Part shown: in pieces, positions 1-64,000 of the stretch
How the letters are laid out: every line of letters begins with the position of its first letter
How positions within the stretch are numbered: position 1 is the first letter of the stretch
Assembly: GCF_029978005.1 (NCBI RefSeq)
Contig: NZ_JARKOZ010000046.1
Coordinates: 62,001 to 126,000 of the forward strand
DNA length: 64,000 nt
Direction: 5' to 3'
DNA from: Solidesulfovibrio sp.
GTDB lineage: Bacteria > Desulfobacterota > Desulfovibrionia > Desulfovibrionales > Desulfovibrionaceae
The notes under the pieces: model-generated
Seen by the model: the letters and a program-made list of their open reading frames with translations, nothing else
What the model was told of the DNA's origin: nothing
Database searches by the model: none
Made by a program: the position numbers and the translations under genes

Positions 1-39
1 CTGGCCATCGAGGAATTCTTCACCGGAGGCGGCCGGTGA
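1..39 (+). CDS. 3' end of an unidentified upstream gene (partial)
   Basis: Reading frame 1 is open from the window edge to a TGA at 37-39 and encodes only 12 residues (LAIEEFFTGGGR). The stop overlaps the GTG start of the next gene in a GTGA arrangement, the same coupling seen repeatedly in this island, so it is probably the tail of a real co-transcribed gene. Twelve residues are too few to name it. Confidence 0.55.
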   Translation: MAIEEFFTGGGR

Positions 40-605
40 AAAGGTTCGCCCACCTCGGCTGCGGCAAGCGCCGGCTCGAGGGCTACATCCACGTGGACAT
101 CGCGGACTGGCCGCACATCGACTACCGCCACGACATCCGCACCCTGCCCATGTTCGAGGACGGCAGCCTGGACGGCATCTACGCCTCCCATGTGCTGGAA
201 TACTTCGACCGGGTCGAGGTCGTGGACGTGCTGCGGGAATGGCGGCGCACGCTGCGCCCCGGCGGCCTCCTGCGGCTGGCCGTTCCCGATTTCGCCGCCC
301 TGTGCGGGCTGTACCGGGAGACGGGGCGGCTCGACCTCGTGCTCGGGCCCTTGTACGGCCGCTGGAGTCCGGCCGCCGGGGTGGTCATCCACCACAGGAC
401 GACCTATGATTTCGATTCTCTGGCCCAGCTCTTGCAAGAAAGTGGCTTCGAAAAGGTTCGCCGTTGGGACTGGCGCACGGTGTTCACCGGGCCGCACGCG
501 GGGTACGACGACTATTCCCAGGCGTACTACCCGCATATGGACAAGGACAACGGCCGGTTGACGAGCCTCAACGTGGAAGCGGAGAAGGCGGGCGACAGGC
601 CATGA
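36..605 (+). CDS. Class I SAM-dependent methyltransferase (type 11-like)
   Basis: A 189-residue protein with the compact Rossmann methyltransferase layout: glycine-rich SAM loop HLGCGKR at residues 6-12, an acidic strand end (HVDIADW), the post-motif segment SHVLEYF and the motif LRPGGLLRLAVPDF. The family usually methylates small molecules or sugars; the substrate cannot be read from sequence. The GTG start is chosen because it overlaps the preceding stop (GTGA), indicating translational coupling, and because the SAM loop begins almost at once. It is the first of many methyltransferases in this glycan island, so methylation of a surface sugar is the likely role (inference). Confidence 0.8.
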   Translation: MKRFAHLGCGKRRLEGYIHVDIADWPHIDYRHDIRTLPMFEDGSLDGIYASHVLEYFDRVEVVDVLREWRRTLRPGGLLRLAVPDFAALCGLYRETGRLDLVLGPLYGRWSPAAGVVIHHRTTYDFDSLAQLLQESGFEKVRRWDWRTVFTGPHAGYDDYSQAYYPHMDKDNGRLTSLNVEAEKAGDRP

Positions 606-828
606 GCATGGCCTCGGCTCCGGCCCCGTTGTCCGGCCCAGGCACAGCGGGGCGCACGGAGACATGTTTCTGACGCGGCCCGGGGGCGGGCCGGGACCGG
701 AAGGCGTCCGCAAGGCGCGCGGCGACTTCGGGCCGCCGCCGGTCCGGACCGGCGGGGCGAGCGGCGCGTTGGGGCGCAGGGCCTTCCCGCGTCTGCCTCG
801 GGCGTGACGCATTGCGGGAGGGCTTCGG
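606..828 (+). other. Non-coding gap with a 20-bp perfect palindrome
   Basis: No convincing gene lies here. Positions 736-755 form a perfect palindrome with arms CCGCCGGTCC and GGACCGGCGG. It could fold as a very stable hairpin and reduce read-through from the upstream methyltransferase, but no T-run follows, so it is not a classical terminator. Confidence 0.5.
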
Positions 829-1605
829 ATGACGGGCATCGAACACCGGCATGTCAGCCGCGGCGCGAGGGCGATCTGCATGGCAGCGACGGAGGTCGGG
901 GCGGACCGAAGCCCAAGCCCCAAAGAGGACGACGCCTTCGAAACGCTCGTCCTGATTCCCGCCCGCGGCGGCTCCAAGGGGATACGGGACAAGAACATCG
1001 CGGACCTCGGCGGCGTTCCCTTGTTGGCGCATACCATCCGCACGGCCCAGGCCGCCCGCAACGTCGACCGCATCGTGGTCTCCACCGAAAGCGAGGGAAT
1101 CCGGCGCGTGGCCTTGGAGTGGGGCGCGGAGGCGCCTTTTTTGCGTCCCCGCGAGCTGGCCGAGGACCACGCCGACATGGGCGACGCCATCCGGCACGCC
1201 AGACTGGAGTTGGCCAAGGACGGCTATTCCCCGGACGCCGTCGTGATCCTGCTGGCCACCAGCCCCTTCCGGTCTCCCGGACTGGTGGAGCTGGCCGTGG
1301 ACAGCCTGCGGCGGGGCTACAACCATTTCACGACCGTGAAGGAGTGCCCGATGCGGCCATGCGACCTGCTGGAGCGGGACGCCGCCGGCCGGATGCGGAT
1401 GCTGCACCCCGACGCGGACAGGCGGCTTTTCCTGCGGCCCTATGGTCTCGTGACGGGCCAGCGATTGGGGAAGGCCGGCGGCAAGGGCAATCTCATGCAC
1501 CGCATCGGCGATCCCGTCGCATGCATCGACATCGACGAGCCGGAGGATCTGGAGCTGGCCCGCAGGGTGCTCGACGCGGGGTTGTTCAGGCCGTGTCGGC
1601 CATGA
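829..1605 (+). CDS. Acylneuraminate (CMP-nonulosonate) cytidylyltransferase-like protein
   Basis: 258 residues. The N-terminal nucleotide-binding motif LIPARGGSKGIRDKNI, about 42 residues in, is the signature of CMP-sialic acid synthetases (NeuA/PtmB/LegF type), which transfer CMP from CTP to an eight- or nine-carbon keto sugar acid. Also visible are VVSTESEGI, LLATSPFRSPG and a late CIDIDEPEDLELA segment, all in the usual order. The ATG at 829 has GGAGG seven bases upstream; an ATG at 880 would drop 17 unconserved residues and is possible. It ends in an ATGA overlap with the next gene. No NeuB- or NeuC-like gene is in the window, so the sugar acid is made elsewhere. Confidence 0.85.
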   Translation: MTGIEHRHVSRGARAICMAATEVGADRSPSPKEDDAFETLVLIPARGGSKGIRDKNIADLGGVPLLAHTIRTAQAARNVDRIVVSTESEGIRRVALEWGAEAPFLRPRELAEDHADMGDAIRHARLELAKDGYSPDAVVILLATSPFRSPGLVELAVDSLRRGYNHFTTVKECPMRPCDLLERDAAGRMRMLHPDADRRLFLRPYGLVTGQRLGKAGGKGNLMHRIGDPVACIDIDEPEDLELARRVLDAGLFRPCRP

Positions 1606-2918
1606 AGGCCCTGCTTTCCCTGTGCCTGGAGCCGGCCGAGCTGGAACTCGTCCTTCGAGCCGAGGGCTTGGACAACGCTTTGGCGGCGCTTCGCGGCCTC
1701 GGGGACGTGGACGTGGCGGTCCTGCACCGCGCGGCCGACGCCGAGCTGGTCAGGCGTTTCCCGGGAATCCGGTGGGTCGAGGCCTCGCCCCGGCGGGAGG
1801 GCGACGTTTGCGCGGCCGCGGTGGACGCGGCCATGGAACGCGGCCTGGTCGCGGGCGACGCCCCGCTTTTTTTTCTCGATTGCCGCAATCCCCTGCTGGA
1901 GGCCGAAGACCTGCGGCAGGCCCTGCGCCTGGCCGGCCCCGGGCTCGATCCCGTGCTGTCCGTGAGCGCCATGCGCGACCATCCATGCCAGTTCCGCACC
2001 GCGTACGTCGTGGTGGCCGCCGCCGTGCTCCCGCTGCCCGACCCGGCCTTCGCCGTGGACGCCCTGGCCGGCCGGGAACATGTGGCTTCCCAACCTTTTC
2101 CCGTGCTCTGGATGCAGCTGTTCGTCGAAGCTCCCGCCCGTTCGCGTTGCTACCGGGTCCCCCGCGGCCGTGCGAACCTCGTCCCTCTGGACTTCGGGCC
2201 TCCGCCCCAGGCCGGGGAATGGCTGCTCCACCATGTGTCCCCGCAATCCGCCCGGCTGGTCCACCTGCCCTGTGCGGACCGCCGCGACGCCCGGGAACTG
2301 GCCGTTCCCCCCTTTTACGCCCCCGGCGAGTGGCCTTTCCTCGGATTGGCGCGCCAGGGGAAGGTGACGGTGCATCTGGCCGTGGACGTCGCCGCCGAGG
2401 CCGGGGACGAGGTGCAGGTGATCGCCTTGGGCGCGAAACCGCCGGAAGAGGCCGTGGCGGTTCTGCGTCCCGATTGGCGCCGGAGGGAGACGGTGAGGGC
2501 GCCGGACGGCCGCCTCTTTTCCGGGGCGTTGGCGACGCTGGACGCCGCCGCCGGCCCCCTGGCCTGCGTCCTGCGGCGCGAAAGCGCCTGCGAGGCCGAC
2601 GTCTTCGAGATCGTCCGCCACGAGGGCTTCCCCTGGGGCGTGGACGCCGCCACGGGCCTGCCGACGCGCGGGGAAGGGGGGCGGCTGATCACGGGAAGGC
2701 AGGATTTTCCGCCGCTTTTCCAGGCGGAGGGCTCCTTGGCCTTCGGCAGGGCCGCGGATCTGCTCCGGCTGCGGGAGCTCGTGGCGGCCGGGGGCGTCGC
2801 GGGCCTGGATTTGGGCAAGCGGGCCGTGCGTGTGCGCGGCGAGATGGACCTTCTGCGCGTCGCGGTGCTGCGCGAAGCGCGCGAAAAAGAGAGGAATCCT
2901 GATGCACCGGCGGTATAG
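1602..2918 (+). CDS. Uncharacterised protein with a degenerate cytidylyltransferase-like N-terminus
   Basis: 438 residues if it starts at the ATG coupled to the previous stop (ATGA, 1602-1605). The first 130 residues resemble a nucleotidyltransferase fold: FFLDCRNPLLEAEDLRQAL and VLSVSAMRDHPCQFRTAY occupy places where true CMP-sugar synthetases have the LLQPTSPLR-type and SVT-type segments. The N-terminal PARGGSK-type CTP loop is missing, so catalysis is doubtful. The remaining 300 residues match no family I recognise. Being directly downstream of an intact cytidylyltransferase, it may be a partner subunit or a diverged copy (inference). Confidence 0.6.
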   Translation: MKALLSLCLEPAELELVLRAEGLDNALAALRGLGDVDVAVLHRAADAELVRRFPGIRWVEASPRREGDVCAAAVDAAMERGLVAGDAPLFFLDCRNPLLEAEDLRQALRLAGPGLDPVLSVSAMRDHPCQFRTAYVVVAAAVLPLPDPAFAVDALAGREHVASQPFPVLWMQLFVEAPARSRCYRVPRGRANLVPLDFGPPPQAGEWLLHHVSPQSARLVHLPCADRRDARELAVPPFYAPGEWPFLGLARQGKVTVHLAVDVAAEAGDEVQVIALGAKPPEEAVAVLRPDWRRRETVRAPDGRLFSGALATLDAAAGPLACVLRRESACEADVFEIVRHEGFPWGVDAATGLPTRGEGGRLITGRQDFPPLFQAEGSLAFGRAADLLRLRELVAAGGVAGLDLGKRAVRVRGEMDLLRVAVLREAREKERNPDAPAV

Positions 2919-3963
2919 CGCGGCCGAACTGACACGATTCCGGCCGGGCTGGAACGCCCGGCTGCTGGCCGGGCACGCTCCCGGGCTCGAGCCGGTGGCC
3001 GAAAAATACAAGGCCCGCCTGCTTGCGGACATCGAAGCCGGCCGCCTCGTCGTCGAGGAGTCCGGGGCCTGCCTTTGCGGGGGAGGGGATTTCCTGCCGC
3101 TCGCCGCCACGGACCGCTTCGGCCTGCCTTTCGGGAGCCTGCTGTGCACGCGCTGCGGCCTGGTGCTGACCTCGCCGCGGCTGGCCGAGGCTTCGCTGCC
3201 CCGCTACTACAACGAGATATACCATCCGCTGGTGTTCGGCACGGAACGCATCGCCGAATACGTGAACTTCACCGGCTACGGCCAGGGCCGCCTGGTATGG
3301 GAGCGCCTGTCCCCGCACCTGGGCCGCCGCGAGGCGCTACGCGTGCTGGAGATCGGCGCGGGGACCGGCTCGGTGCTGCACGAGATGCGGGAAGCGGCCC
3401 TGGCGGACGGCTGCCGCCTCGAACCCTGGGGCTTCGAATATTCCCGGGACTGCCTCGACATCGCCGCGTCCCGCTTCGGCATCACGCTTCTCGAGGGCGG
3501 TTGCGCCGAGGCCCTGGCCCTTGGCCGCTCCTTCGACTGCGTCGTGCTGAGCCACGTGCTGGAGCACGTGTCCGACCTGCCGGCGTTCCTGGCGGATGTT
3601 CGCGCCCTGATGCGCGACGGGACGCTGCTTTACGTCGAAGTTCCCGGACTCATGGTCCTGCACAAGTCCCCCTGGTACGAATACGACTTTCTCAAGTACG
3701 CCATCCACGCCCACACCTTCGCCTTCACCCGCCAGACCCTGGTCGGCGTCTTGCGCCGGTTCGGCCTGGCGGACATCGCCAGCGACGAGCTGGCCTACGG
3801 CATTTTCGCCAAGGGGGAGAGGACCCCGGACGAGGACTTCGCCGCCGTCGACCTCGTGGCCTACCTGGCTTTCGTGGAACGCGAACTGGGCTACCTCCAG
3901 GGAAAAGAAACGCTCGCCGTCAAGACCCGCGCCGACGACGAACCCACCGACGGCGGCGCCTGA
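2902..3963 (+). CDS. Class I methyltransferase with N-terminal zinc-ribbon-like cysteines
   Basis: 353 residues from the ATG at 2902, which has a GAGAGG Shine-Dalgarno and overlaps the previous gene by 17 bases. CLCGGG and LLCTRCGLV near residues 55-80 form a CxC...CxxC ribbon, as in many sugar C-methyltransferases. The SAM core follows: VLEIGAGTGSVLHEM, SHVLEHV and LLYVEVPG. The ribbon plus Rossmann layout is common in deoxysugar methyltransferases of polysaccharide loci, but the C-terminal domain of true C3-methyltransferases was not clear. The stop overlaps the next start (TGATG). Substrate unknown. Confidence 0.8.
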   Translation: MHRRYSAAELTRFRPGWNARLLAGHAPGLEPVAEKYKARLLADIEAGRLVVEESGACLCGGGDFLPLAATDRFGLPFGSLLCTRCGLVLTSPRLAEASLPRYYNEIYHPLVFGTERIAEYVNFTGYGQGRLVWERLSPHLGRREALRVLEIGAGTGSVLHEMREAALADGCRLEPWGFEYSRDCLDIAASRFGITLLEGGCAEALALGRSFDCVVLSHVLEHVSDLPAFLADVRALMRDGTLLYVEVPGLMVLHKSPWYEYDFLKYAIHAHTFAFTRQTLVGVLRRFGLADIASDELAYGIFAKGERTPDEDFAAVDLVAYLAFVERELGYLQGKETLAVKTRADDEPTDGGA

Positions 3964-5150
3964 TGCATCTTCGCCGACAGATGGAACAGGCCCTGGAAGC
4001 GTCCGATCCGGGGCAGGCGGCCGACCGGCTGTGGCGCCAGGGCCATGCCCTGATGAACATGAGCCGCCTTTTCGCCGGCAACGGATACCGGGGGGACTAC
4101 CAGCAGGTCTTTCACGTGCTTTATTCCCAGCACGTCGAGACGCAACGGCTTCTCGAAGCGGCGGCCTGGGGCGAACGGCTGCGGCGCGCCGACCGGCTCG
4201 TGGAGCAAGCGCGCAAGGGGCCGTGGACCGCCGCGACGCCGGCGGCGCTGGCCTCGGTCCTGGCGGAGTGCCCCTGGCATGCCGGGGCGCAGGCGCTCTT
4301 GCGCTCGGCCGCCGCGCCGGACGACGACGCGGTCGCGGTCTTGCGCCGCCGCTTCCGGTTTCGCCACGAAGGCCTGCTCCGCCACAAGGCGATCACGCTG
4401 CCCATGGCCCTGGCTTGCGATCCCGTCGACGGCAGCCTGCTCGTGGGCGACAGGAACGCCGGCGCGGTGCTGCGCCTGGATGCCGACGGCCGGCGGTGCG
4501 GGACGGTCCTCGGCGGCCTGCGCGATCCCCGCTCCCTGGTTTTCGACGCCGACGGCAGCCTGTGGGTCGCCGAAATGCAGGGGGAGCGGCTGTGGCGCGT
4601 CGGCCGGGACGGACGCACGCGCCGGTTCTCCCTGCCCGAACTGCTGCCCGAGGGAGCGCCGGCCCTTCCCTTGAGTCTTGCGCCCGTGGCCGGCGGCCTC
4701 CTCGTGCTCCTGACGCGGCAGCATTATACGGAGGTGGCCATGGCCCGGCTGGCCGGACCGGACCCCCTGCGGGTCGTCGCCTGGCAACCCGTGGATTGCG
4801 GCATGATCTGGAGCATCGGCGCGGGGGGCGGCGGTTTTCTGGGATACTTCCGGCCGGTGGGGCCGGTCCTGCAAAGCCCCGACGGATTCCGCTGGGAGCC
4901 TTTTTCGCGGGTCGCACTGCCGGCTCCGTTGCGCACCGGCCGCCAGGCCGAGGACGGGGTCTTCGTTTTGGCCGGCGACAGCGTCGTGCGCCTCGATCTC
5001 GCCGGGGAGCTTGTCTGGAGCGCCTCCCTGGCGCATCTTCTCGGCCGGCCCTCGTCCCCCACGGACTGCGCCCTGGGCCGGACGTCCCAGGGCCGCCGCC
5101 TGTACATCGTCGACACGGATCTGGCCGCGATCCATGTCCTTGACGTCTAG
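3963..5150 (+). CDS. Cytoplasmic NHL/SMP-30-like beta-propeller protein
   Basis: 395 residues starting at the ATG that shares its A with the previous stop. After a helical N-terminal 140 residues come repeated blade-like segments of NHL/gluconolactonase type: LACDPVDGSLLVGDRNAGAV, LRDPRSLVFDADGSLWVAE and a closing blade RRLYIVDTDLAAIHVLD. No signal peptide is visible, so it should be cytoplasmic, unusual for this fold. No catalytic metal ligands could be assigned. It is likely a scaffold or sugar-lactone-type protein accompanying the methyltransferase; the function is unknown. Confidence 0.6.
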   Translation: MHLRRQMEQALEASDPGQAADRLWRQGHALMNMSRLFAGNGYRGDYQQVFHVLYSQHVETQRLLEAAAWGERLRRADRLVEQARKGPWTAATPAALASVLAECPWHAGAQALLRSAAAPDDDAVAVLRRRFRFRHEGLLRHKAITLPMALACDPVDGSLLVGDRNAGAVLRLDADGRRCGTVLGGLRDPRSLVFDADGSLWVAEMQGERLWRVGRDGRTRRFSLPELLPEGAPALPLSLAPVAGGLLVLLTRQHYTEVAMARLAGPDPLRVVAWQPVDCGMIWSIGAGGGGFLGYFRPVGPVLQSPDGFRWEPFSRVALPAPLRTGRQAEDGVFVLAGDSVVRLDLAGELVWSASLAHLLGRPSSPTDCALGRTSQGRRLYIVDTDLAAIHVLDV

Positions 5151-5284
5151 TGTTGCGTCCCTGAAAAAATACGATAGTATTTTTTCAGATAACTATAGCA
5201 ACTAAAACATGTTGTCCGACGAATGCGTATGCACGCATTTCGCGGACGCGGCGCGAGACGACTCCTGAAACCGCCGGGAACCCC
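5151..5284 (+). promoter_or_regulatory. AT-rich intergenic element: hairpin plus AAAACATGTT
   Basis: Ten bases after the stop of the propeller gene lies a perfect 12-bp inverted repeat: CTGAAAAAATAC at 5161-5172, loop GATA, GTATTTTTTCAG at 5177-5188. AAAACATGTT follows at 5204-5213, 71 bases before the next start codon. The AT content is far above the surroundings. A closely similar hairpin with the same trailing decamer occurs at 40517-40554 on the other strand, ahead of wbpB-wbpD. It may be an intercistronic terminator, a protein-binding site or a transcript-processing element. Confidence 0.55.
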
Positions 5285-8200
5285 ATGAGAATCATCCACT
5301 ACCCGTTCATCCGCACCCAGGCCGAATGCGACGATCTCTACCACCGCGCCTGCTGGTACCTGCCGGACATGCGCGAACACACCGTGGTCTTTCCCTTCCA
5401 CGACGAGGCGTTGCGGCCCGGCGGGCCGCCGCTGGCCTTTGGCGTGGAGGGGCCGCCGCAGTTCACGGCGGAATTTCCCGTGGCCAGGGACAATCCCGAC
5501 GTCATGCGGCTGCTCAACCGGGCCGATTTCATCCTGCTGTGGCGCGACGACCTCAACCGCATGGAGCGCTACAACCTCCAGGGCCTTTCCAAGCGCCTGC
5601 TCAACGTTAGCAAGGCCTCCGAGGAATCCCGCTACGAGGCCTACCACAACGCCATCCTGCGCCACGATCTCATGGCTTCCGAGGCGCGTCAGGCCCTCGT
5701 CGCCGAGAACCAGGCGCGGCTGGCGGCCCTGGCCCCGCGGCTGCGGTCGCGAAAGGCCTACGTTTTCGGCACCGGCCCGTCCCTCGGCCTGGCCATGGAC
5801 ATGGATTTCTCCGACGGCGTCTCCATTGTGTGCAACGCCGCCGTGCGCAACGCGCCGTTGCTCGACCGCATCAAGCCCGCCTGCATCGTGGCCGCCGATC
5901 CGGCCCTGCATTACGGGGTTTCCCGCTACGCCGCCGCCTTTCGCGAGCACCTGGTCGCAGCCATGCGCCGCCACGGCTCGTACCTGTTCATGCCCATGGG
6001 CTATTACCCCTTGTTCGTGCGCCAGTATCCGGACCTCGCCCCCCGGGTCTTCGGCGTACCCGTCGTGCCGGCCCGGCCGGAAAACGTGAGCGTGGACCTG
6101 ACGCAGCGCTACCAGATCGCCTGCTACGCCAATATTTTGACACTCTTCCTCCTGCCCCTGGGGGCCACCCTGGCCCAGGAGGTCCACGTCCTCGGCTGCG
6201 ACGGACGCTCGCCCCTGCCCGAGGACGAAGGCGGCAATCCCTCGCCCTTTTGGAAGCACCACGGCGATTCGGAGTTCGAGGAGATCTACGACACCCTCAA
6301 GATCTGCCATCCGAGCTTTTTCGACCTCAACTACGAGGACTGGTACGCCGAGCACTGCCAGGGCGTGAGCATCCTGACGCAAAAGGCCGAGGCGGCCGGC
6401 CGCGTCGTGCGCGTGGACACCCCCTCCTATATCCCCTGCCTGGCCCGGCGGCTGACGCCCCGCCACCGCGAGGCCTGCCTGGCCGCCCTGGAGAAGGCCC
6501 CGGCCCAGGACTCGGCCTACGCCCGGGTCAGGGACACGCGCACCAAAAGCCGCTACACGGTGTCGGTCATCGTCTCCATGTACAAGGCCGAACGCTTCGT
6601 GGCCCCCATGCTTCACAACCTGCTGTCCCAGACCCTGTACCGCCGGGGCGAGGTGGAGGTCCTGCTCATCGACAGCGCCTCCCCGGCCAACGACGGCGGC
6701 GAGGCCGCGCCCTTCCTGGGCGCCCATGCCCACCTGTTCTACGGCCGCACCAGGGAGCGCGAAACCGTCTACGGGGCCTTTAACCGGGCCATCCGCGAGT
6801 CGCGCGGCCGCTACATCATGAACCTCGACACCGACAACCGGCTGCGTCTGGACGCCCTGGAGATCTTCGCCGGGCAACTGGACGGCCGGCCCGACATCGG
6901 GCTGGTCTACGGCAACCAGTACATCGGCCAGTTCGAGAACGAGACGTTCTACAACCACGTCAAGTTCGGCCGCTGCCGGCGTCCCCGGTTCTCGCGGGAC
7001 ATGATGCTGCACAAGTATTATTTCGGCTCGGAACTGATGTGGCGCAGGGAGCTGCACGACAAGGTCGGCTACTACGACGAGTCCTACGTGGTGGCCGGCG
7101 ACTACGAGATGGTGTGCCGCCTGGCGACCGTGACCGACTTCCTCCACGTGGACCGCTACTTCGGCCTGTACCTCAAGAATCTCGGCGGGGTGGAGTACAG
7201 CAACCTCGCGTTGTGCGACGCCGAGGACCAGCGCATCCGGGAGGCCTACGCCCAGGCCTTTCCCAAGGCCGTGGACCCGCCCCGGGTGCACGTCCACTAC
7301 CCCATCGCCCCCAAGGCGCCCAACGACTACATGACCATCGTCTGCCACACCATGAGCTGCGACAAGCCCATCGACCGGTCGGTCATGAAGCTCCACGAAA
7401 GCCTGGAATTCCCCTTCATCCTCTACAGCGTCGACCAGAATTCCTCCCAGGCCACCCGGGACAGCATCGCCTACCTGGAGGGCGAGGGGCTGCTCGTCGC
7501 CGGAGACGCCCTGCCGCCGACGGTCCGCGCCTTGTTCGAGGGGCGCATCGCCTACCGGCCGGCCGTGCGCTTCCTGCTCCTGGCCCATGGCGAAACCGTG
7601 CTGCTGGACAAGGACTTCCTGTCCATGAAGCGGCCCGCCCTCACGAATTATTTCAAAAAGGCCCACCTGGACCTGACTGCACCCTTCCGCACGGCGGAGG
7701 GGCTCTTCGATCCGCTGAAGGTCCCGGTCTATTGCGATTACCACGAGTTCGAGCGCCTGGACCTCGGGCCGCACACGGCCGTGGACGCGCGGGGCGTGGC
7801 GGACGGCGCCGCGGACGGCGACCTGACGGTGTGCATCCAGCACTACGCGCCGACGGGACAGGAAGGCACGTACCGGGAGGCCCTCAAGCGCGCCGTGGAT
7901 TCGGTGCGCCGGCAGGACTGGGACGGGACCGTGCGGGTGGTGGTCACGGACGACGGCTCGGCCTGGTCGGCGCAGCTCGCCGGAGACGACCCGGCCCGGC
8001 GCATCCGGGCCCACGACCGGGCATCCCTGGCCGGCCGGGAGGCCTTCAGGGACATCGACGCCGACCTTTACCTCTACAAGCCGCGCACCGGCTATTTTTC
8101 CAAGGGCGTGCTCTGGAACGCGGCCGTGGCCCTGACCGGCTCGCCGCGTCTGGTCTTCCTCGACGACGACCACCACTTCCTGCGCCCGGATTCGCTTCGC

Positions 8201-9778
8201 CGCTACGCCGAACTGCTCGACCGCTACGAGCTGGTGGTCGGCGACACCCGGGAATACCGTTTCCGGGACTGCGACGGCGTGCGCCACTCCATGCGCCTGG
8301 GCTATGAAAGTCCGGTGGTCCAGGGATCGAACTTCGGCCTGCGGCGCGAACTCCTGCAGGCCGTAGGCGGCTTCGACAAACGCACCTTCCTGTGGGGCAC
8401 CGGGGACGATCCCGCGCTTTTCTGGAAGCTTTTCCAGCACCTGCGCCCGGCCTCGCCCGAAGCCCCCCTCCGGGCCTGCTACGCCGAGGCCATCGTCACC
8501 GAAAATCCCTATTCCGGGCGGTGGCGCGAGGACTGCCGGGTGGAGCTCGAGCTGTTCCTGCGCGATTTCCTGCGGCTTTACGGCGTCCATCCCAACAGCA
8601 ATCCCAGCCGGGACCGCACGACCTGGATGGAGCGCATTCCCGACCCCCGGGCCGAGGCCCCGGCCGCCGCCCCGGTGCGGGAGGCGGCTTCGGGCGAGGC
8701 CGTGCTGACCGTGGTCGTCGCCGCCCAGGGCGCGGCCTTCAGGGACGTCTGGACCACGGTCGCCGCGCTGCTCGAGCAGCGCCTGCCCGAACCGCTCCGC
8801 GTCGTGGTCGCGGCCGGCCCGGAGCTCACGCCGGAGGACGAGGCGCTGCTGCCGCGGGCGGCGGAGGTCCGACGCCCGGAGGCAGCCACCCCGGGAGCGG
8901 GCGTGCTGCGCTGCCTGCGGGATGTCGCCACGCCGTACGCCGGCTGGATCATGTCCGGCGACCTGCCCGGGGAAAAGCTGCTCAAGGGCGCCCTTACCCG
9001 CCTGCGCGAAACCGGGGCCGACCTGGTCTACGGCGCCAGCGCCCGTTTCGGGCGGCGAGGGTTCGGCCTCGACCACGCCGCCGCGCCGTCCCTGGCCGTG
9101 GACACGGCCATGGCCATGGCCGGGCTGTGGCAACCCGGGCAGCCGGTGTTCGGCAAGGGCGCGGCCCTGCGGGAGCTGGCCGCCACGGCCACCGAGGACG
9201 CGAACTGGGACCTTGAACTGCTGTTTCGCGCCGCCGCCGCCGGCTTGGCCGTTTCGGCCACGGACCGGGTCTTTTCCCTCCACGAGGCCGGGGCGCTCCC
9301 CAGGCTTGCGGCCGACCAGGCCGCCCGGCTGGTGGCCGGGCATTTCGGGGACCGCCTGGCCGAGGCCCTGGCCGGGGGCGTCGCCAGCCTGCGCGTCCGG
9401 GACGGGGAGGAACGCCGTCTGGAGGAGAGCCGACGTCTCGTGCCCTGGTGCCGGGAGCTTCGCGCCAGGCTGGACTGGATCAGGCGGACCATCGAGGGGG
9501 CCGGCCGCGGCGTCGCCGGCAAGGCGGCCATCTTCGGGGCCGACAAGGACGGCGAGCTGCTGCTGACGCTTTTTTGGCCGCGAAGTCTGGAGGCCGTCTG
9601 CTTCGTCGACGAGGGCGCTTCCGGTTCCGGCTTCGCGGGATTGCCCGTGCTGTCGCCGGCCGGGCTCGATTCCGCCGGGCTGGCGGCGGTGGCGCCCTCG
9701 TCCCCCCGGCACGAGGAACGATTCTTGCTTTTATCGAAGGAACTGGCCTGGCCGCAACGTCGCGTTCCCGCGGCCTGA
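5285..9778 (+). CDS. Giant DUF115 (MAF/MptE-like) and triple GT-A fusion protein
   Basis: 1497 residues. Residues about 130-340 carry a DUF115-type domain (FGTGPSL near 160, CNAAVRNAPLL, VAADPALHYG), the fold of MptE and of flagellin motility-accessory factors. A family-2 GT-A domain follows near 423-620 (SVIVSMYKAERF, NLDTDNRLRLD, VAGDYEMVCRLA). A second lies near 845-1050 (LTVCIQHYAPTG, VFLDDDHHFLRPDSL, WGTGDDPALFWK). A third near 1140-1345 is degenerate, with SGD where a DxD is expected. The C-terminus (KAAIFGADKDG near 1413) resembles a small Rossmann domain. It probably decorates a protein or glycan carrier with several sugars. No membrane segments are seen. MAF-like and CMP-sugar genes nearby suggest flagellin glycosylation (inference). 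Confidence 0.75.
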   Translation: MRIIHYPFIRTQAECDDLYHRACWYLPDMREHTVVFPFHDEALRPGGPPLAFGVEGPPQFTAEFPVARDNPDVMRLLNRADFILLWRDDLNRMERYNLQGLSKRLLNVSKASEESRYEAYHNAILRHDLMASEARQALVAENQARLAALAPRLRSRKAYVFGTGPSLGLAMDMDFSDGVSIVCNAAVRNAPLLDRIKPACIVAADPALHYGVSRYAAAFREHLVAAMRRHGSYLFMPMGYYPLFVRQYPDLAPRVFGVPVVPARPENVSVDLTQRYQIACYANILTLFLLPLGATLAQEVHVLGCDGRSPLPEDEGGNPSPFWKHHGDSEFEEIYDTLKICHPSFFDLNYEDWYAEHCQGVSILTQKAEAAGRVVRVDTPSYIPCLARRLTPRHREACLAALEKAPAQDSAYARVRDTRTKSRYTVSVIVSMYKAERFVAPMLHNLLSQTLYRRGEVEVLLIDSASPANDGGEAAPFLGAHAHLFYGRTRERETVYGAFNRAIRESRGRYIMNLDTDNRLRLDALEIFAGQLDGRPDIGLVYGNQYIGQFENETFYNHVKFGRCRRPRFSRDMMLHKYYFGSELMWRRELHDKVGYYDESYVVAGDYEMVCRLATVTDFLHVDRYFGLYLKNLGGVEYSNLALCDAEDQRIREAYAQAFPKAVDPPRVHVHYPIAPKAPNDYMTIVCHTMSCDKPIDRSVMKLHESLEFPFILYSVDQNSSQATRDSIAYLEGEGLLVAGDALPPTVRALFEGRIAYRPAVRFLLLAHGETVLLDKDFLSMKRPALTNYFKKAHLDLTAPFRTAEGLFDPLKVPVYCDYHEFERLDLGPHTAVDARGVADGAADGDLTVCIQHYAPTGQEGTYREALKRAVDSVRRQDWDGTVRVVVTDDGSAWSAQLAGDDPARRIRAHDRASLAGREAFRDIDADLYLYKPRTGYFSKGVLWNAAVALTGSPRLVFLDDDHHFLRPDSLRRYAELLDRYELVVGDTREYRFRDCDGVRHSMRLGYESPVVQGSNFGLRRELLQAVGGFDKRTFLWGTGDDPALFWKLFQHLRPASPEAPLRACYAEAIVTENPYSGRWREDCRVELELFLRDFLRLYGVHPNSNPSRDRTTWMERIPDPRAEAPAAAPVREAASGEAVLTVVVAAQGAAFRDVWTTVAALLEQRLPEPLRVVVAAGPELTPEDEALLPRAAEVRRPEAATPGAGVLRCLRDVATPYAGWIMSGDLPGEKLLKGALTRLRETGADLVYGASARFGRRGFGLDHAAAPSLAVDTAMAMAGLWQPGQPVFGKGAALRELAATATEDANWDLELLFRAAAAGLAVSATDRVFSLHEAGALPRLAADQAARLVAGHFGDRLAEALAGGVASLRVRDGEERRLEESRRLVPWCRELRARLDWIRRTIEGAGRGVAGKAAIFGADKDGELLLTLFWPRSLEAVCFVDEGASGSGFAGLPVLSPAGLDSAGLAAVAPSSPRHEERFLLLSKELAWPQRRVPAA

Positions 9779-9799
9779 GCCGCTACCGGAAAGGAAGCC

Positions 9800-10531
9800 A
9801 TGTTCGACTACGCGAAGATTTCGACGACACTGGAGCTCAACGGCGGCGATGTGGAGGTGCTCAGCGAGACGGGCAAGTGCGTGCGCGCCTGGGAATGGCC
9901 GTGGACGCTGCGCGCCGCCCGGGACTGGCCGCACCGGGGCAGGGGACTCGACGCCGGGTGCGGTACGAGCCGGATGCCCGCCTGGTTGGGCGAACTCGGC
10001 TACGAGCCCTACGGCGTGGACAATTTCGATTACGCCGCAGCCGACCCGGAATACGTGGAATACGCCAGGCGGCATTTCGCGGCCAACGCCGCGGCCGCGA
10101 CCGGCATCACCCTGGTGGAGGCGGGCCTGGACGCCATGCCCTTTCCCGACGACCATTTCGAGGTCATCACCTGCGTCTCGGTCATGGAGCACATTTACGA
10201 CCGCAAGCAGCCCACCGCCCACCACCGCCACCTCGACGAGATGCGCCGGGTGCTGCGGCCCGGCGGGGCGCTGATCTGCACCTACGACGTCCACGTGACC
10301 CCCGGAGTCAACGATTTGGTCATCGGCTTCGACTACCAGACGGACATCGCCTACCTGACGCGCACGGGCATGCGGCCCCTCAAGCCCGGCCCCATCGCCA
10401 GCCGGGTGGACATGGCCCTTAACGACGACACGCTCTGTTATCCTCCCTATATCTTCATGAAGCACCATTACAAATCCCGGCCAGCCTTCAGCCGGCAAAC
10501 GGCGTTCGGGTTCGTGCTGGTCAAGGAATAG
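9800..10531 (+). CDS. Class I SAM-dependent methyltransferase
   Basis: 243 residues with a clear SAM-binding core: GLDAGCGTSRMPAWL near residue 50, acidic GVDNFDY, SVMEHIYD and MRRVLRPGGALICTYD. The start has AAGGAAG seven bases upstream. It lies 21 bases after the giant glycosyltransferase, so probably in the same transcript. The protein is close in layout to the Methyltransf_11 family often found beside bacterial surface-glycan genes; the acceptor is unknown. Confidence 0.8.
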   Translation: MFDYAKISTTLELNGGDVEVLSETGKCVRAWEWPWTLRAARDWPHRGRGLDAGCGTSRMPAWLGELGYEPYGVDNFDYAAADPEYVEYARRHFAANAAAATGITLVEAGLDAMPFPDDHFEVITCVSVMEHIYDRKQPTAHHRHLDEMRRVLRPGGALICTYDVHVTPGVNDLVIGFDYQTDIAYLTRTGMRPLKPGPIASRVDMALNDDTLCYPPYIFMKHHYKSRPAFSRQTAFGFVLVKE

Positions 10532-10566
10532 CCGGTCGGCAGGCGAGGAGATAGGGTATTCACTTT

Positions 10567-12879
10567 ATGGATGCAAAAGTCACCGTCTTTGATCATGTCG
10601 ATAAAAGTGGCGGCAGTACGTTCAAAGGCATGCTGCGACAGGAATTCAAAGATAGATATATAGAGATGGGTGAGTATCATTCGTTTTGTAAAGTGCCGAC
10701 AAGCCTGAGCGGTGAATGGTGCTTCGCAGGGCATTTCGCAGTCGGGGGACTGTATCAACTGGATAGGTTTCCTGATCATCATATATTGACGTTCTTGCGA
10801 GATCCTCTGTCCCGGTTTACATCGTTGTATAACTATGTAAGGCGGACGTATTATTCCAAAGCCGACATGGTTTCTTTTCTGCTCACGGAGTATTTCAACA
10901 ATACATATGTTTATTGGTTTGGCCAGGGCGATCTCGATCGTGCCAAGGCGACGTTGTCGCAGCCGCACATTTCCTTCGGCCTGACCAAATATTTCGACGC
11001 ATCGATAGGGTATTTCAATCAGCGGATCGGGCGCAATCTCGCGCTTTCATCCAGAAAGAACGTCAATACGCTGCATATGGAGAAATTGCCGGAAGAATTC
11101 ATTGAGCAATTCGATCGATTCAATCGGGAAGATCAGGAGCTCTATGCCTGGGCAGAGCGGTTTTTCCTGGAACGGACGGCGCACGACGTCCGGCAGGCGT
11201 CGGCAGCGCAGCAGCAGGCAGGCGTCGGCAGCGCCTTGCGGGATATCTGCTCCGATGTCTGGGATGCAGACCTGGAGGCGCAGCGGCAAAACGCTGCGGC
11301 GAAACGTCAAAGTTCCGGCGACTGGTGGACCATATATCGCTTCGAAGCCCAGACGCTGCGCCGATTGAACAAGATGGACGAAGCGCAGGCCCGGCTCCTG
11401 GAAGGAAATCGAAAGTTTCCGGGCTTGCTGTTGTTCGATCTTTTCGAGTTTTATCTCGACCAGGGGCTCGAGGAGCAATCCCAGGATTGTCTCCGGCAGA
11501 TCGGAAGCAATATTCCGAAGCCGCCGTTTGAAGTCAACCTGGTGCTGCAGCAGCATTATTGCAGATATATAATGTGCGTCTACCAATGGGATAAAAAATT
11601 CGGCAATAAAACAAGTGCTCTGGAGAGACTGCGGATTGGCGTGCAGAATCTGAAATGGTTCACGGAATCCCTTTTGAAGACCTACTGCATGGCGCTTATC
11701 GAGTGCGCAGACGCCAATGGCGCGATAATGTTCCTTGGTGCTTCCGAGAACAATTATGATGATAAAAAGAAAGCGCTAGTTTATTTACTCAAGGCGGAAG
11801 CGTATTTCTCTCTGGACGATCAAGAAAATGTCGTGAAATATGCTCTCAAGGCCGTCGAGGTGGACGGCCTCTCTCCGGATATTGTGATCAAATCTTGCGC
11901 CCTTCTCGCCAACTGCGGGCATCGAAAAGAATCCATCTCCCTGCTGGAGTCCGCCGCCCGCCGCCTGCGTCATGCGTGGATCGGCAAACCTGTGGCGGTC
12001 GCCCTTGCCCGGTGTCTGCTCGACGACCAGGACGCCGCCCGGGCCGTCGCGGCCCTTCGAGAACTGCCCTTTGACCTCGAAACCGACTACAATCTGCACA
12101 ACCCCGCGTTGGAGCTTGATATCTGCACGCTTCTGCTCCGCGCGGGGGCGACTGGCGTCGCGCGGGAAAGGCACCTCAAGCGACTGACGCAGGCCGACAA
12201 GCTGGAGCAGCTCGATATCGTGCTTTGCAGAAAACTCGATCTCCATCGGCACGCCATCGACCATTTGCGGGCCAGGCTGCCTGGGGAAACCGGCGAGGGG
12301 CTCCGCCTCTACGCCAAGGAACTCGCCGTCAGCCTGTTCGAGGATGGCCAGGAAGCCGAAGCGAACAAGATCCTGGCGCAGGTTTTTCCCCCTTCGCGGT
12401 TGCCGGACCTGAAACGACTGTTCGCGGGCGCCCAAAGGATCTGCATCATCCGGGCTTGTCCCTGGGTCTTTTGCAACTATGTCTGCGACGCTTTGCCGCC
12501 TCTGCTGCGGCAGGCCTTCGGGTTGGTGACGACGCAGCCGGATATCGCGCGAAAACTCGGCTTCGAATCGATTTTCGCCATGCCCGGGGGCACGTTCGAC
12601 TACGTGCGCGACAAGGGGGCCATCGCTCCCCCTCTCGGGGCCAAGGCCTTCACGGTCTGCCTGCTGCTGGGTTCGACTGCGGACCCTGGGCATTACGCCG
12701 CTTTGGCGCGGCTCGCCTGCGAGATCGCCGAGCGGGCGTTCTTCTATTCTTTCGATCAGTTGCTCGGGGCCATGCCGCAAGGGGAGGCCGTCGCCTTGGC
12801 GCAGGCGGGGCACGCAGAGGCGTCTGCCGCCTCCGCGGGGCCGCTCGCCGGAAACGGCGCCAAGGCCGGGCACGTCTGA
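10567..12879 (+). CDS. Sulfotransferase-family domain fused to a helical (TPR-like) repeat region
   Basis: 770 residues. The N-terminus has both PAPS-binding signatures of Golgi-type (Sulfotransfer_2-like) sulfotransferases: FDHVDKSGGSTF for the 5'-phosphosulfate loop (residues 8-19) and LTFLRDPLSRFTSLY for the 3'-phosphate site (near 77). These enzymes sulfate glycans using PAPS. From about residue 250 to 620 the sequence is helical with TPR-like spacing (EAQARLLEGNRKFPGLLLFDLFE, ALKAVEVDGLSPD). The first 900 bases are visibly AT-richer than their neighbours with different codon choice, a sign of transfer. A sulfated surface glycan is the natural inference in a PAPS-making sulfate reducer. 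Confidence 0.7.
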   Translation: MDAKVTVFDHVDKSGGSTFKGMLRQEFKDRYIEMGEYHSFCKVPTSLSGEWCFAGHFAVGGLYQLDRFPDHHILTFLRDPLSRFTSLYNYVRRTYYSKADMVSFLLTEYFNNTYVYWFGQGDLDRAKATLSQPHISFGLTKYFDASIGYFNQRIGRNLALSSRKNVNTLHMEKLPEEFIEQFDRFNREDQELYAWAERFFLERTAHDVRQASAAQQQAGVGSALRDICSDVWDADLEAQRQNAAAKRQSSGDWWTIYRFEAQTLRRLNKMDEAQARLLEGNRKFPGLLLFDLFEFYLDQGLEEQSQDCLRQIGSNIPKPPFEVNLVLQQHYCRYIMCVYQWDKKFGNKTSALERLRIGVQNLKWFTESLLKTYCMALIECADANGAIMFLGASENNYDDKKKALVYLLKAEAYFSLDDQENVVKYALKAVEVDGLSPDIVIKSCALLANCGHRKESISLLESAARRLRHAWIGKPVAVALARCLLDDQDAARAVAALRELPFDLETDYNLHNPALELDICTLLLRAGATGVARERHLKRLTQADKLEQLDIVLCRKLDLHRHAIDHLRARLPGETGEGLRLYAKELAVSLFEDGQEAEANKILAQVFPPSRLPDLKRLFAGAQRICIIRACPWVFCNYVCDALPPLLRQAFGLVTTQPDIARKLGFESIFAMPGGTFDYVRDKGAIAPPLGAKAFTVCLLLGSTADPGHYAALARLACEIAERAFFYSFDQLLGAMPQGEAVALAQAGHAEASAASAGPLAGNGAKAGHV

Positions 12880-12919
12880 TCGCATCGTGAAATCGCTTCG
12901 ACAAGTTCCGGGAGGAGAC

Positions 12920-13600
12920 ATGACCGCATTTACCCAGGAGCAACTGATCGCCACGAGGCCGAACCTGCACCGCCATGGCGACGGCAGCCATGCCAACTGG
13001 GGCGTGAGCGATTCCGTCTTGCGCTATATCGCCAAGCATTCCGGACCGGACGCCAAGACCATCGAAACAGGGGCCGGCCTGTCCTCCGTGGCCTTCGTGC
13101 TGTCCGGGGCCGAGCACCACGCCGTCTTTCCGGAACCGTACCTCGTGGAAACCCTCACCGCCTTCCTGGACGACAAGGGCATCGACCGCAGCCGCTTGCA
13201 CCTGCACAACGTGCCGTCCCAGGAATTTTTGCCCGCCATGCCGGAATCGGGGTTCGACATCGCGCTCATCGACGGAGAACACGCCTTCCCCATCCCCTTC
13301 CTCGACTGGTACTACATCGCCAGGCGCATGAAGGTCGGCGGCCTGCTCATCATCGACGACACCCAGATATGGACCGGGCAGGTGCTCAAAACCTTCTTGA
13401 GCGTGGAGCCGGAATGGCGGCTCGTCTGGGATATCTACGGAACATCCTTCTTCCGCCTGGAAGCGCCCTTTGTGGAGAAGTGGTGGGCCAAGCAGGCCTA
13501 TACGGTTCTGCACAGCCAGATCACGCCCCAGGCCGTGCCCTATCTTCCGGAACCCGTTCTGGGGATGCTGGCCCCGATCTACGACACGGAGGGCAAATGA
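12920..13600 (+). CDS. Methyltransf_24-like SAM-dependent methyltransferase
   Basis: 226 residues from the ATG at 12920, preceded by GGAGGAG; an upstream GTG at 12887 lacks such a site. Motifs: TIETGAGLSSVAFVLSG (SAM loop), FDIALIDGEHAFPIPFLDW (acidic DGxH element typical of O-methyltransferase-like proteins) and GGLLIIDDTQIW. The stop overlaps the next start as ATGA. It is the first of three consecutive methyltransferase genes and probably acts on the same glycan. Confidence 0.75.
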   Translation: MTAFTQEQLIATRPNLHRHGDGSHANWGVSDSVLRYIAKHSGPDAKTIETGAGLSSVAFVLSGAEHHAVFPEPYLVETLTAFLDDKGIDRSRLHLHNVPSQEFLPAMPESGFDIALIDGEHAFPIPFLDWYYIARRMKVGGLLIIDDTQIWTGQVLKTFLSVEPEWRLVWDIYGTSFFRLEAPFVEKWWAKQAYTVLHSQITPQAVPYLPEPVLGMLAPIYDTEGK

Positions 13601-14532
13601 CCGGGACCGACGACCGGGAGCGCCTGCTCGCGCTTCTCGACGCTCTGAAGCCCTATTTCGGCAATGTGCCGTCCGCCCGGGAGCACTTCGCCCTGGCCCA
13701 GGAATGCGGCCTGCACATCACGCCCGTGCATTTCTATTCCCCTGTGCCCGATACGTCCAAGCTGCCCCCCCAAACCTGGACCACGCCCTCGGACATGCCC
13801 GGCGTGGACATGGACGAGCCGGGACAACTGGAATTGCTCGAGACGATTTTTGCCAAATACCACGAGGATTTTTCGGCTTTTCCCCTGAAGGGGACCGGCG
13901 ACGACCTGGAGTTCTCGTTCGAAAACGACCAGGTGTCCGGAGCCGACCCCTTCATCCTGCACGCCCTCGTCCGGGAGCTTCGGCCGCGCCGCATCGTCGA
14001 GGTGGGAGGCGGCTACACGACCCTGGTCACCGCCAAGGCCGTGCGCCGCAACGGCTCGGGCGAGATCGTGTGCGTCGAGCCCTATCCCCGGCCCTTCCTG
14101 GCCCGGGCTCTGGAGGGCGTCGGCCGGCTGGAGCGGCGTCCGGTGCAGGAGGTCGAGCCGGAACTGTTCGCCTCCCTCGGCGAGGGGGACATCCTTTTCA
14201 TCGATTCCACCCACGTGGCCCGCATCGGCAGCGACGTCAACAGGCTCTTCCTGGAGATCCTGCCCCGGCTCGCCCCGGGGGTCTGGGTGCACGTGCACGA
14301 CATCTTCCTGCCCTACGACTATCCCGAGACCTGGACCAGGCAGATGCAGTTCTTCTGGTCCGAGCAATACCTGCTCCAGGCGTTTCTCGTCGGCAACCGG
14401 CTGTACCGCCCGCGCTTCGCCGTCGGCTACATGGGACGCCGGCATCCCGAGGCGATGCGCCGGGTTTTTCCCGGCTGGGCCTTGGGATTGGGCGGCGGGA
14501 GCTTTTGGATGCGCCGGGAGGACGCACGGTGA
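13597..14532 (+). CDS. Methyltransf_24-like SAM-dependent methyltransferase
   Basis: 311 residues, start coupled to the previous stop (ATGA at 13597-13600). The core reads IVEVGGGYTTLVTAKAV, CVEPYPRPFL, ILFIDSTHVARIGSDVNRL and WVHVHDIFLPYDYPETW, a pattern seen in putative glycan- or protein-modifying O-methyltransferases of surface-polysaccharide loci. The long N-terminal 120 residues before the SAM loop look like a substrate-specificity region. The product is soluble. Confidence 0.75.
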   Translation: MTGTDDRERLLALLDALKPYFGNVPSAREHFALAQECGLHITPVHFYSPVPDTSKLPPQTWTTPSDMPGVDMDEPGQLELLETIFAKYHEDFSAFPLKGTGDDLEFSFENDQVSGADPFILHALVRELRPRRIVEVGGGYTTLVTAKAVRRNGSGEIVCVEPYPRPFLARALEGVGRLERRPVQEVEPELFASLGEGDILFIDSTHVARIGSDVNRLFLEILPRLAPGVWVHVHDIFLPYDYPETWTRQMQFFWSEQYLLQAFLVGNRLYRPRFAVGYMGRRHPEAMRRVFPGWALGLGGGSFWMRREDAR

Positions 14533-14592
14533 GGGCGCGCCGGGACGTCGCGCCGTCGCGGGGAACGTCGTCCGGATCCGGAGGCGAGGCCC

Positions 14593-15327
14593 ATGGATGA
14601 CGCCAAATACGCCATCGCGGCCGAAGCGGTGGCCGGCATCAGGGAGCAGGTCCTTTCCGATGCGTGGCGGGGCTCTTTCCGGCACGAGAGTTTTACGGAA
14701 AAGTTCGTCGAAGCGGCGCGGCGCTCCCATTGCTTCGTGGACGCGGGCGCCGAGTTCGGATTTTACGCCTGGCTGGCCCTGGCCCATATGCCCGACCCGA
14801 AGCGCCTCTTTCTGTTCGAGCCCGAGCCCGAGCGCCATCTGGCGCTGCAGCAGGCTTTTGAGCCCCATGCCGAGGTCTCGGTGCTTCCCTTCGCCGTGGC
14901 GGACAGGGCGAGGACCATTCGGATGTACAAGGAGTCCGTCGACCATTCCTGCACCCTCGACGCCGCCCTTTCGCAGAGCGCCGTTTCGGTCGCCTCCGAA
15001 AGCTTCGAGGTCGCAGCCGTGGCCTTGGACGACTGTTTTCCGGACGCCCCGGATGCCGTCGATCTCGTCAAGATGGACATCGAGGGGGCCGAGGTGTTCG
15101 CCTTGCAGGGCATGGAGCGCGTCCTGGCCGCGGGCCGGGCGGAACTTTTCCTGGAATACCATCCCGCCTATGTGCGATCCTGCCACCCCGAGGGGGAGCG
15201 GCGGGTCCACGAACTTCTGCGTCGCCATGGGTACGGCATGTTCTCCTGCCAGGGGCTCGAGATCACGCCCCTGAGCGCGCTTGCCACCAGAACCTATCTC
15301 AAACCGACGCCGCCCCGCAGGCACTGA
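14593..15327 (+). CDS. FkbM-family methyltransferase
   Basis: 244 residues. Typical FkbM features are present: FVDAGAEFGFYAWLAL as SAM loop, LFLFEPEPERHLAL, the central VDLVKMDIEGAEVFALQGM signature (near residue 158) and LFLEYHPAYV near the C-terminus. FkbM enzymes O-methylate sugars or polyketides. It follows the previous gene by 60 bases in the same direction. Confidence 0.85.
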   Translation: MDDAKYAIAAEAVAGIREQVLSDAWRGSFRHESFTEKFVEAARRSHCFVDAGAEFGFYAWLALAHMPDPKRLFLFEPEPERHLALQQAFEPHAEVSVLPFAVADRARTIRMYKESVDHSCTLDAALSQSAVSVASESFEVAAVALDDCFPDAPDAVDLVKMDIEGAEVFALQGMERVLAAGRAELFLEYHPAYVRSCHPEGERRVHELLRRHGYGMFSCQGLEITPLSALATRTYLKPTPPRRH

Positions 15328-15368
15328 GACCGCGTCCGCGGCCTCGCGCCAAGGAGTTTTTCCGGGCC

Positions 15369-16265
15369 ATGAACATCCAGATCCAGACCACGTCCGCCTG
15401 TTCGGGCAAATGCATCATCTGCCCCTACGGGGACAGCTGGCACAAGAAGCACCCCGGCCGCATGACCGAGGCGGTCTTCGACCGCATCCTGGACCAGCTT
15501 TCCGGCCGCCGCCTGGGCAAGGTGTGCGCCTACCTCGAAAACGAGCCCCTGCTCGATCCGGACATCTTCCGGCGCATCCGGGCGATCAAGGAACGGCTGC
15601 GCTTCGACTCCCTGGAATTCTCGACCAACGCCCTGTCCCTCGACGCGGCGGCCGCGGCCCGGCTCGGCGAGCTCTTCGCGGACGTCAAGCACGAAATCTG
15701 GGTCAGCTTCCACGGGGTGGACAAGCGCACCCACCAAGGCGTCATGGGCCTCGACTACGAGCGGTGCCTGGAAAACGTCGTGGGGCTCCTCAAGCTCTCG
15801 GACGAGCTGCCGCTCCGGGTCATCATCCGGGGCGCGGGGCTGCCCCAGCACCCGGACCTGACCCACGACTTCACCTTCACCGAGCAGGCCTACAAGGCCT
15901 TCTGGGAAGAACAGCTGCGCCGCCACGGCATCCGCAACAGGCCGGGCATCAACTGGATCCGCTACCACGACCGGGCCGGCACCATCCGCAGCCGCCCCAT
16001 CCGGCTCAAGGCCCCCGTGCGCACGGACCTGGCCGGGTTTTCCTGCCCGAGGCCGCAAGGCTGGCTGCACTTCCTGTACACGGGCGAACTCATCCTTTGC
16101 TGCATGGATTACCACCGGGAAACGGTCTTCGGGGACATCGCCCGGGAGGACCTGGACGCGATCCTGGCCGGTCCGGCCTTCGGCGCGCTTTTGGCCAGGA
16201 TCGCGGGCAGGGAGGCCTCCCCCCCGGACTTCATCTGCAAGCGCTGCATCAGCCCCGGGGGATGA
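15369..16265 (+). CDS. Radical SAM / SPASM-like protein
   Basis: 298 residues. The radical SAM cluster motif CSGKCIICPYG is at residues 11-21 (CxxxCxxC). A C-terminal SPASM-like region has FSCPRPQGWLHF, ELILCCMDY, FGDI and ICKRC, as in enzymes that carry a second iron-sulfur cluster. Such proteins occur in glycan clusters where they epimerise, dehydrate or methylate sugar moieties, or modify peptides. The substrate here is unknown; the context of methyltransferases and a cytidylyltransferase suggests sugar modification (inference). Confidence 0.8.
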   Translation: MNIQIQTTSACSGKCIICPYGDSWHKKHPGRMTEAVFDRILDQLSGRRLGKVCAYLENEPLLDPDIFRRIRAIKERLRFDSLEFSTNALSLDAAAAARLGELFADVKHEIWVSFHGVDKRTHQGVMGLDYERCLENVVGLLKLSDELPLRVIIRGAGLPQHPDLTHDFTFTEQAYKAFWEEQLRRHGIRNRPGINWIRYHDRAGTIRSRPIRLKAPVRTDLAGFSCPRPQGWLHFLYTGELILCCMDYHRETVFGDIAREDLDAILAGPAFGALLARIAGREASPPDFICKRCISPGG

Positions 16266-16766
16266 GCGATGGCGGCCGCCGGGACGAGCCCCGCTCCGGG
16301 GCGGCGCGCCGTCGATCCGCGCCGGGTGGGCGGAAGGCCTTGCCGGCGCGCGCCGTTGTCGGCAATCTGACGCCGCCGGGGGAGGAGCGTCCGGCCGCGC
16401 CCGGCCGGACGTCCCGGGAACGGCCCGGGGCATTTTTCGGTTTTGCGGCTCGGGACCCCTCAATTTTCCTGGGATTTCGCCGATAAGGCTTTGGCGGGGC
16501 GGGGAGGCCCCGCGACGGGCCCACGCGCCGCCGTCCGGGCGATCCGCCTTTGCGGCACGGACTTTGATAGGAGGCGCTGGACACTGTCCGCGTGCAAGAG
16601 GAAACCGCTTCCAGCGAGGACGACATGAACCGCCCGCACAACGCCCGTTCCCGCGCCGCCGTCCCGGCCTTGCGGGACCGCGGGGCGGGCATCGACCCCA
16701 CGGCGGGCCGCGGCCCCGAAGGCTTGCCCCGGGCCGCCGCCGTGCAGGCGAGGCGATAGGAGTGCC
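16266..16766 (+). other. 501-base stretch without a convincing gene; strong hairpin
   Basis: A perfect 10-bp stem with a four-base loop lies at 16388-16411 (arms CGTCCGGCCG and CGGCCGGACG), a plausible transcription stop after the radical SAM gene, though no T-run follows. A 44-codon frame, ATG 16625 to stop 16759 with GAGGA five bases upstream, has high GC3 but no recognisable features and is left unannotated as a gene. Confidence 0.5.
16388..16411 (+). terminator. GC-rich hairpin downstream of the radical SAM gene
   Basis: Perfect 10-bp inverted repeat with loop CGCC, about 120 bases after the stop codon at 16265. It would fold stably; the absence of a following T-tract makes it at most a pause or Rho-assisted end. 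Confidence 0.35.
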
Positions 16767-17738
16767 ATGGCCGTGCGCTGCTCCATCATCATCCGCTGCT
16801 ACAACGAGGCCAGGCATCTCGACCGGCTGCTCTACGGCATTTCCCAGCAGACCATGCGGGATTTCGAGGTGCTGGCCGTGGACTCGGGCTCCACGGACGG
16901 GACGCTCGGCATCCTCGAGCGCCACGGCGTGGCGATCCACTGCCTGGCTCCCCAGGACTTTTCCTTCGGCCGTTCGTGCAACATCGGAGCCGCGGCCGCG
17001 CGGGGCGACGCCCTGGTCTTCGTCAGCGCCCACGCCTATCCGGTCTACCGCAACTGGCTCGAATGCCTGCTTAAGCCCCTGGCCGATCCCGACACGGTCA
17101 TCGCCTACGGCAAGCAGCGGGGCAACGCCCGCAGCAGCTTCTCCGAGCGCCGGATATTCAAGGCCTGGTATCCCGACCGGGACCAGGCCGACCAGACCCA
17201 CCCCTTCTGCAACAACGCCAACAGCGCCCTGCGCCGCGAGGCCTGGCAGGCCCTGCGCTTCGACGAAAGCCTCACCGGCCTCGAAGATCTCGACTTCGCC
17301 AAGCGCGCCGTGGAGCGGGGGGGCAGGATCGCCTACGTCGCCGCGGCCGAGATCGTCCATGTCCACGAAGAGCGCTACGCCACGGTGCGCAACCGTTATC
17401 GCCGCGAGGCCATCGCCTACCGCCGCATCTACCCCCAGACGCGGCTGACCGCCTGGGACTTCTGCCGTCTCTACGTCGGCAACGTGGCCAGCGACTGCCG
17501 CAGCGCCCTGGCCGAGGGGAGCCTGCTGCGCCATGTCCCGGAGATCATGTCGTTTCGCCTCATGCAGTTCTGGGGCGCCTACCGGGGGATGGGCCAGACC
17601 GAGCCCGTATCCGATCTGCTCAAGCGCCGCTTTTATTATCCCGCCCCCCCCGAAGAGGGCCGGTCCCGCTCGGTCGGGGCGAAGCGGGAGGGATGCGTCG
17701 CCTATCCCGAGCATTTCAACGAGAAGACGGCGTCCTGA
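16767..17738 (+). CDS. Family-2 glycosyltransferase
   Basis: 323 residues. GT-A motifs: CSIIIRCYNEARHL, VLAVDSGSTDGT, then FVSAHAYPVY, the SAHAYP variant of the DxD site found in many rhamnosyl-type transferases, and LTGLEDLDFAKRAV for the acceptor/base region. It is cytoplasmic with no membrane segment. The ATG has AGGAG upstream. It probably adds one sugar to the island's glycan. Confidence 0.85.
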   Translation: MAVRCSIIIRCYNEARHLDRLLYGISQQTMRDFEVLAVDSGSTDGTLGILERHGVAIHCLAPQDFSFGRSCNIGAAAARGDALVFVSAHAYPVYRNWLECLLKPLADPDTVIAYGKQRGNARSSFSERRIFKAWYPDRDQADQTHPFCNNANSALRREAWQALRFDESLTGLEDLDFAKRAVERGGRIAYVAAAEIVHVHEERYATVRNRYRREAIAYRRIYPQTRLTAWDFCRLYVGNVASDCRSALAEGSLLRHVPEIMSFRLMQFWGAYRGMGQTEPVSDLLKRRFYYPAPPEEGRSRSVGAKREGCVAYPEHFNEKTAS

Positions 17739-17836
17739 CCCGGCCGGGCCATGGATCGCGCCAAACGCCGGCCCGGAAGCGGGCCGGGGTCGGGAATGCC
17801 TCGCGGCCCGTCCCGGCGGATGGAGGAGGATCGTCG

Positions 17837-18532
17837 ATGCCAAGCCCTTTTCCCGAAATCGTGGCCCTGGTGCCCATGCGCCACGACAGCGAACGGGTGC
17901 CCGGAAAAAACTACCGTGATTTCGGGGGAGCCCCCCTGTACCATCACATCGTGCGCGCACTTTTGGACTGCGGACGCGTCAGCCGCGTCGTCATCGACAC
18001 CGACAGCCCCTTCATCTTCGCGGACGCGGCCCGGCATTTCCCGGAGGTGACGCTGCTAAAGCGCCCGCGCGAGCTGCTCGGCGGCGAGGTGCCCATGAAC
18101 AGCATCCTGCTGCACGACGTCTCCCAGGTGGCCGGGCACTACTACCTCCAGACCCACAGCACCAATCCGCTGCTGCGGCCGCAAACCATCGCCAAGGCCG
18201 TGGACGCCTTCCTGGCCGCCCTGCCCGGGCACGATTCCCTCTTTTCCGTCACGGCAAGGCACGTCCGGCTGTGGGACGCCGCCGGCCGCCCGCTCAACCA
18301 CGATCCCGCGGTGCTTCTGCGCACCCAGGACCTCGAGCCGGTCTACGAGGAGAATTCGAACCTGTACCTCTTTTCCGCCGCCTCCCTGCGCCAGTGCGGG
18401 AACCGCATCGGCCGCCGGCCGATGCTCTTCGAAATTCCCGCCTGGGAAGCCATGGACATCGATGAGGAATTCGATTTCCGCCTGGCCGAGTCGGTCTATC
18501 GCGCAACCCAAGCCGAAGGTGCTCGCTCATGA
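17837..18532 (+). CDS. Acylneuraminate (CMP-nonulosonate) cytidylyltransferase
   Basis: 231 residues, the usual NeuA/PtmB length. The ATG at 17837 follows GGAGGA. Catalytic loop ALVPMRHDSERVPGKNYRDF at residues 10-29, VVIDTDSPFIFAD, LQTHSTNPLLRPQTI and the terminal MDIDEEFDFRLAE motif are all intact. It activates a nonulosonic-type sugar acid with CMP. It overlaps the following dehydrogenase gene (ATGA), and an SDR follows, so the three probably act on the same activated acid. The combination recalls the ptmA-ptmB legionaminate genes of Campylobacter, without NeuB (family knowledge). Confidence 0.88.
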   Translation: MPSPFPEIVALVPMRHDSERVPGKNYRDFGGAPLYHHIVRALLDCGRVSRVVIDTDSPFIFADAARHFPEVTLLKRPRELLGGEVPMNSILLHDVSQVAGHYYLQTHSTNPLLRPQTIAKAVDAFLAALPGHDSLFSVTARHVRLWDAAGRPLNHDPAVLLRTQDLEPVYEENSNLYLFSAASLRQCGNRIGRRPMLFEIPAWEAMDIDEEFDFRLAESVYRATQAEGARS

Positions 18533-19470
18533 AATGGAAAGTGCTTGTGACCGCCCCCTATCTGCAGCCCGTTCTCGACCGCTTCCGCGGCGAACTCGAA
18601 GCCCGGGGCGTCGCCCTGGTCGTGCCCCCGGTGTCCGAACGCCTCGAGGAGGAGGAACTGCTGCCCCTGATGGCGGAGATCGACGGCGTGATGTGCGGCG
18701 ACGACCGCTTCACCCGCCGGGTCATCGAGGCCTCGCCCCGGCTCAAGGTCCTGTCCAAATGGGGGACCGGCGTGGATTCCCTGGACGCCGCGGCCTGCCG
18801 CGAACGGGGTGTGGCCATCCGCCGCACGCCCGACGCCTTCAGCGTGCCCGTGGCGGAAACCGTGCTCGGCTTCGTCCTCGCCTTCACCAGGCAGATCGTC
18901 GCCGGCAACGCGGACATGCACAGGGGCCGCTGGCAGAAGCTGCCGGGCCGGGTCCTGGCCGAGTGCACCCTGGGCGTCATCGGCGTGGGCGACACGGGCA
19001 AGGCCGTCACGCGCGCCGTGCGGCCCCTGGGCATGCGGGTCCTCGGCCACGACATCAGGGAGATTCCCGCCGCCTTCGTGGAAGAGACCGGCCTTTGCCC
19101 CACCGGCCTCGACGTCCTGCTCGAACAGGCGGATTTCGTGTCCCTGCACACGGACCTCAACCCCACGAGCTTCCATCTCATGAACGACGCCCGGTTCGAG
19201 CGCATGCGCCCGGGCGCGGTGCTCATCAACACCAGCCGCGGGCCGGTGGTGGACGAGCAGGCCCTGGTCCGGGCCCTGGCCTCGGGCAGGATCGCCGGGG
19301 CGGCCCTGGACGTGTTCGAGCAGGAGCCGCTGCCCGCGGACAGCCCGCTGCTGGCTATGGACAACGTGCTCATGTCGCCGCACAACGCCAATTCCAGCAG
19401 CCTGTATTGGGAAAAGATCCACCGTCGCACCATCGACAGCCTGCTTGGCGTGCTGGAGGGCGGGAAGTGA
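18529..19470 (+). CDS. D-isomer-specific 2-hydroxyacid dehydrogenase (phosphoglycerate-dehydrogenase-like)
   Basis: 313 residues. NAD-binding motif GVIGVGDTGKAVTRAV near residue 147, catalytic-domain NTSRGPVVDEQALVRAL near 242, and the late PHNA histidine region near 284. SerA-like length without the C-terminal ACT domain, so it is not a serine-feedback enzyme. It reduces or oxidises an alpha-hydroxy/keto acid with NAD(H). Sandwiched between a CMP-sugar-acid synthetase (ATGA overlap) and an SDR (GTGA overlap), it most likely works on a keto-acid sugar or its three-carbon precursor (inference). Confidence 0.85.
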   Translation: MKWKVLVTAPYLQPVLDRFRGELEARGVALVVPPVSERLEEEELLPLMAEIDGVMCGDDRFTRRVIEASPRLKVLSKWGTGVDSLDAAACRERGVAIRRTPDAFSVPVAETVLGFVLAFTRQIVAGNADMHRGRWQKLPGRVLAECTLGVIGVGDTGKAVTRAVRPLGMRVLGHDIREIPAAFVEETGLCPTGLDVLLEQADFVSLHTDLNPTSFHLMNDARFERMRPGAVLINTSRGPVVDEQALVRALASGRIAGAALDVFEQEPLPADSPLLAMDNVLMSPHNANSSSLYWEKIHRRTIDSLLGVLEGGK

Positions 19471-20210
19471 AGGGCGCGGCCCTGGTGACCGGCGCGGCCG
19501 GGGGGATCGGCCTGGCCTGCGCCGAGGCCCTGGCCCGGGAGGGGCTGCGGGTCTACGGCCTGGACATGGTCCCCCCCGCCGGCCAAGCCGCCTTCGCGGG
19601 CTTCGGGACGTGCGACCTGGCCCAGGAGGGCGCGGGGGTCCGGGCCGCCGCGCAACTCCTGGCCGGGGAGGATGCCGGCCTGGTCTGCCTGGTCAACAAC
19701 GCGGCCCTGCAGGTCGCCAAGCCCCTGGAGCGGACCTCGCCGGCGGAATTTCAGGCCGTGCTGGCCACCAACCTTCTCGCCCCCTTCCAGTTGAGCGTCG
19801 CCCTGCTCGACGCCCTGGGCCTGGCCGGCGGGGCCATCGTCAACATCGCCTCGGTCCACGCCCAGGCCACTTCCCGCGAGATCGGGGCCTACGCCGCCAG
19901 CAAGGCCGCGTTGCTCGGCCTCACGCGCACCATGGCCCTGGAGTTCGCGGCCAGGGGCATACGGGCCAATGCCGTGCTGCCCGGGGCCGTGGACACGCCG
20001 ATGCTGCGAAGGGGCCTCGAGCGCGACCTGCACGGGGCGGCCGACCCCCTGGCCGAGTTGGCCCGGCGCCACCCCCTGGGGCGCGTCGGCAGGCCCGAGG
20101 AGATCGCCCAGGCCGTGGTCTTCCTGGCCGATCCGGCGAAGTCCTCCTTCATGACCGGCCAGGGGCTCGTCGTGGACGGGGGCTGTTTGTGCAAGCTGGC
20201 CACCGAGTGA
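19467..20210 (+). CDS. Short-chain dehydrogenase/reductase
   Basis: 247 residues from a GTG that overlaps the previous stop (GTGA). TGAAGGIGLA cofactor loop at residues 8-17, NNAAL, IASVHA with the catalytic serine, YAASKAA (Tyr/Lys), and the C-terminal GQGLVVDGGC are standard for classical SDRs. In the legionaminate pathway an SDR (PtmA) precedes the CMP-transferase (PtmB), so this could be a PtmA-like sugar oxidoreductase; sequence alone does not settle the substrate. Confidence 0.85.
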   Translation: MKGAALVTGAAGGIGLACAEALAREGLRVYGLDMVPPAGQAAFAGFGTCDLAQEGAGVRAAAQLLAGEDAGLVCLVNNAALQVAKPLERTSPAEFQAVLATNLLAPFQLSVALLDALGLAGGAIVNIASVHAQATSREIGAYAASKAALLGLTRTMALEFAARGIRANAVLPGAVDTPMLRRGLERDLHGAADPLAELARRHPLGRVGRPEEIAQAVVFLADPAKSSFMTGQGLVVDGGCLCKLATE

Positions 20211-20220
20211 GGGCCGCGCC

Positions 20221-21288
20221 GTGCCCTGCGCCGATCGCATTTCCGTCGTCATCGCGGCCTACAACTACGGGCGCTTCCTTCCGGACGCCATCCGCAGCGC
20301 CCTGGAGCAGCGGGACGTGTCCTGCGAGGTCGTGGTGGTGGACGACGGCTCCACCGACGACACGGCCGACGTCCTGAGGCGGCACGGCCGCGACGTCGTC
20401 GTCGTCAGCCAGGAGAACAAGGGGCTCAGCGCGGCGCGAAACGCCGGGCTGGCCAGGGCGCGGGGCCGCTACGTCGTCTTTCTCGACGCCGACGACCTGC
20501 TGCTGCCGGGCGTGCTCGCGTCGCAGCTGCGGGCGCTGCGGGAGGACGGGCGAAAGGCCATGGCCGTTTGCCGCAGCCATTTCTTCGAAACCCTCGACGC
20601 CCGGGGACAGCCGCGGCCGACCGGGGAATGGCGGCTTTTCCGGGAAGCCCTGGACGCCCACCTGTGCCACTTCAACATCGCGCCGCCCCATGCGTTCATG
20701 GTCAGGCGCGAGGCCGTGGAGGGCTGCGGCGGCTTCGACGCCGGCCTGGCCGCCTGCGAGGATCACGACCTGTGGCTGCGGCTCGCCGTGGCCGGCGAAG
20801 CGCCGGTCTGCAATCCCGACGGCCGGGTCGCCTACCGCCGCCACCCCGGCAGCATGTCGCGAAATCTCGACCGGCAGCACGCCCACGACGCCATCCTGCA
20901 CCACCGCGTGGCCGAGGCCCTGCGGCGCACGGATTTTCCGGCCGCCCGCCGCCCGGAAGGCCTCCTCGGCTGCCTGGCCGGATGCCTGCTGACCCGAAGC
21001 CGCCTCGCGGCGCGCCAGCCCGGGCCGGCCGAAGGCCTCGGCGGCCCCATCCGGGACATGCTGGACCGCCTGGCCGGGGAGCGGGCCGCCGCCAGGGAGG
21101 CGTCGGACACCGCCGCGTATTTCCTTTCGCGCATCGAGGCGACGTTGCGCCTGGACCCGGAGGCCGGCGACGCGGTCCGCGCCCCGTTGCGGCGGGCGTT
21201 TCCGGAGCCCATGCCGGCCCTGGCCGCGCTGTCCGAGCCGCAGCTGCGGGACGCGTCGCAGCGGCTGACGGCGCGGCTGGTCTTTTGA
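20221..21288 (+). CDS. Family-2 glycosyltransferase
   Basis: 355 residues, GTG start ten bases after the SDR stop. RISVVIAAYNYGRFL, VVVVDDGSTDDT, YVVFLDADDLLLPG (DAD metal site) and CEDHDLWLRL show an intact GT-A catalytic domain in the first 220 residues. The 135-residue C-terminal tail is helical with no recognised domain. Donor and acceptor unknown. Confidence 0.85.
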   Translation: MPCADRISVVIAAYNYGRFLPDAIRSALEQRDVSCEVVVVDDGSTDDTADVLRRHGRDVVVVSQENKGLSAARNAGLARARGRYVVFLDADDLLLPGVLASQLRALREDGRKAMAVCRSHFFETLDARGQPRPTGEWRLFREALDAHLCHFNIAPPHAFMVRREAVEGCGGFDAGLAACEDHDLWLRLAVAGEAPVCNPDGRVAYRRHPGSMSRNLDRQHAHDAILHHRVAEALRRTDFPAARRPEGLLGCLAGCLLTRSRLAARQPGPAEGLGGPIRDMLDRLAGERAAAREASDTAAYFLSRIEATLRLDPEAGDAVRAPLRRAFPEPMPALAALSEPQLRDASQRLTARLVF

Positions 21289-21326
21289 GGCGACGCCGGG
21301 GCGACACAACCAGTCAGGAGTCAGCC

Positions 21327-22151
21327 ATGGAACTCGTCAGCATCATCGTGCCCACCTACAATCAGGCGAAATACCTCCCCATCTGCCTCGACGCCATCTG
21401 GTTCCAGGAATACGGCGACCTGGAGATCATCGTGGTCGACGACGGCTCCCGCGACGACACGCGCGAGGTCCTCGAAGCGTACCGACAGGGCGTCGAAAAC
21501 GACATGACCTCCTTCGCCTCGCGCTACGACGAAGCGGCGGATGTCGTGGAAAGGACCCGCACCCGGCGCTACGAGACGCGGGGAAGGACGCTCACGGTCA
21601 TCCGCCACGAGACGAACAAGGGGCTGTCCGAGGCGCTCAACACCGGGGTGCGCGCCGCGACGGGCCGGCTTTGCACCTTCATCGCCTCGGACGACGTCCT
21701 TTTGCCGGGCATGGTCCGGGAGCTCAGCCAGGCGATGCGCGACGCCGACGCCGACTTCGCCTACGGCGACCAGCAGGTGATCGACGACGACGGCCGCATC
21801 CTGCGGCGGTTCGTCCTGCCGGACTACTCGTTCGCAGCCTGTTTCTGCGACTGGTATTTTTGCGGCGTGGCCAAGCTGTACAAAAGGGAACTGCACGACG
21901 CTTTCGGTTATTACGATCCCGCCTACACGGTCCAGGACCACGACATGTATCTCCGCTTCGCCATGGGCGGAGCCAGGTTCGTCCACGTGCCCCGGGTGCT
22001 GGTCAGCGTGCGCACCCACGACAAGGACAGGCTGGTCCACAACCACAGCCCGGAAGGCATGAGCAGGCTCTATCGGGAGTCCTCCCGGCTGGTGGTCAAG
22101 GCGAGGGAACATCTCGCCGGGCCCGGGGCGAACCCTCGGGCCGGCGGTTGA
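21327..22151 (+). CDS. Family-2 glycosyltransferase
   Basis: 274 residues, ATG with CAGGAG nearby. SIIVPTYNQAKYL, IIVVDDGSRDDT, CTFIASDDVLLPG (SDD in place of DxD) and VQDHDMYLRFA are in normal order. The insert between strands 2 and 3 (residues 50-85) is longer than usual. Last gene of the plus-strand island; the convergent sulfur operon begins 92 bases on. Confidence 0.85.
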   Translation: MELVSIIVPTYNQAKYLPICLDAIWFQEYGDLEIIVVDDGSRDDTREVLEAYRQGVENDMTSFASRYDEAADVVERTRTRRYETRGRTLTVIRHETNKGLSEALNTGVRAATGRLCTFIASDDVLLPGMVRELSQAMRDADADFAYGDQQVIDDDGRILRRFVLPDYSFAACFCDWYFCGVAKLYKRELHDAFGYYDPAYTVQDHDMYLRFAMGGARFVHVPRVLVSVRTHDKDRLVHNHSPEGMSRLYRESSRLVVKAREHLAGPGANPRAGG

Positions 22152-22170
22152 CCGGGGCCGGCGGCCCCGT
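22152..22170. terminator. Hairpin between convergent genes
   Basis: CGGGGCC at 22153-22159, loop GGC, GGCCCCG at 22163-22169 immediately after the stop of the last glycosyltransferase. A seven-bp GC stem without a T-run, located between convergent transcripts, so it may help end both. Confidence 0.35.
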
Positions 22171-22242
22171 CCCGCGCCGCGCTCCTTTCCGGCGACGGCC
22201 CAGGCCGGCAAGGACGCATGCGTCTGCGGCCGTCTCCCCGCG

Positions 22243-23493
22243 TCACCGATCGGTCAAGGCCTCGGCCAGCAGCGAGGACAGGAACTTGACGTCCTTGCCC
22301 AGGCCGTAGTGCGTATTGATGTTGTCCAGTTGCGTGTGGCAGTTCTCGCAGGCCGTGACCACGACGTCCGCGCCGCTCTCGCGCATCTGGTCGGCCTTGA
22401 CCCGGGACGAGCGCATGCGGAAATCGAGGGTCTCCTCGCCCATGGCCACGAGCCCCCCTCCGCCGCCGCAGCACCAGTTGTACCTGGGGTCCGGCGACAT
22501 CTCCCGGAAGTCCTCCACGATGCTGCCGAGGATCAGGCGCGGCTCGTCGTAGACGCCGCCGTTGCGGGCGATCTGGCAGGGATCGTGGTAGGTGAAGGAG
22601 CCCGGGAGTTTTTTGACCCGGATGCGTCCTTCCCGCAGGTAGCGGGCGTGGACCTCGGTCAGGCTGACCACCCGGAAGGGTTGCCCGCCCGAAAGCTGCT
22701 TGGCCACGCGCACGGCCGTGCCGCATTCGCAGATGCAGACCTCCTTGACGCCGAGCCGCCTGGCCTCGTGGACGATGCGGTCCAGGATGCGCCTGGTCTT
22801 GGCCGGGTCGCCCACGAACGCACCGAAGTTGACGGCCTCGAAAAAGCTCAGGCTCCAGTTCTCGCCGGCGGCGTTGAACACGGCCGCGGCCGGGATGATG
22901 GAATGGGCTCCGGCCAGGGCCACGTAGAGCATGTCCGCGCCTTCCACTTCCGTGGGGATGGGCGTCGCGCCGGCTTGGACCCGCCAGCGCTCCACCACCT
23001 TGGCTTCCAGGCGCTTGACGCCTTCCAGGAATCCCGCCTTGAGGGCGTCGATGTTCTCGCCCTTGGCGATGGACACGTCGGCCAGCATGGCCAGTATCTC
23101 CGGCTCGGCCTGGGCCCCGACGAGCAGGAGCTTGGCGATGGACAGGATCTGCTGGGTGTCGACGCCGAAGGGACAGCAGACCATGCAGCGCCGGCAGCCG
23201 GTGCAGGAATAGGCCGCCTCGCGCAGTTCCTCCAGGGCGGCGTCGGTGAGGGGCTTGGCCTCGCCGAGCGCGGGCAGCAGGCGGCCCTGGGCGGTGAAAT
23301 GGCGTTTGTAGACGCGCCGCACCACCTCGGCCCGGTAGGCCGGGGCGTAGCGGGGCTGGGACAGGGAGGCGTAGGCGTGGCAGGCCGGGGTGCACAGGCC
23401 GCACCGGGAGCAGGTCTCGAGGTTCAGGACCATCTCCCGCGTGAGCTTGGAGCCGAAAAGACGCAGCAGTTCGTCGCGGACCGAGGCTTCCAT
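22243..23493 (-). CDS. DsrK/HdrD-like iron-sulfur (CCG-domain) protein
   Basis: 416 residues. Two [4Fe-4S] ferredoxin motifs: CSRCGLCTPAC at residues 28-38 and CTGCRRCMVCCPF near 95. Two CCG-type cysteine blocks follow, one degenerate around CICECGTA and one complete with WCCGGGGGL and TACENCHTQL, as in the catalytic subunit of heterodisulfide reductase HdrD and in DsrK. It likely exchanges electrons between a quinone-reactive cytochrome b and a cytoplasmic thiol/disulfide or persulfide partner. It starts two bases after the cytochrome b gene and shares an operon with TusA and a DsrE-like protein, which suggests a sulfur-carrier substrate (inference). Confidence 0.88.
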   Translation of the reverse strand: MEASVRDELLRLFGSKLTREMVLNLETCSRCGLCTPACHAYASLSQPRYAPAYRAEVVRRVYKRHFTAQGRLLPALGEAKPLTDAALEELREAAYSCTGCRRCMVCCPFGVDTQQILSIAKLLLVGAQAEPEILAMLADVSIAKGENIDALKAGFLEGVKRLEAKVVERWRVQAGATPIPTEVEGADMLYVALAGAHSIIPAAAVFNAAGENWSLSFFEAVNFGAFVGDPAKTRRILDRIVHEARRLGVKEVCICECGTAVRVAKQLSGGQPFRVVSLTEVHARYLREGRIRVKKLPGSFTYHDPCQIARNGGVYDEPRLILGSIVEDFREMSPDPRYNWCCGGGGGLVAMGEETLDFRMRSSRVKADQMRESGADVVVTACENCHTQLDNINTHYGLGKDVKFLSSLLAEALTDR

Positions 23494-23495
23494 GG

Positions 23496-24203
23496 CTAGC
23501 CCCTCCTTATCCGGTTGAGGGCGAAGGTGAAGATGGCGTGCATGAGCTTGGTGAAGGGAAAGGCCATGAGCAGCAGGTCGGCGCACAAGACGTGGGCGAC
23601 CAGCATGAAGGTATGCCCGGTCCCGTCCACGGAGGCGATGGAGGGCCGCAGCGTGACCAGGCTCCAGAGGTAGGCCCGGTAGTCGTTCACGGACATGGTG
23701 GAGTAGTCGTACCAGTTCCTGGCCCAGTCCATCTGGGAGCCGAACAGCACGGTGAGGAAAAAAAGGGCCAGGAGCAGGTAGTCCTCGGGCACGGACAGGT
23801 CCTTGGTGGGGGAAACCAGGCGCCTTGAGAAGAAATAGAGCAGGCAAAGGAGCATGGCGAGCCCCACCGCGCCCTTGCCGAGGAAGATGGCGTGGGGGAC
23901 GGCCTGGAGCGGCGGGATGTCGGCCACCAGTTCGAGATGGCCGAGAACGAGGGCGAGAAGGCCCAGGTGGAAAAGGGCCAGGGCGACCCAGAGCACGGGG
24001 TTGTGGCGCAGCACCGTGGGCAGGAGCAAGGCGTCGGCCAGGGCGTAGGCCCAGCCGGGCTTTTGCGTCGGGTACACGGCCAGGGGCAGGCCCAGCCGGG
24101 GCCGGCGCAGCAGCCCGGCCAGCCGCCAGAGCGTGCCTGCCGCGAACACGCCGACGGCCAGGTAGGTCATGGGCACGAGGACGATATAGGTCAGCGTCGC
24201 CAT
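23496..24203 (-). CDS. NarI/DsrM-like membrane cytochrome b subunit
   Basis: 235 residues with five to six hydrophobic spans (starting LTYIVLVPMTYLAVGVFAAG and ending LVAHVLCADLLLMAFPFTKLMH). Histidines in the spans (HLGLLALVLGHLEL, GHTFMLVAHV, KLMHAIF) fit b-heme ligation as in the gamma subunit of respiratory nitrate reductase and DsrM. It should oxidise or reduce quinol in the cytoplasmic membrane and pair with the adjacent DsrK/HdrD-like protein. No nitrate reductase genes are near, so a nitrate role is unlikely. Confidence 0.85.
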   Translation of the reverse strand: MATLTYIVLVPMTYLAVGVFAAGTLWRLAGLLRRPRLGLPLAVYPTQKPGWAYALADALLLPTVLRHNPVLWVALALFHLGLLALVLGHLELVADIPPLQAVPHAIFLGKGAVGLAMLLCLLYFFSRRLVSPTKDLSVPEDYLLLALFFLTVLFGSQMDWARNWYDYSTMSVNDYRAYLWSLVTLRPSIASVDGTGHTFMLVAHVLCADLLLMAFPFTKLMHAIFTFALNRIRRG

Positions 24204-24254
24204 GGCGTCGGTTCTCTCCCTGGGGGGCCGGGGCAGGCCCGGCCCCCGGTGGCG

Positions 24255-24494
24255 TTACTTCAGGCGTTTGATGAAGAAGCTGACTTCGCCGCCGGCTTCC
24301 TCGGTTTCGAGGATCTGATGCCCGCTGGTCTTGGCCCAGGCCGGGAAATCGGTCAGGGCCCCGGGATCGGTGGTGACGGCCTTGACGACCTGGCCCACGG
24401 CGACCTCCTTGATGCCCTTGCTGATCTTGACCACGGGCATGGGGCAGGGGAGGTTTCGCAGGTCGATCTCCTTGGCGAATTCCATGGCGCTCAT
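24255..24494 (-). CDS. TusA-family sulfur carrier protein
   Basis: 79 residues, the standard TusA size. The CPxP signature is present as LRNLPCPMPVVKISKGI, with the sulfur-accepting cysteine at residue 17. The rest of the two-layer fold (VKAVTTDPGALTDFPAWAKTSGHQIL) is intact. TusA proteins carry persulfide sulfur between donors such as DsrE and acceptors. Here it sits between a DsrE-like gene and a cytochrome b/DsrK-like pair, so the sulfur it carries may be oxidised or reduced by that membrane complex (inference). Confidence 0.92.
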   Translation of the reverse strand: MSAMEFAKEIDLRNLPCPMPVVKISKGIKEVAVGQVVKAVTTDPGALTDFPAWAKTSGHQILETEEAGGEVSFFIKRLK

Positions 24495-24517
24495 ACGGTT
24501 CTCCTTGAGGTTGATCG

Positions 24518-25066
24518 TCAGATGAAAAGCTGCACCTTGCTGCCCATGGCCTGTTCCAGGAAGGTGGCCACGCCGCAGTAGAGCAGGTCCGGGTAGTCGA
24601 GCATCTCCTGGCGCGTAAATCCCATAAGGCTCATGGACAGGTCGCAGATGCAGATCCTGACGCCGAGCTCGGCGGCCAGGTCGATCATCTGGGGCAGGGA
24701 GGCGACGTTTTTTTGGGCCATGAGCCCCTGCATCATCCTGGTGCCCAGGCCGCCGAAGTGCATCTTGGACAGCTTGGCCGCCGGCGCGCCCTTGGGCAGC
24801 ATGGCCCCGAACATGGTTCCCATCATGTCCTTGCCGGGAGCGGATTTTTTGGGGTCGCGCAGAAGCGGCGTGCCCCAGAAGGTGAAGAACATCATGACCT
24901 CCATGCCCATGGCCGCCGCGCCGGTGGCGATGATGAACGAGGCCAGGGCGCGGTCGAGGTCGCCGGAGAAGACCACCATGGAGAGCTTGTTCTCCTGTCC
25001 TCCCTGCTCCAGGCTCTCCACCCTGGCCCGCAGTTCCTCGAGCTGTTCCGTCAGTCCGGCATCCAT
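24518..25066 (-). CDS. DsrE/DsrF/DrsH-like (DsrE2-type) sulfurtransferase-family protein
   Basis: 182 residues. A short coiled N-terminus (LEELRARVESLEQ) precedes a DsrE-like core: SMVVFSGDLDRALASFIIATGAAAMGMEV, MMFFTFWGTPLLR, ICICDLSMSLMG and VATFLEQAM. The cysteines in RICICDLS and near the C-terminus (LLYCGVATF) are candidate sulfur acceptors. Members shuttle persulfides to TusA. It is the first gene of the four-gene operon; its upstream region is AT-rich. Confidence 0.85.
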   Translation of the reverse strand: MDAGLTEQLEELRARVESLEQGGQENKLSMVVFSGDLDRALASFIIATGAAAMGMEVMMFFTFWGTPLLRDPKKSAPGKDMMGTMFGAMLPKGAPAAKLSKMHFGGLGTRMMQGLMAQKNVASLPQMIDLAAELGVRICICDLSMSLMGFTRQEMLDYPDLLYCGVATFLEQAMGSKVQLFI

Positions 25067-25504
25067 TGGTACCTCCGTGGATAGAGATGTGCGTGAATAG
25101 TTAGAAAATTTGTAATCACAAATAGTTGATGTTCAAATGATGCTTGTTTTGATATTGCCATGAAACAAATAGGCCAAAAGCATCTCCCGCCGCAGGCGTA
25201 GCCTTGCCAGCCAGGCGGGCTTGGCCGGCAAGGCCGGCATCGACGCTGTCGTTGCGCCCGCGACACGCGCCGGACGGTTTTTCGGGTGCCGGCCTGTCGC
25301 CCAAGGGCAGGGTGCGCGCCCGGCGTCCAGGTGGCCCGGGCGGATACGCCGGCATCCGTACACGCCCGGCAGACGGACCCGGCATCCGGCCGGGCGAGGG
25401 ATCGTGAATGTCATGAAGCCTGTTTTTGCCGTTCATGCTGCCAGGAAATCCATATTGTTGACGTAATTAGTGAATACTGTGAAATATTTTGTCAAAAAAA
25501 AGGA
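25067..25504. other. 438-base intergenic region upstream of the dsrE-tusA operon
   Basis: AT-rich ends (25077-25165 and 25440-25500) flank a GC-rich middle. A small inverted repeat ATTTGT-AATC-ACAAAT lies at 25108-25123, about 45 bases before the dsrE-like start, and could be an operator. No confident -35/-10 pair was found for the operon. Open frames in the GC-rich middle on both strands have no recognisable protein character. Confidence 0.45.
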
Positions 25505-25978
25505 CTAGGCCGAAGCCTCGCCCACGCGTTCCATGGCCGCCTTGAGCAGGTCCAGGGACTGCAGCACCATGTGCCGCCGGTCCGGGGCGATGGCCGCGAG
25601 CACCGCGTCGCGCAGGGCGCGCTGCCTGTCGGCGATCTCCTGGCGCAGCTTCTGGCCGGCCGGGGTCAGGGCGAGCAGCACCACCCGGGAGTCGGCCGGG
25701 TCGGCCACCCGGACCAGGAGGTTTTTTTCGGCCAGGCCGCTGACGAGCTTGGTCACGCGGCTGCGGGCGATGCCCAGGCTCGCGGCGATGCCCTTGGCCG
25801 TGAGGTAGCGCTCCTGGCCGAAGAGCGTCAGGCAGCGCAGTTCGGCCTGGGGGATGCCGCACTGCTCGGCCAGGGAGGCGTGGCTGTCCGAGCAGCACTG
25901 GTGGAGCTTGTCCAGCATCTGGCTGAAGTGCCGCCGCTCCTGCTGGGTCAGTTCCCTGGCTTCGCCATGTTCGTTCAT
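25505..25978 (-). CDS. MarR-family transcriptional regulator
   Basis: 157 residues when started at the ATG at 25978 (MNEHGEARELTQQ); longer frames run through the promoter. The winged-helix core is clear: AELRCLTLFGQERYLTAKGIAASLGIARSRVTKLVSGL with the recognition helix near residue 75, and the wing DPADSRVVLLALTPAGQKL. MarR proteins repress in response to small ligands or thiol oxidation; a cysteine pair (QCCSD) lies near residue 32. It is divergent from a small DsrE-like gene and next to a sulfur operon, so these are likely targets (inference). Confidence 0.88.
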   Translation of the reverse strand: MNEHGEARELTQQERRHFSQMLDKLHQCCSDSHASLAEQCGIPQAELRCLTLFGQERYLTAKGIAASLGIARSRVTKLVSGLAEKNLLVRVADPADSRVVLLALTPAGQKLRQEIADRQRALRDAVLAAIAPDRRHMVLQSLDLLKAAMERVGEASA

Positions 25979-25985
25979 GGTATGA

Positions 25986-26014
25986 AATATATCCGGACGG
26001 GCCAGGCTTGTCAA
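25986..26014 (-). promoter_or_regulatory. Near-consensus sigma-70 promoter of marR
   Basis: On the minus strand TTGACA (26014-26009) is followed by a 17-base spacer and TATATT (25991-25986). Only seven bases separate the -10 box from the ATG at 25978, so transcription should begin at or next to the start codon and the mRNA would be leaderless or nearly so. Confidence 0.7.
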
Positions 26015-26111
26015 CAGGGCGGCCCCTTTCCCCGCCACCCCCGCTTTGGTATCCAAGGGAGCGCGCCGCCGGAGCGCGCCTTTCTGCAACCCTCGAATCA
26101 AGGAGGCGGCC

Positions 26112-26468
26112 ATGGCCAAGTTCCTCTTCACCCTGTCCTGCGGTCCCGAAGCCCCGGTGCGGGCGGTGCGCGCCATGTTCCTGGCCAAGGTCGCGGCCGG
26201 CAAAGGCCACGAGGTCACGGTCTTCCTGCTCGACGACGCCGTCTACTGGGCCAACCTCGGCATGGCCGAGAAGGTGCGCATCCCCACCGGCGACGCCATG
26301 ATCGACCAGATCCGGGAGCTGCAGGCCAAGGGCGTCAAGATTCTCGTGTGCAAGCCCTGCGCCGAGGCCCGGCTCATCGGCGGCGACGACCTGCCCCAGA
26401 ACTTCGAGATCAGCACCGCCTCGGTCATGATCGACATCGCCGTCGAGGCCAAGGTCTTTTCGTTCTAG
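26112..26468 (+). CDS. Small DsrE-family protein
   Basis: 118 residues from the ATG at 26112 with AGGAGG ten bases upstream. The DsrE/DsrF-like single-domain pattern is visible: FLFTLSCGPEAPVRAVRAMFLAKVAAGKGHEVTVFLLDDAVYW and GVKILVCKPCAEARL, with cysteines at LSCGP and CKPC, the latter a candidate redox or persulfide site. Members move sulfur between proteins or bind metals. It is divergent from marR, 133 bases apart. Confidence 0.8.
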   Translation: MAKFLFTLSCGPEAPVRAVRAMFLAKVAAGKGHEVTVFLLDDAVYWANLGMAEKVRIPTGDAMIDQIRELQAKGVKILVCKPCAEARLIGGDDLPQNFEISTASVMIDIAVEAKVFSF

Positions 26469-26547
26469 ATTATTGCGGTCCGTTGTGGACGGTCGCGGCC
26501 GCCTGCCCGCCCGGGGCGTGCCGGCGGCCGCCGCGCCGGAGGGATCC

Positions 26548-27612
26548 ATGCTTTCGGTCGTCACCTACACCTACAACGACCACAGCTTCGTGCTGGAGAC
26601 GCTGCGCCGGCTGGAACGCTTCCAGGCCGTCGTCGGCCAGGTGGTCGTGGTGGACGACGGTTCGGCCGAACCCTTCGCCGCGCCGCCCGGCCCCCTCTCA
26701 GGCCGCCTGGCCGTGGCGCGCCACGAGGCCAACCAGGGGCCGGGCCTGGCCAAGCGCACGGGGCTCGCCCTGGCCTCGGGGCCGTTGATCCTGTCCGTGG
26801 ACAGCGACATCGCCTGGGACGCGCTGTGGCTCTACAGCGCCCTGGAGCGCGTCCGGGAGCCGGACGTCGGCATCGTCGGCGCGCGCATCGTGGAGAAAAA
26901 CCACGGCGACAGCCTGTCCGCCGCCCTGCACTGCGCCTCCCTGGCCAGGCTCGGCCAGGGGCGCGACGAGGGCTTCGCCCGGGGCGGCATCTGGCTCACG
27001 CGCAAGGAAGTCTACGACGCCGTGGGCGGCCTTGGCGACTACGGTCGGGCCACCCACGAGGACTGGCACCTGTGCCGCAAGGTGCGGGAACGCGGGCTGC
27101 GCGTGGTCGTCAACGACCGGGGGACCGTGTTGCAGACGCGCCGCATCGGCCGGTCCCAGTGCGTGCGGCGCGACGCGCTCTATCTTGCCGACGGCTATGC
27201 CGGCCTCATCGCCCGGGAGGAGCCTTCGGCCCTGCTCTCGGTCATGACCCTGGAGCTGGAAGAGGCCCTGGCCGTGGCGCAAACGGGCGACTGCCCGCTT
27301 TTGGTCTACCTCAAGATCGCCACCTACGCCGCCGTGTTCGCCCGCTGGGAGGGCCGGTTCGGGGGGCACGGCGCGGCGGCGGCCGTGGCCGAGGCCTTCG
27401 CGTCCTATCCGGCCATCGTGCGCGCGATCGTCGCGGATTGCGGCCTGTCCCTGCCGGCGGCCGAAGCGGAGCCGGGGCCGCTGGCGGAAATCTTCCGCTA
27501 CGTGGCCGAAATCGTGGGCCAGGCGCGCCTGCGCCGGCTCGACGAAGCCGTCCTGCCCCGGGCTCTGGCCGAGGAAGCGGCCGGGCGGCGCGATTTCCAT
27601 TTCATGGGCTGA
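26548..27612 (+). CDS. Family-2 glycosyltransferase
   Basis: 354 residues from the ATG at 26548 (GGAGGG upstream). LSVVTYTYNDHSFV, VVVVDDGSAEPF, LILSVDSDIAWDALW (DSD metal site) and THEDWHLCRKV define an intact GT-A domain; the C-terminal 130 residues are helical. It stands alone among unrelated genes, 80 bases after the DsrE-like gene, outside the two main glycan loci. Confidence 0.82.
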   Translation: MLSVVTYTYNDHSFVLETLRRLERFQAVVGQVVVVDDGSAEPFAAPPGPLSGRLAVARHEANQGPGLAKRTGLALASGPLILSVDSDIAWDALWLYSALERVREPDVGIVGARIVEKNHGDSLSAALHCASLARLGQGRDEGFARGGIWLTRKEVYDAVGGLGDYGRATHEDWHLCRKVRERGLRVVVNDRGTVLQTRRIGRSQCVRRDALYLADGYAGLIAREEPSALLSVMTLELEEALAVAQTGDCPLLVYLKIATYAAVFARWEGRFGGHGAAAAVAEAFASYPAIVRAIVADCGLSLPAAEAEPGPLAEIFRYVAEIVGQARLRRLDEAVLPRALAEEAAGRRDFHFMG

Positions 27613-27766
27613 CCAGCCGTACCGAATAGCGTTTTGCGGCCATGGTTCAATCCGGTCCGCCAAAACGCGTGCCGGCGGGGCTTGGGGTCCGCCCCTATTC
27701 CTTGCCTGAGCGGCCACGTTCCAGGGAAGGGAGCGACTCCGGGTTCTGGCGGACCGGTGAAGCGGT
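27613..27766. repeat. Convergent spacer with nested inverted repeats
   Basis: A hairpin at 27629-27668 has arms GCGTTTTGCGG and CCGCCAAAACGC (one bulge). A second, perfect 11-bp inverted repeat, CCGGTCCGCCA (27652-27662) and TGGCGGACCGG (27747-27757), overlaps its right arm. The two pairings are mutually exclusive. Located between convergent genes, it may be a terminator for both or a remnant of a small mobile repeat. Confidence 0.4.
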
Positions 27767-28675
27767 CTATGCCACATCAGACCGGGGGAGGCTTTGGAGC
27801 CAGGCGGCCAGGGATGGCCCCTGCGGCGTCCAGCCGAGCCGGCGGGCGTTGGCGGCCTGGACGAGGCTGTTCGAGGCCACGCCCAGGCGGGCCGCCTCGC
27901 CGTGCATCCGGATGGCCTCCGCCACCGGAAGGCTGACGGTCCTGCCGCCAAATCCCAGGTGTTCGCTGAGCATCCCGGCGATTTCCCGGAAGGAGTTGTG
28001 CCCGTTTTCCGCGAAGAAGAAGGAGCCGCCCGGCGCTTTCTCCATGGCCAGGAGATAAAGGTCCACGAGGTCGTCGATATGCACGTTGGAGTAGCGGTTT
28101 AGGCCCTGGCCGAAATAGACGCCCGCGCCGATTTGCCGGGCCAGGGCCGTCAGCTTGGGCAACTGGTCGCTGTCGGGCTGCAGGCCCCGCCCCGTACCGT
28201 AGATCATGGACGGACAGACGACCACGGTCCGGATGCCTTTTTCGATGGCCGCTTGGCGCACGTACCGGTTCATGTCCACCCGGGGCCGGCGGAAGGAAAC
28301 GGGCTCGAAGAAGCCGTCCTCGCTTAGGGGGACGGAAGCGGCGTATTCCCCGTCGGCGTGGTCCGCGACGATGGCCGAGCCGCTGGTGTGGATCAGGAGC
28401 TTTCCGCTGCGCTGGAGGGCGGCGACGAGCGTCAGCACGGCCCCCGGATGGTCGGCGCTGGCGGCGTGGATCACGGCGTCGGCCGCCCGGGCGGCCTTTC
28501 CCAGCGCCTCGGGGTCGTCCAGCGTGCCGGGCAGGGGGATGACGCCGCGCCGTCGCAGCAGCGGCAGCTTCCTTTCGTCCCTGACCAGTCCCGTCACCTC
28601 GTGTCCCAAGGCCAGCAGCCTTTCCGCAAGGGAGCCGCCGATGTACCCCGTCGCTCCGGTGAGAAATATCTTCAT
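27767..28675 (-). CDS. NAD-dependent epimerase/dehydratase-like (atypical extended SDR)
   Basis: 302 residues. The Rossmann motif TGATGYIGGSLAERLL is at residues 7-22, with ADAVIHAAS, VCPSMIYGTGRG (YG of the family, but without a clear YxxxK) and SNVHIDDLVDLYLLAM. The absent canonical catalytic tyrosine-lysine pair suggests an atypical member (NAD(P)H-binding, NmrA-like) rather than a sugar epimerase. It follows the flavin oxidoreductase by 51 bases on the same strand, so is likely in its operon and under the same TetR control. Confidence 0.75.
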   Translation of the reverse strand: MKIFLTGATGYIGGSLAERLLALGHEVTGLVRDERKLPLLRRRGVIPLPGTLDDPEALGKAARAADAVIHAASADHPGAVLTLVAALQRSGKLLIHTSGSAIVADHADGEYAASVPLSEDGFFEPVSFRRPRVDMNRYVRQAAIEKGIRTVVVCPSMIYGTGRGLQPDSDQLPKLTALARQIGAGVYFGQGLNRYSNVHIDDLVDLYLLAMEKAPGGSFFFAENGHNSFREIAGMLSEHLGFGGRTVSLPVAEAIRMHGEAARLGVASNSLVQAANARRLGWTPQGPSLAAWLQSLPRSDVA

Positions 28676-28726
28676 GTTGCGCCTCCGTGCCGTCGTCGCG
28701 TTTTTCGATCTTTTGCGCCTGCGCCG

Positions 28727-29983
28727 TCAGCCGGCGCGGCGGGACCGGTTCTCCAAAAGCCTGGTCATGTTCCCCGCTTCGAGGGCGGCGAACGCCGTCG
28801 TCGCCGCCTCCCCGGACAGGGAGAGGTCCGGGTCGAGGCCTTGCCCGAGGCGTTCGAGCTGCATGTTGTTCCAGGACATGAACTGGAGGATGTCGAACCG
28901 CTTCTCGAAGCTCGGCAGGTGATCGATTTCGCCTGCGAGCAGACGCCCCGGCCCATCGGGGTCCGCGATCATGGGCCGGCCCACGCCCACCATGTCGAGA
29001 GCTTCTTCCTCGAGGGCCTCGGCCATGGCCGACGCGGACCGGAAGCCGCCGACAACCATGACGGGCATGGCGGCCGCCCGGCGCACGTCCTTGGCGAAGT
29101 TAACGAAATAGGCCTCCCGGGCCATCGTGCTCTGGCGGCGGCCGTCCTCGCCATCCTCTCCGAGGGAAAGGCCCATCATTTTCGGGCGTTCCAGGGAGCC
29201 GCCGGAGAGTTCCAGCAGATCCACCAGCCCCTTGCCTCCGAGCATGGCGACCAGGGCGGCGCACTCGGCGTTGGTGAAGCCGCCGCGCTGGAAATCGGAG
29301 GAGTTGAGCTTGAGGCCGATGGGAAAGCCGGGCCCCACCGCCTCGCGTACGGCGGCCAGGACTGCCAGCAGGAAGCGGGCCCGGCTTTCCAGCCCGCCGC
29401 CCCATGCGTCCTCGCGCCGGTTGGTCAAAGGGCTTAAAAATTGCGAAATCAGGTAGCCGTGGGCGGCATGGAGCGTGACGCCGGTGAATCCCGCCTCGCG
29501 GACCTTGCCGGCGGCAAAGGCGAACTGCCGGATGGCGCGCTCGATCTCCTCCCCGGTCATGGCCCGGGGCGGGGCAAAGCGCAGGCCCGTGCCCCGGAGC
29601 ACGTCGAGTTCCACTACCGACGGGGCCAGCGGGGCGGGATTGATGGCGGCGTCGACCTGCCGACCGGTATGGCTGAGCTGGGCCCAGAAGTGCGCCCCGC
29701 CGGAGCGGCCGGCGGCGGCCAGTCCGGCCAGGCGCTCCTGGCCGCCGTCGTCGTGGACGACGATGTTGCCCGGCCGCTCCAGGTGGTCGGGGTCGACCTG
29801 GATGTTGCCGGAAAAAAGCAGCCCGACGCTCGACGTCGCCCAGCGTCGGTAGAGTGTTTCCAGTTGTGGCGTGGCGTGGTTGTCCGCGTCGGCCAGGCCT
29901 TCGCTCGTGGCCGCCTTGCACAGGCGGTTGGCCAGGGTGACGCCGCAGGGCAGCGTGAGGGGCTGGCTGAGGGGATGGGCCAT
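28727..29983 (-). CDS. NADH:flavin oxidoreductase, old yellow enzyme family
   Basis: 418 residues, slightly longer than classical OYE (about 360). FMN TIM-barrel features: LANRLCKAATSEGLAD, FWAQLSHTGRQ, VTLHAAHGYLISQFLSPLTNRR (substrate-binding HxxH region), and MVVGGFRSASAM near the phosphate site. These enzymes reduce activated alkenes, nitro-compounds or other electrophiles with NAD(P)H. It is divergent from a tetR gene with two operator palindromes between them, which points to induction by a xenobiotic or electrophile (inference). Confidence 0.88.
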   Translation of the reverse strand: MAHPLSQPLTLPCGVTLANRLCKAATSEGLADADNHATPQLETLYRRWATSSVGLLFSGNIQVDPDHLERPGNIVVHDDGGQERLAGLAAAGRSGGAHFWAQLSHTGRQVDAAINPAPLAPSVVELDVLRGTGLRFAPPRAMTGEEIERAIRQFAFAAGKVREAGFTGVTLHAAHGYLISQFLSPLTNRREDAWGGGLESRARFLLAVLAAVREAVGPGFPIGLKLNSSDFQRGGFTNAECAALVAMLGGKGLVDLLELSGGSLERPKMMGLSLGEDGEDGRRQSTMAREAYFVNFAKDVRRAAAMPVMVVGGFRSASAMAEALEEEALDMVGVGRPMIADPDGPGRLLAGEIDHLPSFEKRFDILQFMSWNNMQLERLGQGLDPDLSLSGEAATTAFAALEAGNMTRLLENRSRRAG

Positions 29984-30059
29984 GGACCTCTCCTTTGCCC
30001 GGCCTTGATTCCCGGAAAACGTTGCGGGACGGCGGCCGAGGCGCTATGTTCGGTTCGTT

Positions 30060-30077
30060 CGACAGCGCTTGCTGTCG
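30060..30077. promoter_or_regulatory. Operator palindrome 1 (candidate TetR site)
   Basis: CGACAG-N6-CTGTCG, a perfect 6+6 palindrome with spacer CGCTTG, in the 148-base region between the divergent OYE and tetR starts. The identical arms and spacer length recur 24 bases downstream, as expected for a TetR-family dimer bound twice. Confidence 0.65.
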
Positions 30078-30083
30078 TTTGAG

Positions 30084-30101
30084 CGACAGTGATCGCTGTC
30101 G
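30084..30101. promoter_or_regulatory. Operator palindrome 2 (candidate TetR site)
   Basis: CGACAG-N6-CTGTCG with spacer TGATCG, 24 bases centre to centre from the first copy, just over two helical turns, so both dimers would lie on similar faces. It lies 30 bases before the tetR start. Confidence 0.65.
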
Positions 30102-30131
30102 TATGGTTTGTCAAGCGGAAAGGGGACGGGA

Positions 30132-30779
30132 ATGGCGAAGACGTGGTCGGCGGAACATCCGAAAGCGGCGCTTCTGGCGCGAAAGCGTGCCGTGATCGTC
30201 GCGGCCGCCCTGGAGGCGTTTCTGGAAGCCGGGTATGCGGAGGCGTCCGTCAACAGGATCGCCGCCGCGGCGGGGGTATCCATCAAGACGCTCTACCGGC
30301 ATTTCGAGAGCAAGGACGAGCTATTCAGCGCCGTCATGCAGGCGGCCTGCGGCAGGACGCCCGGCCAGGAGGCGCAGCGGGAGCCGCCGGCCTGGTACGG
30401 CGAGCCGCCGGCCGAGGCCCTGCCCCGGGCCGGGGAGGCGTATCTGCGCCATGTCCTGTCGCCCCGGCAGTTGGCGCTTTATCGCGTGGTCATCCGGGAC
30501 GCCCCCCGGTTTCCCGAGCTCGGCCGGCGCTACCACGAGGAGACGACCGGCGGCCGCGACGCCGTGTTCGCGGGCTATCTGGAGCTGTGGTCGCCACGCG
30601 AGGGTTGGGTGGTGCGCGACAGGCACGGCGCGGCGCAAGTCTTCGCCGGGCTGCTCAAGGCCCGGATATTCGACGAGGCCGTGCTGGGGCTGGGCGAGGC
30701 GTGGGACGAGGCCATCGCCGGACGGGCCCGGGAGGCCGCGGGCCACATGCTGCTGCTGCTGCGCGCCGGGCGGCTGTGA
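30132..30779 (+). CDS. TetR/AcrR-family transcriptional regulator
   Basis: 215 residues from the ATG at 30132 (AGGGGACGGG upstream; an earlier GTG at 30108 is possible). The N-terminal helix-turn-helix is clear: AALEAFLEAGYAEASVNRIAAAAGVSIKTLYRHFESKDELFSAVM at residues about 21-65. The C-terminal ligand domain is typical in size (LSPRQLALYRVVIRDAPRFPEL). It probably represses the divergent OYE-SDR operon and itself through the two palindromes. Confidence 0.9.
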   Translation: MAKTWSAEHPKAALLARKRAVIVAAALEAFLEAGYAEASVNRIAAAAGVSIKTLYRHFESKDELFSAVMQAACGRTPGQEAQREPPAWYGEPPAEALPRAGEAYLRHVLSPRQLALYRVVIRDAPRFPELGRRYHEETTGGRDAVFAGYLELWSPREGWVVRDRHGAAQVFAGLLKARIFDEAVLGLGEAWDEAIAGRAREAAGHMLLLLRAGRL

Positions 30780-30811
30780 AAGGGGCGAACCCCGGCGTGC
30801 GAAGGTGTTCC

Positions 30812-32212
30812 CTAGGCGTTCATGGCGCGGCGCAGCGCCTCGAAAATCCTGTCGTCCGTGGATTGGGCGACGTTGAAGCGCATGAAGCCGCTCGCCGTGC
30901 GCGACGGACTGAAGGCGTTCCCCGGGGCGAGGATCACGCCGTCCCGCAGGCAGGTCCGGGCCACGGCGGCGGCATCCAGGCCGTCGGGCAATCGGCACCA
31001 GACGAACATGCCGGCCCGGGGCACGAGCCAGGGCCGCACCTCCAGAGGTTCGAGCCGGGCTACCACGCGTGCCATGGCCACGGCGAGCCGCGCCCGCACT
31101 GTTTCCATGTGCCTGCGATAGCCGCCGTCGGTCAGCGCCGCCAGCAGGAGGTCGGCGGACAGCCGGCCGCCGCCGAAATTCGTCGCGATCTTGAGGTCCG
31201 TGAGGGCCTCGATCCACTCGGGCCGCCCGGCGATGAAGCCGCAACGCACGGCGGCCGAGAGCGTCTTGGAAAAGCCGCCCACATGGATGACCCGCGAGAG
31301 CCCGTCGAAGGCGGCCAGCCTCGGCGCGGGCGCGTCCTCGAAATCGGCGAACGCGTCGTCCTCCACGATCACCAGGTCCGCGCGGTCGGCGAGCGTCAGG
31401 AGCCTGTGCGCCGTCACGGGCGAGAGCACCGCGCCGGTGGGGTTTTGGATCGCGGCGTTGGTGACGTACAGCCGGGGCTCGTGCGTCCGCAGGGCGGCCT
31501 CGAAGGCCGCGACGTCCGGCCCGTCCGGCGTGCAGGGTACCCCGGCGACCGTGACCCGGTGGGCCTTGAGCAGGGCGTGGAAGTTGAAATAGCAGGGGTC
31601 GTCCACCAGCACCGTGTCCCCGGGCTCGAGCAGGAAACGGCAGATGAGGTCCAGGGCATGGGTGGCGGATTCGGTCAGCAGGATGCGGTCCGGCCCGGCT
31701 TCGACGCCGCTGGCGGCCAGCCGCCGGGAAAGGACCTGGCGCAGGGCGGGCAGGCCTTGTGGCGGGGCGTAGTCCGCGAGGGCGGCGGCCTCGGCCCGGG
31801 CCAGGGCGCGCAAGGCCCGGCGCATTGTCGCTTCGGGCATCCATGAGGCGGGAAGCCAGCCGCAGCCCGGCTTGAGCACGTTATCGCCGGCCTCCAGGGC
31901 CTGGCGCGAGATCCACAGCGGATCGACCTCCCGGTCGAGTCGCGGCCCCATGGCGGCCAGGGCCAGGGGCGCGAGCGGGCCGGACACGTAAAAGCCCGAA
32001 CCGGGGCGCGACTGGACCACGCCCTGGGCCGCCAGCCGTTCGTAGGCCTCCACCACGGTGGATACGGAAAGCCCCATGGCCTTCGCCTGGGCGCGCACCG
32101 AGGGCAGCCGCACTCCGGGAAGCAGCGCCCGCGCCGCGATCCGGTCGCGGATCGCGGCCATGACGCGTTCGATCCGCGTGCCGACGCGCCTGTCTTCCGG
32201 GTCCTTTCCCAT
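30812..32212 (-). CDS. MocR-family regulator (GntR winged helix plus PLP aminotransferase-like domain)
   Basis: 466 residues. The N-terminal GntR-type helix-turn-helix reads IRDRIAARALLPGVRLPSVRAQAKAMGLSVSTVVEAYERL at residues 21-60. The aminotransferase fold-type I domain follows with DDPCYFNF, NPTGAVLS, VEDDAFADFED and GGFSKTLSAAVRCGF, where the lysine binds PLP. MocR proteins sense amino-acid- or vitamin-B6-related ligands and activate or repress a neighbouring gene, here probably the divergent DMT exporter 104 bases away. Confidence 0.9.
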   Translation of the reverse strand: MGKDPEDRRVGTRIERVMAAIRDRIAARALLPGVRLPSVRAQAKAMGLSVSTVVEAYERLAAQGVVQSRPGSGFYVSGPLAPLALAAMGPRLDREVDPLWISRQALEAGDNVLKPGCGWLPASWMPEATMRRALRALARAEAAALADYAPPQGLPALRQVLSRRLAASGVEAGPDRILLTESATHALDLICRFLLEPGDTVLVDDPCYFNFHALLKAHRVTVAGVPCTPDGPDVAAFEAALRTHEPRLYVTNAAIQNPTGAVLSPVTAHRLLTLADRADLVIVEDDAFADFEDAPAPRLAAFDGLSRVIHVGGFSKTLSAAVRCGFIAGRPEWIEALTDLKIATNFGGGRLSADLLLAALTDGGYRRHMETVRARLAVAMARVVARLEPLEVRPWLVPRAGMFVWCRLPDGLDAAAVARTCLRDGVILAPGNAFSPSRTASGFMRFNVAQSTDDRIFEALRRAMNA

Positions 32213-32245
32213 CCGTTATGCTCCAACGACCAGAACAGTTTTGCC

Positions 32246-32262
32246 GGATTGTGTTGGATTGT
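32246..32262. promoter_or_regulatory. Direct repeat in the MocR / DMT exporter intergenic region
   Basis: GGATTGT occurs at 32246-32252 and again at 32256-32262, exactly ten bases apart (one helical turn). MocR regulators often bind in-phase direct repeats between themselves and a divergent target, so this is the best candidate operator. Confidence 0.4.
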
Positions 32263-32316
32263 CCCTGGAAGGTCAACGCCCCTTGCCCGAAGGAAACGGG
32301 AAAAAGCGGGGCGCGC

Positions 32317-33177
32317 ATGGACAGGACGACCATCGGCTGGGTCAACGGATGCATCGGCATGGTGATTTTTTCCGGCTCGCTGCCGGCCACGCGGGCGGCG
32401 GTCATGGGCTTCGAGCCCTTTTTCCTCACCGCGGCCCGGGCGGCCGTCGCCGGGCTCCTGGCCCTGGCGCTCCTGGTCCTGCTGCGGCAGCGGCGTCCCG
32501 ACAGGCGGGACCTGCCGCCGCTTGCCGTGGTGGCCGGGGGCGTGGTCATCGGGTTTCCGCTGCTGTCGGCTCTTGCCTTGCGCCATGTCTCCGCCGCCCA
32601 TTCGCTGGTTTTCATCGGCCTCCTGCCCCTGGTCACGGCCGTTTGCGGCGCGTGGCGCGGCGGCGAGCGCCCTGGTCCGGCCTTCTGGGCCTTCTCGGTC
32701 CTCGGCGGCGTCCTGGTCGCGGCCTACGCCGCCGGCCAGGGCGAAGCGTCGCTCCCGGGCGACCTCCTCATGTTCGCCGCCGTCCTCGTCTGCGGCCTGG
32801 GCTACGCGGAAGGCGGCCGGCTCTCCCGCCGGCTCGGCGGCTGGCAGGTCATCTCCTGGGTCCTGGCGCTCTCCCTGCCCGTCACCCTTCCCCTGGCCGT
32901 GTGGGCCATGCCGGGGTCCTTCGCGGCCGTGGACGCGGCGGCCTGGGCCGGGCTGGCCTACGTGTCCCTTGGCAGCATGTTGCTCGGCTTCGTGTTCTGG
33001 TATCGCGGCCTGGCCCTTGGCGGCATCGCGGCCGTGGGGCAGTTGCAACTGCTCCAGCCCTTTCTCGGCCTCGTCCTGGCGGCCCTGCTGCTCGATGAGG
33101 CGGTGAGCCCGGCGATGCTCATGGTCGCGCTCGGCGTCGTGGCCTGCGTGGCCGGGGCGCGGAAGTTCGCCGCCTGA
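32317..33177 (+). CDS. EamA/DMT-superfamily transporter
   Basis: 286 residues from the ATG at 32317; an in-frame ATG at 32218 would put hydrophilic residues and the probable promoter inside the gene. About ten hydrophobic spans in two EamA repeats are visible (FFLTAARAAVAGLLALALLVLL, and YVSLGSMLLGFVFWYRGLALGG in the second half). Members export amino acids or metabolites across the inner membrane. The divergent MocR gene suggests it exports an amino-acid- or pyridoxal-related compound (inference). Confidence 0.85.
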   Translation: MDRTTIGWVNGCIGMVIFSGSLPATRAAVMGFEPFFLTAARAAVAGLLALALLVLLRQRRPDRRDLPPLAVVAGGVVIGFPLLSALALRHVSAAHSLVFIGLLPLVTAVCGAWRGGERPGPAFWAFSVLGGVLVAAYAAGQGEASLPGDLLMFAAVLVCGLGYAEGGRLSRRLGGWQVISWVLALSLPVTLPLAVWAMPGSFAAVDAAAWAGLAYVSLGSMLLGFVFWYRGLALGGIAAVGQLQLLQPFLGLVLAALLLDEAVSPAMLMVALGVVACVAGARKFAA

Positions 33178-33207
33178 CCCGGGCAGAATCTTTTTTGGGG
33201 ACAGCCT

Positions 33208-33233
33208 GGAATAAAAGGGTTCGGAAGGCGTAT
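33208..33233 (+). promoter_or_regulatory. Candidate ECF promoter for the sigma / anti-sigma operon
   Basis: GGAAT (33208-33212), 16-base spacer, CGTAT (33229-33233). The same -35/-10 pair with a 16-17-base spacer precedes the AcfC-like gene and the cytochrome P460 gene. The -10 box overlaps an ATG at 33232, so translation is more likely to begin at the ATG at 33268. Confidence 0.65.
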
Positions 33234-33267
33234 GTCGAGTGAACCACCTTTGCGTCACGGGGATGGG

Positions 33268-33777
33268 ATGGACAAGGACATTTCGCTGCTCATGGCGGAA
33301 ATCCCGCATCTGCGCCGGTATGCGCGGGCGCTGGCCCGCGACCCGCAGACGGCCGAGGATCTGGTGCAAAGCTGCCTGGAGCGGGCGCTTCGCCGCTTCC
33401 ACCAATGGCAGCGGGACCGGCGCTTGCGCCCCTGGCTGCTGGCCATCATGCACAACCTCCATGTCAGCGCGATCCGCCAGCGCGCCGGCGAGCCCGCGTC
33501 CGTGCCGCTGCACGAGACCATGGCCGCGGCCACGGCTGGCGACCAGGAGTCGCGGTTCGACGCGAAGCGCGTGCTGGAGGCGGCGCGGGAGCTGCCGGAA
33601 GACCAGCGCCTGGCCGTCCTGCTCGTTGGCGTCGAGGAAATGAGCTACAAGGACGCGGCCGAGATGTTGGGCATCCCCGTCGGCACCTTGATGTCCCGCC
33701 TGCACCGCGGGCGGGAGCAATTGCGCCGGCTGCTGGGACTGACCAAGGTCGTGCCCCTGCCTCAGCGGGCGAAGTGA
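33268..33777 (+). CDS. ECF-type RNA polymerase sigma factor
   Basis: 169 residues. Sigma region 2 is HLRRYARALARDPQTAEDLVQSCLERAL with the -10 recognition helix RRLRPWLLAIMHNLHVSAIRQ. Region 4 is VLEAARELPEDQRLAVLLVGVEEMSYKDAAEMLGIPVGTLMSRLHRGREQLRRLL, containing the -35 helix-turn-helix. The start is put at the internal ATG at 33268 because the predicted -10 element covers the ATG at 33232; the extra 12 residues would be untranslated. It is followed after 18 bases by a membrane anti-sigma gene, the normal ECF arrangement, and probably controls its own operon plus acfC-like and P460 genes. Confidence 0.9.
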   Translation: MDKDISLLMAEIPHLRRYARALARDPQTAEDLVQSCLERALRRFHQWQRDRRLRPWLLAIMHNLHVSAIRQRAGEPASVPLHETMAAATAGDQESRFDAKRVLEAARELPEDQRLAVLLVGVEEMSYKDAAEMLGIPVGTLMSRLHRGREQLRRLLGLTKVVPLPQRAK

Positions 33778-33795
33778 CCAGGGAGGACGGAAGCC

Positions 33796-34566
33796 ATGAG
33801 CGCCGACCGACACCGTGCCGTGACCATCGAAGAACTGCATGCCTACGTCGACGGGCAACTGCCCCGGGAGCGCGTCCCCGAGGTCGAGGCCCGTCTGCTG
33901 GCCGATCCGCTGGCGGCGGCCCAGGTACGGGACTATCAAGCCATAAACGCGGCCCTGCGCGCCGCCTTGGATCCGGGCCTGCCTGAAGCCGGGGATACGC
34001 CGTCGCCGCGGCCGGCTCTCCTGCCGGCCCGTCGCCGCGCGTGGCTGCGGATGGCCATGGCGGCCGCCTTCGCCGGCCTGCTCCTCGGCGGGGCCGGCGG
34101 CTGGCTGTCGCGCGGCTATCTGCGGGGCGACGTGCCGGAGATGCAGGCGTTGGCCCGTCACGCCGCGGCGGCCTACCAGGTGTTCGCCCCGGACGTGATC
34201 CATCCCGTGGACATGGCGGAGTCGGACCGTCTGACGGCCTGGCTCTCCAACCGCATGAACATGGATTTCCCGGTCCCGGAGCTGAGCCAGGCCGGCTTCA
34301 GGCTGGTGGGCGGCCGGCTCATGGTGGGCGACGGCCGGCCGGCCGGCATGCTCATGTACGAAAACGGCCAGGGCCGGCGCATCGTGCTCTACGTGCGCAA
34401 CGACCTGCCGGCCGGCGATCCGACCAGGATGCGCCACGAAAGCACGGCCGCCGGCGCCACGGTCTACTGGCGGGACGCGGCGGCAGGCTTCGCCCTGGCC
34501 GGCGGCTTTCCCGAGCCGGAGCTGCGCTCCATCGCCAACCTCATCCGCGCCCGGTTCACGTCCTAG
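33796..34566 (+). CDS. Membrane-anchored anti-sigma factor
   Basis: 256 residues. The N-terminal cytoplasmic helix HRAVTIEELHAYVDGQLPRERVPEVEARLLADP is the usual anti-sigma pattern, here without the HxxxCxxC zinc motif. One transmembrane span lies near residues 84-104 (MAMAAAFAGLLLGGAGGW). The 150-residue periplasmic part (FAPDVIHPVDMAESDRL, GFRLVGGRLMVGDGRPAGMLMY) would sense an envelope signal. It lies directly behind the sigma gene and should hold the sigma factor at the membrane until released. Confidence 0.88.
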   Translation: MSADRHRAVTIEELHAYVDGQLPRERVPEVEARLLADPLAAAQVRDYQAINAALRAALDPGLPEAGDTPSPRPALLPARRRAWLRMAMAAAFAGLLLGGAGGWLSRGYLRGDVPEMQALARHAAAAYQVFAPDVIHPVDMAESDRLTAWLSNRMNMDFPVPELSQAGFRLVGGRLMVGDGRPAGMLMYENGQGRRIVLYVRNDLPAGDPTRMRHESTAAGATVYWRDAAAGFALAGGFPEPELRSIANLIRARFTS

Positions 34567-34592
34567 ACGACGCGATAAATCCCGCTCCTCAG

Positions 34593-34619
34593 GGAATAAA
34601 GGCCACCCCTTCGTCGTAT
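34593..34619 (+). promoter_or_regulatory. Candidate ECF promoter for the AcfC-like gene
   Basis: GGAAT (34593-34597), 17-base spacer, CGTAT (34615-34619), continuing as CGTATATGTC. It lies 27 bases after the anti-sigma stop and would give a leader of about 100 bases before the ATG at 34726. Confidence 0.65.
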
Positions 34620-34725
34620 ATGTCCGTGAAGGGATGTCTTCGGCTCCACGGCCGCCCCGTCTGGGAACGTCCCCGGGCCGGGCGGCCCTGGCCGAACAGG
34701 AACGCAACAACCTCGGGAGAACACC

Positions 34726-35505
34726 ATGAAGAAGATCCGGACAGCGATTTTCGGCGCGCTCGTCGCCGCCATGGCCTTCGGCGCGACGGCGGCCTTCGCC
34801 CAGGAAACGCTCTATCTCTACGGCCCGGGCGGGCCGTATCCGGCCATGCGCGAAGCCGCGGCCGCCTTCGGCCAGGCTCGCGGCGCCCATCTTGAAGTGA
34901 CGGCCGGCCCTACCGGCAAATGGCTGGACAAGGCCAAGGGGGACGCGGACCTCATCTTCAGCGGCGCGGAAAACATGATGACCGATTTCGTCAAGGCCAT
35001 GGACGGCCGCATCGACGAGGCCAGCATCACCCCGCTCTACCTGCGCCCTTCGGCCATCCTCGTCAGGCCGGGCAACCCCAGGGGGATAAAGGGCGTTACC
35101 GACCTCTTCAAGCCGGGGCTCAAGGTCCTCGTCGTGCAGGGAGCCGGGCAAAACGGCCTGTGGGAGGATGTGGCCGGCCGCAAGGGCGACATCCGCAGCG
35201 TCAAGGCCCTGCGCGGCAACATCGTCGCCTTCGCCGCCAACAGCGCCGAGGCGAAAAGCCTCTGGACCGAAAGGACGGACATCGACGCCTGGCTCATCTG
35301 GAACATCTGGCAGGTGGCCAACAAGGACCTGGCCTCGCTGGTGCCCACGGAAAAGGACTACACCATCTACCGGGACTGCGGCGTCGCCCTGACCAGGCAG
35401 GGCAAGGAAAAGCCCCTGGCCAGGGAGTTCGTCGCCTTTCTGCAGTCCAAGGAAGGCGCGGCCATCTTCGCCAAGTGGGGCTGGCTGACCGACGCGCCCC
35501 GCTGA
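34726..35505 (+). CDS. AcfC-like periplasmic substrate-binding protein
   Basis: 259 residues with a Sec signal peptide (MKKIRTAIFGALVAAMAFGATAAFA, cleavage near 25). The mature protein is a molybdate/sulfate-type extracellular solute-binding fold close to accessory colonization factor AcfC: LYLYGPGGPYPAMREAAAAFG, VTAGPTGKWLDKAKGDADLIFSGAENMMTDF and GVALTRQGKEKPLAREF. It probably binds an oxyanion or other small anion in the periplasm. No ABC permease or ATPase gene is adjacent, so it may serve as a sensor or sequestering protein. The ECF promoter motif upstream suggests stress control. Confidence 0.88.
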   Translation: MKKIRTAIFGALVAAMAFGATAAFAQETLYLYGPGGPYPAMREAAAAFGQARGAHLEVTAGPTGKWLDKAKGDADLIFSGAENMMTDFVKAMDGRIDEASITPLYLRPSAILVRPGNPRGIKGVTDLFKPGLKVLVVQGAGQNGLWEDVAGRKGDIRSVKALRGNIVAFAANSAEAKSLWTERTDIDAWLIWNIWQVANKDLASLVPTEKDYTIYRDCGVALTRQGKEKPLAREFVAFLQSKEGAAIFAKWGWLTDAPR

Positions 35506-35816
35506 ACCCGCCGTCCTCGCGGCGGCGGGCGCGGGCCTTCCCGCGTCGACCTCCCGGGCAAGGGGCCGCCGCGACGAGGACGGTCCGGGCCCGGCGGGCG
35601 GGACAGGCGCGGGAAGATCCGCGCGCAGGCGAGGCAGGGCAGGGGGACGGCCTGGGAAGGGCCCCCTGCCCTGCGGCGCTCGGCGGAAGCCACAGCAACA
35701 GGCGGGCGAAACGACGCCTTGCGTCACAGTGAAATGCGTGACCGCCAGCAAGGTGCTCATGGTGGGCAGGTCCAATGTAGCAAGATAGGATTTTTTCGCC
35801 ATAGTGCATGTATATT

Positions 35817-35842
35817 GGAATATTGTTTTCCGGGAAGCGTAT
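35817..35842 (+). promoter_or_regulatory. Candidate ECF promoter for the cytochrome P460 gene
   Basis: GGAAT (35817-35821), 16-base spacer, CGTAT (35838-35842). The third copy within 2.7 kb of the motif that precedes the sigma gene itself. A start about seven bases on would give a 30-base leader to the ATG at 35879. Confidence 0.65.
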
Positions 35843-35844
35843 AT

Positions 35845-35871
35845 CCTTGCAGAGCATTTTTATTTGCAAGG
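35845..35871 (+). repeat. Inverted repeat overlapping the P460 ribosome-binding site
   Basis: CCTTGCA (35845-35851) and TGCAAGG (35865-35871) flank an AT-rich loop. The right arm covers part of the AAGGAGG Shine-Dalgarno. If transcription starts at the predicted +1 near 35849, the left arm is only partly in the mRNA, so it may be a DNA-binding site rather than an RNA switch. Confidence 0.35.
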
Positions 35872-35878
35872 AGGCAAC

Positions 35879-36385
35879 ATGAGACGTCACTGCGTGCTGG
35901 CCCTGGGATTTGTTTTGGCATTTGCGGCGGCGGCCTGGGCCGCGGACCTGGCCGCCCCGTCGCCGAACGGCCTGAAGATGCCGCCGGGCTTCGAGAACTG
36001 GGCGGTGATTTCCATCTCGCACCGTCTGGACAACAAGAGCATGCGCGTCATCCTCGGCAACGACGTCGCCGTCAAGGCCGCGCGCGGCGGGCGGATAAAC
36101 CCCTGGCCGGACGGGGCCATCCTGGCCAAGGTGGTCTGGAAGGAGAAGCCCGAGGAGGGCTGGCCGGACGCCATCGCCCCGGATGCGCTGGTACATGCCG
36201 AATTCATGTACAAGGACAGCAAGCGGTTCGCGGCCAACGGCTCGGGCTGGGGCTGGGCGCGCTGGCTCGGCAAGGAGCGCCGGCCCTACGGCCAGGACGC
36301 CGGGGTCGAGGGCGAATGCATCCGCTGCCACGCCCCCGTGCGCGACAGGGACTGGGTCTTTAGCGTTCCGGCCCCCATGCCCTGA
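35879..36385 (+). CDS. Cytochrome P460-family c-type heme protein
   Basis: 168 residues with a signal peptide (MRRHCVLALGFVLAFAAAAWA) and one CxxCH heme-binding motif, CIRCH at residues 147-151. The body has P460-family segments: FENWAVISISHRLDNKSMRVILGND, GAILAKVVW and AEFMYKDSKRFAANGSGWGWARW. Cytochromes P460 oxidise hydroxylamine and the related c'-beta proteins bind NO in the periplasm. A lysine in the KD segment (FMYKDSKR) could be the heme cross-linking one, but this needs alignment. The ATG has AAGGAGG upstream and an ECF promoter motif in front, suggesting induction by envelope or nitrosative stress (inference). Confidence 0.85.
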   Translation: MRRHCVLALGFVLAFAAAAWAADLAAPSPNGLKMPPGFENWAVISISHRLDNKSMRVILGNDVAVKAARGGRINPWPDGAILAKVVWKEKPEEGWPDAIAPDALVHAEFMYKDSKRFAANGSGWGWARWLGKERRPYGQDAGVEGECIRCHAPVRDRDWVFSVPAPMP

Positions 36386-36439
36386 CCGGGCCGGGCCTCC
36401 CCGGTGTCGCCGGCCGGCGCGGCGACGCGAACACCAAGC

Positions 36440-36464
36440 GCCTGGGCCGGCGGCCGGCCCAGGC
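36440..36464 (+). terminator. Strong hairpin between P460 and the histidine kinase
   Basis: A perfect 11-bp stem with a three-base loop (arms GCCTGGGCCGG and CCGGCCCAGGC). No T-run follows. It lies directly before the GGAG ribosome-binding site of the kinase, so it could reduce read-through from P460 or hinder kinase translation. Confidence 0.4.
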
Positions 36465-36476
36465 GGAGCCGTTTCC

Positions 36477-38714
36477 ATGAAGCATCGGCGCATCTTTTCC
36501 AGGCCCCTGTCCTTCCGTGGTTCCCTGCTCGTCGTGCTGGCGTCGCTCGGCGTGGTGTTCTCGCTTTTGGGGGCGACCGTCATCGGCCTTCTTTCCCGCA
36601 GCGAACTGGAGCGCACGACGGGCGACAACCTGGAAGACCTCGCCTTCCAGATGGCCGACAAATTCGACCGGGGCATGTTCGAACGGCAGCGGGAGATCGT
36701 GCTGCTGGCGCGCCGTTCCGTGCTGCGGGACCCGGCCGTGTCGACGGCGCGCAAACGGGCCGCGCTGGAGGATGCCAAGGCGACGCTCCCCATCCATGCC
36801 TGGATCGCCGTGGTCTCGCCCGAGGGGCGGGTGGTCGCGGCCACCGGAGGCGTCCTGGAAGGGCAGGACATTTCCGGGCGCCCCTGGTTCCAGCCCGGGC
36901 GCAAGGGGCCTTTCGTGGGCGACGTGCACGGCGGGGCGCTCCTGGCCGGCTGCCTTCCGGCCCCGGCGGACGGCAACCTCCGCTTCGTCGACGTGGCCGC
37001 CCCCCTGCTGTCCGAAGACGGCCGCCTGGTCGGCGTGCTGTGCTCGCACCTCACCTGGGAATGGGCCAGGGAGGTCGAGGAGTCGCTTTTTCGCGACCTG
37101 AAGCGCGGACGCGACATCGAGCTGTTCGTCTACAGCGGCGCGGGCGAGCCGCTGCTCGTGCCCGCGGGCTCCCGCCCCGGGCAGTGGCCCCGCCTCGACG
37201 TCCTCTCTCCGGGCCGGCGCAACGCGGCGGGAAACGCCGTGCTGCGCTGGCCCGACGGCGAATACGTCACCGGCTTCGCCCCGGAAGGCGGCTACCGCGA
37301 CTATCCCGGGCTGGGCTGGACCGTGCTCGCCCGGCAGAAGACCGCCGTGGCCTTCGCCCCGGCCCAGGCCCTGCTCGTCAGGGCGCTTTTCGTCGGCGGG
37401 GCCATCGGCCTGCTGGCCGTGCTGCACGGGCTTGCCGCCTCCGGGCGGCTGACGCGCCCGCTGGCCTCCATCGGCCGGGCGGCCGAGGCGATCCGCCGGG
37501 GCGATCTGGGCGTGCGCATCCCCCTGCTCGACAGCCCGGCGGAACTGGCCGCCCTGTCGCAGTCCCTGGGCACCCTCGTGGCCGCGCTGCTCTCCAAGAA
37601 CCAGGCCTTGTCCGCCGTGCGCGCGTCCCTGGAGGAAAAGGTCCGGGAACGCACGGCCGCGCTGCTCAACAACCAGCAGTTGCTGCTGCAGACGCAACGC
37701 ATCGGCAGGATCGGCGGCTGGACACGCAACAGGGAGGGCACGTCGCGGCAGTGGACGGCGGAAATCTTCCGGCTGCTGCGCCTGCCCGAGGGCCCGACCC
37801 CGGATGCGCGCGTCGTGGGCATGCTGTTCGCGCCCTCGGACCAACGGCTCCTCGAAGACGCCATGGAGAAAGCCTGGCGCGACGGCGAAGCCTTCGACCT
37901 GAACCTGCAGCTCGCGGACCGAGGCCAGGGACGCCGCTGGCTGCGCGTCATGGGCAAGCGGGACGTGGCGCAAGGCCCCCCCGCCCTTTCGGGCATCGTG
38001 CAGGACGTCACGGACCAGGTCCTCTTGGAGGAACTGCACGAGGACATGGACCGCATCGCCCGCCACGACCTGAAGTCCCCCCTCAACGGCATCGTCACGC
38101 TGCCGCAATTGATGCTGGAAGACCCCAACCTCACGGACGAGCAGCGGGAATACCTCAAGATGATCCGCGAGGCCGGCGTCGGCATGCTCGACATGATCAA
38201 CCTTTCCCTGGCCCTTTTTCGCATGGAGCAGGGGACGTACGCCCTGTCGCCGCGACCGGTGGACATGCTCGAAGTGCTGCGTCGGGTGCTCGGCGACCAG
38301 ACCGGCCTGATCCGTTCCAAGGGCCTGTCCGTGAGCGTGGCGTTCGAGGGCCGGCCCGTCGACGAAACGACGCAGGGTTTCGCCCTGGCGGAAGAGATAT
38401 TGAGCTACGCCCTGCTCGCCAATCTGGTCAAAAACGCCCTGGAGGCCATGCCCGCCGGCGGCACGCTGCACGTCAACCTGAGCCGGAGACAGGATTTCTA
38501 CGTCGCCTTGCGCAATGGGGGCGAAGTCCCGGCCGCGATTCGCGACAAGGTCTTCCAGAAATACGTCACCGGCGGGAAACAGGGCGGAACCGGGCTCGGC
38601 ATGTACTCCGCCAGGCTCATGGCCAGGACCATGGGAGGGGACCTGCTGCTCGATGCGTCGGAATCTGGCCACACGACCTTGCGTCTTCGCCTGCCGCTGC
38701 CCGAAGTTCCGTAG
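36477..38714 (+). CDS. Membrane sensor histidine kinase (dCACHE-like, HAMP, PAS-like, HisKA, HATPase)
   Basis: 745 residues from the ATG at 36477. Two transmembrane spans (about 15-37 and 300-322) enclose a periplasmic dCACHE-like sensor (SPEGRVVAATGG, DISGRPWFQPGR, GLGWTVLARQ). HAMP follows (LTRPLASIGRAAEAIRRGDLGVRI), then a coiled coil, a PAS-like segment near 415-520, the phospho-acceptor box HDLKSPLNGI (H about 532) and the ATPase boxes NLVKNALEAMP and GGTGLGMYSARLMA. No response regulator gene is adjacent, so it is an orphan kinase. It is downstream of P460 on the same strand. Confidence 0.9.
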   Translation: MKHRRIFSRPLSFRGSLLVVLASLGVVFSLLGATVIGLLSRSELERTTGDNLEDLAFQMADKFDRGMFERQREIVLLARRSVLRDPAVSTARKRAALEDAKATLPIHAWIAVVSPEGRVVAATGGVLEGQDISGRPWFQPGRKGPFVGDVHGGALLAGCLPAPADGNLRFVDVAAPLLSEDGRLVGVLCSHLTWEWAREVEESLFRDLKRGRDIELFVYSGAGEPLLVPAGSRPGQWPRLDVLSPGRRNAAGNAVLRWPDGEYVTGFAPEGGYRDYPGLGWTVLARQKTAVAFAPAQALLVRALFVGGAIGLLAVLHGLAASGRLTRPLASIGRAAEAIRRGDLGVRIPLLDSPAELAALSQSLGTLVAALLSKNQALSAVRASLEEKVRERTAALLNNQQLLLQTQRIGRIGGWTRNREGTSRQWTAEIFRLLRLPEGPTPDARVVGMLFAPSDQRLLEDAMEKAWRDGEAFDLNLQLADRGQGRRWLRVMGKRDVAQGPPALSGIVQDVTDQVLLEELHEDMDRIARHDLKSPLNGIVTLPQLMLEDPNLTDEQREYLKMIREAGVGMLDMINLSLALFRMEQGTYALSPRPVDMLEVLRRVLGDQTGLIRSKGLSVSVAFEGRPVDETTQGFALAEEILSYALLANLVKNALEAMPAGGTLHVNLSRRQDFYVALRNGGEVPAAIRDKVFQKYVTGGKQGGTGLGMYSARLMARTMGGDLLLDASESGHTTLRLRLPLPEVP

Positions 38715-38879
38715 GGACGGACAGACAATGCCGCGCGGCGCGTCCGGCCGGAGACGATGATCCCGCCAGGCGCGGCGGCTGCGGAACGGGGGAACGCGGC
38801 CCCTGCCGCGGGGACCGTCGGGGCCGAGGGGCCGCCCTGCGGGAAGCCCCTCGCCGTTTGCGCGGATGGCGGGCGGAGG

Positions 38880-40475
38880 TCAGGCCGGGCGCAGCCCTTC
38901 CTCGCCCTCCACGTAGGCGGCGTCGCAGGCCGGGCAGCGCAGGGAGGCGCCCAGCTTCTCGCCGCAGGCGCACATCCAGCCGATGCGCCGGGCCGGGTTG
39001 CCGACCACCAGCGCATGGTCCGGCACGTCGCGGGTGACTACCGAGCCCGCGCCGACGAAGGCGTAGCGCCCGATCACGTGGCCGCAGACGATGGTGCAGT
39101 TGGCCCCGAGCGTCGCGCCCTTGCGCACGAGCGTCTGACGCACCTCGTGCATGCGCGGGATATGGGCCCGGGGATTGAAGATGTTGGTGAAGACTATGGA
39201 CGGGCCGCAAAAGACGTCGTCCTCCAGGGTCACGCCCTGATAGACCGACACGTTGTTCTGGATCTTGCAGCCGTCGCCCACGCTCACATCCGGCCCGACC
39301 ACCACGTTTTGGCCCACGTTGCATTTGCGGCCGACCTTCGACCCCTTGAGCACGTGGCTGAAGTGCCAGATCTTCGTGCCCGCGCCCACGCTCGCGCCGG
39401 CGTCCACCAGGGCGGTGGGGTGCACGAAGTGGTCCGGCGCGTTCCCGGCCGGCGCATCCTCGGTCAGGGGCACGGGGAGGGAGCCGTTTTCCAGGGACTT
39501 CTGGCTGGCGTTGAGCACGCGCAGCACCCGCAGGCCCTCGTGGCCGTCAGTGCGGGCCGGCCGGCCAGAGGCCATGCAGTCCAGAAAGTGCTGGCACTCC
39601 AGACGCAAGGGCTCCCCTTGGGGGATGTCCACGCGCTGGGCCTCGGCCTTGACCGGCACGGGCATCTGATTCTCCCAGCGGATGGCGTGGGGGTAGAGCT
39701 GGAGCTTGTCGGCCCAGGGCAGGGTGTCGTCGAACACGGCCATCTTGCGCTCGCCGACCACCACCAGCTTCTGCTCCTTGAACGGGTGCAGCCAGGACAC
39801 GAAGATGTGGGCCTTCATGCCCGAGGCGAAGTCCATGTGCGTGGTGGTCACGTCGGCGATGGCGTGGTGCAGGTAGTAGCCGCCGGTGGTCTGCACGGCG
39901 CTCGGCTCGCCGCCGGCCAGGGTCAGGATCATGGAGATGTCGTGGGGGGCGAAGGACCAGAGGATGTTCTCCTCGCGCCGGATTTTGCCGAGGTTCAGGC
40001 GGTGGGAGTAGATGTAGTCGATGCGGCCGAGCTCCCCGGCGGCGGCCATCTCCTTGAGCGCCAGGAAATGGGGGTGGTACTGGAGCAGGTGGCCGACCAT
40101 GAGGGTGAGCCCCCGGCTCTCGGCCAGGGCGATGAGCTCGCGCGCCTCGGCCTCCACCAGGGTCATGGGCTTTTCCACCAGCACGTGCTTGCCGGCGGAA
40201 AGCGCCGCCTTGGCGATGGCGTAGTGGGTCTCGGCCGGCGTGGCCACGGCCAGGCCGGCGACGGACGGATCGGCCAGCACGACGGCCAGTTCCGTGGTGC
40301 GCGGCACGTCGGGCAGGGTGGCGGCGTAGCCGTCGAGGAGCGGGCGGCTCGGGTCGCAGATGTGGCGCAGAGCCCCCAGGTTGTGGAAGTTGCGCACCAG
40401 GTTCTTGCCCCAGTACCCGGCTCCGACCACGGCCACGCCCAGGGGGTTGGCCGGCTTTTCCGTGATGTCCGTCAT
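38880..40475 (-). CDS. Fused WbpB-type dehydrogenase and WbpD-type N-acetyltransferase
   Basis: 531 residues combining two enzymes normally separate. Residues 1-340 are a Gfo/Idh/MocA oxidoreductase ([26 protein letters not shown] with the catalytic [13 protein letters not shown]). Residues from about 347 form a left-handed beta-helix acyltransferase with hexapeptide repeats ([53 protein letters not shown]) and a small terminal zinc-ribbon-like part (CACGEKL...CPACDAAY). Matching WbpB (UDP-GlcNAcA 3-dehydrogenase) and WbpD (3-N-acetyltransferase), it would carry out the first and third steps of UDP-GlcNAc(3NAc)A synthesis around WbpE, encoded just upstream. Confidence 0.88.
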
Positions 40476-40516
40476 GGCGGGGTTCCTTCTCGTGCCTGAT
40501 CTCGAAAACAGGATAG

Positions 40517-40554
40517 AAACATGTTTTATGAAAAATAGTTACGTATTTTTCATG
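40517..40554 (-). promoter_or_regulatory. AT-rich hairpin with AAAACATGTT between wbpE and wbpB-wbpD
   Basis: On the minus strand a 10-bp stem (ATGAAAAATA and TATTTTTCAT, 40553-40528, loop CGTAAC) contains the wbpE stop codon and is followed by AAAACATGTT, 42 bases before the wbpB-wbpD start. The same order, TGAAAAA(A)TACG...TATTTTT(T)CA then AAAACATGTT, is seen at 5161-5213 ahead of the giant glycosyltransferase gene. Confidence 0.55.
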
Positions 40555-41722
40555 AATGCCGCACGGCCGTTTTGACGGCGGCGACGATCCCGTCCTGGAC
40601 GTCGGCGGTCAGGTAGGGGTGCATGGGGAGGCTCAAGACCTGCTCGCTGGCGGCCAGGCTCTCCGGGAAGTCCCCGGGCGCGTGGCCGAGGCCGGCGAAG
40701 GCGGTCTGGGTGTGCAGGGGCTTGGGATAGTAGACCATGCTCGGCACGCCGGCCTCGCGCAGGGCGGCGGCCACGGCGTCGCGACGCGAAAGGCGCAGGG
40801 TGTACTGAGCCCAGGCGCAGCGGCAGCCCTCGGGCACGACGGGCAGGGTCAGGCCCGGCAGGCCGGTCAGGCCGGCGGCGTAGCGCGCGGCCGCGGCGTC
40901 GCGGGCGTCGAGCTCGCCCGGAAAGGCCGGCAGCTTGGCCAGGAGGATGGCCGCCTGCAGCGTGTCCAGGCGGCAGTTGAGGCCCACCCGCACGTTGTCG
41001 TACTTGTGCCCGCCCTTGCCGTGGACGCGGATGGAGCGCAGCGTCTCGGCCAGTTCGTCGTCGTCGGTGAGCACCGCACCGCCGTCGCCGAAGCAGCCGA
41101 GCGGCTTGGCCGGGAAGAAGCTGGTGGCCCCGGCCGTGCCCAGGGCGCCGGCCTTTTTGCCCTTGTACACGCCGCCGAAGCCCTGGGCCGCGTCCTCGAG
41201 CACGACCAGTCCGTGCTCCCGCGCCACGGCCGCGATGGCGTCGTAGTCCGCCGGCAGGCCGAAGAGGTCCACCGGAATGACGGCCTTGGGCCGCAGCTTG
41301 TAGGCCATGGCCGCCACGGGGAGGGGGTGCAGGGTGGGGTCCTGGGCCCTCACGGCGTGTATGGCTTGGGTCAGCCGGGCCGGGTCGATGTTGTAGGTGC
41401 GCGGGTCGATGTCCACGAAGACCGGGGTCGCGCCGAGCAGGGCGATGACCTCGGCCGTGGCGATGAAGGTGAAGGGGGTGGTGAAGACCACGTCGCCCGG
41501 GCCCACGCCCCAGGCCAGCAGGGGCATGAGCAGGGCGTCGGTGCCCGAGGCGCAGGACACGGCGTGGCGCGTGCCGGCGAAGGCGGCCAGGGCCGTCTCC
41601 AGCTCGGCCACTTCCGGGCCCATGATGAATTTGCCGTGGGCCAGCACGGCGTCCATGCGGGCGCGGATCTCGGGTTCGAGGACGGCGAACTGGGCCTTGA
41701 GGTCGATGAAGGGGATGGGCAT
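40550..41722 (-). CDS. wbpE: WbpE-type DegT/DnrJ/EryC1/StrS sugar aminotransferase
   Basis: 390 residues beginning MPIPFIDLK, the usual start of the family, so longer frames are rejected. PLP-enzyme motifs: SCASGTDALLMPLLAWGVG, VVLEDAAQGFGGVYKGKKAG and TSFFPAKPLGCFGDGGAV, where the lysine in FPAK forms the Schiff base. It transfers an amino group to a UDP-3-keto-sugar. Directly upstream of the fused WbpB-WbpD gene, so it very likely makes UDP-GlcNAc(3NH2)A as WbpE does in Pseudomonas aeruginosa O-antigen synthesis. Confidence 0.88.
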   Translation of the reverse strand: MPIPFIDLKAQFAVLEPEIRARMDAVLAHGKFIMGPEVAELETALAAFAGTRHAVSCASGTDALLMPLLAWGVGPGDVVFTTPFTFIATAEVIALLGATPVFVDIDPRTYNIDPARLTQAIHAVRAQDPTLHPLPVAAMAYKLRPKAVIPVDLFGLPADYDAIAAVAREHGLVVLEDAAQGFGGVYKGKKAGALGTAGATSFFPAKPLGCFGDGGAVLTDDDELAETLRSIRVHGKGGHKYDNVRVGLNCRLDTLQAAILLAKLPAFPGELDARDAAAARYAAGLTGLPGLTLPVVPEGCRCAWAQYTLRLSRRDAVAAALREAGVPSMVYYPKPLHTQTAFAGLGHAPGDFPESLAASEQVLSLPMHPYLTADVQDGIVAAVKTAVRHS

Positions 41723-42050
41723 GGGGGTTCCCTGGGCGCGCCTTTTTGCGGCGCGGCAACGAGTTGGCGTGGTCAGGCCGCGGGGCCGGCGGCGGTTCGT
41801 GCCGATTCGGGCCGGACCATGCAAGGCGCGGGCGGGGCGGCGCAGGGGCCGCGCCCGCCGGGGCGCGAAGGGCCGGCAGGAAAGAAAGTCGGGGCAAGGG
41901 CCATGGGGGCGGCATGCATCGCGACTGCGACACGGGCCGCCGGCGCGACGAAGCGCGAAGCAATATCCATGCGATACCAAAGGCGATCACGTTTGGCGCG
42001 GAGCGCTGCCGCTTCTTTCCTGCGATCCCCGGTCCGTGTCAAGTGGCGTC
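41723..42050 (-). other. 328-base spacer upstream of wbpE
   Basis: GC-rich with no recognisable gene. On the minus strand a TTGACA is present near 42037 but no acceptable -10 box stands 16-18 bases beyond. GC-rich inverted repeats occur. No operator could be assigned. Confidence 0.4.
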
Positions 42051-43469
42051 TCAGGCCTGCTTGCGACGCACAAGGACGAGGAAGGCGACCGTGAGCACGA
42101 AAAGGACAAGCACGGCCACGCCTTGGCGGCGATAGTCAGCGTCGAGCATCCAGGCTCCGGTGCTTTCGAGATAGCGGCCCCAGACCTCGGGCTGACTCTC
42201 CATGGGGCGGGACAGGTCCGCGCCGGCGTTGATGAAGCGCCACACCTTGGACACGGCCAGCGACAGGCCGGCAAGCGCCCAGGGGAACCAGGCGGGAAGG
42301 GGCAGCCGGTCGAGGACCAGGCAGGTCGGCAACACCAGAAAAGGCAGGAGGCCGATCATCTGGCGCGACAGGGGGTTGAGGCTTTGCAGCAGGCCGAAGG
42401 CCAGCACGGCCAGCCAGCCCGGCCCGAACCCCCGCGCCGCCCGGCAGGCCGGGGCGAACAGGCAGGCGGCGCACAGGAAGAAGGGCCCGAAATACAGGGT
42501 GTGGGCCACCAGGAATTCCCCAGGGCGCATCGTGCTGTTGACGACCACGGTGCGGGCGTACTCGAAGAAAAGCGCCACCCAGTCGTAGGCGGCCAGGCCC
42601 GGCACGAGCCGGGGCAGCGCGGTGAGGAGCGCGACCAGCCCGGCGGCCAGACCCAGCCGGACCAGCAGCGCCGGCCGTGTCAGGGCGCGGGGGGAAAAGC
42701 CGGCCGCCCGGGCCAGGCAGTAGACGCCGCCGGCGAGGAAGGCCAGGGCGACGGGCGTGGCCGGCAAGGGCGGCGAGACGGTCATGGCCAGGGTCAGCCA
42801 GGCCGCGCCCACGGCCAGCGCGGTCAGGCCCCCGGCCAGGGACAGGGGGAGCGTGGCGGGCGCGCCGTGCGCCCGGTCGGGCGGGGGCACGAAAAGCAGA
42901 AAGGCGAGGAGCCCCACGTTGGGGCCCACGAAGAAGCCGGCCAGGCCCGCGCCGAGCAGAAGCCAGGTCCGGCCGGCCAGGTACAGCCAGGCGAAAAGCG
43001 CCGCAAAGCCGAGGGAGGCGGTATCGAGCAGCACCGGGTAGTAGAAATTGTGCTTGAGCACGGCGTAGTTGCAAAAAACGCCCAGGCAGGCCAGCCACTT
43101 TCCCCGGCGGGACAGCCCGGCCAGATCGGCGCAGCGGCAGACGGCATAGGCCGCCAGGGTCAGCATGAGGATGTTCACGACCTGGAAGGCGACGATCACG
43201 TTGGGGATCGTAAGCGCCACGCCGGCGGCGGACATGGCGCCGCGCACCGCCAGGGCGGGCAGCATGCGCAGGTACACGGCCGTGCCGATGGAGACCGCGC
43301 CGCTTCGCACCTCGTCCAGGCGCGTGATGACCGCGCCGTAGGTGCGGCCGTCGAAGCCCAGGCCATCGCCGGCGAAGATGCGCTCGGAGACGAGGGTCAA
43401 AAGGACGGAGGCGGCCAGGACCACGAGCGTGGCCGCCAGGGTGTCGCGCCGGGAAGCGGGCGCGGTCAC
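42051..43469 (-). CDS. Polytopic membrane protein, possibly glycosyltransferase-C or polymerase-like
   Basis: 472 residues from a GTG overlapping the FemAB-like stop (GTGA). About 11 hydrophobic spans are visible (LAATLVVLAASVLLTLV first; VAVLVLFVLTVAFLVLV last). The early loop after span 1 contains GDGLGFDGRTYGAVI, a DG-rich periplasmic loop of the kind found in GT-C-like enzymes. No family signature is certain; it may transfer or polymerise sugars at the membrane, or relate to EpsG/O-antigen ligase-like proteins. Confidence 0.55.
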   Translation of the reverse strand: MTAPASRRDTLAATLVVLAASVLLTLVSERIFAGDGLGFDGRTYGAVITRLDEVRSGAVSIGTAVYLRMLPALAVRGAMSAAGVALTIPNVIVAFQVVNILMLTLAAYAVCRCADLAGLSRRGKWLACLGVFCNYAVLKHNFYYPVLLDTASLGFAALFAWLYLAGRTWLLLGAGLAGFFVGPNVGLLAFLLFVPPPDRAHGAPATLPLSLAGGLTALAVGAAWLTLAMTVSPPLPATPVALAFLAGGVYCLARAAGFSPRALTRPALLVRLGLAAGLVALLTALPRLVPGLAAYDWVALFFEYARTVVVNSTMRPGEFLVAHTLYFGPFFLCAACLFAPACRAARGFGPGWLAVLAFGLLQSLNPLSRQMIGLLPFLVLPTCLVLDRLPLPAWFPWALAGLSLAVSKVWRFINAGADLSRPMESQPEVWGRYLESTGAWMLDADYRRQGVAVLVLFVLTVAFLVLVRRKQA

Positions 43470-44491
43470 GGCAGAAACCGCCTGAGCCGGCGGCCGAGGA
43501 AGGTGGCCGCGCCGAGGGGCAGCCGGCGCCAGAGCCGGGAGACGGCCTCCATGGCCGGGGCGGCGTCGGCGTCGCCGGCCGGGTCGTCGGGGCGCTCGGG
43601 CCAGTCGCGCCTTGTCAGGGCATGGGGCACGGCCCCGAACCGGGTCTTGAAGACCGTGGGCCCCGCGCCGGGGCGGCCCCGGCCGAAGTCGAAGGTGGCC
43701 GCGCCGCGGGCCACGGCCGCCTCGAGCGCCCGCCAGTAGAGCAGGTTGACGGGGCTCACCGCATGGGCCGAGGCCAGGGAACTCACCCACACGGCCGTGT
43801 CCGCGTCGCCGTGGGCCACGCGGATCATGCCGGCCACGGGCTCGCCGTCGAGGGTGGCCAGGCTCACGGTCACGCGCCGGGGCTCGGCGGCGACGAGGGC
43901 GGCGAAAAAGGCCGAAGGATGGGGCGGGGTGCCGAGCTCGCGCATGTGGCGCTCGTAGACCCGGCAGAAGTCCGGCAAAAGCTCGCGGCCCTCGGCCACG
44001 GCCACGCCCGATTTCTCGGCCTTGCGCGTGCGGTTGCGGATCTCCGGGCGCAGGGATTTCCACAGCGTCTCGGCCGCGCCGGGAAGCGGCAGGCGGTAGG
44101 TGGAAAGCCCGGGCCAGTCCGGGTCCGGGGCGGCGGCCGCGGGCTCGCGCCAGGTCATGCGCCCGCCGGCGAGCTTTCGGGCAATGTTTTCCGCTTCCGC
44201 CGTCAGGGCCGCCGCCGCCTCGGAATCGTCGGCGGCCAGGCCCGCGGCCTGGGCGTGGGGCACGGAGAGCAGGCGCGCCTTGCCGGCCAGGCCCCGCACG
44301 AGGAAAAGGGGCAGCACGCCCCGGACGTCGCCCGTCTCGTCGCGGGCCATGAGATAGTGCGGCCGCTCGCCGTAGGCCGCGACCACGGCGTCGCGCCAGG
44401 CGAAGCGGTGGTAGAAGAGCGTTTCCGGGCGCAGGGCCACGAAGGCGTCCCAGGCGGCGCGGTCGGCCTCGCCGGCCAGGCTCACGCGCAC
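43466..44491 (-). CDS. FemAB/GNAT-fold acyltransferase-like protein (exosortase-system type)
   Basis: 341 residues from GTG 44491 (a GTG at 44485 overlaps the upstream stop and is an alternative). Double GNAT layout: N-terminal half with WDAFVALRPETLFYHRFAW and YGERPHYLMAR; C-terminal half with LWKSLRPEIRNRTRKAEKSGV, MIRVAHGDADTAVWVSSL and LLYWRALEAAVARGAATFDFGRGRPG. Such proteins occur beside polysaccharide deacetylases and AsnB in exosortase/EPS loci. It may add an amino-acid or acyl group to the polysaccharide (inference). Confidence 0.78.
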   Translation of the reverse strand: MRVSLAGEADRAAWDAFVALRPETLFYHRFAWRDAVVAAYGERPHYLMARDETGDVRGVLPLFLVRGLAGKARLLSVPHAQAAGLAADDSEAAAALTAEAENIARKLAGGRMTWREPAAAAPDPDWPGLSTYRLPLPGAAETLWKSLRPEIRNRTRKAEKSGVAVAEGRELLPDFCRVYERHMRELGTPPHPSAFFAALVAAEPRRVTVSLATLDGEPVAGMIRVAHGDADTAVWVSSLASAHAVSPVNLLYWRALEAAVARGAATFDFGRGRPGAGPTVFKTRFGAVPHALTRRDWPERPDDPAGDADAAPAMEAVSRLWRRLPLGAATFLGRRLRRFLP

Positions 44492-45387
44492 GGGTGCTTC
44501 TCCGCCGTCTCGGCCGCCAGCTCCCGGGCGGTGACGAATCGGACGTCGAGGGATCCGAGCATCCGGTCCAGGGTGCGTTCGAGCCAGGGGCCGGTGCGGC
44601 GCAAAAACAGGCGCACCTTGAGCGGCATGTTGGGGAAGTGCGGCCGGGGCGCGATCTCGTAGGGGTGGAAATAGTAGGTGGCCGCGCCCTGGGCCAGGGC
44701 TCGGGAAAGCCCGGCCCGGCACCACCAGCCGCCGGCCACGCGGGTCATGATGCCCGTGGCGGCCGGAAGCCGCACCACCGGAAAGGACGGGATGGGCAGT
44801 TCCACCACCGGGTGGCCGCCGCGCCTGGCCAGGTCGTGGGCGGCCGGGCGGTAGGGTGTTTGCGGCGCGTCGGCCAGGCCCTTGAACTTGCCGAAAAGCG
44901 CCCGCGACGGGCACACCGAGGCGTCGTAGGAAAATCCCAACTCGTGGAGCGCGTCCAGGACCCAGGGCTCGATGATGAGGTTGGGCGCACGGTAGCCCGT
45001 CACCTCCCGGCCCGAGGCGTCTTCCAGCACGGCCTTGGCCCGGCGCAGGTCGTCGGTGAACCGGGGCCGCGCCGGCAGGTCCTCGTGATGCATGCCGTGG
45101 CTGGCCACCTCGTGGCCGGCCGCGACCACGTCCCGCACCAGGTCCGGATAGGCCTCGGCCATCTCGCCCAGGATGAAGAAGGTGGCCCGCACGCCCCGGC
45201 GGGCGAAAAGGGCCAGCACCCGGGCCATGGGCTCCCGGATCTCCCCGGCCGGGCGGTCGGAACCGTAACGGTCGCGGAAAAAGGCGGCCGTGTCCTTCCA
45301 GCGGGACCGGGGCGAGCCCGTGGCCCAGCGGCAGTGGTACCACTCGTCCATGTCCACGGTGACGGCCAGGGCGGGCTTACGCGTCAC
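44482..45387 (-). CDS. Polysaccharide deacetylase (NodB domain)
   Basis: 301 residues. The metal site DMDEW (residues 12-16) and the histidine motif HGMHHEDL near residue 96, with [20 protein letters not shown] between, are the NodB/CE4 signatures; [11 protein letters not shown] is the later catalytic block. It removes N-acetyl groups from a hexosamine polymer. No signal peptide, as in the EPS-linked group. It overlaps the acyltransferase gene upstream by 11 bases and the FemAB-like gene downstream. Confidence 0.88.
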
Positions 45388-45877
45388 GGCGGCCTCCCCT
45401 GGGGCGCTCGCGCACGTCGCCGATGACGCGCGCCGGCACGCCGGCGGCGATGGCGAAATCCGGCACGTCGCGGGTGACCACGGCCCCGGCCCCGATCACG
45501 GCCCCCCGTCCCACGGTCACGCCCGGCAGCACCACGGCGTTGACCCCGAGCCAGGCTCCGGGCCCGATGACGACCGGGCCGCGCCTCGCCACGTCGTACT
45601 CCCGGGCGAGAAACGATGCGTTGGGGCTGGCCTCGGCCACCAGGGCCACGCCCGGGGCCAGGGAGGCCTCCTCGCCGATGCTGACCAGCCCCGGCCGGAA
45701 GCCGTCCACGGCCACGAAGCCGAGGTTGACGTAGGCCCGCGCCCCGATGCGGATGCCCGAGGCCCGCAGCAGCGCCAGGCGCAGCCCGGCCACGGGGCAG
45801 TGGGCGGCGGCGAAGCGCAACAGCGAACGCAGGACCTTTTGCGGCCTGGAGACGGCCGGAGCCTTGTCGCCGGTCAT
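45377..45877 (-). CDS. Hexapeptide-repeat (left-handed beta-helix) O-acetyltransferase
   Basis: 166 residues, ATG overlapping the wecB stop (ATGA). Hexapeptide repeats: [87 protein letters not shown]. This is the maltose/galactoside acetyltransferase-like fold used to O-acetylate sugars with acetyl-CoA. It probably acetylates the polysaccharide built by this operon. Confidence 0.85.
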
Positions 45878-46989
45878 GGGCGCGCTCCTTGGGAGGCGTG
45901 CAAAAAGCGGTCGAGGTCGTCGGCCACGCGGCCGGCCGCGCGGCCGTCCCAAAGCTCGGGCCGATGCCCCTCGGGCGCGCCCCCGGCCAGGATCTCCCCG
46001 GCCAGGGCGTCGATGTCCCCGGGCCGGCACAGCCGGTTGGTGCCCTGGGTCACGGTGACGGGCCGTTCGGTGTTCTCGCGCACGGTGAGGCAGGGAATGC
46101 CGAGGTAGGTCGTCTCTTCCTGCAGGCCGCCCGAGTCCGTGACCACCAGGGCGGCGCGGGTGACGAGCCCCATGAAGTCCACGTAGCCCATGGGCTCGAC
46201 GCAGCGCAGGCCGGGCAGGCTCTCGAGGGCTTGGGCCAGCCCGAAGCGCGACAGCCGCTCCCGGGTGCGCGGGTGGACCGGAAAGACCACGGGCAGGCGC
46301 GCGGAAAGGCGCGACAGGGCCTCGGCCACGGCGGCCAGGGCCTGCGGCGTGTCCACGTTGGAGGGCCGGTGCAGGGTGGCCACGGCGAAGCCTCCCGGGG
46401 CGAGCCCCAAGGCGGCCGGGCCGTCCCCGGCCTCGATGCGCGGGCGCAGCATCTCGAAGCAGTCCATCATGATGTTGCCCACGCGCACGATGCGCTCCCG
46501 GGGCACGCCTTCGCCCAGGAGGTTCTCGTCGGCGTCCGGAGAGGGCGTCCAGAGGCGGTCGGCCACGGCGTCGGTGACGAGGCGGTTGATTTCCTCGGGC
46601 ATGGACCGGTCGCGGCTGCGCAGGCCGGCCTCCAGGTGGGCCACGGGCACGCCCTCCTTCACGGCGGTCAGGGCGCAGGCCAGGGTGGAATTGACGTCGC
46701 CGACCACCACGACCATGGACGGGCGGTCGCGGCCGAGGACGGCGTCGTAGCCGGACATGACGGCGGCGGTCTGCACGGCGTGGCTGGCCGAGCCCACGCC
46801 CAGGGAATGGTCGGGCGCGGGCATGCCGAGGTCCTCGAAAAAAGCCTGGGACAGGGCGTAGTCGTAGTGCTGGCCGGTGTGGACCAGGGCGGGCCGGCAC
46901 CAGGGGCGGCGGCGCAGTTCCCGAAACAGCGGTGCGGCCTTCATGAAGTTGGGCCTGGCGCCGACGACGAGGTGCACGCGGTGGATCAT
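45874..46989 (-). CDS. Non-hydrolysing UDP-N-acetylglucosamine 2-epimerase (WecB / WbpI type)
   Basis: 371 residues. [62 protein letters not shown] and [28 protein letters not shown] are hallmark segments of the family. It interconverts UDP-GlcNAc-type and UDP-ManNAc-type sugars. Given WbpB, WbpD and WbpE in the same locus, the true substrate may be UDP-GlcNAc(3NAc)A, as with WbpI, giving UDP-ManNAc(3NAc)A; sequence alone cannot distinguish this from WecB. Confidence 0.9.
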
Positions 46990-47008
46990 GGCGATGGATG
47001 CTCGGGGG

Positions 47009-48115
47009 TCAGGCCGGGGCGTACGCGGCAGCGGCCCGGCGCAGGGCTTCCAGGGGCCGGCGCGCGGCGGCCAGGGTCACGAGATCGCGAAAAAGGGGCG
47101 TGGGATCGATGCGGACGGCGAGCATGTCCCGGCGGCGCGCGGCCATGGCCGTCGTCGCGTCGGGTTGTTCCACCAATGCCCGCACCGTGTCAAGGAGCCG
47201 GCCGGCCTGGTCGGGCCGCAGCCCCGCGCCCAGGCGGAAGTCGTCCTCCAGTTCGCGCAGATAGCTCAGACGGCCCACGAAGTCGTTGATGCGCACCGAG
47301 GGCGTGCCGAGGACCATGGCCTCGGCGGCCATGGTCTGGCTGTCGCCGACCACGAGGGCGGCCCCGGCCAGGGCGTGGTGGATGCGCGCCGGGTCGAGGC
47401 GGATGCGCAGGGGTTCGAACCGGGGCGGCAGGGGCCGCTCGGAGGTGACGTACACCCGGCCGCGCGCCCCGAGATAGTCGCACAGCTCCCCGGCCAGGGC
47501 GTTGTCGATGCCGCGCTTGCCCACGTCGTGGCTGGCCGTGAGCGAAACCAGGCGCAACAGGAAGTAGGGCCGCCCGTCCGGGGAGAGCTCCCGGGCCACG
47601 GCGGCGTCCGGACTGAAATGGTCGGGGTGCAGGTAGGCCAGTTCGTGGTAGCCCGGATAGGAGACGCGCCGGGAGGCCCAGCGGCCGCGGTCGCAGCATC
47701 GCGGCAGGACCAGGGCCGTGGCGAAGGGGTAGAAGAGGTAGTTCTCCGGCGTGGCCGGGGTGTCGTCCTCGTTTAAAAGCAGCGACGGGATGCCGAGCAG
47801 CCGGCCCAGGTGGGCCAGGGTCAGCTCCGTGCCGACCAGCACGTCGGGCCTGAGCTTTCGCAGCAGGGGGAAAAGCCGCTTTTCCGTGCGCCAAAGCAGC
47901 AACGGTCCGGCCAGGGCGAAGGGCACGCCCTCCATGCGCCGCCCCTCCGGGGCCAGGTTGACCACGTCCCAGTCCTCGCCCGCCACCAGGGTCTCCAGCA
48001 CGTCTTTTTTGACGATGACCACCGTGACCTGGGCTCCGTCCCGGCGGAAGGATTCGATGACCCGGCGCAGAAGGTGGTAGTGGGCCGGATGGGCCAGAAA
48101 GAAGAGCGGGCGCAT
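47009..48115 (-). CDS. DUF354-type glycosyltransferase-like protein
   Basis: 368 residues from the ATG at 48115. DUF354 features: FLAHPAHYHLLRRVI at the N-terminus, LRPDVLVGTELTLAHLG, LLRLVSLTASHDVGKRGI and GDSQTMAAEAMVLGTPSVRIND, a GT-B-like donor-site segment. The family is related to UDP-GlcNAc 2-epimerase-like GT-B folds and found in polysaccharide clusters; it probably transfers a sugar or acts as an epimerase-like enzyme. It lies between asnB and wecB. Confidence 0.72.
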   Translation of the reverse strand: MRPLFFLAHPAHYHLLRRVIESFRRDGAQVTVVIVKKDVLETLVAGEDWDVVNLAPEGRRMEGVPFALAGPLLLWRTEKRLFPLLRKLRPDVLVGTELTLAHLGRLLGIPSLLLNEDDTPATPENYLFYPFATALVLPRCCDRGRWASRRVSYPGYHELAYLHPDHFSPDAAVARELSPDGRPYFLLRLVSLTASHDVGKRGIDNALAGELCDYLGARGRVYVTSERPLPPRFEPLRIRLDPARIHHALAGAALVVGDSQTMAAEAMVLGTPSVRINDFVGRLSYLRELEDDFRLGAGLRPDQAGRLLDTVRALVEQPDATTAMAARRRDMLAVRIDPTPLFRDLVTLAAARRPLEALRRAAAAYAPA

Positions 48116-48135
48116 GACGGACCTCGCGAGGATTT

Positions 48136-49995
48136 TCAGGCCGTCCCGCCGGGAATGTCCCCGCCCGTCGGCGTTTCGGACACGGCGTCGAGCCATTCGG
48201 CCAACTGGCACCATTTCCAGGCCTGCTGGGCCGTGGGTCGGTAGCCGCGGGGAAAGCGCAGGACGTCGGGCCAGGCGGCGGCGAGGCGCGCCATGGCCGC
48301 CTCCGTGCGGCGCTTCCAGGCTGGCGAGGCCATCCAGCGGGCCTCGGGCGTGGCGAAGCCGAGCTTGTCCGTGCGGGCCAGGATCTCCGGCGCGGTGTGG
48401 CGGCCGAGCGCCAGGCGCTGGAGGTATTTGGTCTGGCCTCCCCGGATCTTGAGGTCGGCCGGGGTGGCCAGCAGCCGTTCGACCAGGCGGTAGTCCAGGT
48501 AGGGCACCCGGGCTTCCAGGGAGAAGGCCATGGAGTTGCGGTCCTCCAGGCGCAGCAAATGTTCGAGCTTGTACTGGAAATGCAGGGCCAGGCTGTGGTT
48601 GAGGTCGCGGGCCCGGAAGAACTCCCGGGCGATGCGGCTTTCGCCGTAGCCGGCGGCGAAGAAGTCCCGGCCCAGGAAGGGCAGGGCCCGGCCCAGGGCC
48701 AGGGCGCGCCCGGCCTCGGGCAGGAGCGAGAAGGCCAGGGCCCCCAGGCCGCTGGCGTGCTGGCGGCGGGCCAGGACGGCGGCGAACTCCCCGGCGAATT
48801 GCCCGATCCGGCCTCGGCGCAGCAGGCCGGAGAGGTTGAAGCCGTGGAAATACTGGTACCCGGCGAAGACCTCGTCCGCGCCCTGGCCGTCCAGCACCAC
48901 CACCACCCCGGTCTCCCTGGCCAGGCGCATGACCCGGTACTGGGCGTAAAACGACGGGTTGGTGGTCGGTTCGTCGGCGGCCCGGACAAAGGCCGGCAGG
49001 TCGGCCAGGGCCTCCTCGGCCGTGGGCGTGACGCGGTGGCTGACGAAAGGATAGCGCGCGGCCAGGGCGTCCACGTAGCGGGCCTCGTCCACGGAGTCGC
49101 CGGGATAGACGGCGGTGAAGCAGTGGTAGGGGTTCGGCGCGCCGATGACGTCGTGCAAAAGCCCCACCAGGATGGAGGAGTCCAGCCCGCCGCTGAGCGA
49201 CGACCCCACGGGCACGTCGCTTCGCAGGCGAAGCCTGGCCGCGTCGGCGGCCAGCTCGGCCACGGCCCGGGCGTGGCCCGCCTCGGTGTCCTCGACGGGA
49301 TGTTCGAGAAAAGGCAGCGGAGACCACCAGGTCCGCACGGACAGGCCGCCGGCGGCGTCGCATAAGGCCCGGCAGCCCTTGGGCAGCCGGCGCACGGCGG
49401 TCAGGAACGTCTCGTCGTGGATGTCGGTGCGGTTGAACGCCAGGTAGTCGAACAGGCTTTGCCTGTCGACCTCGCGGGACAGACCCGGCAGGGCGAGCAG
49501 GGCGCGGATCTCCGAGGCGAAGTGGAGGATGCCGTCTTGCAGGACGTAATAGAGCGGTTTGACGCCGAAACGGTCCCGGGCCAGGAAGAGCGTCCTGTCG
49601 CGGCTGTCGTAGAGGGCGAAGGCGAACATGCCGTTGAGGCGCGGCAGGCAGTCCGCGCCCCAGGCCTCGTAGGCGGCGAGCAGCACTTCGGTGTCGGTTC
49701 TCGTGGCGAAGCGTCGGCCCTTGGCGGCGAGCTCCTCACGCAGTTCGATGTAATTGAAGATCTCGCCGTTGAAGACCATCTGGTAGCGGCCGTCCGGCGA
49801 GGCGAAGGGCTGGCGGCCGTCGTCGGAGAGGTCGATGATGGCCAGGCGGCGGTGGCCCAGCACGCAGTGGGCGTCGGCGAAGACCCCGGCCGCGTCCGGG
49901 CCGCGGTGGCGCATGATGTCGTTTTGGGCGCGCACGAGCGCGCCGTGGTCCGGACGGATCCGGCCCGGGGCGAAGACCCCGCAGATGCCGCACAT
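48136..49995 (-). CDS. asnB: Asparagine synthase (glutamine-hydrolysing), polysaccharide-locus type
   Basis: 619 residues. Class II glutamine amidotransferase N-terminus with catalytic Cys2 (MCGICGVF), MRHRGPDAAG, LAIIDLSDDGRQPF and FNGEIFNYIELREEL. Synthetase domain with pyrophosphate loop SLSGGLDSSILVGLL and DGQGADEVFAGYQYFHG. AsnB homologues in exosortase/EPS loci probably amidate uronic acids of the polysaccharide rather than make free asparagine. Since this locus can make uronic-acid sugars (WbpB/WbpE/WbpD), a uronamide is a reasonable inference. Confidence 0.88.
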   Translation of the reverse strand: MCGICGVFAPGRIRPDHGALVRAQNDIMRHRGPDAAGVFADAHCVLGHRRLAIIDLSDDGRQPFASPDGRYQMVFNGEIFNYIELREELAAKGRRFATRTDTEVLLAAYEAWGADCLPRLNGMFAFALYDSRDRTLFLARDRFGVKPLYYVLQDGILHFASEIRALLALPGLSREVDRQSLFDYLAFNRTDIHDETFLTAVRRLPKGCRALCDAAGGLSVRTWWSPLPFLEHPVEDTEAGHARAVAELAADAARLRLRSDVPVGSSLSGGLDSSILVGLLHDVIGAPNPYHCFTAVYPGDSVDEARYVDALAARYPFVSHRVTPTAEEALADLPAFVRAADEPTTNPSFYAQYRVMRLARETGVVVVLDGQGADEVFAGYQYFHGFNLSGLLRRGRIGQFAGEFAAVLARRQHASGLGALAFSLLPEAGRALALGRALPFLGRDFFAAGYGESRIAREFFRARDLNHSLALHFQYKLEHLLRLEDRNSMAFSLEARVPYLDYRLVERLLATPADLKIRGGQTKYLQRLALGRHTAPEILARTDKLGFATPEARWMASPAWKRRTEAAMARLAAAWPDVLRFPRGYRPTAQQAWKWCQLAEWLDAVSETPTGGDIPGGTA

Positions 49996-50042
49996 GGTTC
50001 ACCCGTTTGGCCAGAGTTTCCGACGCGACAGGAAAGCCCCGG

Positions 50043-51077
50043 TTACTTACCCGGCCCCCGGGCGCAAGACAAGCCGTCCGCTTGCCGAGGGAAGCCGAGC
50101 AGGGCGGCCATGCGGCGCAGCCTCCGCCGACGGGCGCCCAGGGTGTAGCCCCCTGCCAAATCCATTGCCCGCTCGTTGACGGCCGGCCCCCGGTCGAGGG
50201 CCTGGCGCACGGCCCGGGCCAGGGCGTCGGGGTCCATGCCCTGGGCCACGATCCCGGCGTCGCCGACCATCTCCGGCAGGGCTCCGCGCGGCGTGACCAC
50301 GGGGGTGGCCCCGCACCGCATGGCCTCGACCAGGGCCACGCCGAAGGATTCGGTGGCGGAAAACTGGGCGTAGACCCTGGCCCGCAGCAGGTACGCCAGC
50401 AGGCTGTCGCGGCCGGCGTCGTCCACGAGGACGACGTTGGGCGGGGCCAGCCGGCGCAGCTCCCCGGCCGTGGCGTCCATCTGCCGGCCGTAGAGCACGA
50501 AAGGCACGTCGGGCAGGCGGGCGGCGGTCTCCAGGAACAGGTAGTGGCCCTTGATGGGCGAACTGCCTTGGTGCACGAGGCCGATGGTGAGGACGAAGGC
50601 TTCCTTGGCGGCCGGGTCCGGGACGACGTCGGGCAGGTCCACGGCGTTAGGAACGAGCAGGCTGGCCCTGGGGCGGCAAAAGGCCCGCAGCCTGCGCTCC
50701 ATGTAGGGCGAGACGGGAAGCACCAGGTCGGCTCGGGTGAAGGCGTAGCGGGCGAAGTGGCGCAGGACCGGATGCAGCGGCAGGCCGTAGCCGATTTCCG
50801 GCACGACGTCGGCGTCGTAGCCGCCGGCCACGACCACGGATTTCCTGCCGCGAAGCCGGGCGAAGAGAACGGCCAGGGCGGCCCAGACGTTGCCGAACCA
50901 GGCGAAGGCCACGTCGCACCGACCCACGGCCCGCCACAACCGCCACAGGCAAAGGGGCGAAAAGGAGAAGCGCACCTCGGTAACGTCCCAGTCCTCGGCC
51001 AGGAGCCGGGAATCCAGGCGCACGAAGTGGACGGGATTACGGTAGACGAAGGCGAGCTTTTTCCTAGGTGCGGGCAT
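50043..51077 (-). CDS. GT-B glycosyltransferase (family 4)
   Basis: 344 residues. The C-terminal nucleotide-sugar site is clear: SATESFGVALVEAMRCGATPVVTPRGALPEMVGDAGIV, the E(x7)E-type pattern. VPNAVDLPDVV marks the linker and VLTIGLVHQGSSPIKGHYLFL the start of the second domain. A retaining GT4 enzyme adding mannose-, glucose- or HexNAc-type sugars. It overlaps the next gene by 14 bases. Confidence 0.85.
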   Translation of the reverse strand: MPAPRKKLAFVYRNPVHFVRLDSRLLAEDWDVTEVRFSFSPLCLWRLWRAVGRCDVAFAWFGNVWAALAVLFARLRGRKSVVVAGGYDADVVPEIGYGLPLHPVLRHFARYAFTRADLVLPVSPYMERRLRAFCRPRASLLVPNAVDLPDVVPDPAAKEAFVLTIGLVHQGSSPIKGHYLFLETAARLPDVPFVLYGRQMDATAGELRRLAPPNVVLVDDAGRDSLLAYLLRARVYAQFSATESFGVALVEAMRCGATPVVTPRGALPEMVGDAGIVAQGMDPDALARAVRQALDRGPAVNERAMDLAGGYTLGARRRRLRRMAALLGFPRQADGLSCARGPGK

Positions 51078-52188
51078 CTCCGCCTCCGTCGGATTCGAGG
51101 CGGCTAAAGCGAGACTGACCGAAAGCGTCCAGAGCTAGGGCGGCGATGCGCGCTGGGCGCGTCATGCGTCCAGGTCCGCCAAGGACCATGGCCGCCCGGG
51201 AGAGCGGGTCGGGCCGGCCAAGGCGCGACAGAGGCGAGCGTCGGTAGCGGTCGAAAGCCCGTCGGTCGTGGATCATGGCCCCGAAGCAGGCGAAATACCA
51301 GTACCTCCCGATCACCGAGGCCAGGGCGGCCCGGGGCAGGAAGCCTGCGGCGTCGTTGGCGGCGACGATCCGTGTCAGCCAGTCTTCGGCCTGGGCCAGG
51401 AAGTCGCAGTCGTCGGGGATGGCCAGCCCCAGGCACGGCCCGAGGCTCACGGCGTGGTGCAGGGAGATGTCCTCGTCGGTCGGGGTCAGCCCCAGGTGGG
51501 CCAGGGCCTTGCCCATGGAACGCATGCGCGCGGCGGCCTGCTTGGCCTGGGAATGGCGCGCGCCCATCTGGCCGGCGTGGCGGCGGTAGCGCAGAAGCGG
51601 CCTGGGAAGGTTGGCGAAGGCGAACCGGCCCATGGCCCGGACCCAGAGGTCGTAGTCCTCGCCGTAGCGGACGGCCGGATCGTAGCCGCCGAGGGTCTCG
51701 AGCACCTCCCGGCGCAGCATGACCGTGGGGTGCATGACCGGGCAGGAAAACAGCAGTTCGGCCCGGATAGCGGCATCTTCCGTGGGCAGGCGCACGATGC
51801 GTCGGGGCGGAGCGCCAAAAGTGCGCAAAAACGTGCCGCACACGGCCACATCTTGGTGAGCGTCGAGAAACGTCGCCTGGTGCGCCAGCCGTTCGGGCAG
51901 GCTGACGTCATCGGCGTCCATGCGGGCGAGAAGCCGGCCGTCAGCAACCGCGGCCGCAGCATTGAGGCTCGCACCCAGGCCGCTTTTTATGCGGTGCAGC
52001 ACACGAAGGCGGCTGTCCTCCCGGGCGATGAAGTCAAGGATGGCGGGTGTGGTGTCGGTGCAACCGTCGTCGACGGCCACGACCTCAATGTTGGCAAGGG
52101 TCTGGGCCAGGAGACTGGACAGGCTCTCCCGGATGTGCGCCGCGTCGTTGTGTACGGCCAGAAGGACGGAGACGGCTGGCCTAGTCAT
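51064..52188 (-). CDS. Family-2 glycosyltransferase
   Basis: 374 residues. VSVLLAVHNDAAHI, VVAVDDGCTDTT, LLARMDADDVSLPERL (DAD) and YGEDYDLWVRAM are intact GT-A motifs, with a helical C-terminal 130 residues. The start codon overlaps the preceding stop (ATGA at 52185-52188). One of several GT2 enzymes assembling the repeat unit. Confidence 0.87.
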   Translation of the reverse strand: MTRPAVSVLLAVHNDAAHIRESLSSLLAQTLANIEVVAVDDGCTDTTPAILDFIAREDSRLRVLHRIKSGLGASLNAAAAVADGRLLARMDADDVSLPERLAHQATFLDAHQDVAVCGTFLRTFGAPPRRIVRLPTEDAAIRAELLFSCPVMHPTVMLRREVLETLGGYDPAVRYGEDYDLWVRAMGRFAFANLPRPLLRYRRHAGQMGARHSQAKQAAARMRSMGKALAHLGLTPTDEDISLHHAVSLGPCLGLAIPDDCDFLAQAEDWLTRIVAANDAAGFLPRAALASVIGRYWYFACFGAMIHDRRAFDRYRRSPLSRLGRPDPLSRAAMVLGGPGRMTRPARIAALALDAFGQSRFSRLESDGGGDART

Positions 52189-53174
52189 GGAGCGCCCTTG
52201 CGCTTGCCCATCACCGGGGGAGAAGTTCCGGAAAATGATGGAAGATCACCAAGGGAAGGCGTGCGTCCCGTAAAAAACCACCGCAAGTGCCGTAGCGCCC
52301 TGACCTGCCTCGACGGAAGCCCTCGGCGCATGTCGTCAAGCCGATGCAGCAATCGCATCCGTCGCCAGAGTTCCAGGCGGGCCATAGGGTAATATGGGGT
52401 CCATGCCAAGCCGCACAACAGGCTGGCGGCGTATTCAGGAAACCGTTCTAAGGGGCAGGACAACTCAAGAAGTCGATAAGGAGAAGGTCCTTCCTGGCAT
52501 AGGCTATCTCCAGATTCGAGAACTAACCGCTTATGGAAAAGGACTTGGGGCTGAATTGCGATTCCGGCCTCGGCCAACGCCGTGAGGACGAACGCCATGT
52601 CCGATCCCCATACGTTGGGCATGGGACTTTTCTCCATGGCCCTGCGGCACACAGGCGTGCGGTAAATGCTGTATATGAGATTCGCCTTGCCCAATGCTTC
52701 TGGAGAAAGCAGATACCGGCGGATAGTACGGAAGCAGGCCTTGCCGGCCAAGCCGGGAATGTCGGGATATTGTCGTATGGGGCGACCGCAGGAGTCGGTG
52801 TTGTCCAAACCGGTGAAGGCCATGCCGCGCCGCGGGTGTGCCCGTAGTTGGTCGAGGCAGGTCTGGATGAAGTTGGGTTCCCAATGGTCGTCGGCAGCAG
52901 CCCACATGAAATATGGGGTGTCCGCCTGATCCAGGAGGAATCGAAAATTATTCGCCGCGCCAATGTTCACGGCATGACGGAAATAGCGTATGCGCCCGTC
53001 CCGAGCAGCATACCGTTCGAGAATTTCGCCGGTACCATCTGTGGAGGCGTTGTCCGCCGCGATCAGCCGCCAATCCTCTACGGTCTGGACAAGGAGCGAT
53101 TCCAGGGTCTCGGCGAGAAAACGCTCCCCGTTGTGGACAGGCAGACCGATCAAGAGTGCCGGGGTGCCGTTCAT
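52185..53174 (-). CDS. Family-2 glycosyltransferase
   Basis: 329 residues. LLIGLPVHNGERFL, LIAADNASTDGT, YFMWAAADDHWEPNFI (AADD in place of DxD, common in this subgroup) and a C-terminal helical region. Base composition falls towards the start of the gene (52400-53170), unlike the downstream neighbours, and its ATG overlaps the stop of a gene fragment at 53171. The changing composition marks the edge of an inserted or rearranged segment. Confidence 0.83.
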   Translation of the reverse strand: MNGTPALLIGLPVHNGERFLAETLESLLVQTVEDWRLIAADNASTDGTGEILERYAARDGRIRYFRHAVNIGAANNFRFLLDQADTPYFMWAAADDHWEPNFIQTCLDQLRAHPRRGMAFTGLDNTDSCGRPIRQYPDIPGLAGKACFRTIRRYLLSPEALGKANLIYSIYRTPVCRRAMEKSPMPNVWGSDMAFVLTALAEAGIAIQPQVLFHKRLVLESGDSLCQEGPSPYRLLELSCPLERFPEYAASLLCGLAWTPYYPMARLELWRRMRLLHRLDDMRRGLPSRQVRALRHLRWFFTGRTPSLGDLPSFSGTSPPVMGKRKGAP

Positions 53175-53434
53175 CGAGGACCGCCCAGTTTCCAGCGTTT
53201 AATCATATAGTCGTTGTCCCGCCAAATATGTCGTGCAACCGCTCTTGAAAGGATATGCATCTCCTCGGTCTCAAGCTGAAACATCGCCGGTGGTCTTAAT
53301 ATCGGAGACACAAAGCCAGGGTGGGCAGGAACGCATCCGTAAGGAAGACAGCAGCCAGCCACTCGTAATTTCTCATTTTGTCTGGGCGTACATTTCAGAG
53401 AAGGTCCTTTTGTAGAACTCTTCTTTAGGCAAGT
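53171..53434 (-). pseudogene. Fragment of an unidentified protein upstream of a glycosyltransferase
   Basis: An open frame of 87 codons ending in a TGA that overlaps the next ATG (ATGA), the coupling used by intact genes here. Its last 50 residues (PAMFQLETEEMHILSRA, IWRDNDYMIKRWKLGG) look protein-like but there is no start with a ribosome site. In another frame a short stretch ends in EMYAQTK with an ATGA overlap into a 26-codon frame, as if two former genes had frameshifted. No family recognised. Confidence 0.35.
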
Positions 53435-53663
53435 CTACAAAAAGGACTTTGTGACGGAACTAAATAAATCGGCCGTCTCTGGATGGGAACTCTTCGGCAA
53501 TTCACGGTGTTTTTTGTAGAGGAACTATTGGCATGTATATGAATAGGTCTGCTTCTGTAGCAACTTTAGCACTCGACGCAATAATGCGAGATGACTGTAC
53601 GCCGGTACACCTTATAGTCACAGGGGCGCTACGCTCTCCTTTCGCCCGTGTGGAGGACAGCTT
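53435..53663. other. AT-rich spacer between wzt and the glycosyltransferase genes
   Basis: With the fragment above, this makes a 489-base stretch without an intact gene. An imperfect inverted repeat, arms GTCCTTTTGTAGA at 53404-53416 and TCTACAAAAAGGAC at 53434-53447, is followed by a third TTTTTGTAGA at 53511-53520. This could be a terminator or the ends of a lost mobile element; no transposase remains. Confidence 0.45.
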
Positions 53664-54977
53664 TTATGTGGTCCGCTCAACAGTCCATTGCAATTGAGGT
53701 CGAACCAAGCCAGGAATGGATTGCATATAGCCGTTGCGGTAGGATAGGTCTGTCAAGTCGTCTTTTACTTCGAAAGTCAGCGCATAGGGTGCAGAAAAAT
53801 GTATGATAACGTAATCCTGAAATGAACTTAACGCTAGCATGACTCGAAAGACGCCGTCATTGAGAAGGTGTGAGGGGATTTGACATGTTGCAGTATAGAG
53901 CCCAGGTCCATAGCTTTCGATGATGTCATTCGCGGGGTTAACGACGCCGATCAGGATGTTCTCCATATTGTAAATATGGAAATTGGGAACAAGATATCTG
54001 TCTGCCGGAGCAAAGACACGATAGCGCATTTCCAAGTAAATGGGCTTGTCAATGGCGTGCGTTGCGCTGATATTTCCCGCCGTGTCGCGCACGCAGGCCT
54101 CGACCAGTTCGGCGCACGCATCGCCGAACTGCTTGTCGGGCTGGAAAACCGCCATGACGTCTGGGAGTTTGTTGTCTGTCTCAGTGAGAAGAGGCAGTCC
54201 CATGTATTCCTTGATGGCGTTGGCCGTGGGGCCGAAACAGCGAATGCGCCCTTTTTCCAGAAGAATGGCCTGCGGACATAGCTGAACTACCGATTGCATG
54301 TTGTGGCTTACGAAAATGATCGTACGCCCTTCCTTTTGGACATATTGCATCTTTTGCAGGCATTTTTGCTGGAAGCGCAAATCGCCGACGGCAAGTACCT
54401 CGTCAAGAATCAGGATTTCAGGATCAAGGTGGGCCGCGACGGCAAAAGCCAAGCGCACATACATGCCGCTGGAATAATATTTTACAGGTGTATCGATAAA
54501 TTTTTCTATTTCTGAAAAATCGACGATTTCATCGAATTTCTTTTTGATCTCGCCCCTGGGCATACCCAGTATGGTGCCATTGAGAAAGATATTCTCTCGC
54601 CCCGTCAATTCAGGATGAAAGCCCGTGCCGACTTCCAGCAAACTCGAGATCCGACCATGTATTGTGATGCGCCCCGTGCTGGGTTCGGTGATACGGCTAA
54701 GGATTTTAAGCAGGGTAGATTTGCCGGCACCGTTTTGGCCGATGACGGCGAGGTTCTGTCCATGGGCGATTTCGAAGGAAACGTCGTCAAGGGCCTTGTA
54801 GGGTTCTGTGCCGGCAAGGTCCTCTTTTTCCCCAGGCAGGAGGGCGCGCAACCTGAGACGGGCCTGGAGGCGTCGCAGACGCTGTTCGACGGCCTCGCGG
54901 AACGAGGTGACTTTTCGCCCTTTATGGCTGATGTGATAGGTCTTGGAGACGCTTTCGGCTTTGACGGCGTAGGACAT
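53664..54977 (-). CDS. wzt: Wzt-type polysaccharide ABC exporter ATPase with C-terminal sugar-binding domain
   Basis: 437 residues from the ATG at 54977. ABC motifs: Walker A IGQNGAGKSTLLKIL, signature YYSSGMYVRLAFA, Walker B PEILILDEVLAVGD and the switch VSHNM. The nucleotide domain takes residues 1-265; the rest is a beta-rich Wzt_C domain (LEMRYRVFAPADRYLVPNFHIY, GVFRVMLALSS) that binds the glycan end to be exported. It powers export of lipid-linked O-antigen through Wzm. Base composition is lower than downstream genes. It starts one base after the wzm stop. Confidence 0.93.
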   Translation of the reverse strand: MSYAVKAESVSKTYHISHKGRKVTSFREAVEQRLRRLQARLRLRALLPGEKEDLAGTEPYKALDDVSFEIAHGQNLAVIGQNGAGKSTLLKILSRITEPSTGRITIHGRISSLLEVGTGFHPELTGRENIFLNGTILGMPRGEIKKKFDEIVDFSEIEKFIDTPVKYYSSGMYVRLAFAVAAHLDPEILILDEVLAVGDLRFQQKCLQKMQYVQKEGRTIIFVSHNMQSVVQLCPQAILLEKGRIRCFGPTANAIKEYMGLPLLTETDNKLPDVMAVFQPDKQFGDACAELVEACVRDTAGNISATHAIDKPIYLEMRYRVFAPADRYLVPNFHIYNMENILIGVVNPANDIIESYGPGLYTATCQIPSHLLNDGVFRVMLALSSFQDYVIIHFSAPYALTFEVKDDLTDLSYRNGYMQSIPGLVRPQLQWTVERTT

Positions 54978-54978
54978 G

Positions 54979-55821
54979 CTAGAGATAATCCACGAACATG
55001 GTTTCGACCTTGCGGAAGTACCGCAATCCCGTCCAGAGGAAAAAAATCGTGACGCCGATGGAAACGAACATGCCCGGCAGGTAGACTTGGCTGGCGCTGC
55101 CGAGTTGCGACCAACGGAACATATCGATGATGCCGACCATGGGATTGAGCGAATACAATATCTTGAAGCGTTCAGGCACCAGGGTTGCGCTATAGCCCAC
55201 AGGGGAAATGTAGATGCCGATCTGCAGCAGGAAGGGGACGAGGTGGCGGAAGTCGCGGTAACGTACGTTAAGGGCCGCGCCCCACAACCCGAAGCCGAAA
55301 GCGAGCAGTACCGTCCATAATGTGAGGAGAGGCAAGAGAAACAGGCCCCGACCGTTGAAGACACCACTTGCCATGGCAAACAGCATGAACAGGAGGCAGG
55401 AGACGGCGTAGTCCACGAGGTTAATGCCCACGGCGGCACAGGGGACGAGCAGGCGGGGGAAGTATATCTTGCCCACGATGCTGCTGTTGCCAAGGATGCT
55501 GTTGCTGACGTCGATGACGATGTTGGAGAACAGGGTCCACGGCAACATACCGGCGAAGACAAGCAGGGGGTAGGGCAGGCCGTTGGAGGCCATGGAGGCC
55601 ACCGTTCCGAAGACGAAGGAGAAGATCAATAGGGTCACGAGGGGTCGCAACGCCACCCAAGCCACGCCGATGAGGGTCTGCTTGTAGCGCACCCGCAGGT
55701 CGCGCAGGATGAGTTCCTGTAGGAATTCCCGGTGTTGCCACATGTCCCGCCAGTAGTCCTTGGCCAAGTGGCCGGCCTCGATGACCGTGGCATGAGCGTT
55801 TTCGGACAAGGGTTTGGGCAT
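54979..55821 (-). CDS. wzm: Wzm-type polysaccharide ABC exporter permease
   Basis: 280 residues. The ABC-2 polysaccharide-export pattern is clear: LRDLRVRYKQTLIGVAWVALRPLVTLLIFSFVFGTVA at the amphipathic coupling helix and first span, IYISPVGYSATLVPERFKILYSLNPMVGIIDMFRW near the end, and about six spans in all. It forms the membrane channel with Wzt. The pair shows that this locus uses the ABC-transporter-dependent rather than Wzy-dependent route. Confidence 0.93.
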   Translation of the reverse strand: MPKPLSENAHATVIEAGHLAKDYWRDMWQHREFLQELILRDLRVRYKQTLIGVAWVALRPLVTLLIFSFVFGTVASMASNGLPYPLLVFAGMLPWTLFSNIVIDVSNSILGNSSIVGKIYFPRLLVPCAAVGINLVDYAVSCLLFMLFAMASGVFNGRGLFLLPLLTLWTVLLAFGFGLWGAALNVRYRDFRHLVPFLLQIGIYISPVGYSATLVPERFKILYSLNPMVGIIDMFRWSQLGSASQVYLPGMFVSIGVTIFFLWTGLRYFRKVETMFVDYL

Positions 55822-55949
55822 GGTGTGACAATCTCGCAGTCGGCTGTTGGCGTCAGGTCAAGACCAGAAAGAGACCGCGCCGAGACTCCCTAGCCTTCGC
55901 CTCCAGCCGTGTCAAGACGAGGGCACGGCAAGTGGGAGACCAGACAAGC

Positions 55950-56765
55950 TTACTTGCCGGCGGCGTGATTAAGGTATTGTAGTTGCAAAGCCCGGATCAG
56001 AGAGAGCTTCAAGGATTTGCGGGAGAAAAGCGGGTTACCAAATTTATGGTAAGGTGGCTCCAGGCCCAGGTTAACTCGAAAAAGGTATTCTCGGGCGAAG
56101 TTGTTCTCCATAATTAACGCGAAGTTGAGTTTGGCGGCCTCCACGGGGGAAATGGTCGGTAGCTCCTTCTCGTGGCCTGCGTTGGCGTGGACAAAGAAGG
56201 CATTGGTGCCAAGGAAGCCCACTAGGCGGTAGCCCATCTGCCTGCCAACGGCTACGTACCGACCCAAGGGTTGGCCAGGATCGCTGCCTGAAGGGCGGGG
56301 CGGCACGGGTGTCTCGTCGTCCGCGATGTGGCAGGTGTGGGCTTCCACGCAGACAACAAGTGGCGGTGTGGTAAATTCCTTCAGAGAGGAGAATATCTCG
56401 AAGTCAAGACCGTCTATATCTATGCTAACAAAGTCGAAGCGATCGGTAATGCCATAGCGGTATGCGATCTTGGCCAAAGAATTTGTCGATCCGTCAACGA
56501 ACTCTAGGGCGCATATCCCTTCAGACCCAGGAGGATAAGTTTTAAGGAGGTCCTTAAAGCGGTCCTTGTCGCCTTCGATGAGTAGGCCACGCCATCCTGT
56601 TTCAAGTAGCGCCCGCGTGTTAGAGAGATGGATGCCATCCCAAGCACCGAATTCACAGCAAAGTCCCTTGTTAATGCCGAGAATGAAAACGATGTGCTTG
56701 ATGATGCCCTCCTCGCCGGACTGGCTGTAGCCAGTATGCCGATATTCAATTAACGATTTTTCCAT
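55950..56765 (-). CDS. FkbM-like SAM-dependent methyltransferase
   Basis: 271 residues. SQSGEEGIIKHIVFILG then CCEFGAWDGIHLSNTRALLETGW (SAM loop), GLLIEGDKDRFKDL, FDFVSIDIDGLDFEIFSSL and VCVEAHTC follow the FkbM-like order found in polysaccharide gene clusters. Lower GC and different codon choice than downstream genes suggest recent acquisition. It may cap the glycan chain with an O-methyl group, which in Wzm/Wzt systems can stop chain growth (inference). Confidence 0.78.
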   Translation of the reverse strand: MEKSLIEYRHTGYSQSGEEGIIKHIVFILGINKGLCCEFGAWDGIHLSNTRALLETGWRGLLIEGDKDRFKDLLKTYPPGSEGICALEFVDGSTNSLAKIAYRYGITDRFDFVSIDIDGLDFEIFSSLKEFTTPPLVVCVEAHTCHIADDETPVPPRPSGSDPGQPLGRYVAVGRQMGYRLVGFLGTNAFFVHANAGHEKELPTISPVEAAKLNFALIMENNFAREYLFRVNLGLEPPYHKFGNPLFSRKSLKLSLIRALQLQYLNHAAGK

Positions 56766-56878
56766 GTATATCCCTACGTGAATGGTGGTGCCGTAATGGC
56801 GTTTCGCTGTATTGTTGCAGTGTTGCCTGTCTCAGGGCGTAGGCACCTGCCCCGCGGCGTCAAGGTTGCGGTGTGCCA

Positions 56879-57499
56879 CTAGGCCCCGAGCTTGCGGCAC
56901 AGCATGTTGACGGACAGGAACTGGCCGAAAGGCTCGTGGGCCAGGGAGCCGTCCACGAGGCCGGCAAAATGGGGTTCGTGGGGGTATTCCTCGCAGTCCA
57001 CGAAGCCGGCCTGGGTGAGCAGGTGTCGCAGCCAGCAGGGGTTGAAGCCGGTCTTGTGGTAATCGTATGGCGTGGTCTGCCCGCCCCAGATGAGCCCGAT
57101 CCAGGGCGTGTGGCCGGGTACCTGGAAGTGCGCGAAATTTTCCGTGTAGATGCGCACGATGCGGTCCATGTCGGGCACGGAGATGCGCAGCAGGCCGCCC
57201 GGGGCCAGCACCTCGTGCCAGCGCCTGAGAATGAGCGGAACCTGGTCGTGGCCGAAGTGCTCCAGCACGTGACAGGCGTAGATCTCCGCAACGCTGCCGT
57301 TGCGGAACTTGCGCAGAACGGCGATGTCGTCCACCACGTCCGCGGCGGGGGTGAGCAGCACATCCACGTTACAGAAATCCTCGGCGTGGATATGGCCGCA
57401 ACCCAGGTGTAGTCGCAGAGGGCTGGGAAGGGAATCCCGGTAGCGCCGTTCCCTACGGGCCGCAGCAAGGCGGTGGAACAGTTTCCTGAGGGGGTGCAC
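56879..57499 (-). CDS. Class I SAM-dependent methyltransferase
   Basis: 206 residues from the GTG at 57499, five bases after the epimerase stop and with AAGGA upstream; a longer ATG frame would read back into the epimerase gene. LRLHLGCGHIHAEDFCNVDV (SAM loop), YACHVLEHFGHDQV and VLAPGGLLRISVPDMDRIV are the usual motifs. It resembles the methyltransferase at 36-605. Substrate unknown. Confidence 0.8.
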   Translation of the reverse strand: MHPLRKLFHRLAAARRERRYRDSLPSPLRLHLGCGHIHAEDFCNVDVLLTPAADVVDDIAVLRKFRNGSVAEIYACHVLEHFGHDQVPLILRRWHEVLAPGGLLRISVPDMDRIVRIYTENFAHFQVPGHTPWIGLIWGGQTTPYDYHKTGFNPCWLRHLLTQAGFVDCEEYPHEPHFAGLVDGSLAHEPFGQFLSVNMLCRKLGA

Positions 57500-57504
57500 G
57501 TTCG

Positions 57505-58443
57505 TTAATCCTTGGTTGATGTTCGCGTCGCAAGTTCCTTCCAGCAGCGTTCGATGCCCCGGTCGAAGTCGATGTGTGGTTCCCAACCGGTGTGGCGGCG
57601 CAATTTCGCGGCGTCAAGCACATTGGTCGGCACGTCGAAGGGTCTCGCCGGCAGCAGGTGCAACTGCGCGTCGGCAGAGGTGATTCCGGCTATGCGGCAG
57701 ATCGCTTCCACCACTTCGATATTGTCGTGCCCCATGCCCGTGCCGATATTGTAGACCTCGCCGGGTTTCCCCCGCAACAGCGCGGCGATGATGCCGGAAA
57801 CTACATCGTCCACGTGGACGTAGTCACGCACGGTGCCTCGCGGGCCGAAGACGCGAACTTCTTCGCCGGCAGCCAGTCTGGCCATGGCCGTCGCCACGAA
57901 ACCCTGCCCGCTGTGGGCGTCCTGGCCGCTGCCGTAGGCGTTGGCGGGCCGGACCACGGTCACGGGCAGCCCGTGGCAGTGGTGGAACATGAAGGCGTAT
58001 TTCTCGATCGTCAGTTTGGTGATGCCATAGGGGGACAGCGGCGAGGTGGGGTGGGTTTCCGCGATGGGCAGAGTCCTGGCCAAGCCGTAGACCGTACCTC
58101 CGGAGGAGACGATGACTACTCGGCCCACTCCGGCGGCGCTGGCCGCTTGGAATAGGCGCACGGCGAAGGGCAGGTTGGCCTGGATATCAAAAACGGGGTC
58201 CGTGAAACTGGTTTTGGGCACTGTGGCGTAGGCCAGGTCAACCAGTTCGTCGAAGCCTTCGAGCAGCCGGGCCAAGTCGCCGGCACCGGACTGCGGGCAC
58301 TGCCGGTAGCGTGCCTGCGCGGGGAGGATCCGGGTCGGCCAAGGGGAGCGCCCGATCACGGTCACTTCTCGGCCAAGGCCGGCTAGGGAGGCTGCCAGAT
58401 GGCTGCCGATGAAGCCGGCTCCGCCGAAGATGCAACTTCGCAT
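57505..58443 (-). CDS. NAD-dependent nucleotide-sugar epimerase/dehydratase
   Basis: 312 residues. CIFGGAGFIGSHLAASL cofactor loop at residues 4-20, VVIVSSGGTVYG with the catalytic serine, SPYGITKLTIEKY containing the YxxxK pair, and VRDYVHVDDVVSGI. An extended-SDR fold of GalE or 4,6-dehydratase-like type. It could supply a 4-epimerised or deoxy sugar; fucosyltransferases downstream would need GDP-fucose, whose synthase this could resemble, but I cannot assign it. Confidence 0.83.
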   Translation of the reverse strand: MRSCIFGGAGFIGSHLAASLAGLGREVTVIGRSPWPTRILPAQARYRQCPQSGAGDLARLLEGFDELVDLAYATVPKTSFTDPVFDIQANLPFAVRLFQAASAAGVGRVVIVSSGGTVYGLARTLPIAETHPTSPLSPYGITKLTIEKYAFMFHHCHGLPVTVVRPANAYGSGQDAHSGQGFVATAMARLAAGEEVRVFGPRGTVRDYVHVDDVVSGIIAALLRGKPGEVYNIGTGMGHDNIEVVEAICRIAGITSADAQLHLLPARPFDVPTNVLDAAKLRRHTGWEPHIDFDRGIERCWKELATRTSTKD

Positions 58444-58466
58444 GGGCTATCTCCCGTCCACACCGG

Positions 58467-59894
58467 TCAGGCGTTGGGCCGTTGGGCGTCGGTGGTGGCC
58501 AAGATGGCTTCGTAGCGCCGGCTGATGACATCCCAGGTGAAATGTTCCCGCCAGTTGGCCCGACCGGCTGCGCCCAGACTGTCCAGGCGGGCGGGATCGG
58601 TCATGGCCCGGCGCATGTGACGCGCCAGTTCCCGCGGCCGCACCCGGGTGTAGCCCCAGCGATCCACCGGTGCCGGGCACAGCCAGCCCCCCCCGGTCCA
58701 ACGGGCGATTTCCGCGCTGTTGCCCACGGGCACCGTGACGAAAGGCAGCCCGGCGGCAGCTGCCTCATAGAGCACCAGCGGCGAGTACTCGATATTGGAG
58801 GCGAACACGAACAGGTCGGCATTGAAAAAGGCCTGCACGAGTTCGGCGCGGGGCAGGTCGGCCAGGAGCACCCGTTTTTTCTTACCGGCTACGGCGTTGA
58901 TGCGCCGGATGTAGTATTCCAGTTCGTGGTCGGCCGGCCGAAAAAGGCGGCGGGCTAGGCCGACGCTGTTGGCCGCCGCGCGCCAGACCATGTCGCGCAC
59001 CAGGGAAGCTGCGGCGACCGGTCCGTCCTGACGTCCTGCCTCCCGGATGCGCCGGCCGGCGTCGGCAAATGCCTCGGTCCAGGCCCGGGCAAAGGCCAGA
59101 GCCCGGGTGGCGCGGCCGGGAGGCGGCGCGGGCGCGGCCTCCCGGCCGCTTTGCACTACGGGCGTGGCCTTGGCAAAGCTCGGCGAGACGTGCCTGTTGC
59201 CGTTAAGCAGTAGCACCAGGGGGCGCGGCGAGCCCTTCATGCGCGCAAACGCCTGAAGGATCTCCCGGTGCCCCTTGACGCCCGTGAGGCTGCCCACGGT
59301 CAGGAACACGAAGGCATCCTCGGGGATGCCGTGGCGGGCACGGAAGCCGGGGTCGGTGGGGACGGAGAACTCCGCCTCGCTGGCCCCGTTGGGCAGGATG
59401 GAGTAATGCGTCAGGCCGTGCTCCCGGGCGAACCGGATATCCCGGTACTCCTCGGCGTAGAAAATCAGGTGGTCCATGGCCCGCAGAACGTCGGGCATGC
59501 GGCGGAAATAGTCCGCGAAAAGGGGTTCGTACAGTCCGGAAAAGCCGCAGGGAATGAAGATCTTGCGGGAGCGGATGTCCCCGAGTACCTCCCACATGGC
59601 GTCGAAGGTCCACTGCTGGGCCGCCTTGACCAGGATGGCGTCGTAATTGTCCGCGACCAGGAAACGGCGGTAGGCGTCGACTTCTCCCTCGAGGCCTCGG
59701 GCGAGGTTGCCGGATACGCGGAACGGGGCGATCTTCACGCCGTTGATACGGTCGCCCTGACGCTGGGGCAGGTAGGTGGTGGCCACGGTGACGTCGTGGC
59801 CCCGGGCGACGAAGCGTTCGGCCAGTTGGCGCATGACCTCTTGCACGCCTCCGACGCTGGGATGATAGAATTCACAGCACAAAAGCAGTTTCAT
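58467..59894 (-). CDS. GT-B glycosyltransferase (family 4)
   Basis: 475 residues from the ATG at 59894. LLLCCEFYHPSVGGVQEVMRQLAERFVARGHDV is the acceptor-domain start; FLTVGSLTGVKGHREILQAF and the donor segment SNIEYSPLVLYEAAAAGLPFVTVPVG are standard GT4 motifs. An insert of about 130 residues (near 250-380, RATRALAFARAWTEAFADAGRR) is longer than usual for GT4 enzymes and may be an extra helical domain. Confidence 0.85.
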   Translation of the reverse strand: MKLLLCCEFYHPSVGGVQEVMRQLAERFVARGHDVTVATTYLPQRQGDRINGVKIAPFRVSGNLARGLEGEVDAYRRFLVADNYDAILVKAAQQWTFDAMWEVLGDIRSRKIFIPCGFSGLYEPLFADYFRRMPDVLRAMDHLIFYAEEYRDIRFAREHGLTHYSILPNGASEAEFSVPTDPGFRARHGIPEDAFVFLTVGSLTGVKGHREILQAFARMKGSPRPLVLLLNGNRHVSPSFAKATPVVQSGREAAPAPPPGRATRALAFARAWTEAFADAGRRIREAGRQDGPVAAASLVRDMVWRAAANSVGLARRLFRPADHELEYYIRRINAVAGKKKRVLLADLPRAELVQAFFNADLFVFASNIEYSPLVLYEAAAAGLPFVTVPVGNSAEIARWTGGGWLCPAPVDRWGYTRVRPRELARHMRRAMTDPARLDSLGAAGRANWREHFTWDVISRRYEAILATTDAQRPNA

Positions 59895-59942
59895 GCCTGT
59901 TCCTCGGCGCACCGGGGCCTAACGGCCGCCCGGCGTCGCGGG

Positions 59943-60959
59943 TCATTGCGGCGCAAGGCCCAAAAGCCGTCGCCAGGTCTTGCGGGACAGAGCCCGCCGC
60001 CAGAAAACGGCCCAGGCGCCGCGCCCCGGAGGGGCCGGCCGGCCCGTGGCCCGGACGTAATGGTGGGCCAGGTTGTCGCAGTACCATTCGAGCTTGGCCC
60101 ACAGGGCCGGGTTGCGCCGGTCCGGATCGATGCCGCCGGCCGCCCGGCGCACCAGCTTCAGGATGGCCGTGATGTTGGCCTGGGGTGAAAGGCGCGACGG
60201 CGCGGCGTGGATCAGGGCTGCGGCATCGGCCGCCGGCCGGGGAACGTCGGCCAGGCCGGCCGCCAGGGCGATGTTTTCCGCGCTGATGCGCAGCAATTTG
60301 TCCAGGAAGGGATTCGCGCCGGCCCGCGACATGCTGCCCGACACCTCGCGGTAATGCACCAGGCGCTCCGGGAGGTTGGCCACGGCATGGCGCCTGGCCA
60401 GGCGGGACCACAGCTCGTAGTCCTCGGGCGGCTGGCGGTCGGGGTCCGTGGTGTAGCCGCCGGCGGCGAGAACCATGTCCCGGCGCAGCATGACCGAGGA
60501 GTGGACGAAGGGGTTGTTGAACAACAGATCCAGCCTGAGGATGGCGGTGTCGACGGGGTGATCGTGGAAGCGGCCCGTGGGCGCATCGTCCACCGTGATG
60601 ATGGCCCGGGTGCCGAGTAGGACGCAGTCCGGATGCGCATCCATGAAGGCCACCTGCCGTTCAAGCCGGCAAGGATCGGACAGGTCGTCTTGGTCTTGAC
60701 GAGCGATATAGGGTCCCCTTGCCAGGGAAATTCCCCGGTTGAGGGTCGCGGCGAGCCCCGTGTTCTCCTGGCGCAGCAGCCGGATGCGCGGATCGTCGAT
60801 GGCGGCGGCCACGGCGTAGGACTCGTCGCGGGAGCCGTCGTCGATGATGATGCACTCGAAGTCGCCGAACGTCTGGGAGAGGATGGATTCAACGGCGGCG
60901 CGCAGATAGAGCGCGCCGTTGTAGACCGGCAGGACCACGGAGACCTTGGGCGCGTTCAC
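59943..60959 (-). CDS. Family-2 glycosyltransferase
   Basis: 338 residues starting at a GTG that overlaps the fucosyltransferase stop (GTGA). VSVVLPVYNGALYL, CIIIDDGSRDES, YIARQDQDDLSDPCRLE (DQDD metal site) and PEDYELWSRLARRH define an intact catalytic domain of 230 residues plus a helical tail. It closely resembles the enzyme at 51064 in layout. Confidence 0.87.
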   Translation of the reverse strand: MNAPKVSVVLPVYNGALYLRAAVESILSQTFGDFECIIIDDGSRDESYAVAAAIDDPRIRLLRQENTGLAATLNRGISLARGPYIARQDQDDLSDPCRLERQVAFMDAHPDCVLLGTRAIITVDDAPTGRFHDHPVDTAILRLDLLFNNPFVHSSVMLRRDMVLAAGGYTTDPDRQPPEDYELWSRLARRHAVANLPERLVHYREVSGSMSRAGANPFLDKLLRISAENIALAAGLADVPRPAADAAALIHAAPSRLSPQANITAILKLVRRAAGGIDPDRRNPALWAKLEWYCDNLAHHYVRATGRPAPPGRGAWAVFWRRALSRKTWRRLLGLAPQ

Positions 60960-61885
60960 AGCGCGATCCACTGGGAAGGAATGAGGTCGCGGGTGTCCTT
61001 GGGCTCCCGGAACCAGTGGCGCGGCGCTACTACGATCTTTTCCGGGTTCTCCCCGAGCCAGGCCCCCCACCAGCTGAAGGAACTGTTGGCCACGACATGG
61101 TGGGCGCAGGCCCGCATGAGGGCCATGTCCGCCGCGCCGTCGTCGGCGTTGCCGTCCACCACCGTGCAGGGATGCGCCAAGCGCAGGTTCTCGCGCACCC
61201 AGTCCGGGTCGTCGGAAAACAGATAGAAATGCGGGGCGGTCACGCGTCCGGCCACATGGTCTACGGCTCGACGGTAGTACTCCAGGGAGCACGCCCCGTG
61301 GTAGGCTGCGGTCACTGGATTGGAGACGTAATCCCCACGTCTCACGTGCAGGGAGACCGCGCCCGCGTCGGCGCGGATGCGCTCGAGTAGGGCGGCGTTG
61401 GCGGCGCTCGGTAGCGCAGCCGGGGAGAACTCCCGGCGCAGGATGTCGGCGATGTCGCAGAAGTAGCGTTCGCTTTGCCAGTAGCCGTCCAGGTAGACCG
61501 GCGGGCGCAGGGTTTCGAAGGCAGCGTTGTAGCTAAAGCCCGTTTCCCAGTAGACTGCACGGGGACGTCGGCCGGACAGGCGCACGAAGAGCTTTTGCAG
61601 TCGTCCAGGGCGGCGCGGTAGGTACTTTGGCGCGTTCTCGGTGTAAATTTGACATTGTACGCACAGACGATTCAGTTCGTAATGGCGTAGCGTGTCATGA
61701 GCATAGTCCAGGATGTCGAGCACCAATCCGGCGTCGAACTTGGCTGCCAACGCGCGACCGGCGGCATACTGAAACATCTGGTTTCCCAGTCCGCCTAGTA
61801 GGCGTACGACGACAAACGGCCGTTCTGCTATAGCTTGCCGTGGAGCCATAAAAATGGTCTTCTTCCCAAAAAAATTCAATTTCAT
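60956..61885 (-). CDS. Alpha-1,2-fucosyltransferase family (GT11)
   Basis: 309 residues. The GT11 motifs are intact: VVRLLGGLGNQMFQYAAGRALA, the GDP-fucose-binding VSLHVRRGDYV near residue 188, and VANSSFSWWGAWLGE near the C-terminus. It would transfer fucose (or a related 6-deoxyhexose) from GDP-fucose to a hydroxyl on the glycan. GDP-fucose synthesis genes are not in the window. Confidence 0.9.
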   Translation of the reverse strand: MKLNFFGKKTIFMAPRQAIAERPFVVVRLLGGLGNQMFQYAAGRALAAKFDAGLVLDILDYAHDTLRHYELNRLCVQCQIYTENAPKYLPRRPGRLQKLFVRLSGRRPRAVYWETGFSYNAAFETLRPPVYLDGYWQSERYFCDIADILRREFSPAALPSAANAALLERIRADAGAVSLHVRRGDYVSNPVTAAYHGACSLEYYRRAVDHVAGRVTAPHFYLFSDDPDWVRENLRLAHPCTVVDGNADDGAADMALMRACAHHVVANSSFSWWGAWLGENPEKIVVAPRHWFREPKDTRDLIPSQWIAL

Positions 61886-62000
61886 AAGCTAAAAACTACT
61901 GGTGACTTGCCCATTGGCGCGGTCATTTTTTTCTCATGGCCTTGTAGGAGGGGCATCTAAATTTATTCTGCGCACAAAAAACAATTGTAAAAATCTCGAT

Positions 62001-62924
62001 TTAAAGATTGCCTAGGGTCGAGTAATTGTCATGCCCGTATAAATCAACATCAATCTTATTCCATGTTTTTAATGAAGGGTTTATGTGTTGATATTCTGGC
62101 TGACGGTACCATAAAGATGGAACATAGATTTGTTGTTTTGTGTGTGGAGATAGCCAAGCACCCCACCAAGCGAAAGAACTATTTGCTAAGATATGATGCT
62201 TGCAACAACTTATCAAGTATAGCTGTGTATAGTCAGCGTCTTCAGGAGATAAATTCTTCCAATCAATTATGTGCATCGGGTGGCGAATATTTATATTATC
62301 TTCAACCCATTGAGGGTCGTCGCTGAAACAAAAGAAGATTGGGTGTGGTATACACTGGAGTATTTTTTTTATCGCTGTATAATAATAATCGGCATTACAT
62401 GTTTCATGAAATGATTTGTATTTTGGTATTGCTGTGTAATCACAACGTCTAAATAAAATACAAACTGATTCAGAATTCAAAATTAATGAGTGCAATTTTT
62501 TAAAATCTTTATGTACTTCAGAAGAAAACGAAAAAATGTTTTTTATTGTTTCTGAGATTCTCGAAAAATACTGTTCGTTTTGAAAATACCCTGAAAGGTA
62601 TGTATTTTTTCTGGTATTGAAGAATTTTGCATCGAAATTTATGCTTGTATCGTCATTATACCTATATTTGAAGTCATTTTCAATGCCAGGTTTTTTTTCA
62701 ATCTTTTCTCCGATTTTAAAAATAGAAAGTCGATATTTACGACTCAATGGGTCATCACTAAATGACGATATGTCCAAAACTAGTGGGGTGTTTGTTAAGA
62801 GTGAAATATTCTTTGCGGCAGCGTATTGGAACATTTGATTTCCAAGCCCCCCCTGCAATTTTAAACAAATTTTGTTATTCCTTGTCATCAATGGGTTAAA
62901 AAACTGAACTATTTTTTCCCACAT
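62001..62924 (-). CDS. AT-rich GT11-family fucosyltransferase with altered active-site motif
   Basis: 307 residues. Overall GT11 layout: KLQGGLGNQMFQYAAAKN and LANSSFAWWGAWLSP are intact. The donor motif HxRRGDY reads CILFRRCDYTAI, so the histidine is replaced by leucine and the glycine by cysteine. The gene is extremely AT-rich against a GC-rich chromosome, with AT-ending codons throughout (many lysine, isoleucine, asparagine), a clear sign of recent transfer. Whether it is active is open; the arginines are kept. Confidence 0.82.
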   Translation of the reverse strand: MWEKIVQFFNPLMTRNNKICLKLQGGLGNQMFQYAAAKNISLLTNTPLVLDISSFSDDPLSRKYRLSIFKIGEKIEKKPGIENDFKYRYNDDTSINFDAKFFNTRKNTYLSGYFQNEQYFSRISETIKNIFSFSSEVHKDFKKLHSLILNSESVCILFRRCDYTAIPKYKSFHETCNADYYYTAIKKILQCIPHPIFFCFSDDPQWVEDNINIRHPMHIIDWKNLSPEDADYTQLYLISCCKHHILANSSFAWWGAWLSPHTKQQIYVPSLWYRQPEYQHINPSLKTWNKIDVDLYGHDNYSTLGNL

Positions 62925-62991
62925 GGTCTAGCCTCACTCTGGCTATTTAATAATCATGGGTAAACTCCCAGCTTTGTCGGGGCGCGTGACT

Positions 62992-64000
62992 TTAAGGAGC
63001 ATCCAAGTCTGGTGTCAAGAAACGCGTCGGTGCCCCGACATCAGGCCATGGTTGCGCCGGCGTCCCGGCGTCCCGGCGTCCCAAGTACCAGTCCGCGGCG
63101 GCCTCCAGGCCTTGGCGCAGGCTGAACTGCGGCGTGAAGCCAAGATGCCGCGCCGCCTTGGAGATGTCGGACAGGGAATGGCGGATGTCGCCGGCCCGGG
63201 GCGGGCCGAAGACCGGCTCGATGCGCGCGGCCCCGGGGTGCCTGGTCGCGGCCGTGTCGCGGATGGCGGCGAACAGTTCGAGCAGAGTCACGGCCTTGCC
63301 GCTGCCGATGTTGCACACCTGTCCGGACAGGGCCGGATCGTCGCTCGTGGCGGCCAGCAGGTTGGCGCGGACCACGTCGGCCACGTAACAGAAGTCCCGG
63401 GTGGTCAGGCCGTCGCCGTTGATCTGCGGGGCCTCGCCCCGGGCGAGCGCGTCGAACCAGCGGGGAATGACGGCGGCGTAGGCCCCATTGGGGTCCTGTC
63501 GCGGGCCGAAGACGTTGAAATAGCGCAGACCCACGACGCGCAGCCCGTAGCAGCGGGCGTAGACGTCGGCGTAGAGCTCGTTGACGGTTTTGCTGAGGGC
63601 GTAGGGCGAAAGCGGCGCGCCGCGCATGTCCTCGGTCTTGGGCAGGCCCGGTTCCTCGCCGTAGACGGCGCTGGAGGAGGCGTAGACGAAGGCGGCGACG
63701 CCCTGGGTTCGCGCGGCCTCGAGCATGTTGCAGCAGCCCGTGACGTTGGCGGCGTTGCAGCCAAGGGGATCCTCAAGGGACAGGGGCACGCTGCCGAGGG
63801 CGGCGTGGTGCAGGACGTAGGCCGCGTCGGAGACGGCTTCGCGGCAGTCGCCGGGGTCGGTGATGTCGCCGCGCACGAGGCGCAGCCGGGCGTAGGCCGC
63901 CTCGCCGACGAGGGCGCGCACGGCATCGAGATTGGCCATCCTGCCTGTGGACAGGTTGTCGAGGACGGTGACGTCCTGGCCGAGGGCCAGCAGGGCGGCG
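62992..64000 (-). CDS. wbpP: WbpP/TviC-type UDP-N-acetylglucosamine 4-epimerase (5' end beyond window)
   Basis: The frame runs through the ATG at 63939 to the window edge; upstream codons give LGQDVTVLDNLSTGR, the normal continuation of the second strand in this family, so the real start is outside. VYASSSAVYGEE, SPYALSKTVNELYADVY (YxxxK) and LRYFNVFGPRQDPNGAYAAVIPRW, with the following INGDGLTTRDFCYV, match WbpP/TviC closely. It interconverts UDP-GlcNAc(A) and UDP-GalNAc(A). It may supply HexNAc sugars for the locus. Confidence 0.85.
   Translation of the reverse strand, partial: AALLALGQDVTVLDNLSTGRMANLDAVRALVGEAAYARLRLVRGDITDPGDCREAVSDAAYVLHHAALGSVPLSLEDPLGCNAANVTGCCNMLEAARTQGVAAFVYASSSAVYGEEPGLPKTEDMRGAPLSPYALSKTVNELYADVYARCYGLRVVGLRYFNVFGPRQDPNGAYAAVIPRWFDALARGEAPQINGDGLTTRDFCYVADVVRANLLAATSDDPALSGQVCNIGSGKAVTLLELFAAIRDTAATRHPGAARIEPVFGPPRAGDIRHSLSDISKAARHLGFTPQFSLRQGLEAAADWYLGRRDAGTPAQPWPDVGAPTRFLTPDLDAP

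Follow-up and report, generated by a model that had tools for sequence, protein, structure and literature searches.

The window, a 64,000-nucleotide stretch of Solidesulfovibrio sp. DNA, contains three copies of one ECF-type promoter motif, placed before a sigma/anti-sigma operon, the gene of an AcfC-like binding protein and that of a cytochrome P460, and this raises the question of whether a single autoregulated sigma factor drives all three transcripts and which signal would release it. Judged from the sequence, the idea of one autoregulated ECF factor with three predicted target transcripts is well supported, and we favor, with a probability of roughly 0.5, the reading that this is a probably acquired ECF26-like (RpoE1-type) island in a sulfate reducer, switched by a sulfur oxyanion and with the P460 as an added target. 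The features concerned are:

30812..32212, - strand: GntR/aminotransferase regulator, co-conserved neighbor of the sigma operon
32218..33177, + strand: EamA transporter, co-conserved neighbor in the two genomes that hold the sigma operon
33208..33233, + strand: ECF26-type promoter 1, GGAATAAA / CGTATGT, N16, upstream of the sigma/anti-sigma operon
33268..33777, + strand: 169-aa ECF sigma factor with Pfam sigma regions 2 and 4
33796..34566, + strand: anti-sigma factor with helices at the N terminus, a helix predicted at 80-109 over a hydrophobic stretch and a periplasmic beta domain
34593..34619, + strand: ECF26-type promoter 2, GGAATAAA / CGTATAT, N17, upstream of the AcfC-like gene
34726..35505, + strand: AcfC/PEB3-family periplasmic binding protein (SBP_bac_11)
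35817..35842, + strand: ECF26-type promoter 3, GGAATATT / CGTATAT, N16, 62 nt 5' of the P460 ATG
35879..36385, + strand: cytochrome P460, 168 aa (PF16694)

Promoter sites in the window and the genome

The GGAAT-N16/17-CGTAT sites lie exactly where an earlier note on this DNA had placed them, all on the + strand and with the spacings it gave (33208, N16; 34593, N17; 35817, N16). An exact motif count finds these three in the window against 0.06 expected, and at least three were reached in 0 of 100 shuffles of the window. The genome scan proposed in the same note gives only 7 exact sites in 4.82 Mb (2 for the backwards pattern), and three of them stand at the window genes. Of the other four, one lies within an ORF, one within a 96-aa ORF of low score, and two run antisense to the ORFs that contain them, one of these at ~250 bp from the end of its contig. 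A at -35 position 6 and CGTATRT do not occur together in any of these four, and when read as GGAATA...CGTATRT the motif picks out only the three window sites among the seven. The window promoters also match the ECF26 consensus of GGAATA at -35 and GT at -10 given in the accessible portion of PMC6180224.

A wider regulon scan with GGAATA-N14/16-CGTNT covered the genome of the window and G160, the only other genome of the genus in which the operon was found, and gave 12 sites (including the three in the window) and 17 sites, with 2 and 4 for the respective reversed controls. Of the nine further sites in the window's genome, seven overlap ORFs on the same or the opposite strand, and one is intergenic with no gene near downstream on the same strand. 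A shorter-spacer site at C42:47283, upstream of an SBF-family transporter and an LMWPc phosphatase, was considered as a regulon member and treated as chance.

Comparison of the intergenic regions with G160 shows the motif conserved before both the sigma and the AcfC genes, although the AcfC gene has been relocated in that genome, where it adjoins a PF03601 gene. At the sigma promoter 8/8 positions of the -35 and 5/5 of the -10 are identical, against 6/13 in the rest of the spacer and 17/40 upstream, and at the AcfC promoter the same 8/8 and 5/5 stand against 8/14 and 15/40. The window count, the genome count and this conservation rule out that the motif arose by chance. G160 keeps the motif at both retained genes, and an identical or similar motif is present at related sigma operons of alphaproteobacteria, which supports the proposal that one autoregulated sigma serves the three transcripts. 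No motif was found upstream of the EamA transporter gene, and the GntR/aminotransferase regulator has only a weak motif-like match upstream, equalled by 8 of 200 shuffles. The sigma ORF has its first ATG (33232) within the -10 box of promoter 1, and sigma made from this promoter must therefore start later; the most likely start is the ATG at 33268 (MDKDISLL...), for which a corresponding ATG is present in G160 (alignment read by eye).

Promoter 3 could be questioned on the grounds that only the sigma and AcfC promoters are genuine and that the match before the P460 gene is a coincidence in an AT-rich intergenic stretch. Its surroundings have 45% GC, its -35 extension reads ATT where the other two have AAA, and P460 was found in 1 of 14 genus genomes, which leaves no second copy of this promoter in the genus to compare. 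We nevertheless consider a coincidence very improbable, given exact -35 and -10 elements on the correct strand 62 nt from the ATG, the CGTATAT extension, the scarcity of exact sites in the genome (seven), and a PWM score of 21.5 that was equalled in 0 of 200 shuffles of its own stretch, the site being itself part of the training set.

The sigma factor, its anti-sigma and their distribution

The window sigma is 79% identical to that of G160 and 57-58% to those of Salipiger, Pelagibius and Tropicimonas, and in our tree it groups within an otherwise alphaproteobacterial set of 8 with support 98/99. Like ECF26 factors it has only the sigma-2 and sigma-4 domains. S. meliloti RpoE1, identified in our comparison via its published promoter, is 38% identical to it and sits on a long, unplaced branch in a tree lacking an outgroup from other ECF groups. 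One query for the Lipoprotein_15 gene of the RpoE1 operon arrangement found no match in the window or in locus L044; the same was true in both for a sulfite-oxidizing enzyme, the RpoE4/SigE trait (queries: S. pontiacus sulfite oxidase and a Massilia molybdopterin oxidoreductase), and the sulfite and export queries tried had no match in the window.

The anti-sigma had no match above cut-off in the Pfam search and fell far below the cut-off of the NF052375 anti-sigma profile; zf-HC2 is matched by 10 of 16 aligned homologues, and homologues are located downstream of the related sigmas. Homology and the AlphaFold model (mean pLDDT 84.3) give it the ECF26 anti-sigma architecture of an N-terminal domain, one membrane helix and a periplasmic C-terminal domain, with a modest hydropathy maximum of 1.56. 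Structure comparison returned nothing at E 0.001 or better, with RseB at E 0.005.

The weak RseB likeness of the periplasmic domain would suit a system that answers general periplasmic oxidant or envelope stress and not specifically a sulfur oxyanion, as would other regulons of the ECF26 type, whose genes include catalase-family, Lipoprotein_15, DUF305 or beta-propeller members. Among the sigma loci compared the exact motif stands upstream of the sigma gene in L052, and it also precedes a YncE-like gene (L055), a Lipoprotein_15 gene (L056) and a catalase-family gene (L102); Lipoprotein_15 genes lie near sigma in L056 and L057. We hold a general stress response to be somewhat unlikely, as the sulfate binding proposed for AcfC-family proteins, in what is accessible of the source, and the gene content of the AcfC loci described below both speak against it.

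The anti-sigma, AcfC and EamA genes occur together in two of the 14 genomes of the genus, and among 247 family genomes only those two hold the anti-sigma at E below 1e-100 or AcfC above 60% identity. The sigma/anti-sigma island was probably acquired horizontally. dsrA is above cut-off in 12 of the 14 genus genomes, with two copies in the genome of the window.

The AcfC-like protein, cytochrome P460 and the candidate signal

Across most of its length the window AcfC-like protein is homologous to the AcfC/PEB3 family (3fir, E 9e-51; 4jb7, E 3e-49), and it is 81% identical to its counterpart in G160 and 57-66% to the best plasmid homologues. Sulfate binding has been proposed for V. cholerae AcfC in the part of PMC5976639 available to us, and the window protein is a putative anion binder of this family, in kind the partner that the earlier note had expected. 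S. meliloti SMc02156, whose published promoter matched 39/39, is an AcfC relative with 39% identity; the window AcfC lies outside the SMc02156 clade in the tree, and therefore the shared target is the family, not an orthologue. Sulfite oxidase/sorAB-like, TauE/SafE or putative sulfate exporter genes are found in 6 of 13 fetched AcfC loci, with weaker links in 3 more. Among 7 homologues tested outside that clade and the genus, a clear motif was seen only at Comamonas (Massilia, 7 of 200 shuffles).

As far as the accessible portions of PMC3511301 and PMC6180224 go, S. meliloti RpoE1 is an ECF26 factor that is activated by sulfite-yielding compounds and drives SMc02156, a protein that co-purified with the sulfite dehydrogenase SorT. 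The direct sulfite signal has been assigned to RpoE4/SigE, whereas RpoE1 is described as secondary and species-specific, a regulator that responds to other signals such as taurine and tetrathionate (PMC6527743), and the factors were not activated when sodium sulfite was supplied at up to 50 mM (PMC3511301, same portion). Because the RpoE1/SMc02156 relatives and the 6 of 13 AcfC loci point to sulfur, a sulfur oxyanion would by analogy be a likelier trigger than reactive nitrogen, and we rate it as about an even bet. Sulfite is a normal respiratory intermediate of sulfate reducers, and therefore induction by sulfite is not obvious here. In this reading the membrane anti-sigma would keep the sigma bound as long as its periplasmic domain detects no sulfur oxyanion, be it sulfite or a sulfite-yielding compound. 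Once freed, the sigma would transcribe the operon that encodes it, the gene of the anion-binding protein of the periplasm and that of the P460, which would work as a periplasmic heme enzyme, most likely on hydroxylamine/NO.

The P460 ORF starts at ATG 35879, preceded by AAGGAGG, and its product matches the Methylococcus capsulatus protein (6hiu) at E 1e-48. K84 aligns with the cross-link residue Lys78 of McP460, E108 with the distal carboxylate (McP460 Asp102, NeP460 Glu96) of NH2OH-oxidizing members and R56 with the Arg cap (McP460 Arg50), and the CXXCH heme c site is C147IRCH. A retained cross-link Lys, a distal carboxylate that is Glu, the residue of NeP460, and the Arg cap known from active McP460 would favor the reactive-nitrogen theme of the earlier note, taken here to mean an anti-sigma that senses NO, nitrite or hydroxylamine stress and a P460 that is the main effector removing hydroxylamine and NO. 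However, P460 was not found in G160, although sigma, anti-sigma, AcfC and both promoters are kept there; P460 is therefore not needed for the switch, and we rejected it as a defining part. With the sigma kin and AcfC neighborhoods pointing to sulfur, and the studied relatives tied to sulfite or sulfite-yielding compounds, the reactive-nitrogen theme is less supported and we judge it unlikely.

No P460 match was found in 51 sigma loci, and the motif was upstream of 0 of 3 P460 genes elsewhere (Photobacterium, G023, R. leguminosarum). On a R. leguminosarum plasmid a P460-family gene (37% identity) lies ~1.1 kb from a sulfite oxidase gene, a single case. That P460 replaces the sulfite oxidase of an ECF island that senses sulfite, and itself takes part in sulfite chemistry, perhaps by handling products of sulfite with nitrite or NO or by binding sulfite at its heme, seems distinctly unlikely; were it so, P460 would serve in sulfur stress, away from nitrification and methanotrophy, and sulfate reducers would be able to sense in the periplasm an intermediate of their own respiration. 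To our knowledge little is known of P460 outside nitrifiers and methanotrophs, and membership in the regulon would tell when the protein is wanted. If our preferred sulfur-oxyanion reading is true, a sulfite-linked type of ECF switch in a dsrA organism would serve there to regulate sulfur-oxyanion stress in the periplasm, acting at three short and well defined promoters.

Comparison with known systems

The earlier note took the combination to be undescribed, which agrees for P460 with our literature search joining cytochrome P460 and ECF sigma factors, in which no paper was found, but does not hold for the remainder, since in S. meliloti an AcfC-family protein has been described as the target of an ECF26 sigma (SMc02156; accessible parts of PMC3511301 and PMC6180224). 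A search joining ECF sigma, anti-sigma and AcfC found no paper, those on P460 and Desulfovibrio and on ECF sigma, Desulfovibrio and sulfite gave nothing on P460 in an ECF regulon or on such a regulator (judged mainly by titles and by titles, respectively), and in a broader search ECF26 appeared only in the S. meliloti paper among the matches listed.

Similar to S. meliloti RpoE1/EcfR1 (ECF26), as described in those accessible parts, the window has an ECF sigma with a downstream membrane anti-sigma, predicted autoregulation, a GGAATAAA..GT promoter and an AcfC-family target. It differs in a sigma only 38% identical, a -10 of CGTAT against GTCT, no Lipoprotein_15 match, an AcfC from another clade, the added P460 and a host with dsrA. 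With the sulfite-oxidase-linked ECF islands (S. meliloti RpoE4-SorT, Starkeya novella SigE-SorAB, the Sulfitobacter pontiacus plasmid and Aminobacter pUSP5) it has in common a compact sigma/anti-sigma island with a periplasmic redox enzyme, and two sigmas from that side branch apart in our tree on long branches. The S. pontiacus plasmid order is sigma, anti-sigma, AcfC-like, sulfite oxidase and cytochrome c, with a ~0.9 kb unlisted stretch before the oxidase, and the window P460 occupies a place comparable to that of this oxidase, no sulfite oxidase match being found in the window. The AcfC-like protein belongs by sequence with the AcfC/PEB3 binding proteins and differs in sitting behind an ECF-type promoter. 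The P460 shares its conserved Lys, carboxylate and CXXCH with the Methylococcus capsulatus (6hiu) and Nitrosomonas europaea proteins and mixes their traits, with the carboxylate Glu of NeP460 and the cap Arg of McP460, but unlike them it stands downstream of an ECF-type promoter, in a host with dsrA. The new element is that a regulon of this kind, in a bacterium that carries dsrA, has a cytochrome P460 as a predicted member.

Promoter motif and genes of the island

Exactly three GGAAT-N16/17-CGTAT sites were found in a pattern search of the window, all on the plus strand within 2.6 kb and each upstream of a gene. The earlier note had placed them before the sigma operon, the AcfC-like gene and the cytochrome P460 gene, and there they are present, with 0.06 expected and three reached in 0/100 shuffles. 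Across all 224 contigs of the genome (4.82 Mb) there are seven exact sites, the backwards-read pattern giving two. Of the four outside the window, two run antisense within ORFs, a third falls in an ORF and the fourth in a 96-aa ORF of low score; among the seven only the three in the window extend to GGAATA...CGTATRT. It is very likely that the sigma and AcfC-like genes have a common promoter type, and we give P460 a probability of roughly 0.85 of being the third member of this set. The genes are:

33268-33777, ECF sigma factor (domain and family matches)
33796-34566, anti-sigma factor (position, homologues downstream of related sigmas, predicted shape)
34726-35505, AcfC/PEB3-family binding protein (family and structure-homologue matches)
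35879-36385, cytochrome P460 (nearest solved relative, M. capsulatus P460)

The sigma ORF has its first ATG within the -10 of the first site, so the start must be further downstream, and the ATG at 33268 has a counterpart in G160, the other genus genome with the operon. For the anti-sigma we found no Pfam match above cut-off, and 10/16 aligned homologues match zf-HC2; its predicted shape combines a helical N-terminal part, a helix across the hydrophobic stretch and a periplasmic beta domain. A Foldseek search with the predicted model gave no match with an E of 0.001 or lower; the top matches include RseB chains (E 0.005, probability 1.0, rmsd 3.0 over 92 columns), a likeness that is weak and suggestive only, yet would fit a periplasmic stress sensor.

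Most of the island is also covered by an antisense open frame of 1375 aa (31675-35802, minus strand), which in a sequence of 69% GC looks like a mechanical ORF rather than a gene. Directly 3' of P460 lies a Cache-HAMP-PAS histidine kinase gene (36477-38714, plus strand) with no ECF motif upstream. A near-motif with a shorter spacer stands elsewhere in the genome (G000:C42:47283, locus L142), upstream of genes for an SBF-family transporter and an LMWPc phosphatase; we take this gene pair to resemble an arsenic resistance operon.

Conservation and relatives

The anti-sigma is present in 2/14 genus genomes, the very two that carry the close AcfC and the EamA neighbour, and it is strong in the same 2 of 247 family genomes, with three other weak matches (E 3e-4 to 5e-4). 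AcfC-like proteins occur in 19 of the 247, exceeding 60% identity in those two only (next best 39%). In G160 a TetR gene and a further, unassigned region lie between the sigma operon and the AcfC gene, which is convergent to the operon, and the motif stands upstream of both. At both genes the -35 (GGAATAAA, 8/8) and CGTAT (5/5) are identical to the window, the rest of the spacer agreeing at 6/13 positions at sigma and 8/14 at AcfC, and the upstream 40 bases at 17/40 and 15/40. The check proposed in the earlier note, conservation of the motif in relatives keeping the operon, thus comes out in favour at the two of the three genes that allow the comparison, in this one relative; P460, present in a single genus genome, does not allow it.

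The sigma alignment, run against genome contigs by way of two short peptide patterns, matched 51 loci, most of them alpha- or gammaproteobacterial by their titles. A maximum-likelihood tree was built from 34 rows: 25 hand-picked loci among the 51, the window, G160 and seven plasmid-record rows. In it the window and G160 fall within a set of eight (support 98/99) with Salipiger, Pelagibius, Tropicimonas, a Hyphomicrobiales MAG, Sulfitobacter and Gemmobacter. This placement and the patchy presence suggest that the genus acquired the island by transfer. Elsewhere in the window, GC falls from about 0.70 in much of its length to 0.55 (52001-56000) and 0.59 (60001-64000), as for acquired DNA.

The exact motif occurs in 6/51 sigma loci (six sites; reversed pattern, 0): upstream of sigma in L052, 404 bp upstream of the sigma match in L054, before a YncE-like propeller gene (L055), a Lipoprotein_15 gene (L056) and a catalase-family gene (L102), and once in L094. 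AcfC-like genes were matched in two of the 51 (L053, L057) and P460 in none.

We also scanned 37 upstream stretches with a position-weight model trained on 15 known sites, which score high by construction; with 37 stretches, single values near 1 of 200 shuffles are weak. Untrained matches at or below 1 of 200 shuffles lie upstream of sigma in Gemmobacter, Pelagibius, both Sulfitobacter loci and OFTM307, of the Sulfitobacter sulfite oxidase, of DUF305/YncE in Rhizobium rhizoryzae, and of AcfC in Comamonas and Pelagibius. No match that good lay upstream of AcfC in R. rhizoryzae, Acinetobacter, Bradyrhizobium, Novosphingobium, Komagataeibacter, Sulfitobacter, Aminobacter, Massilia (7 of 200) or Gemmobacter (11 of 200), within 250 bp upstream of the Tropicimonas sigma, or upstream of three other P460 genes, the G160 PF03601 gene (16 of 200) and the window histidine kinase, EamA and GntR genes (GntR, 8 of 200).

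The AcfC family and its sulfur-linked neighbours

In the S. meliloti record CP090106.1 the published promoter of SMc02156, a target of the ECF26 factor RpoE1, was matched 39/39 directly upstream of an unannotated stretch encoding a protein with 39% identity to the window AcfC, and the published rpoE1 promoter 39/39 upstream of a sigma/anti-sigma operon in that record. The AcfC family is therefore an established ECF26 target; the window protein lies outside the clade of SMc02156, Sulfitobacter, Aminobacter, Gemmobacter and Pelagibius.

Neighbourhoods were read at 13 AcfC loci from plasmid-collection records (flanks 4 to 12 kb; L108 without annotation), a non-random choice from the hit list, and the counts hold for these loci. 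In 6/13 (L104, L106, L123, L124, L127, L129) the neighbours include a gene for sulfite oxidase or a sorAB-like pair, a sulfite exporter (TauE/SafE) or a putative sulfate exporter/YeiH. Weaker links appear in three more: a sulfate-binding protein (L107) and TDT/SLAC1 transporters, a family presumably linked to sulfite export, in L103 and L126, two islands closely alike. L105, L125 and L128 have no sulfite/sulfate-type neighbour gene within the fetched flanks. The gene divergent from the G160 AcfC belongs to PF03601, which we take to be a putative sulfate exporter family (YeiH). The listed genes of Sulfitobacter pontiacus run from sigma and anti-sigma through AcfC-like and sulfite oxidase to cytochrome c.

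P460, host and published ECF systems

P460 is present in 1/14 genus genomes and 14/119 family genomes, five of these, the window genome among them, at E below 1e-28. Aligned to M. capsulatus P460, whose chain numbering agrees with the published residues, it retains Lys78 (K84), Arg50 (R56) and CXXCH, and has Glu (E108) at the Asp102 position, as in Nitrosomonas europaea P460. Passages of a 2025 review list the Lys cross-link and distal carboxylate as features of hydroxylamine-oxidising members, one or both being absent in inactive ones (PMC11928373). A further loose tie between P460 and sulfite genes is seen on a Rhizobium leguminosarum plasmid (L153, 5896-8681), where ~1.1 kb separates a P460-family gene from the sulfite oxidase gene that follows it.

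dsrA scores above the curated cut-off in 12/14 genus genomes, twice in the window's own, and in 0/14 control genomes (below-cut-off signal, 8/14), so by gene content the host is a dissimilatory sulfate or sulfite reducer. After each full-length dsrA (G000:C177, G000:C69) the same model has a second, weaker match, probably dsrB. For the island a sulfur oxyanion is a candidate signal, to which we give an even chance.

Passages of the published work give the ECF26 consensus as GGAATA/GT, with promoter sequences (PMC6180224), and the RpoE1 motif as GAAT-N18-GTCT (PMC3616915). As described in parts of PMC6527743, RpoE4 and SigE, the factors linked to sulfite oxidases, have sulfite as their signal, RpoE1 takes a secondary regulatory role and has different signals (taurine for S. 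meliloti, tetrathionate for Starkeya), and Starkeya RpoE1 activates a DUF305/propeller promoter; a passage of PMC3511301 reports no activation of S. meliloti factors by added sodium sulfite. Set beside these systems, ours varies a kind already described, being ECF26-like and having a target of the AcfC family; the host and the P460 are the new parts.
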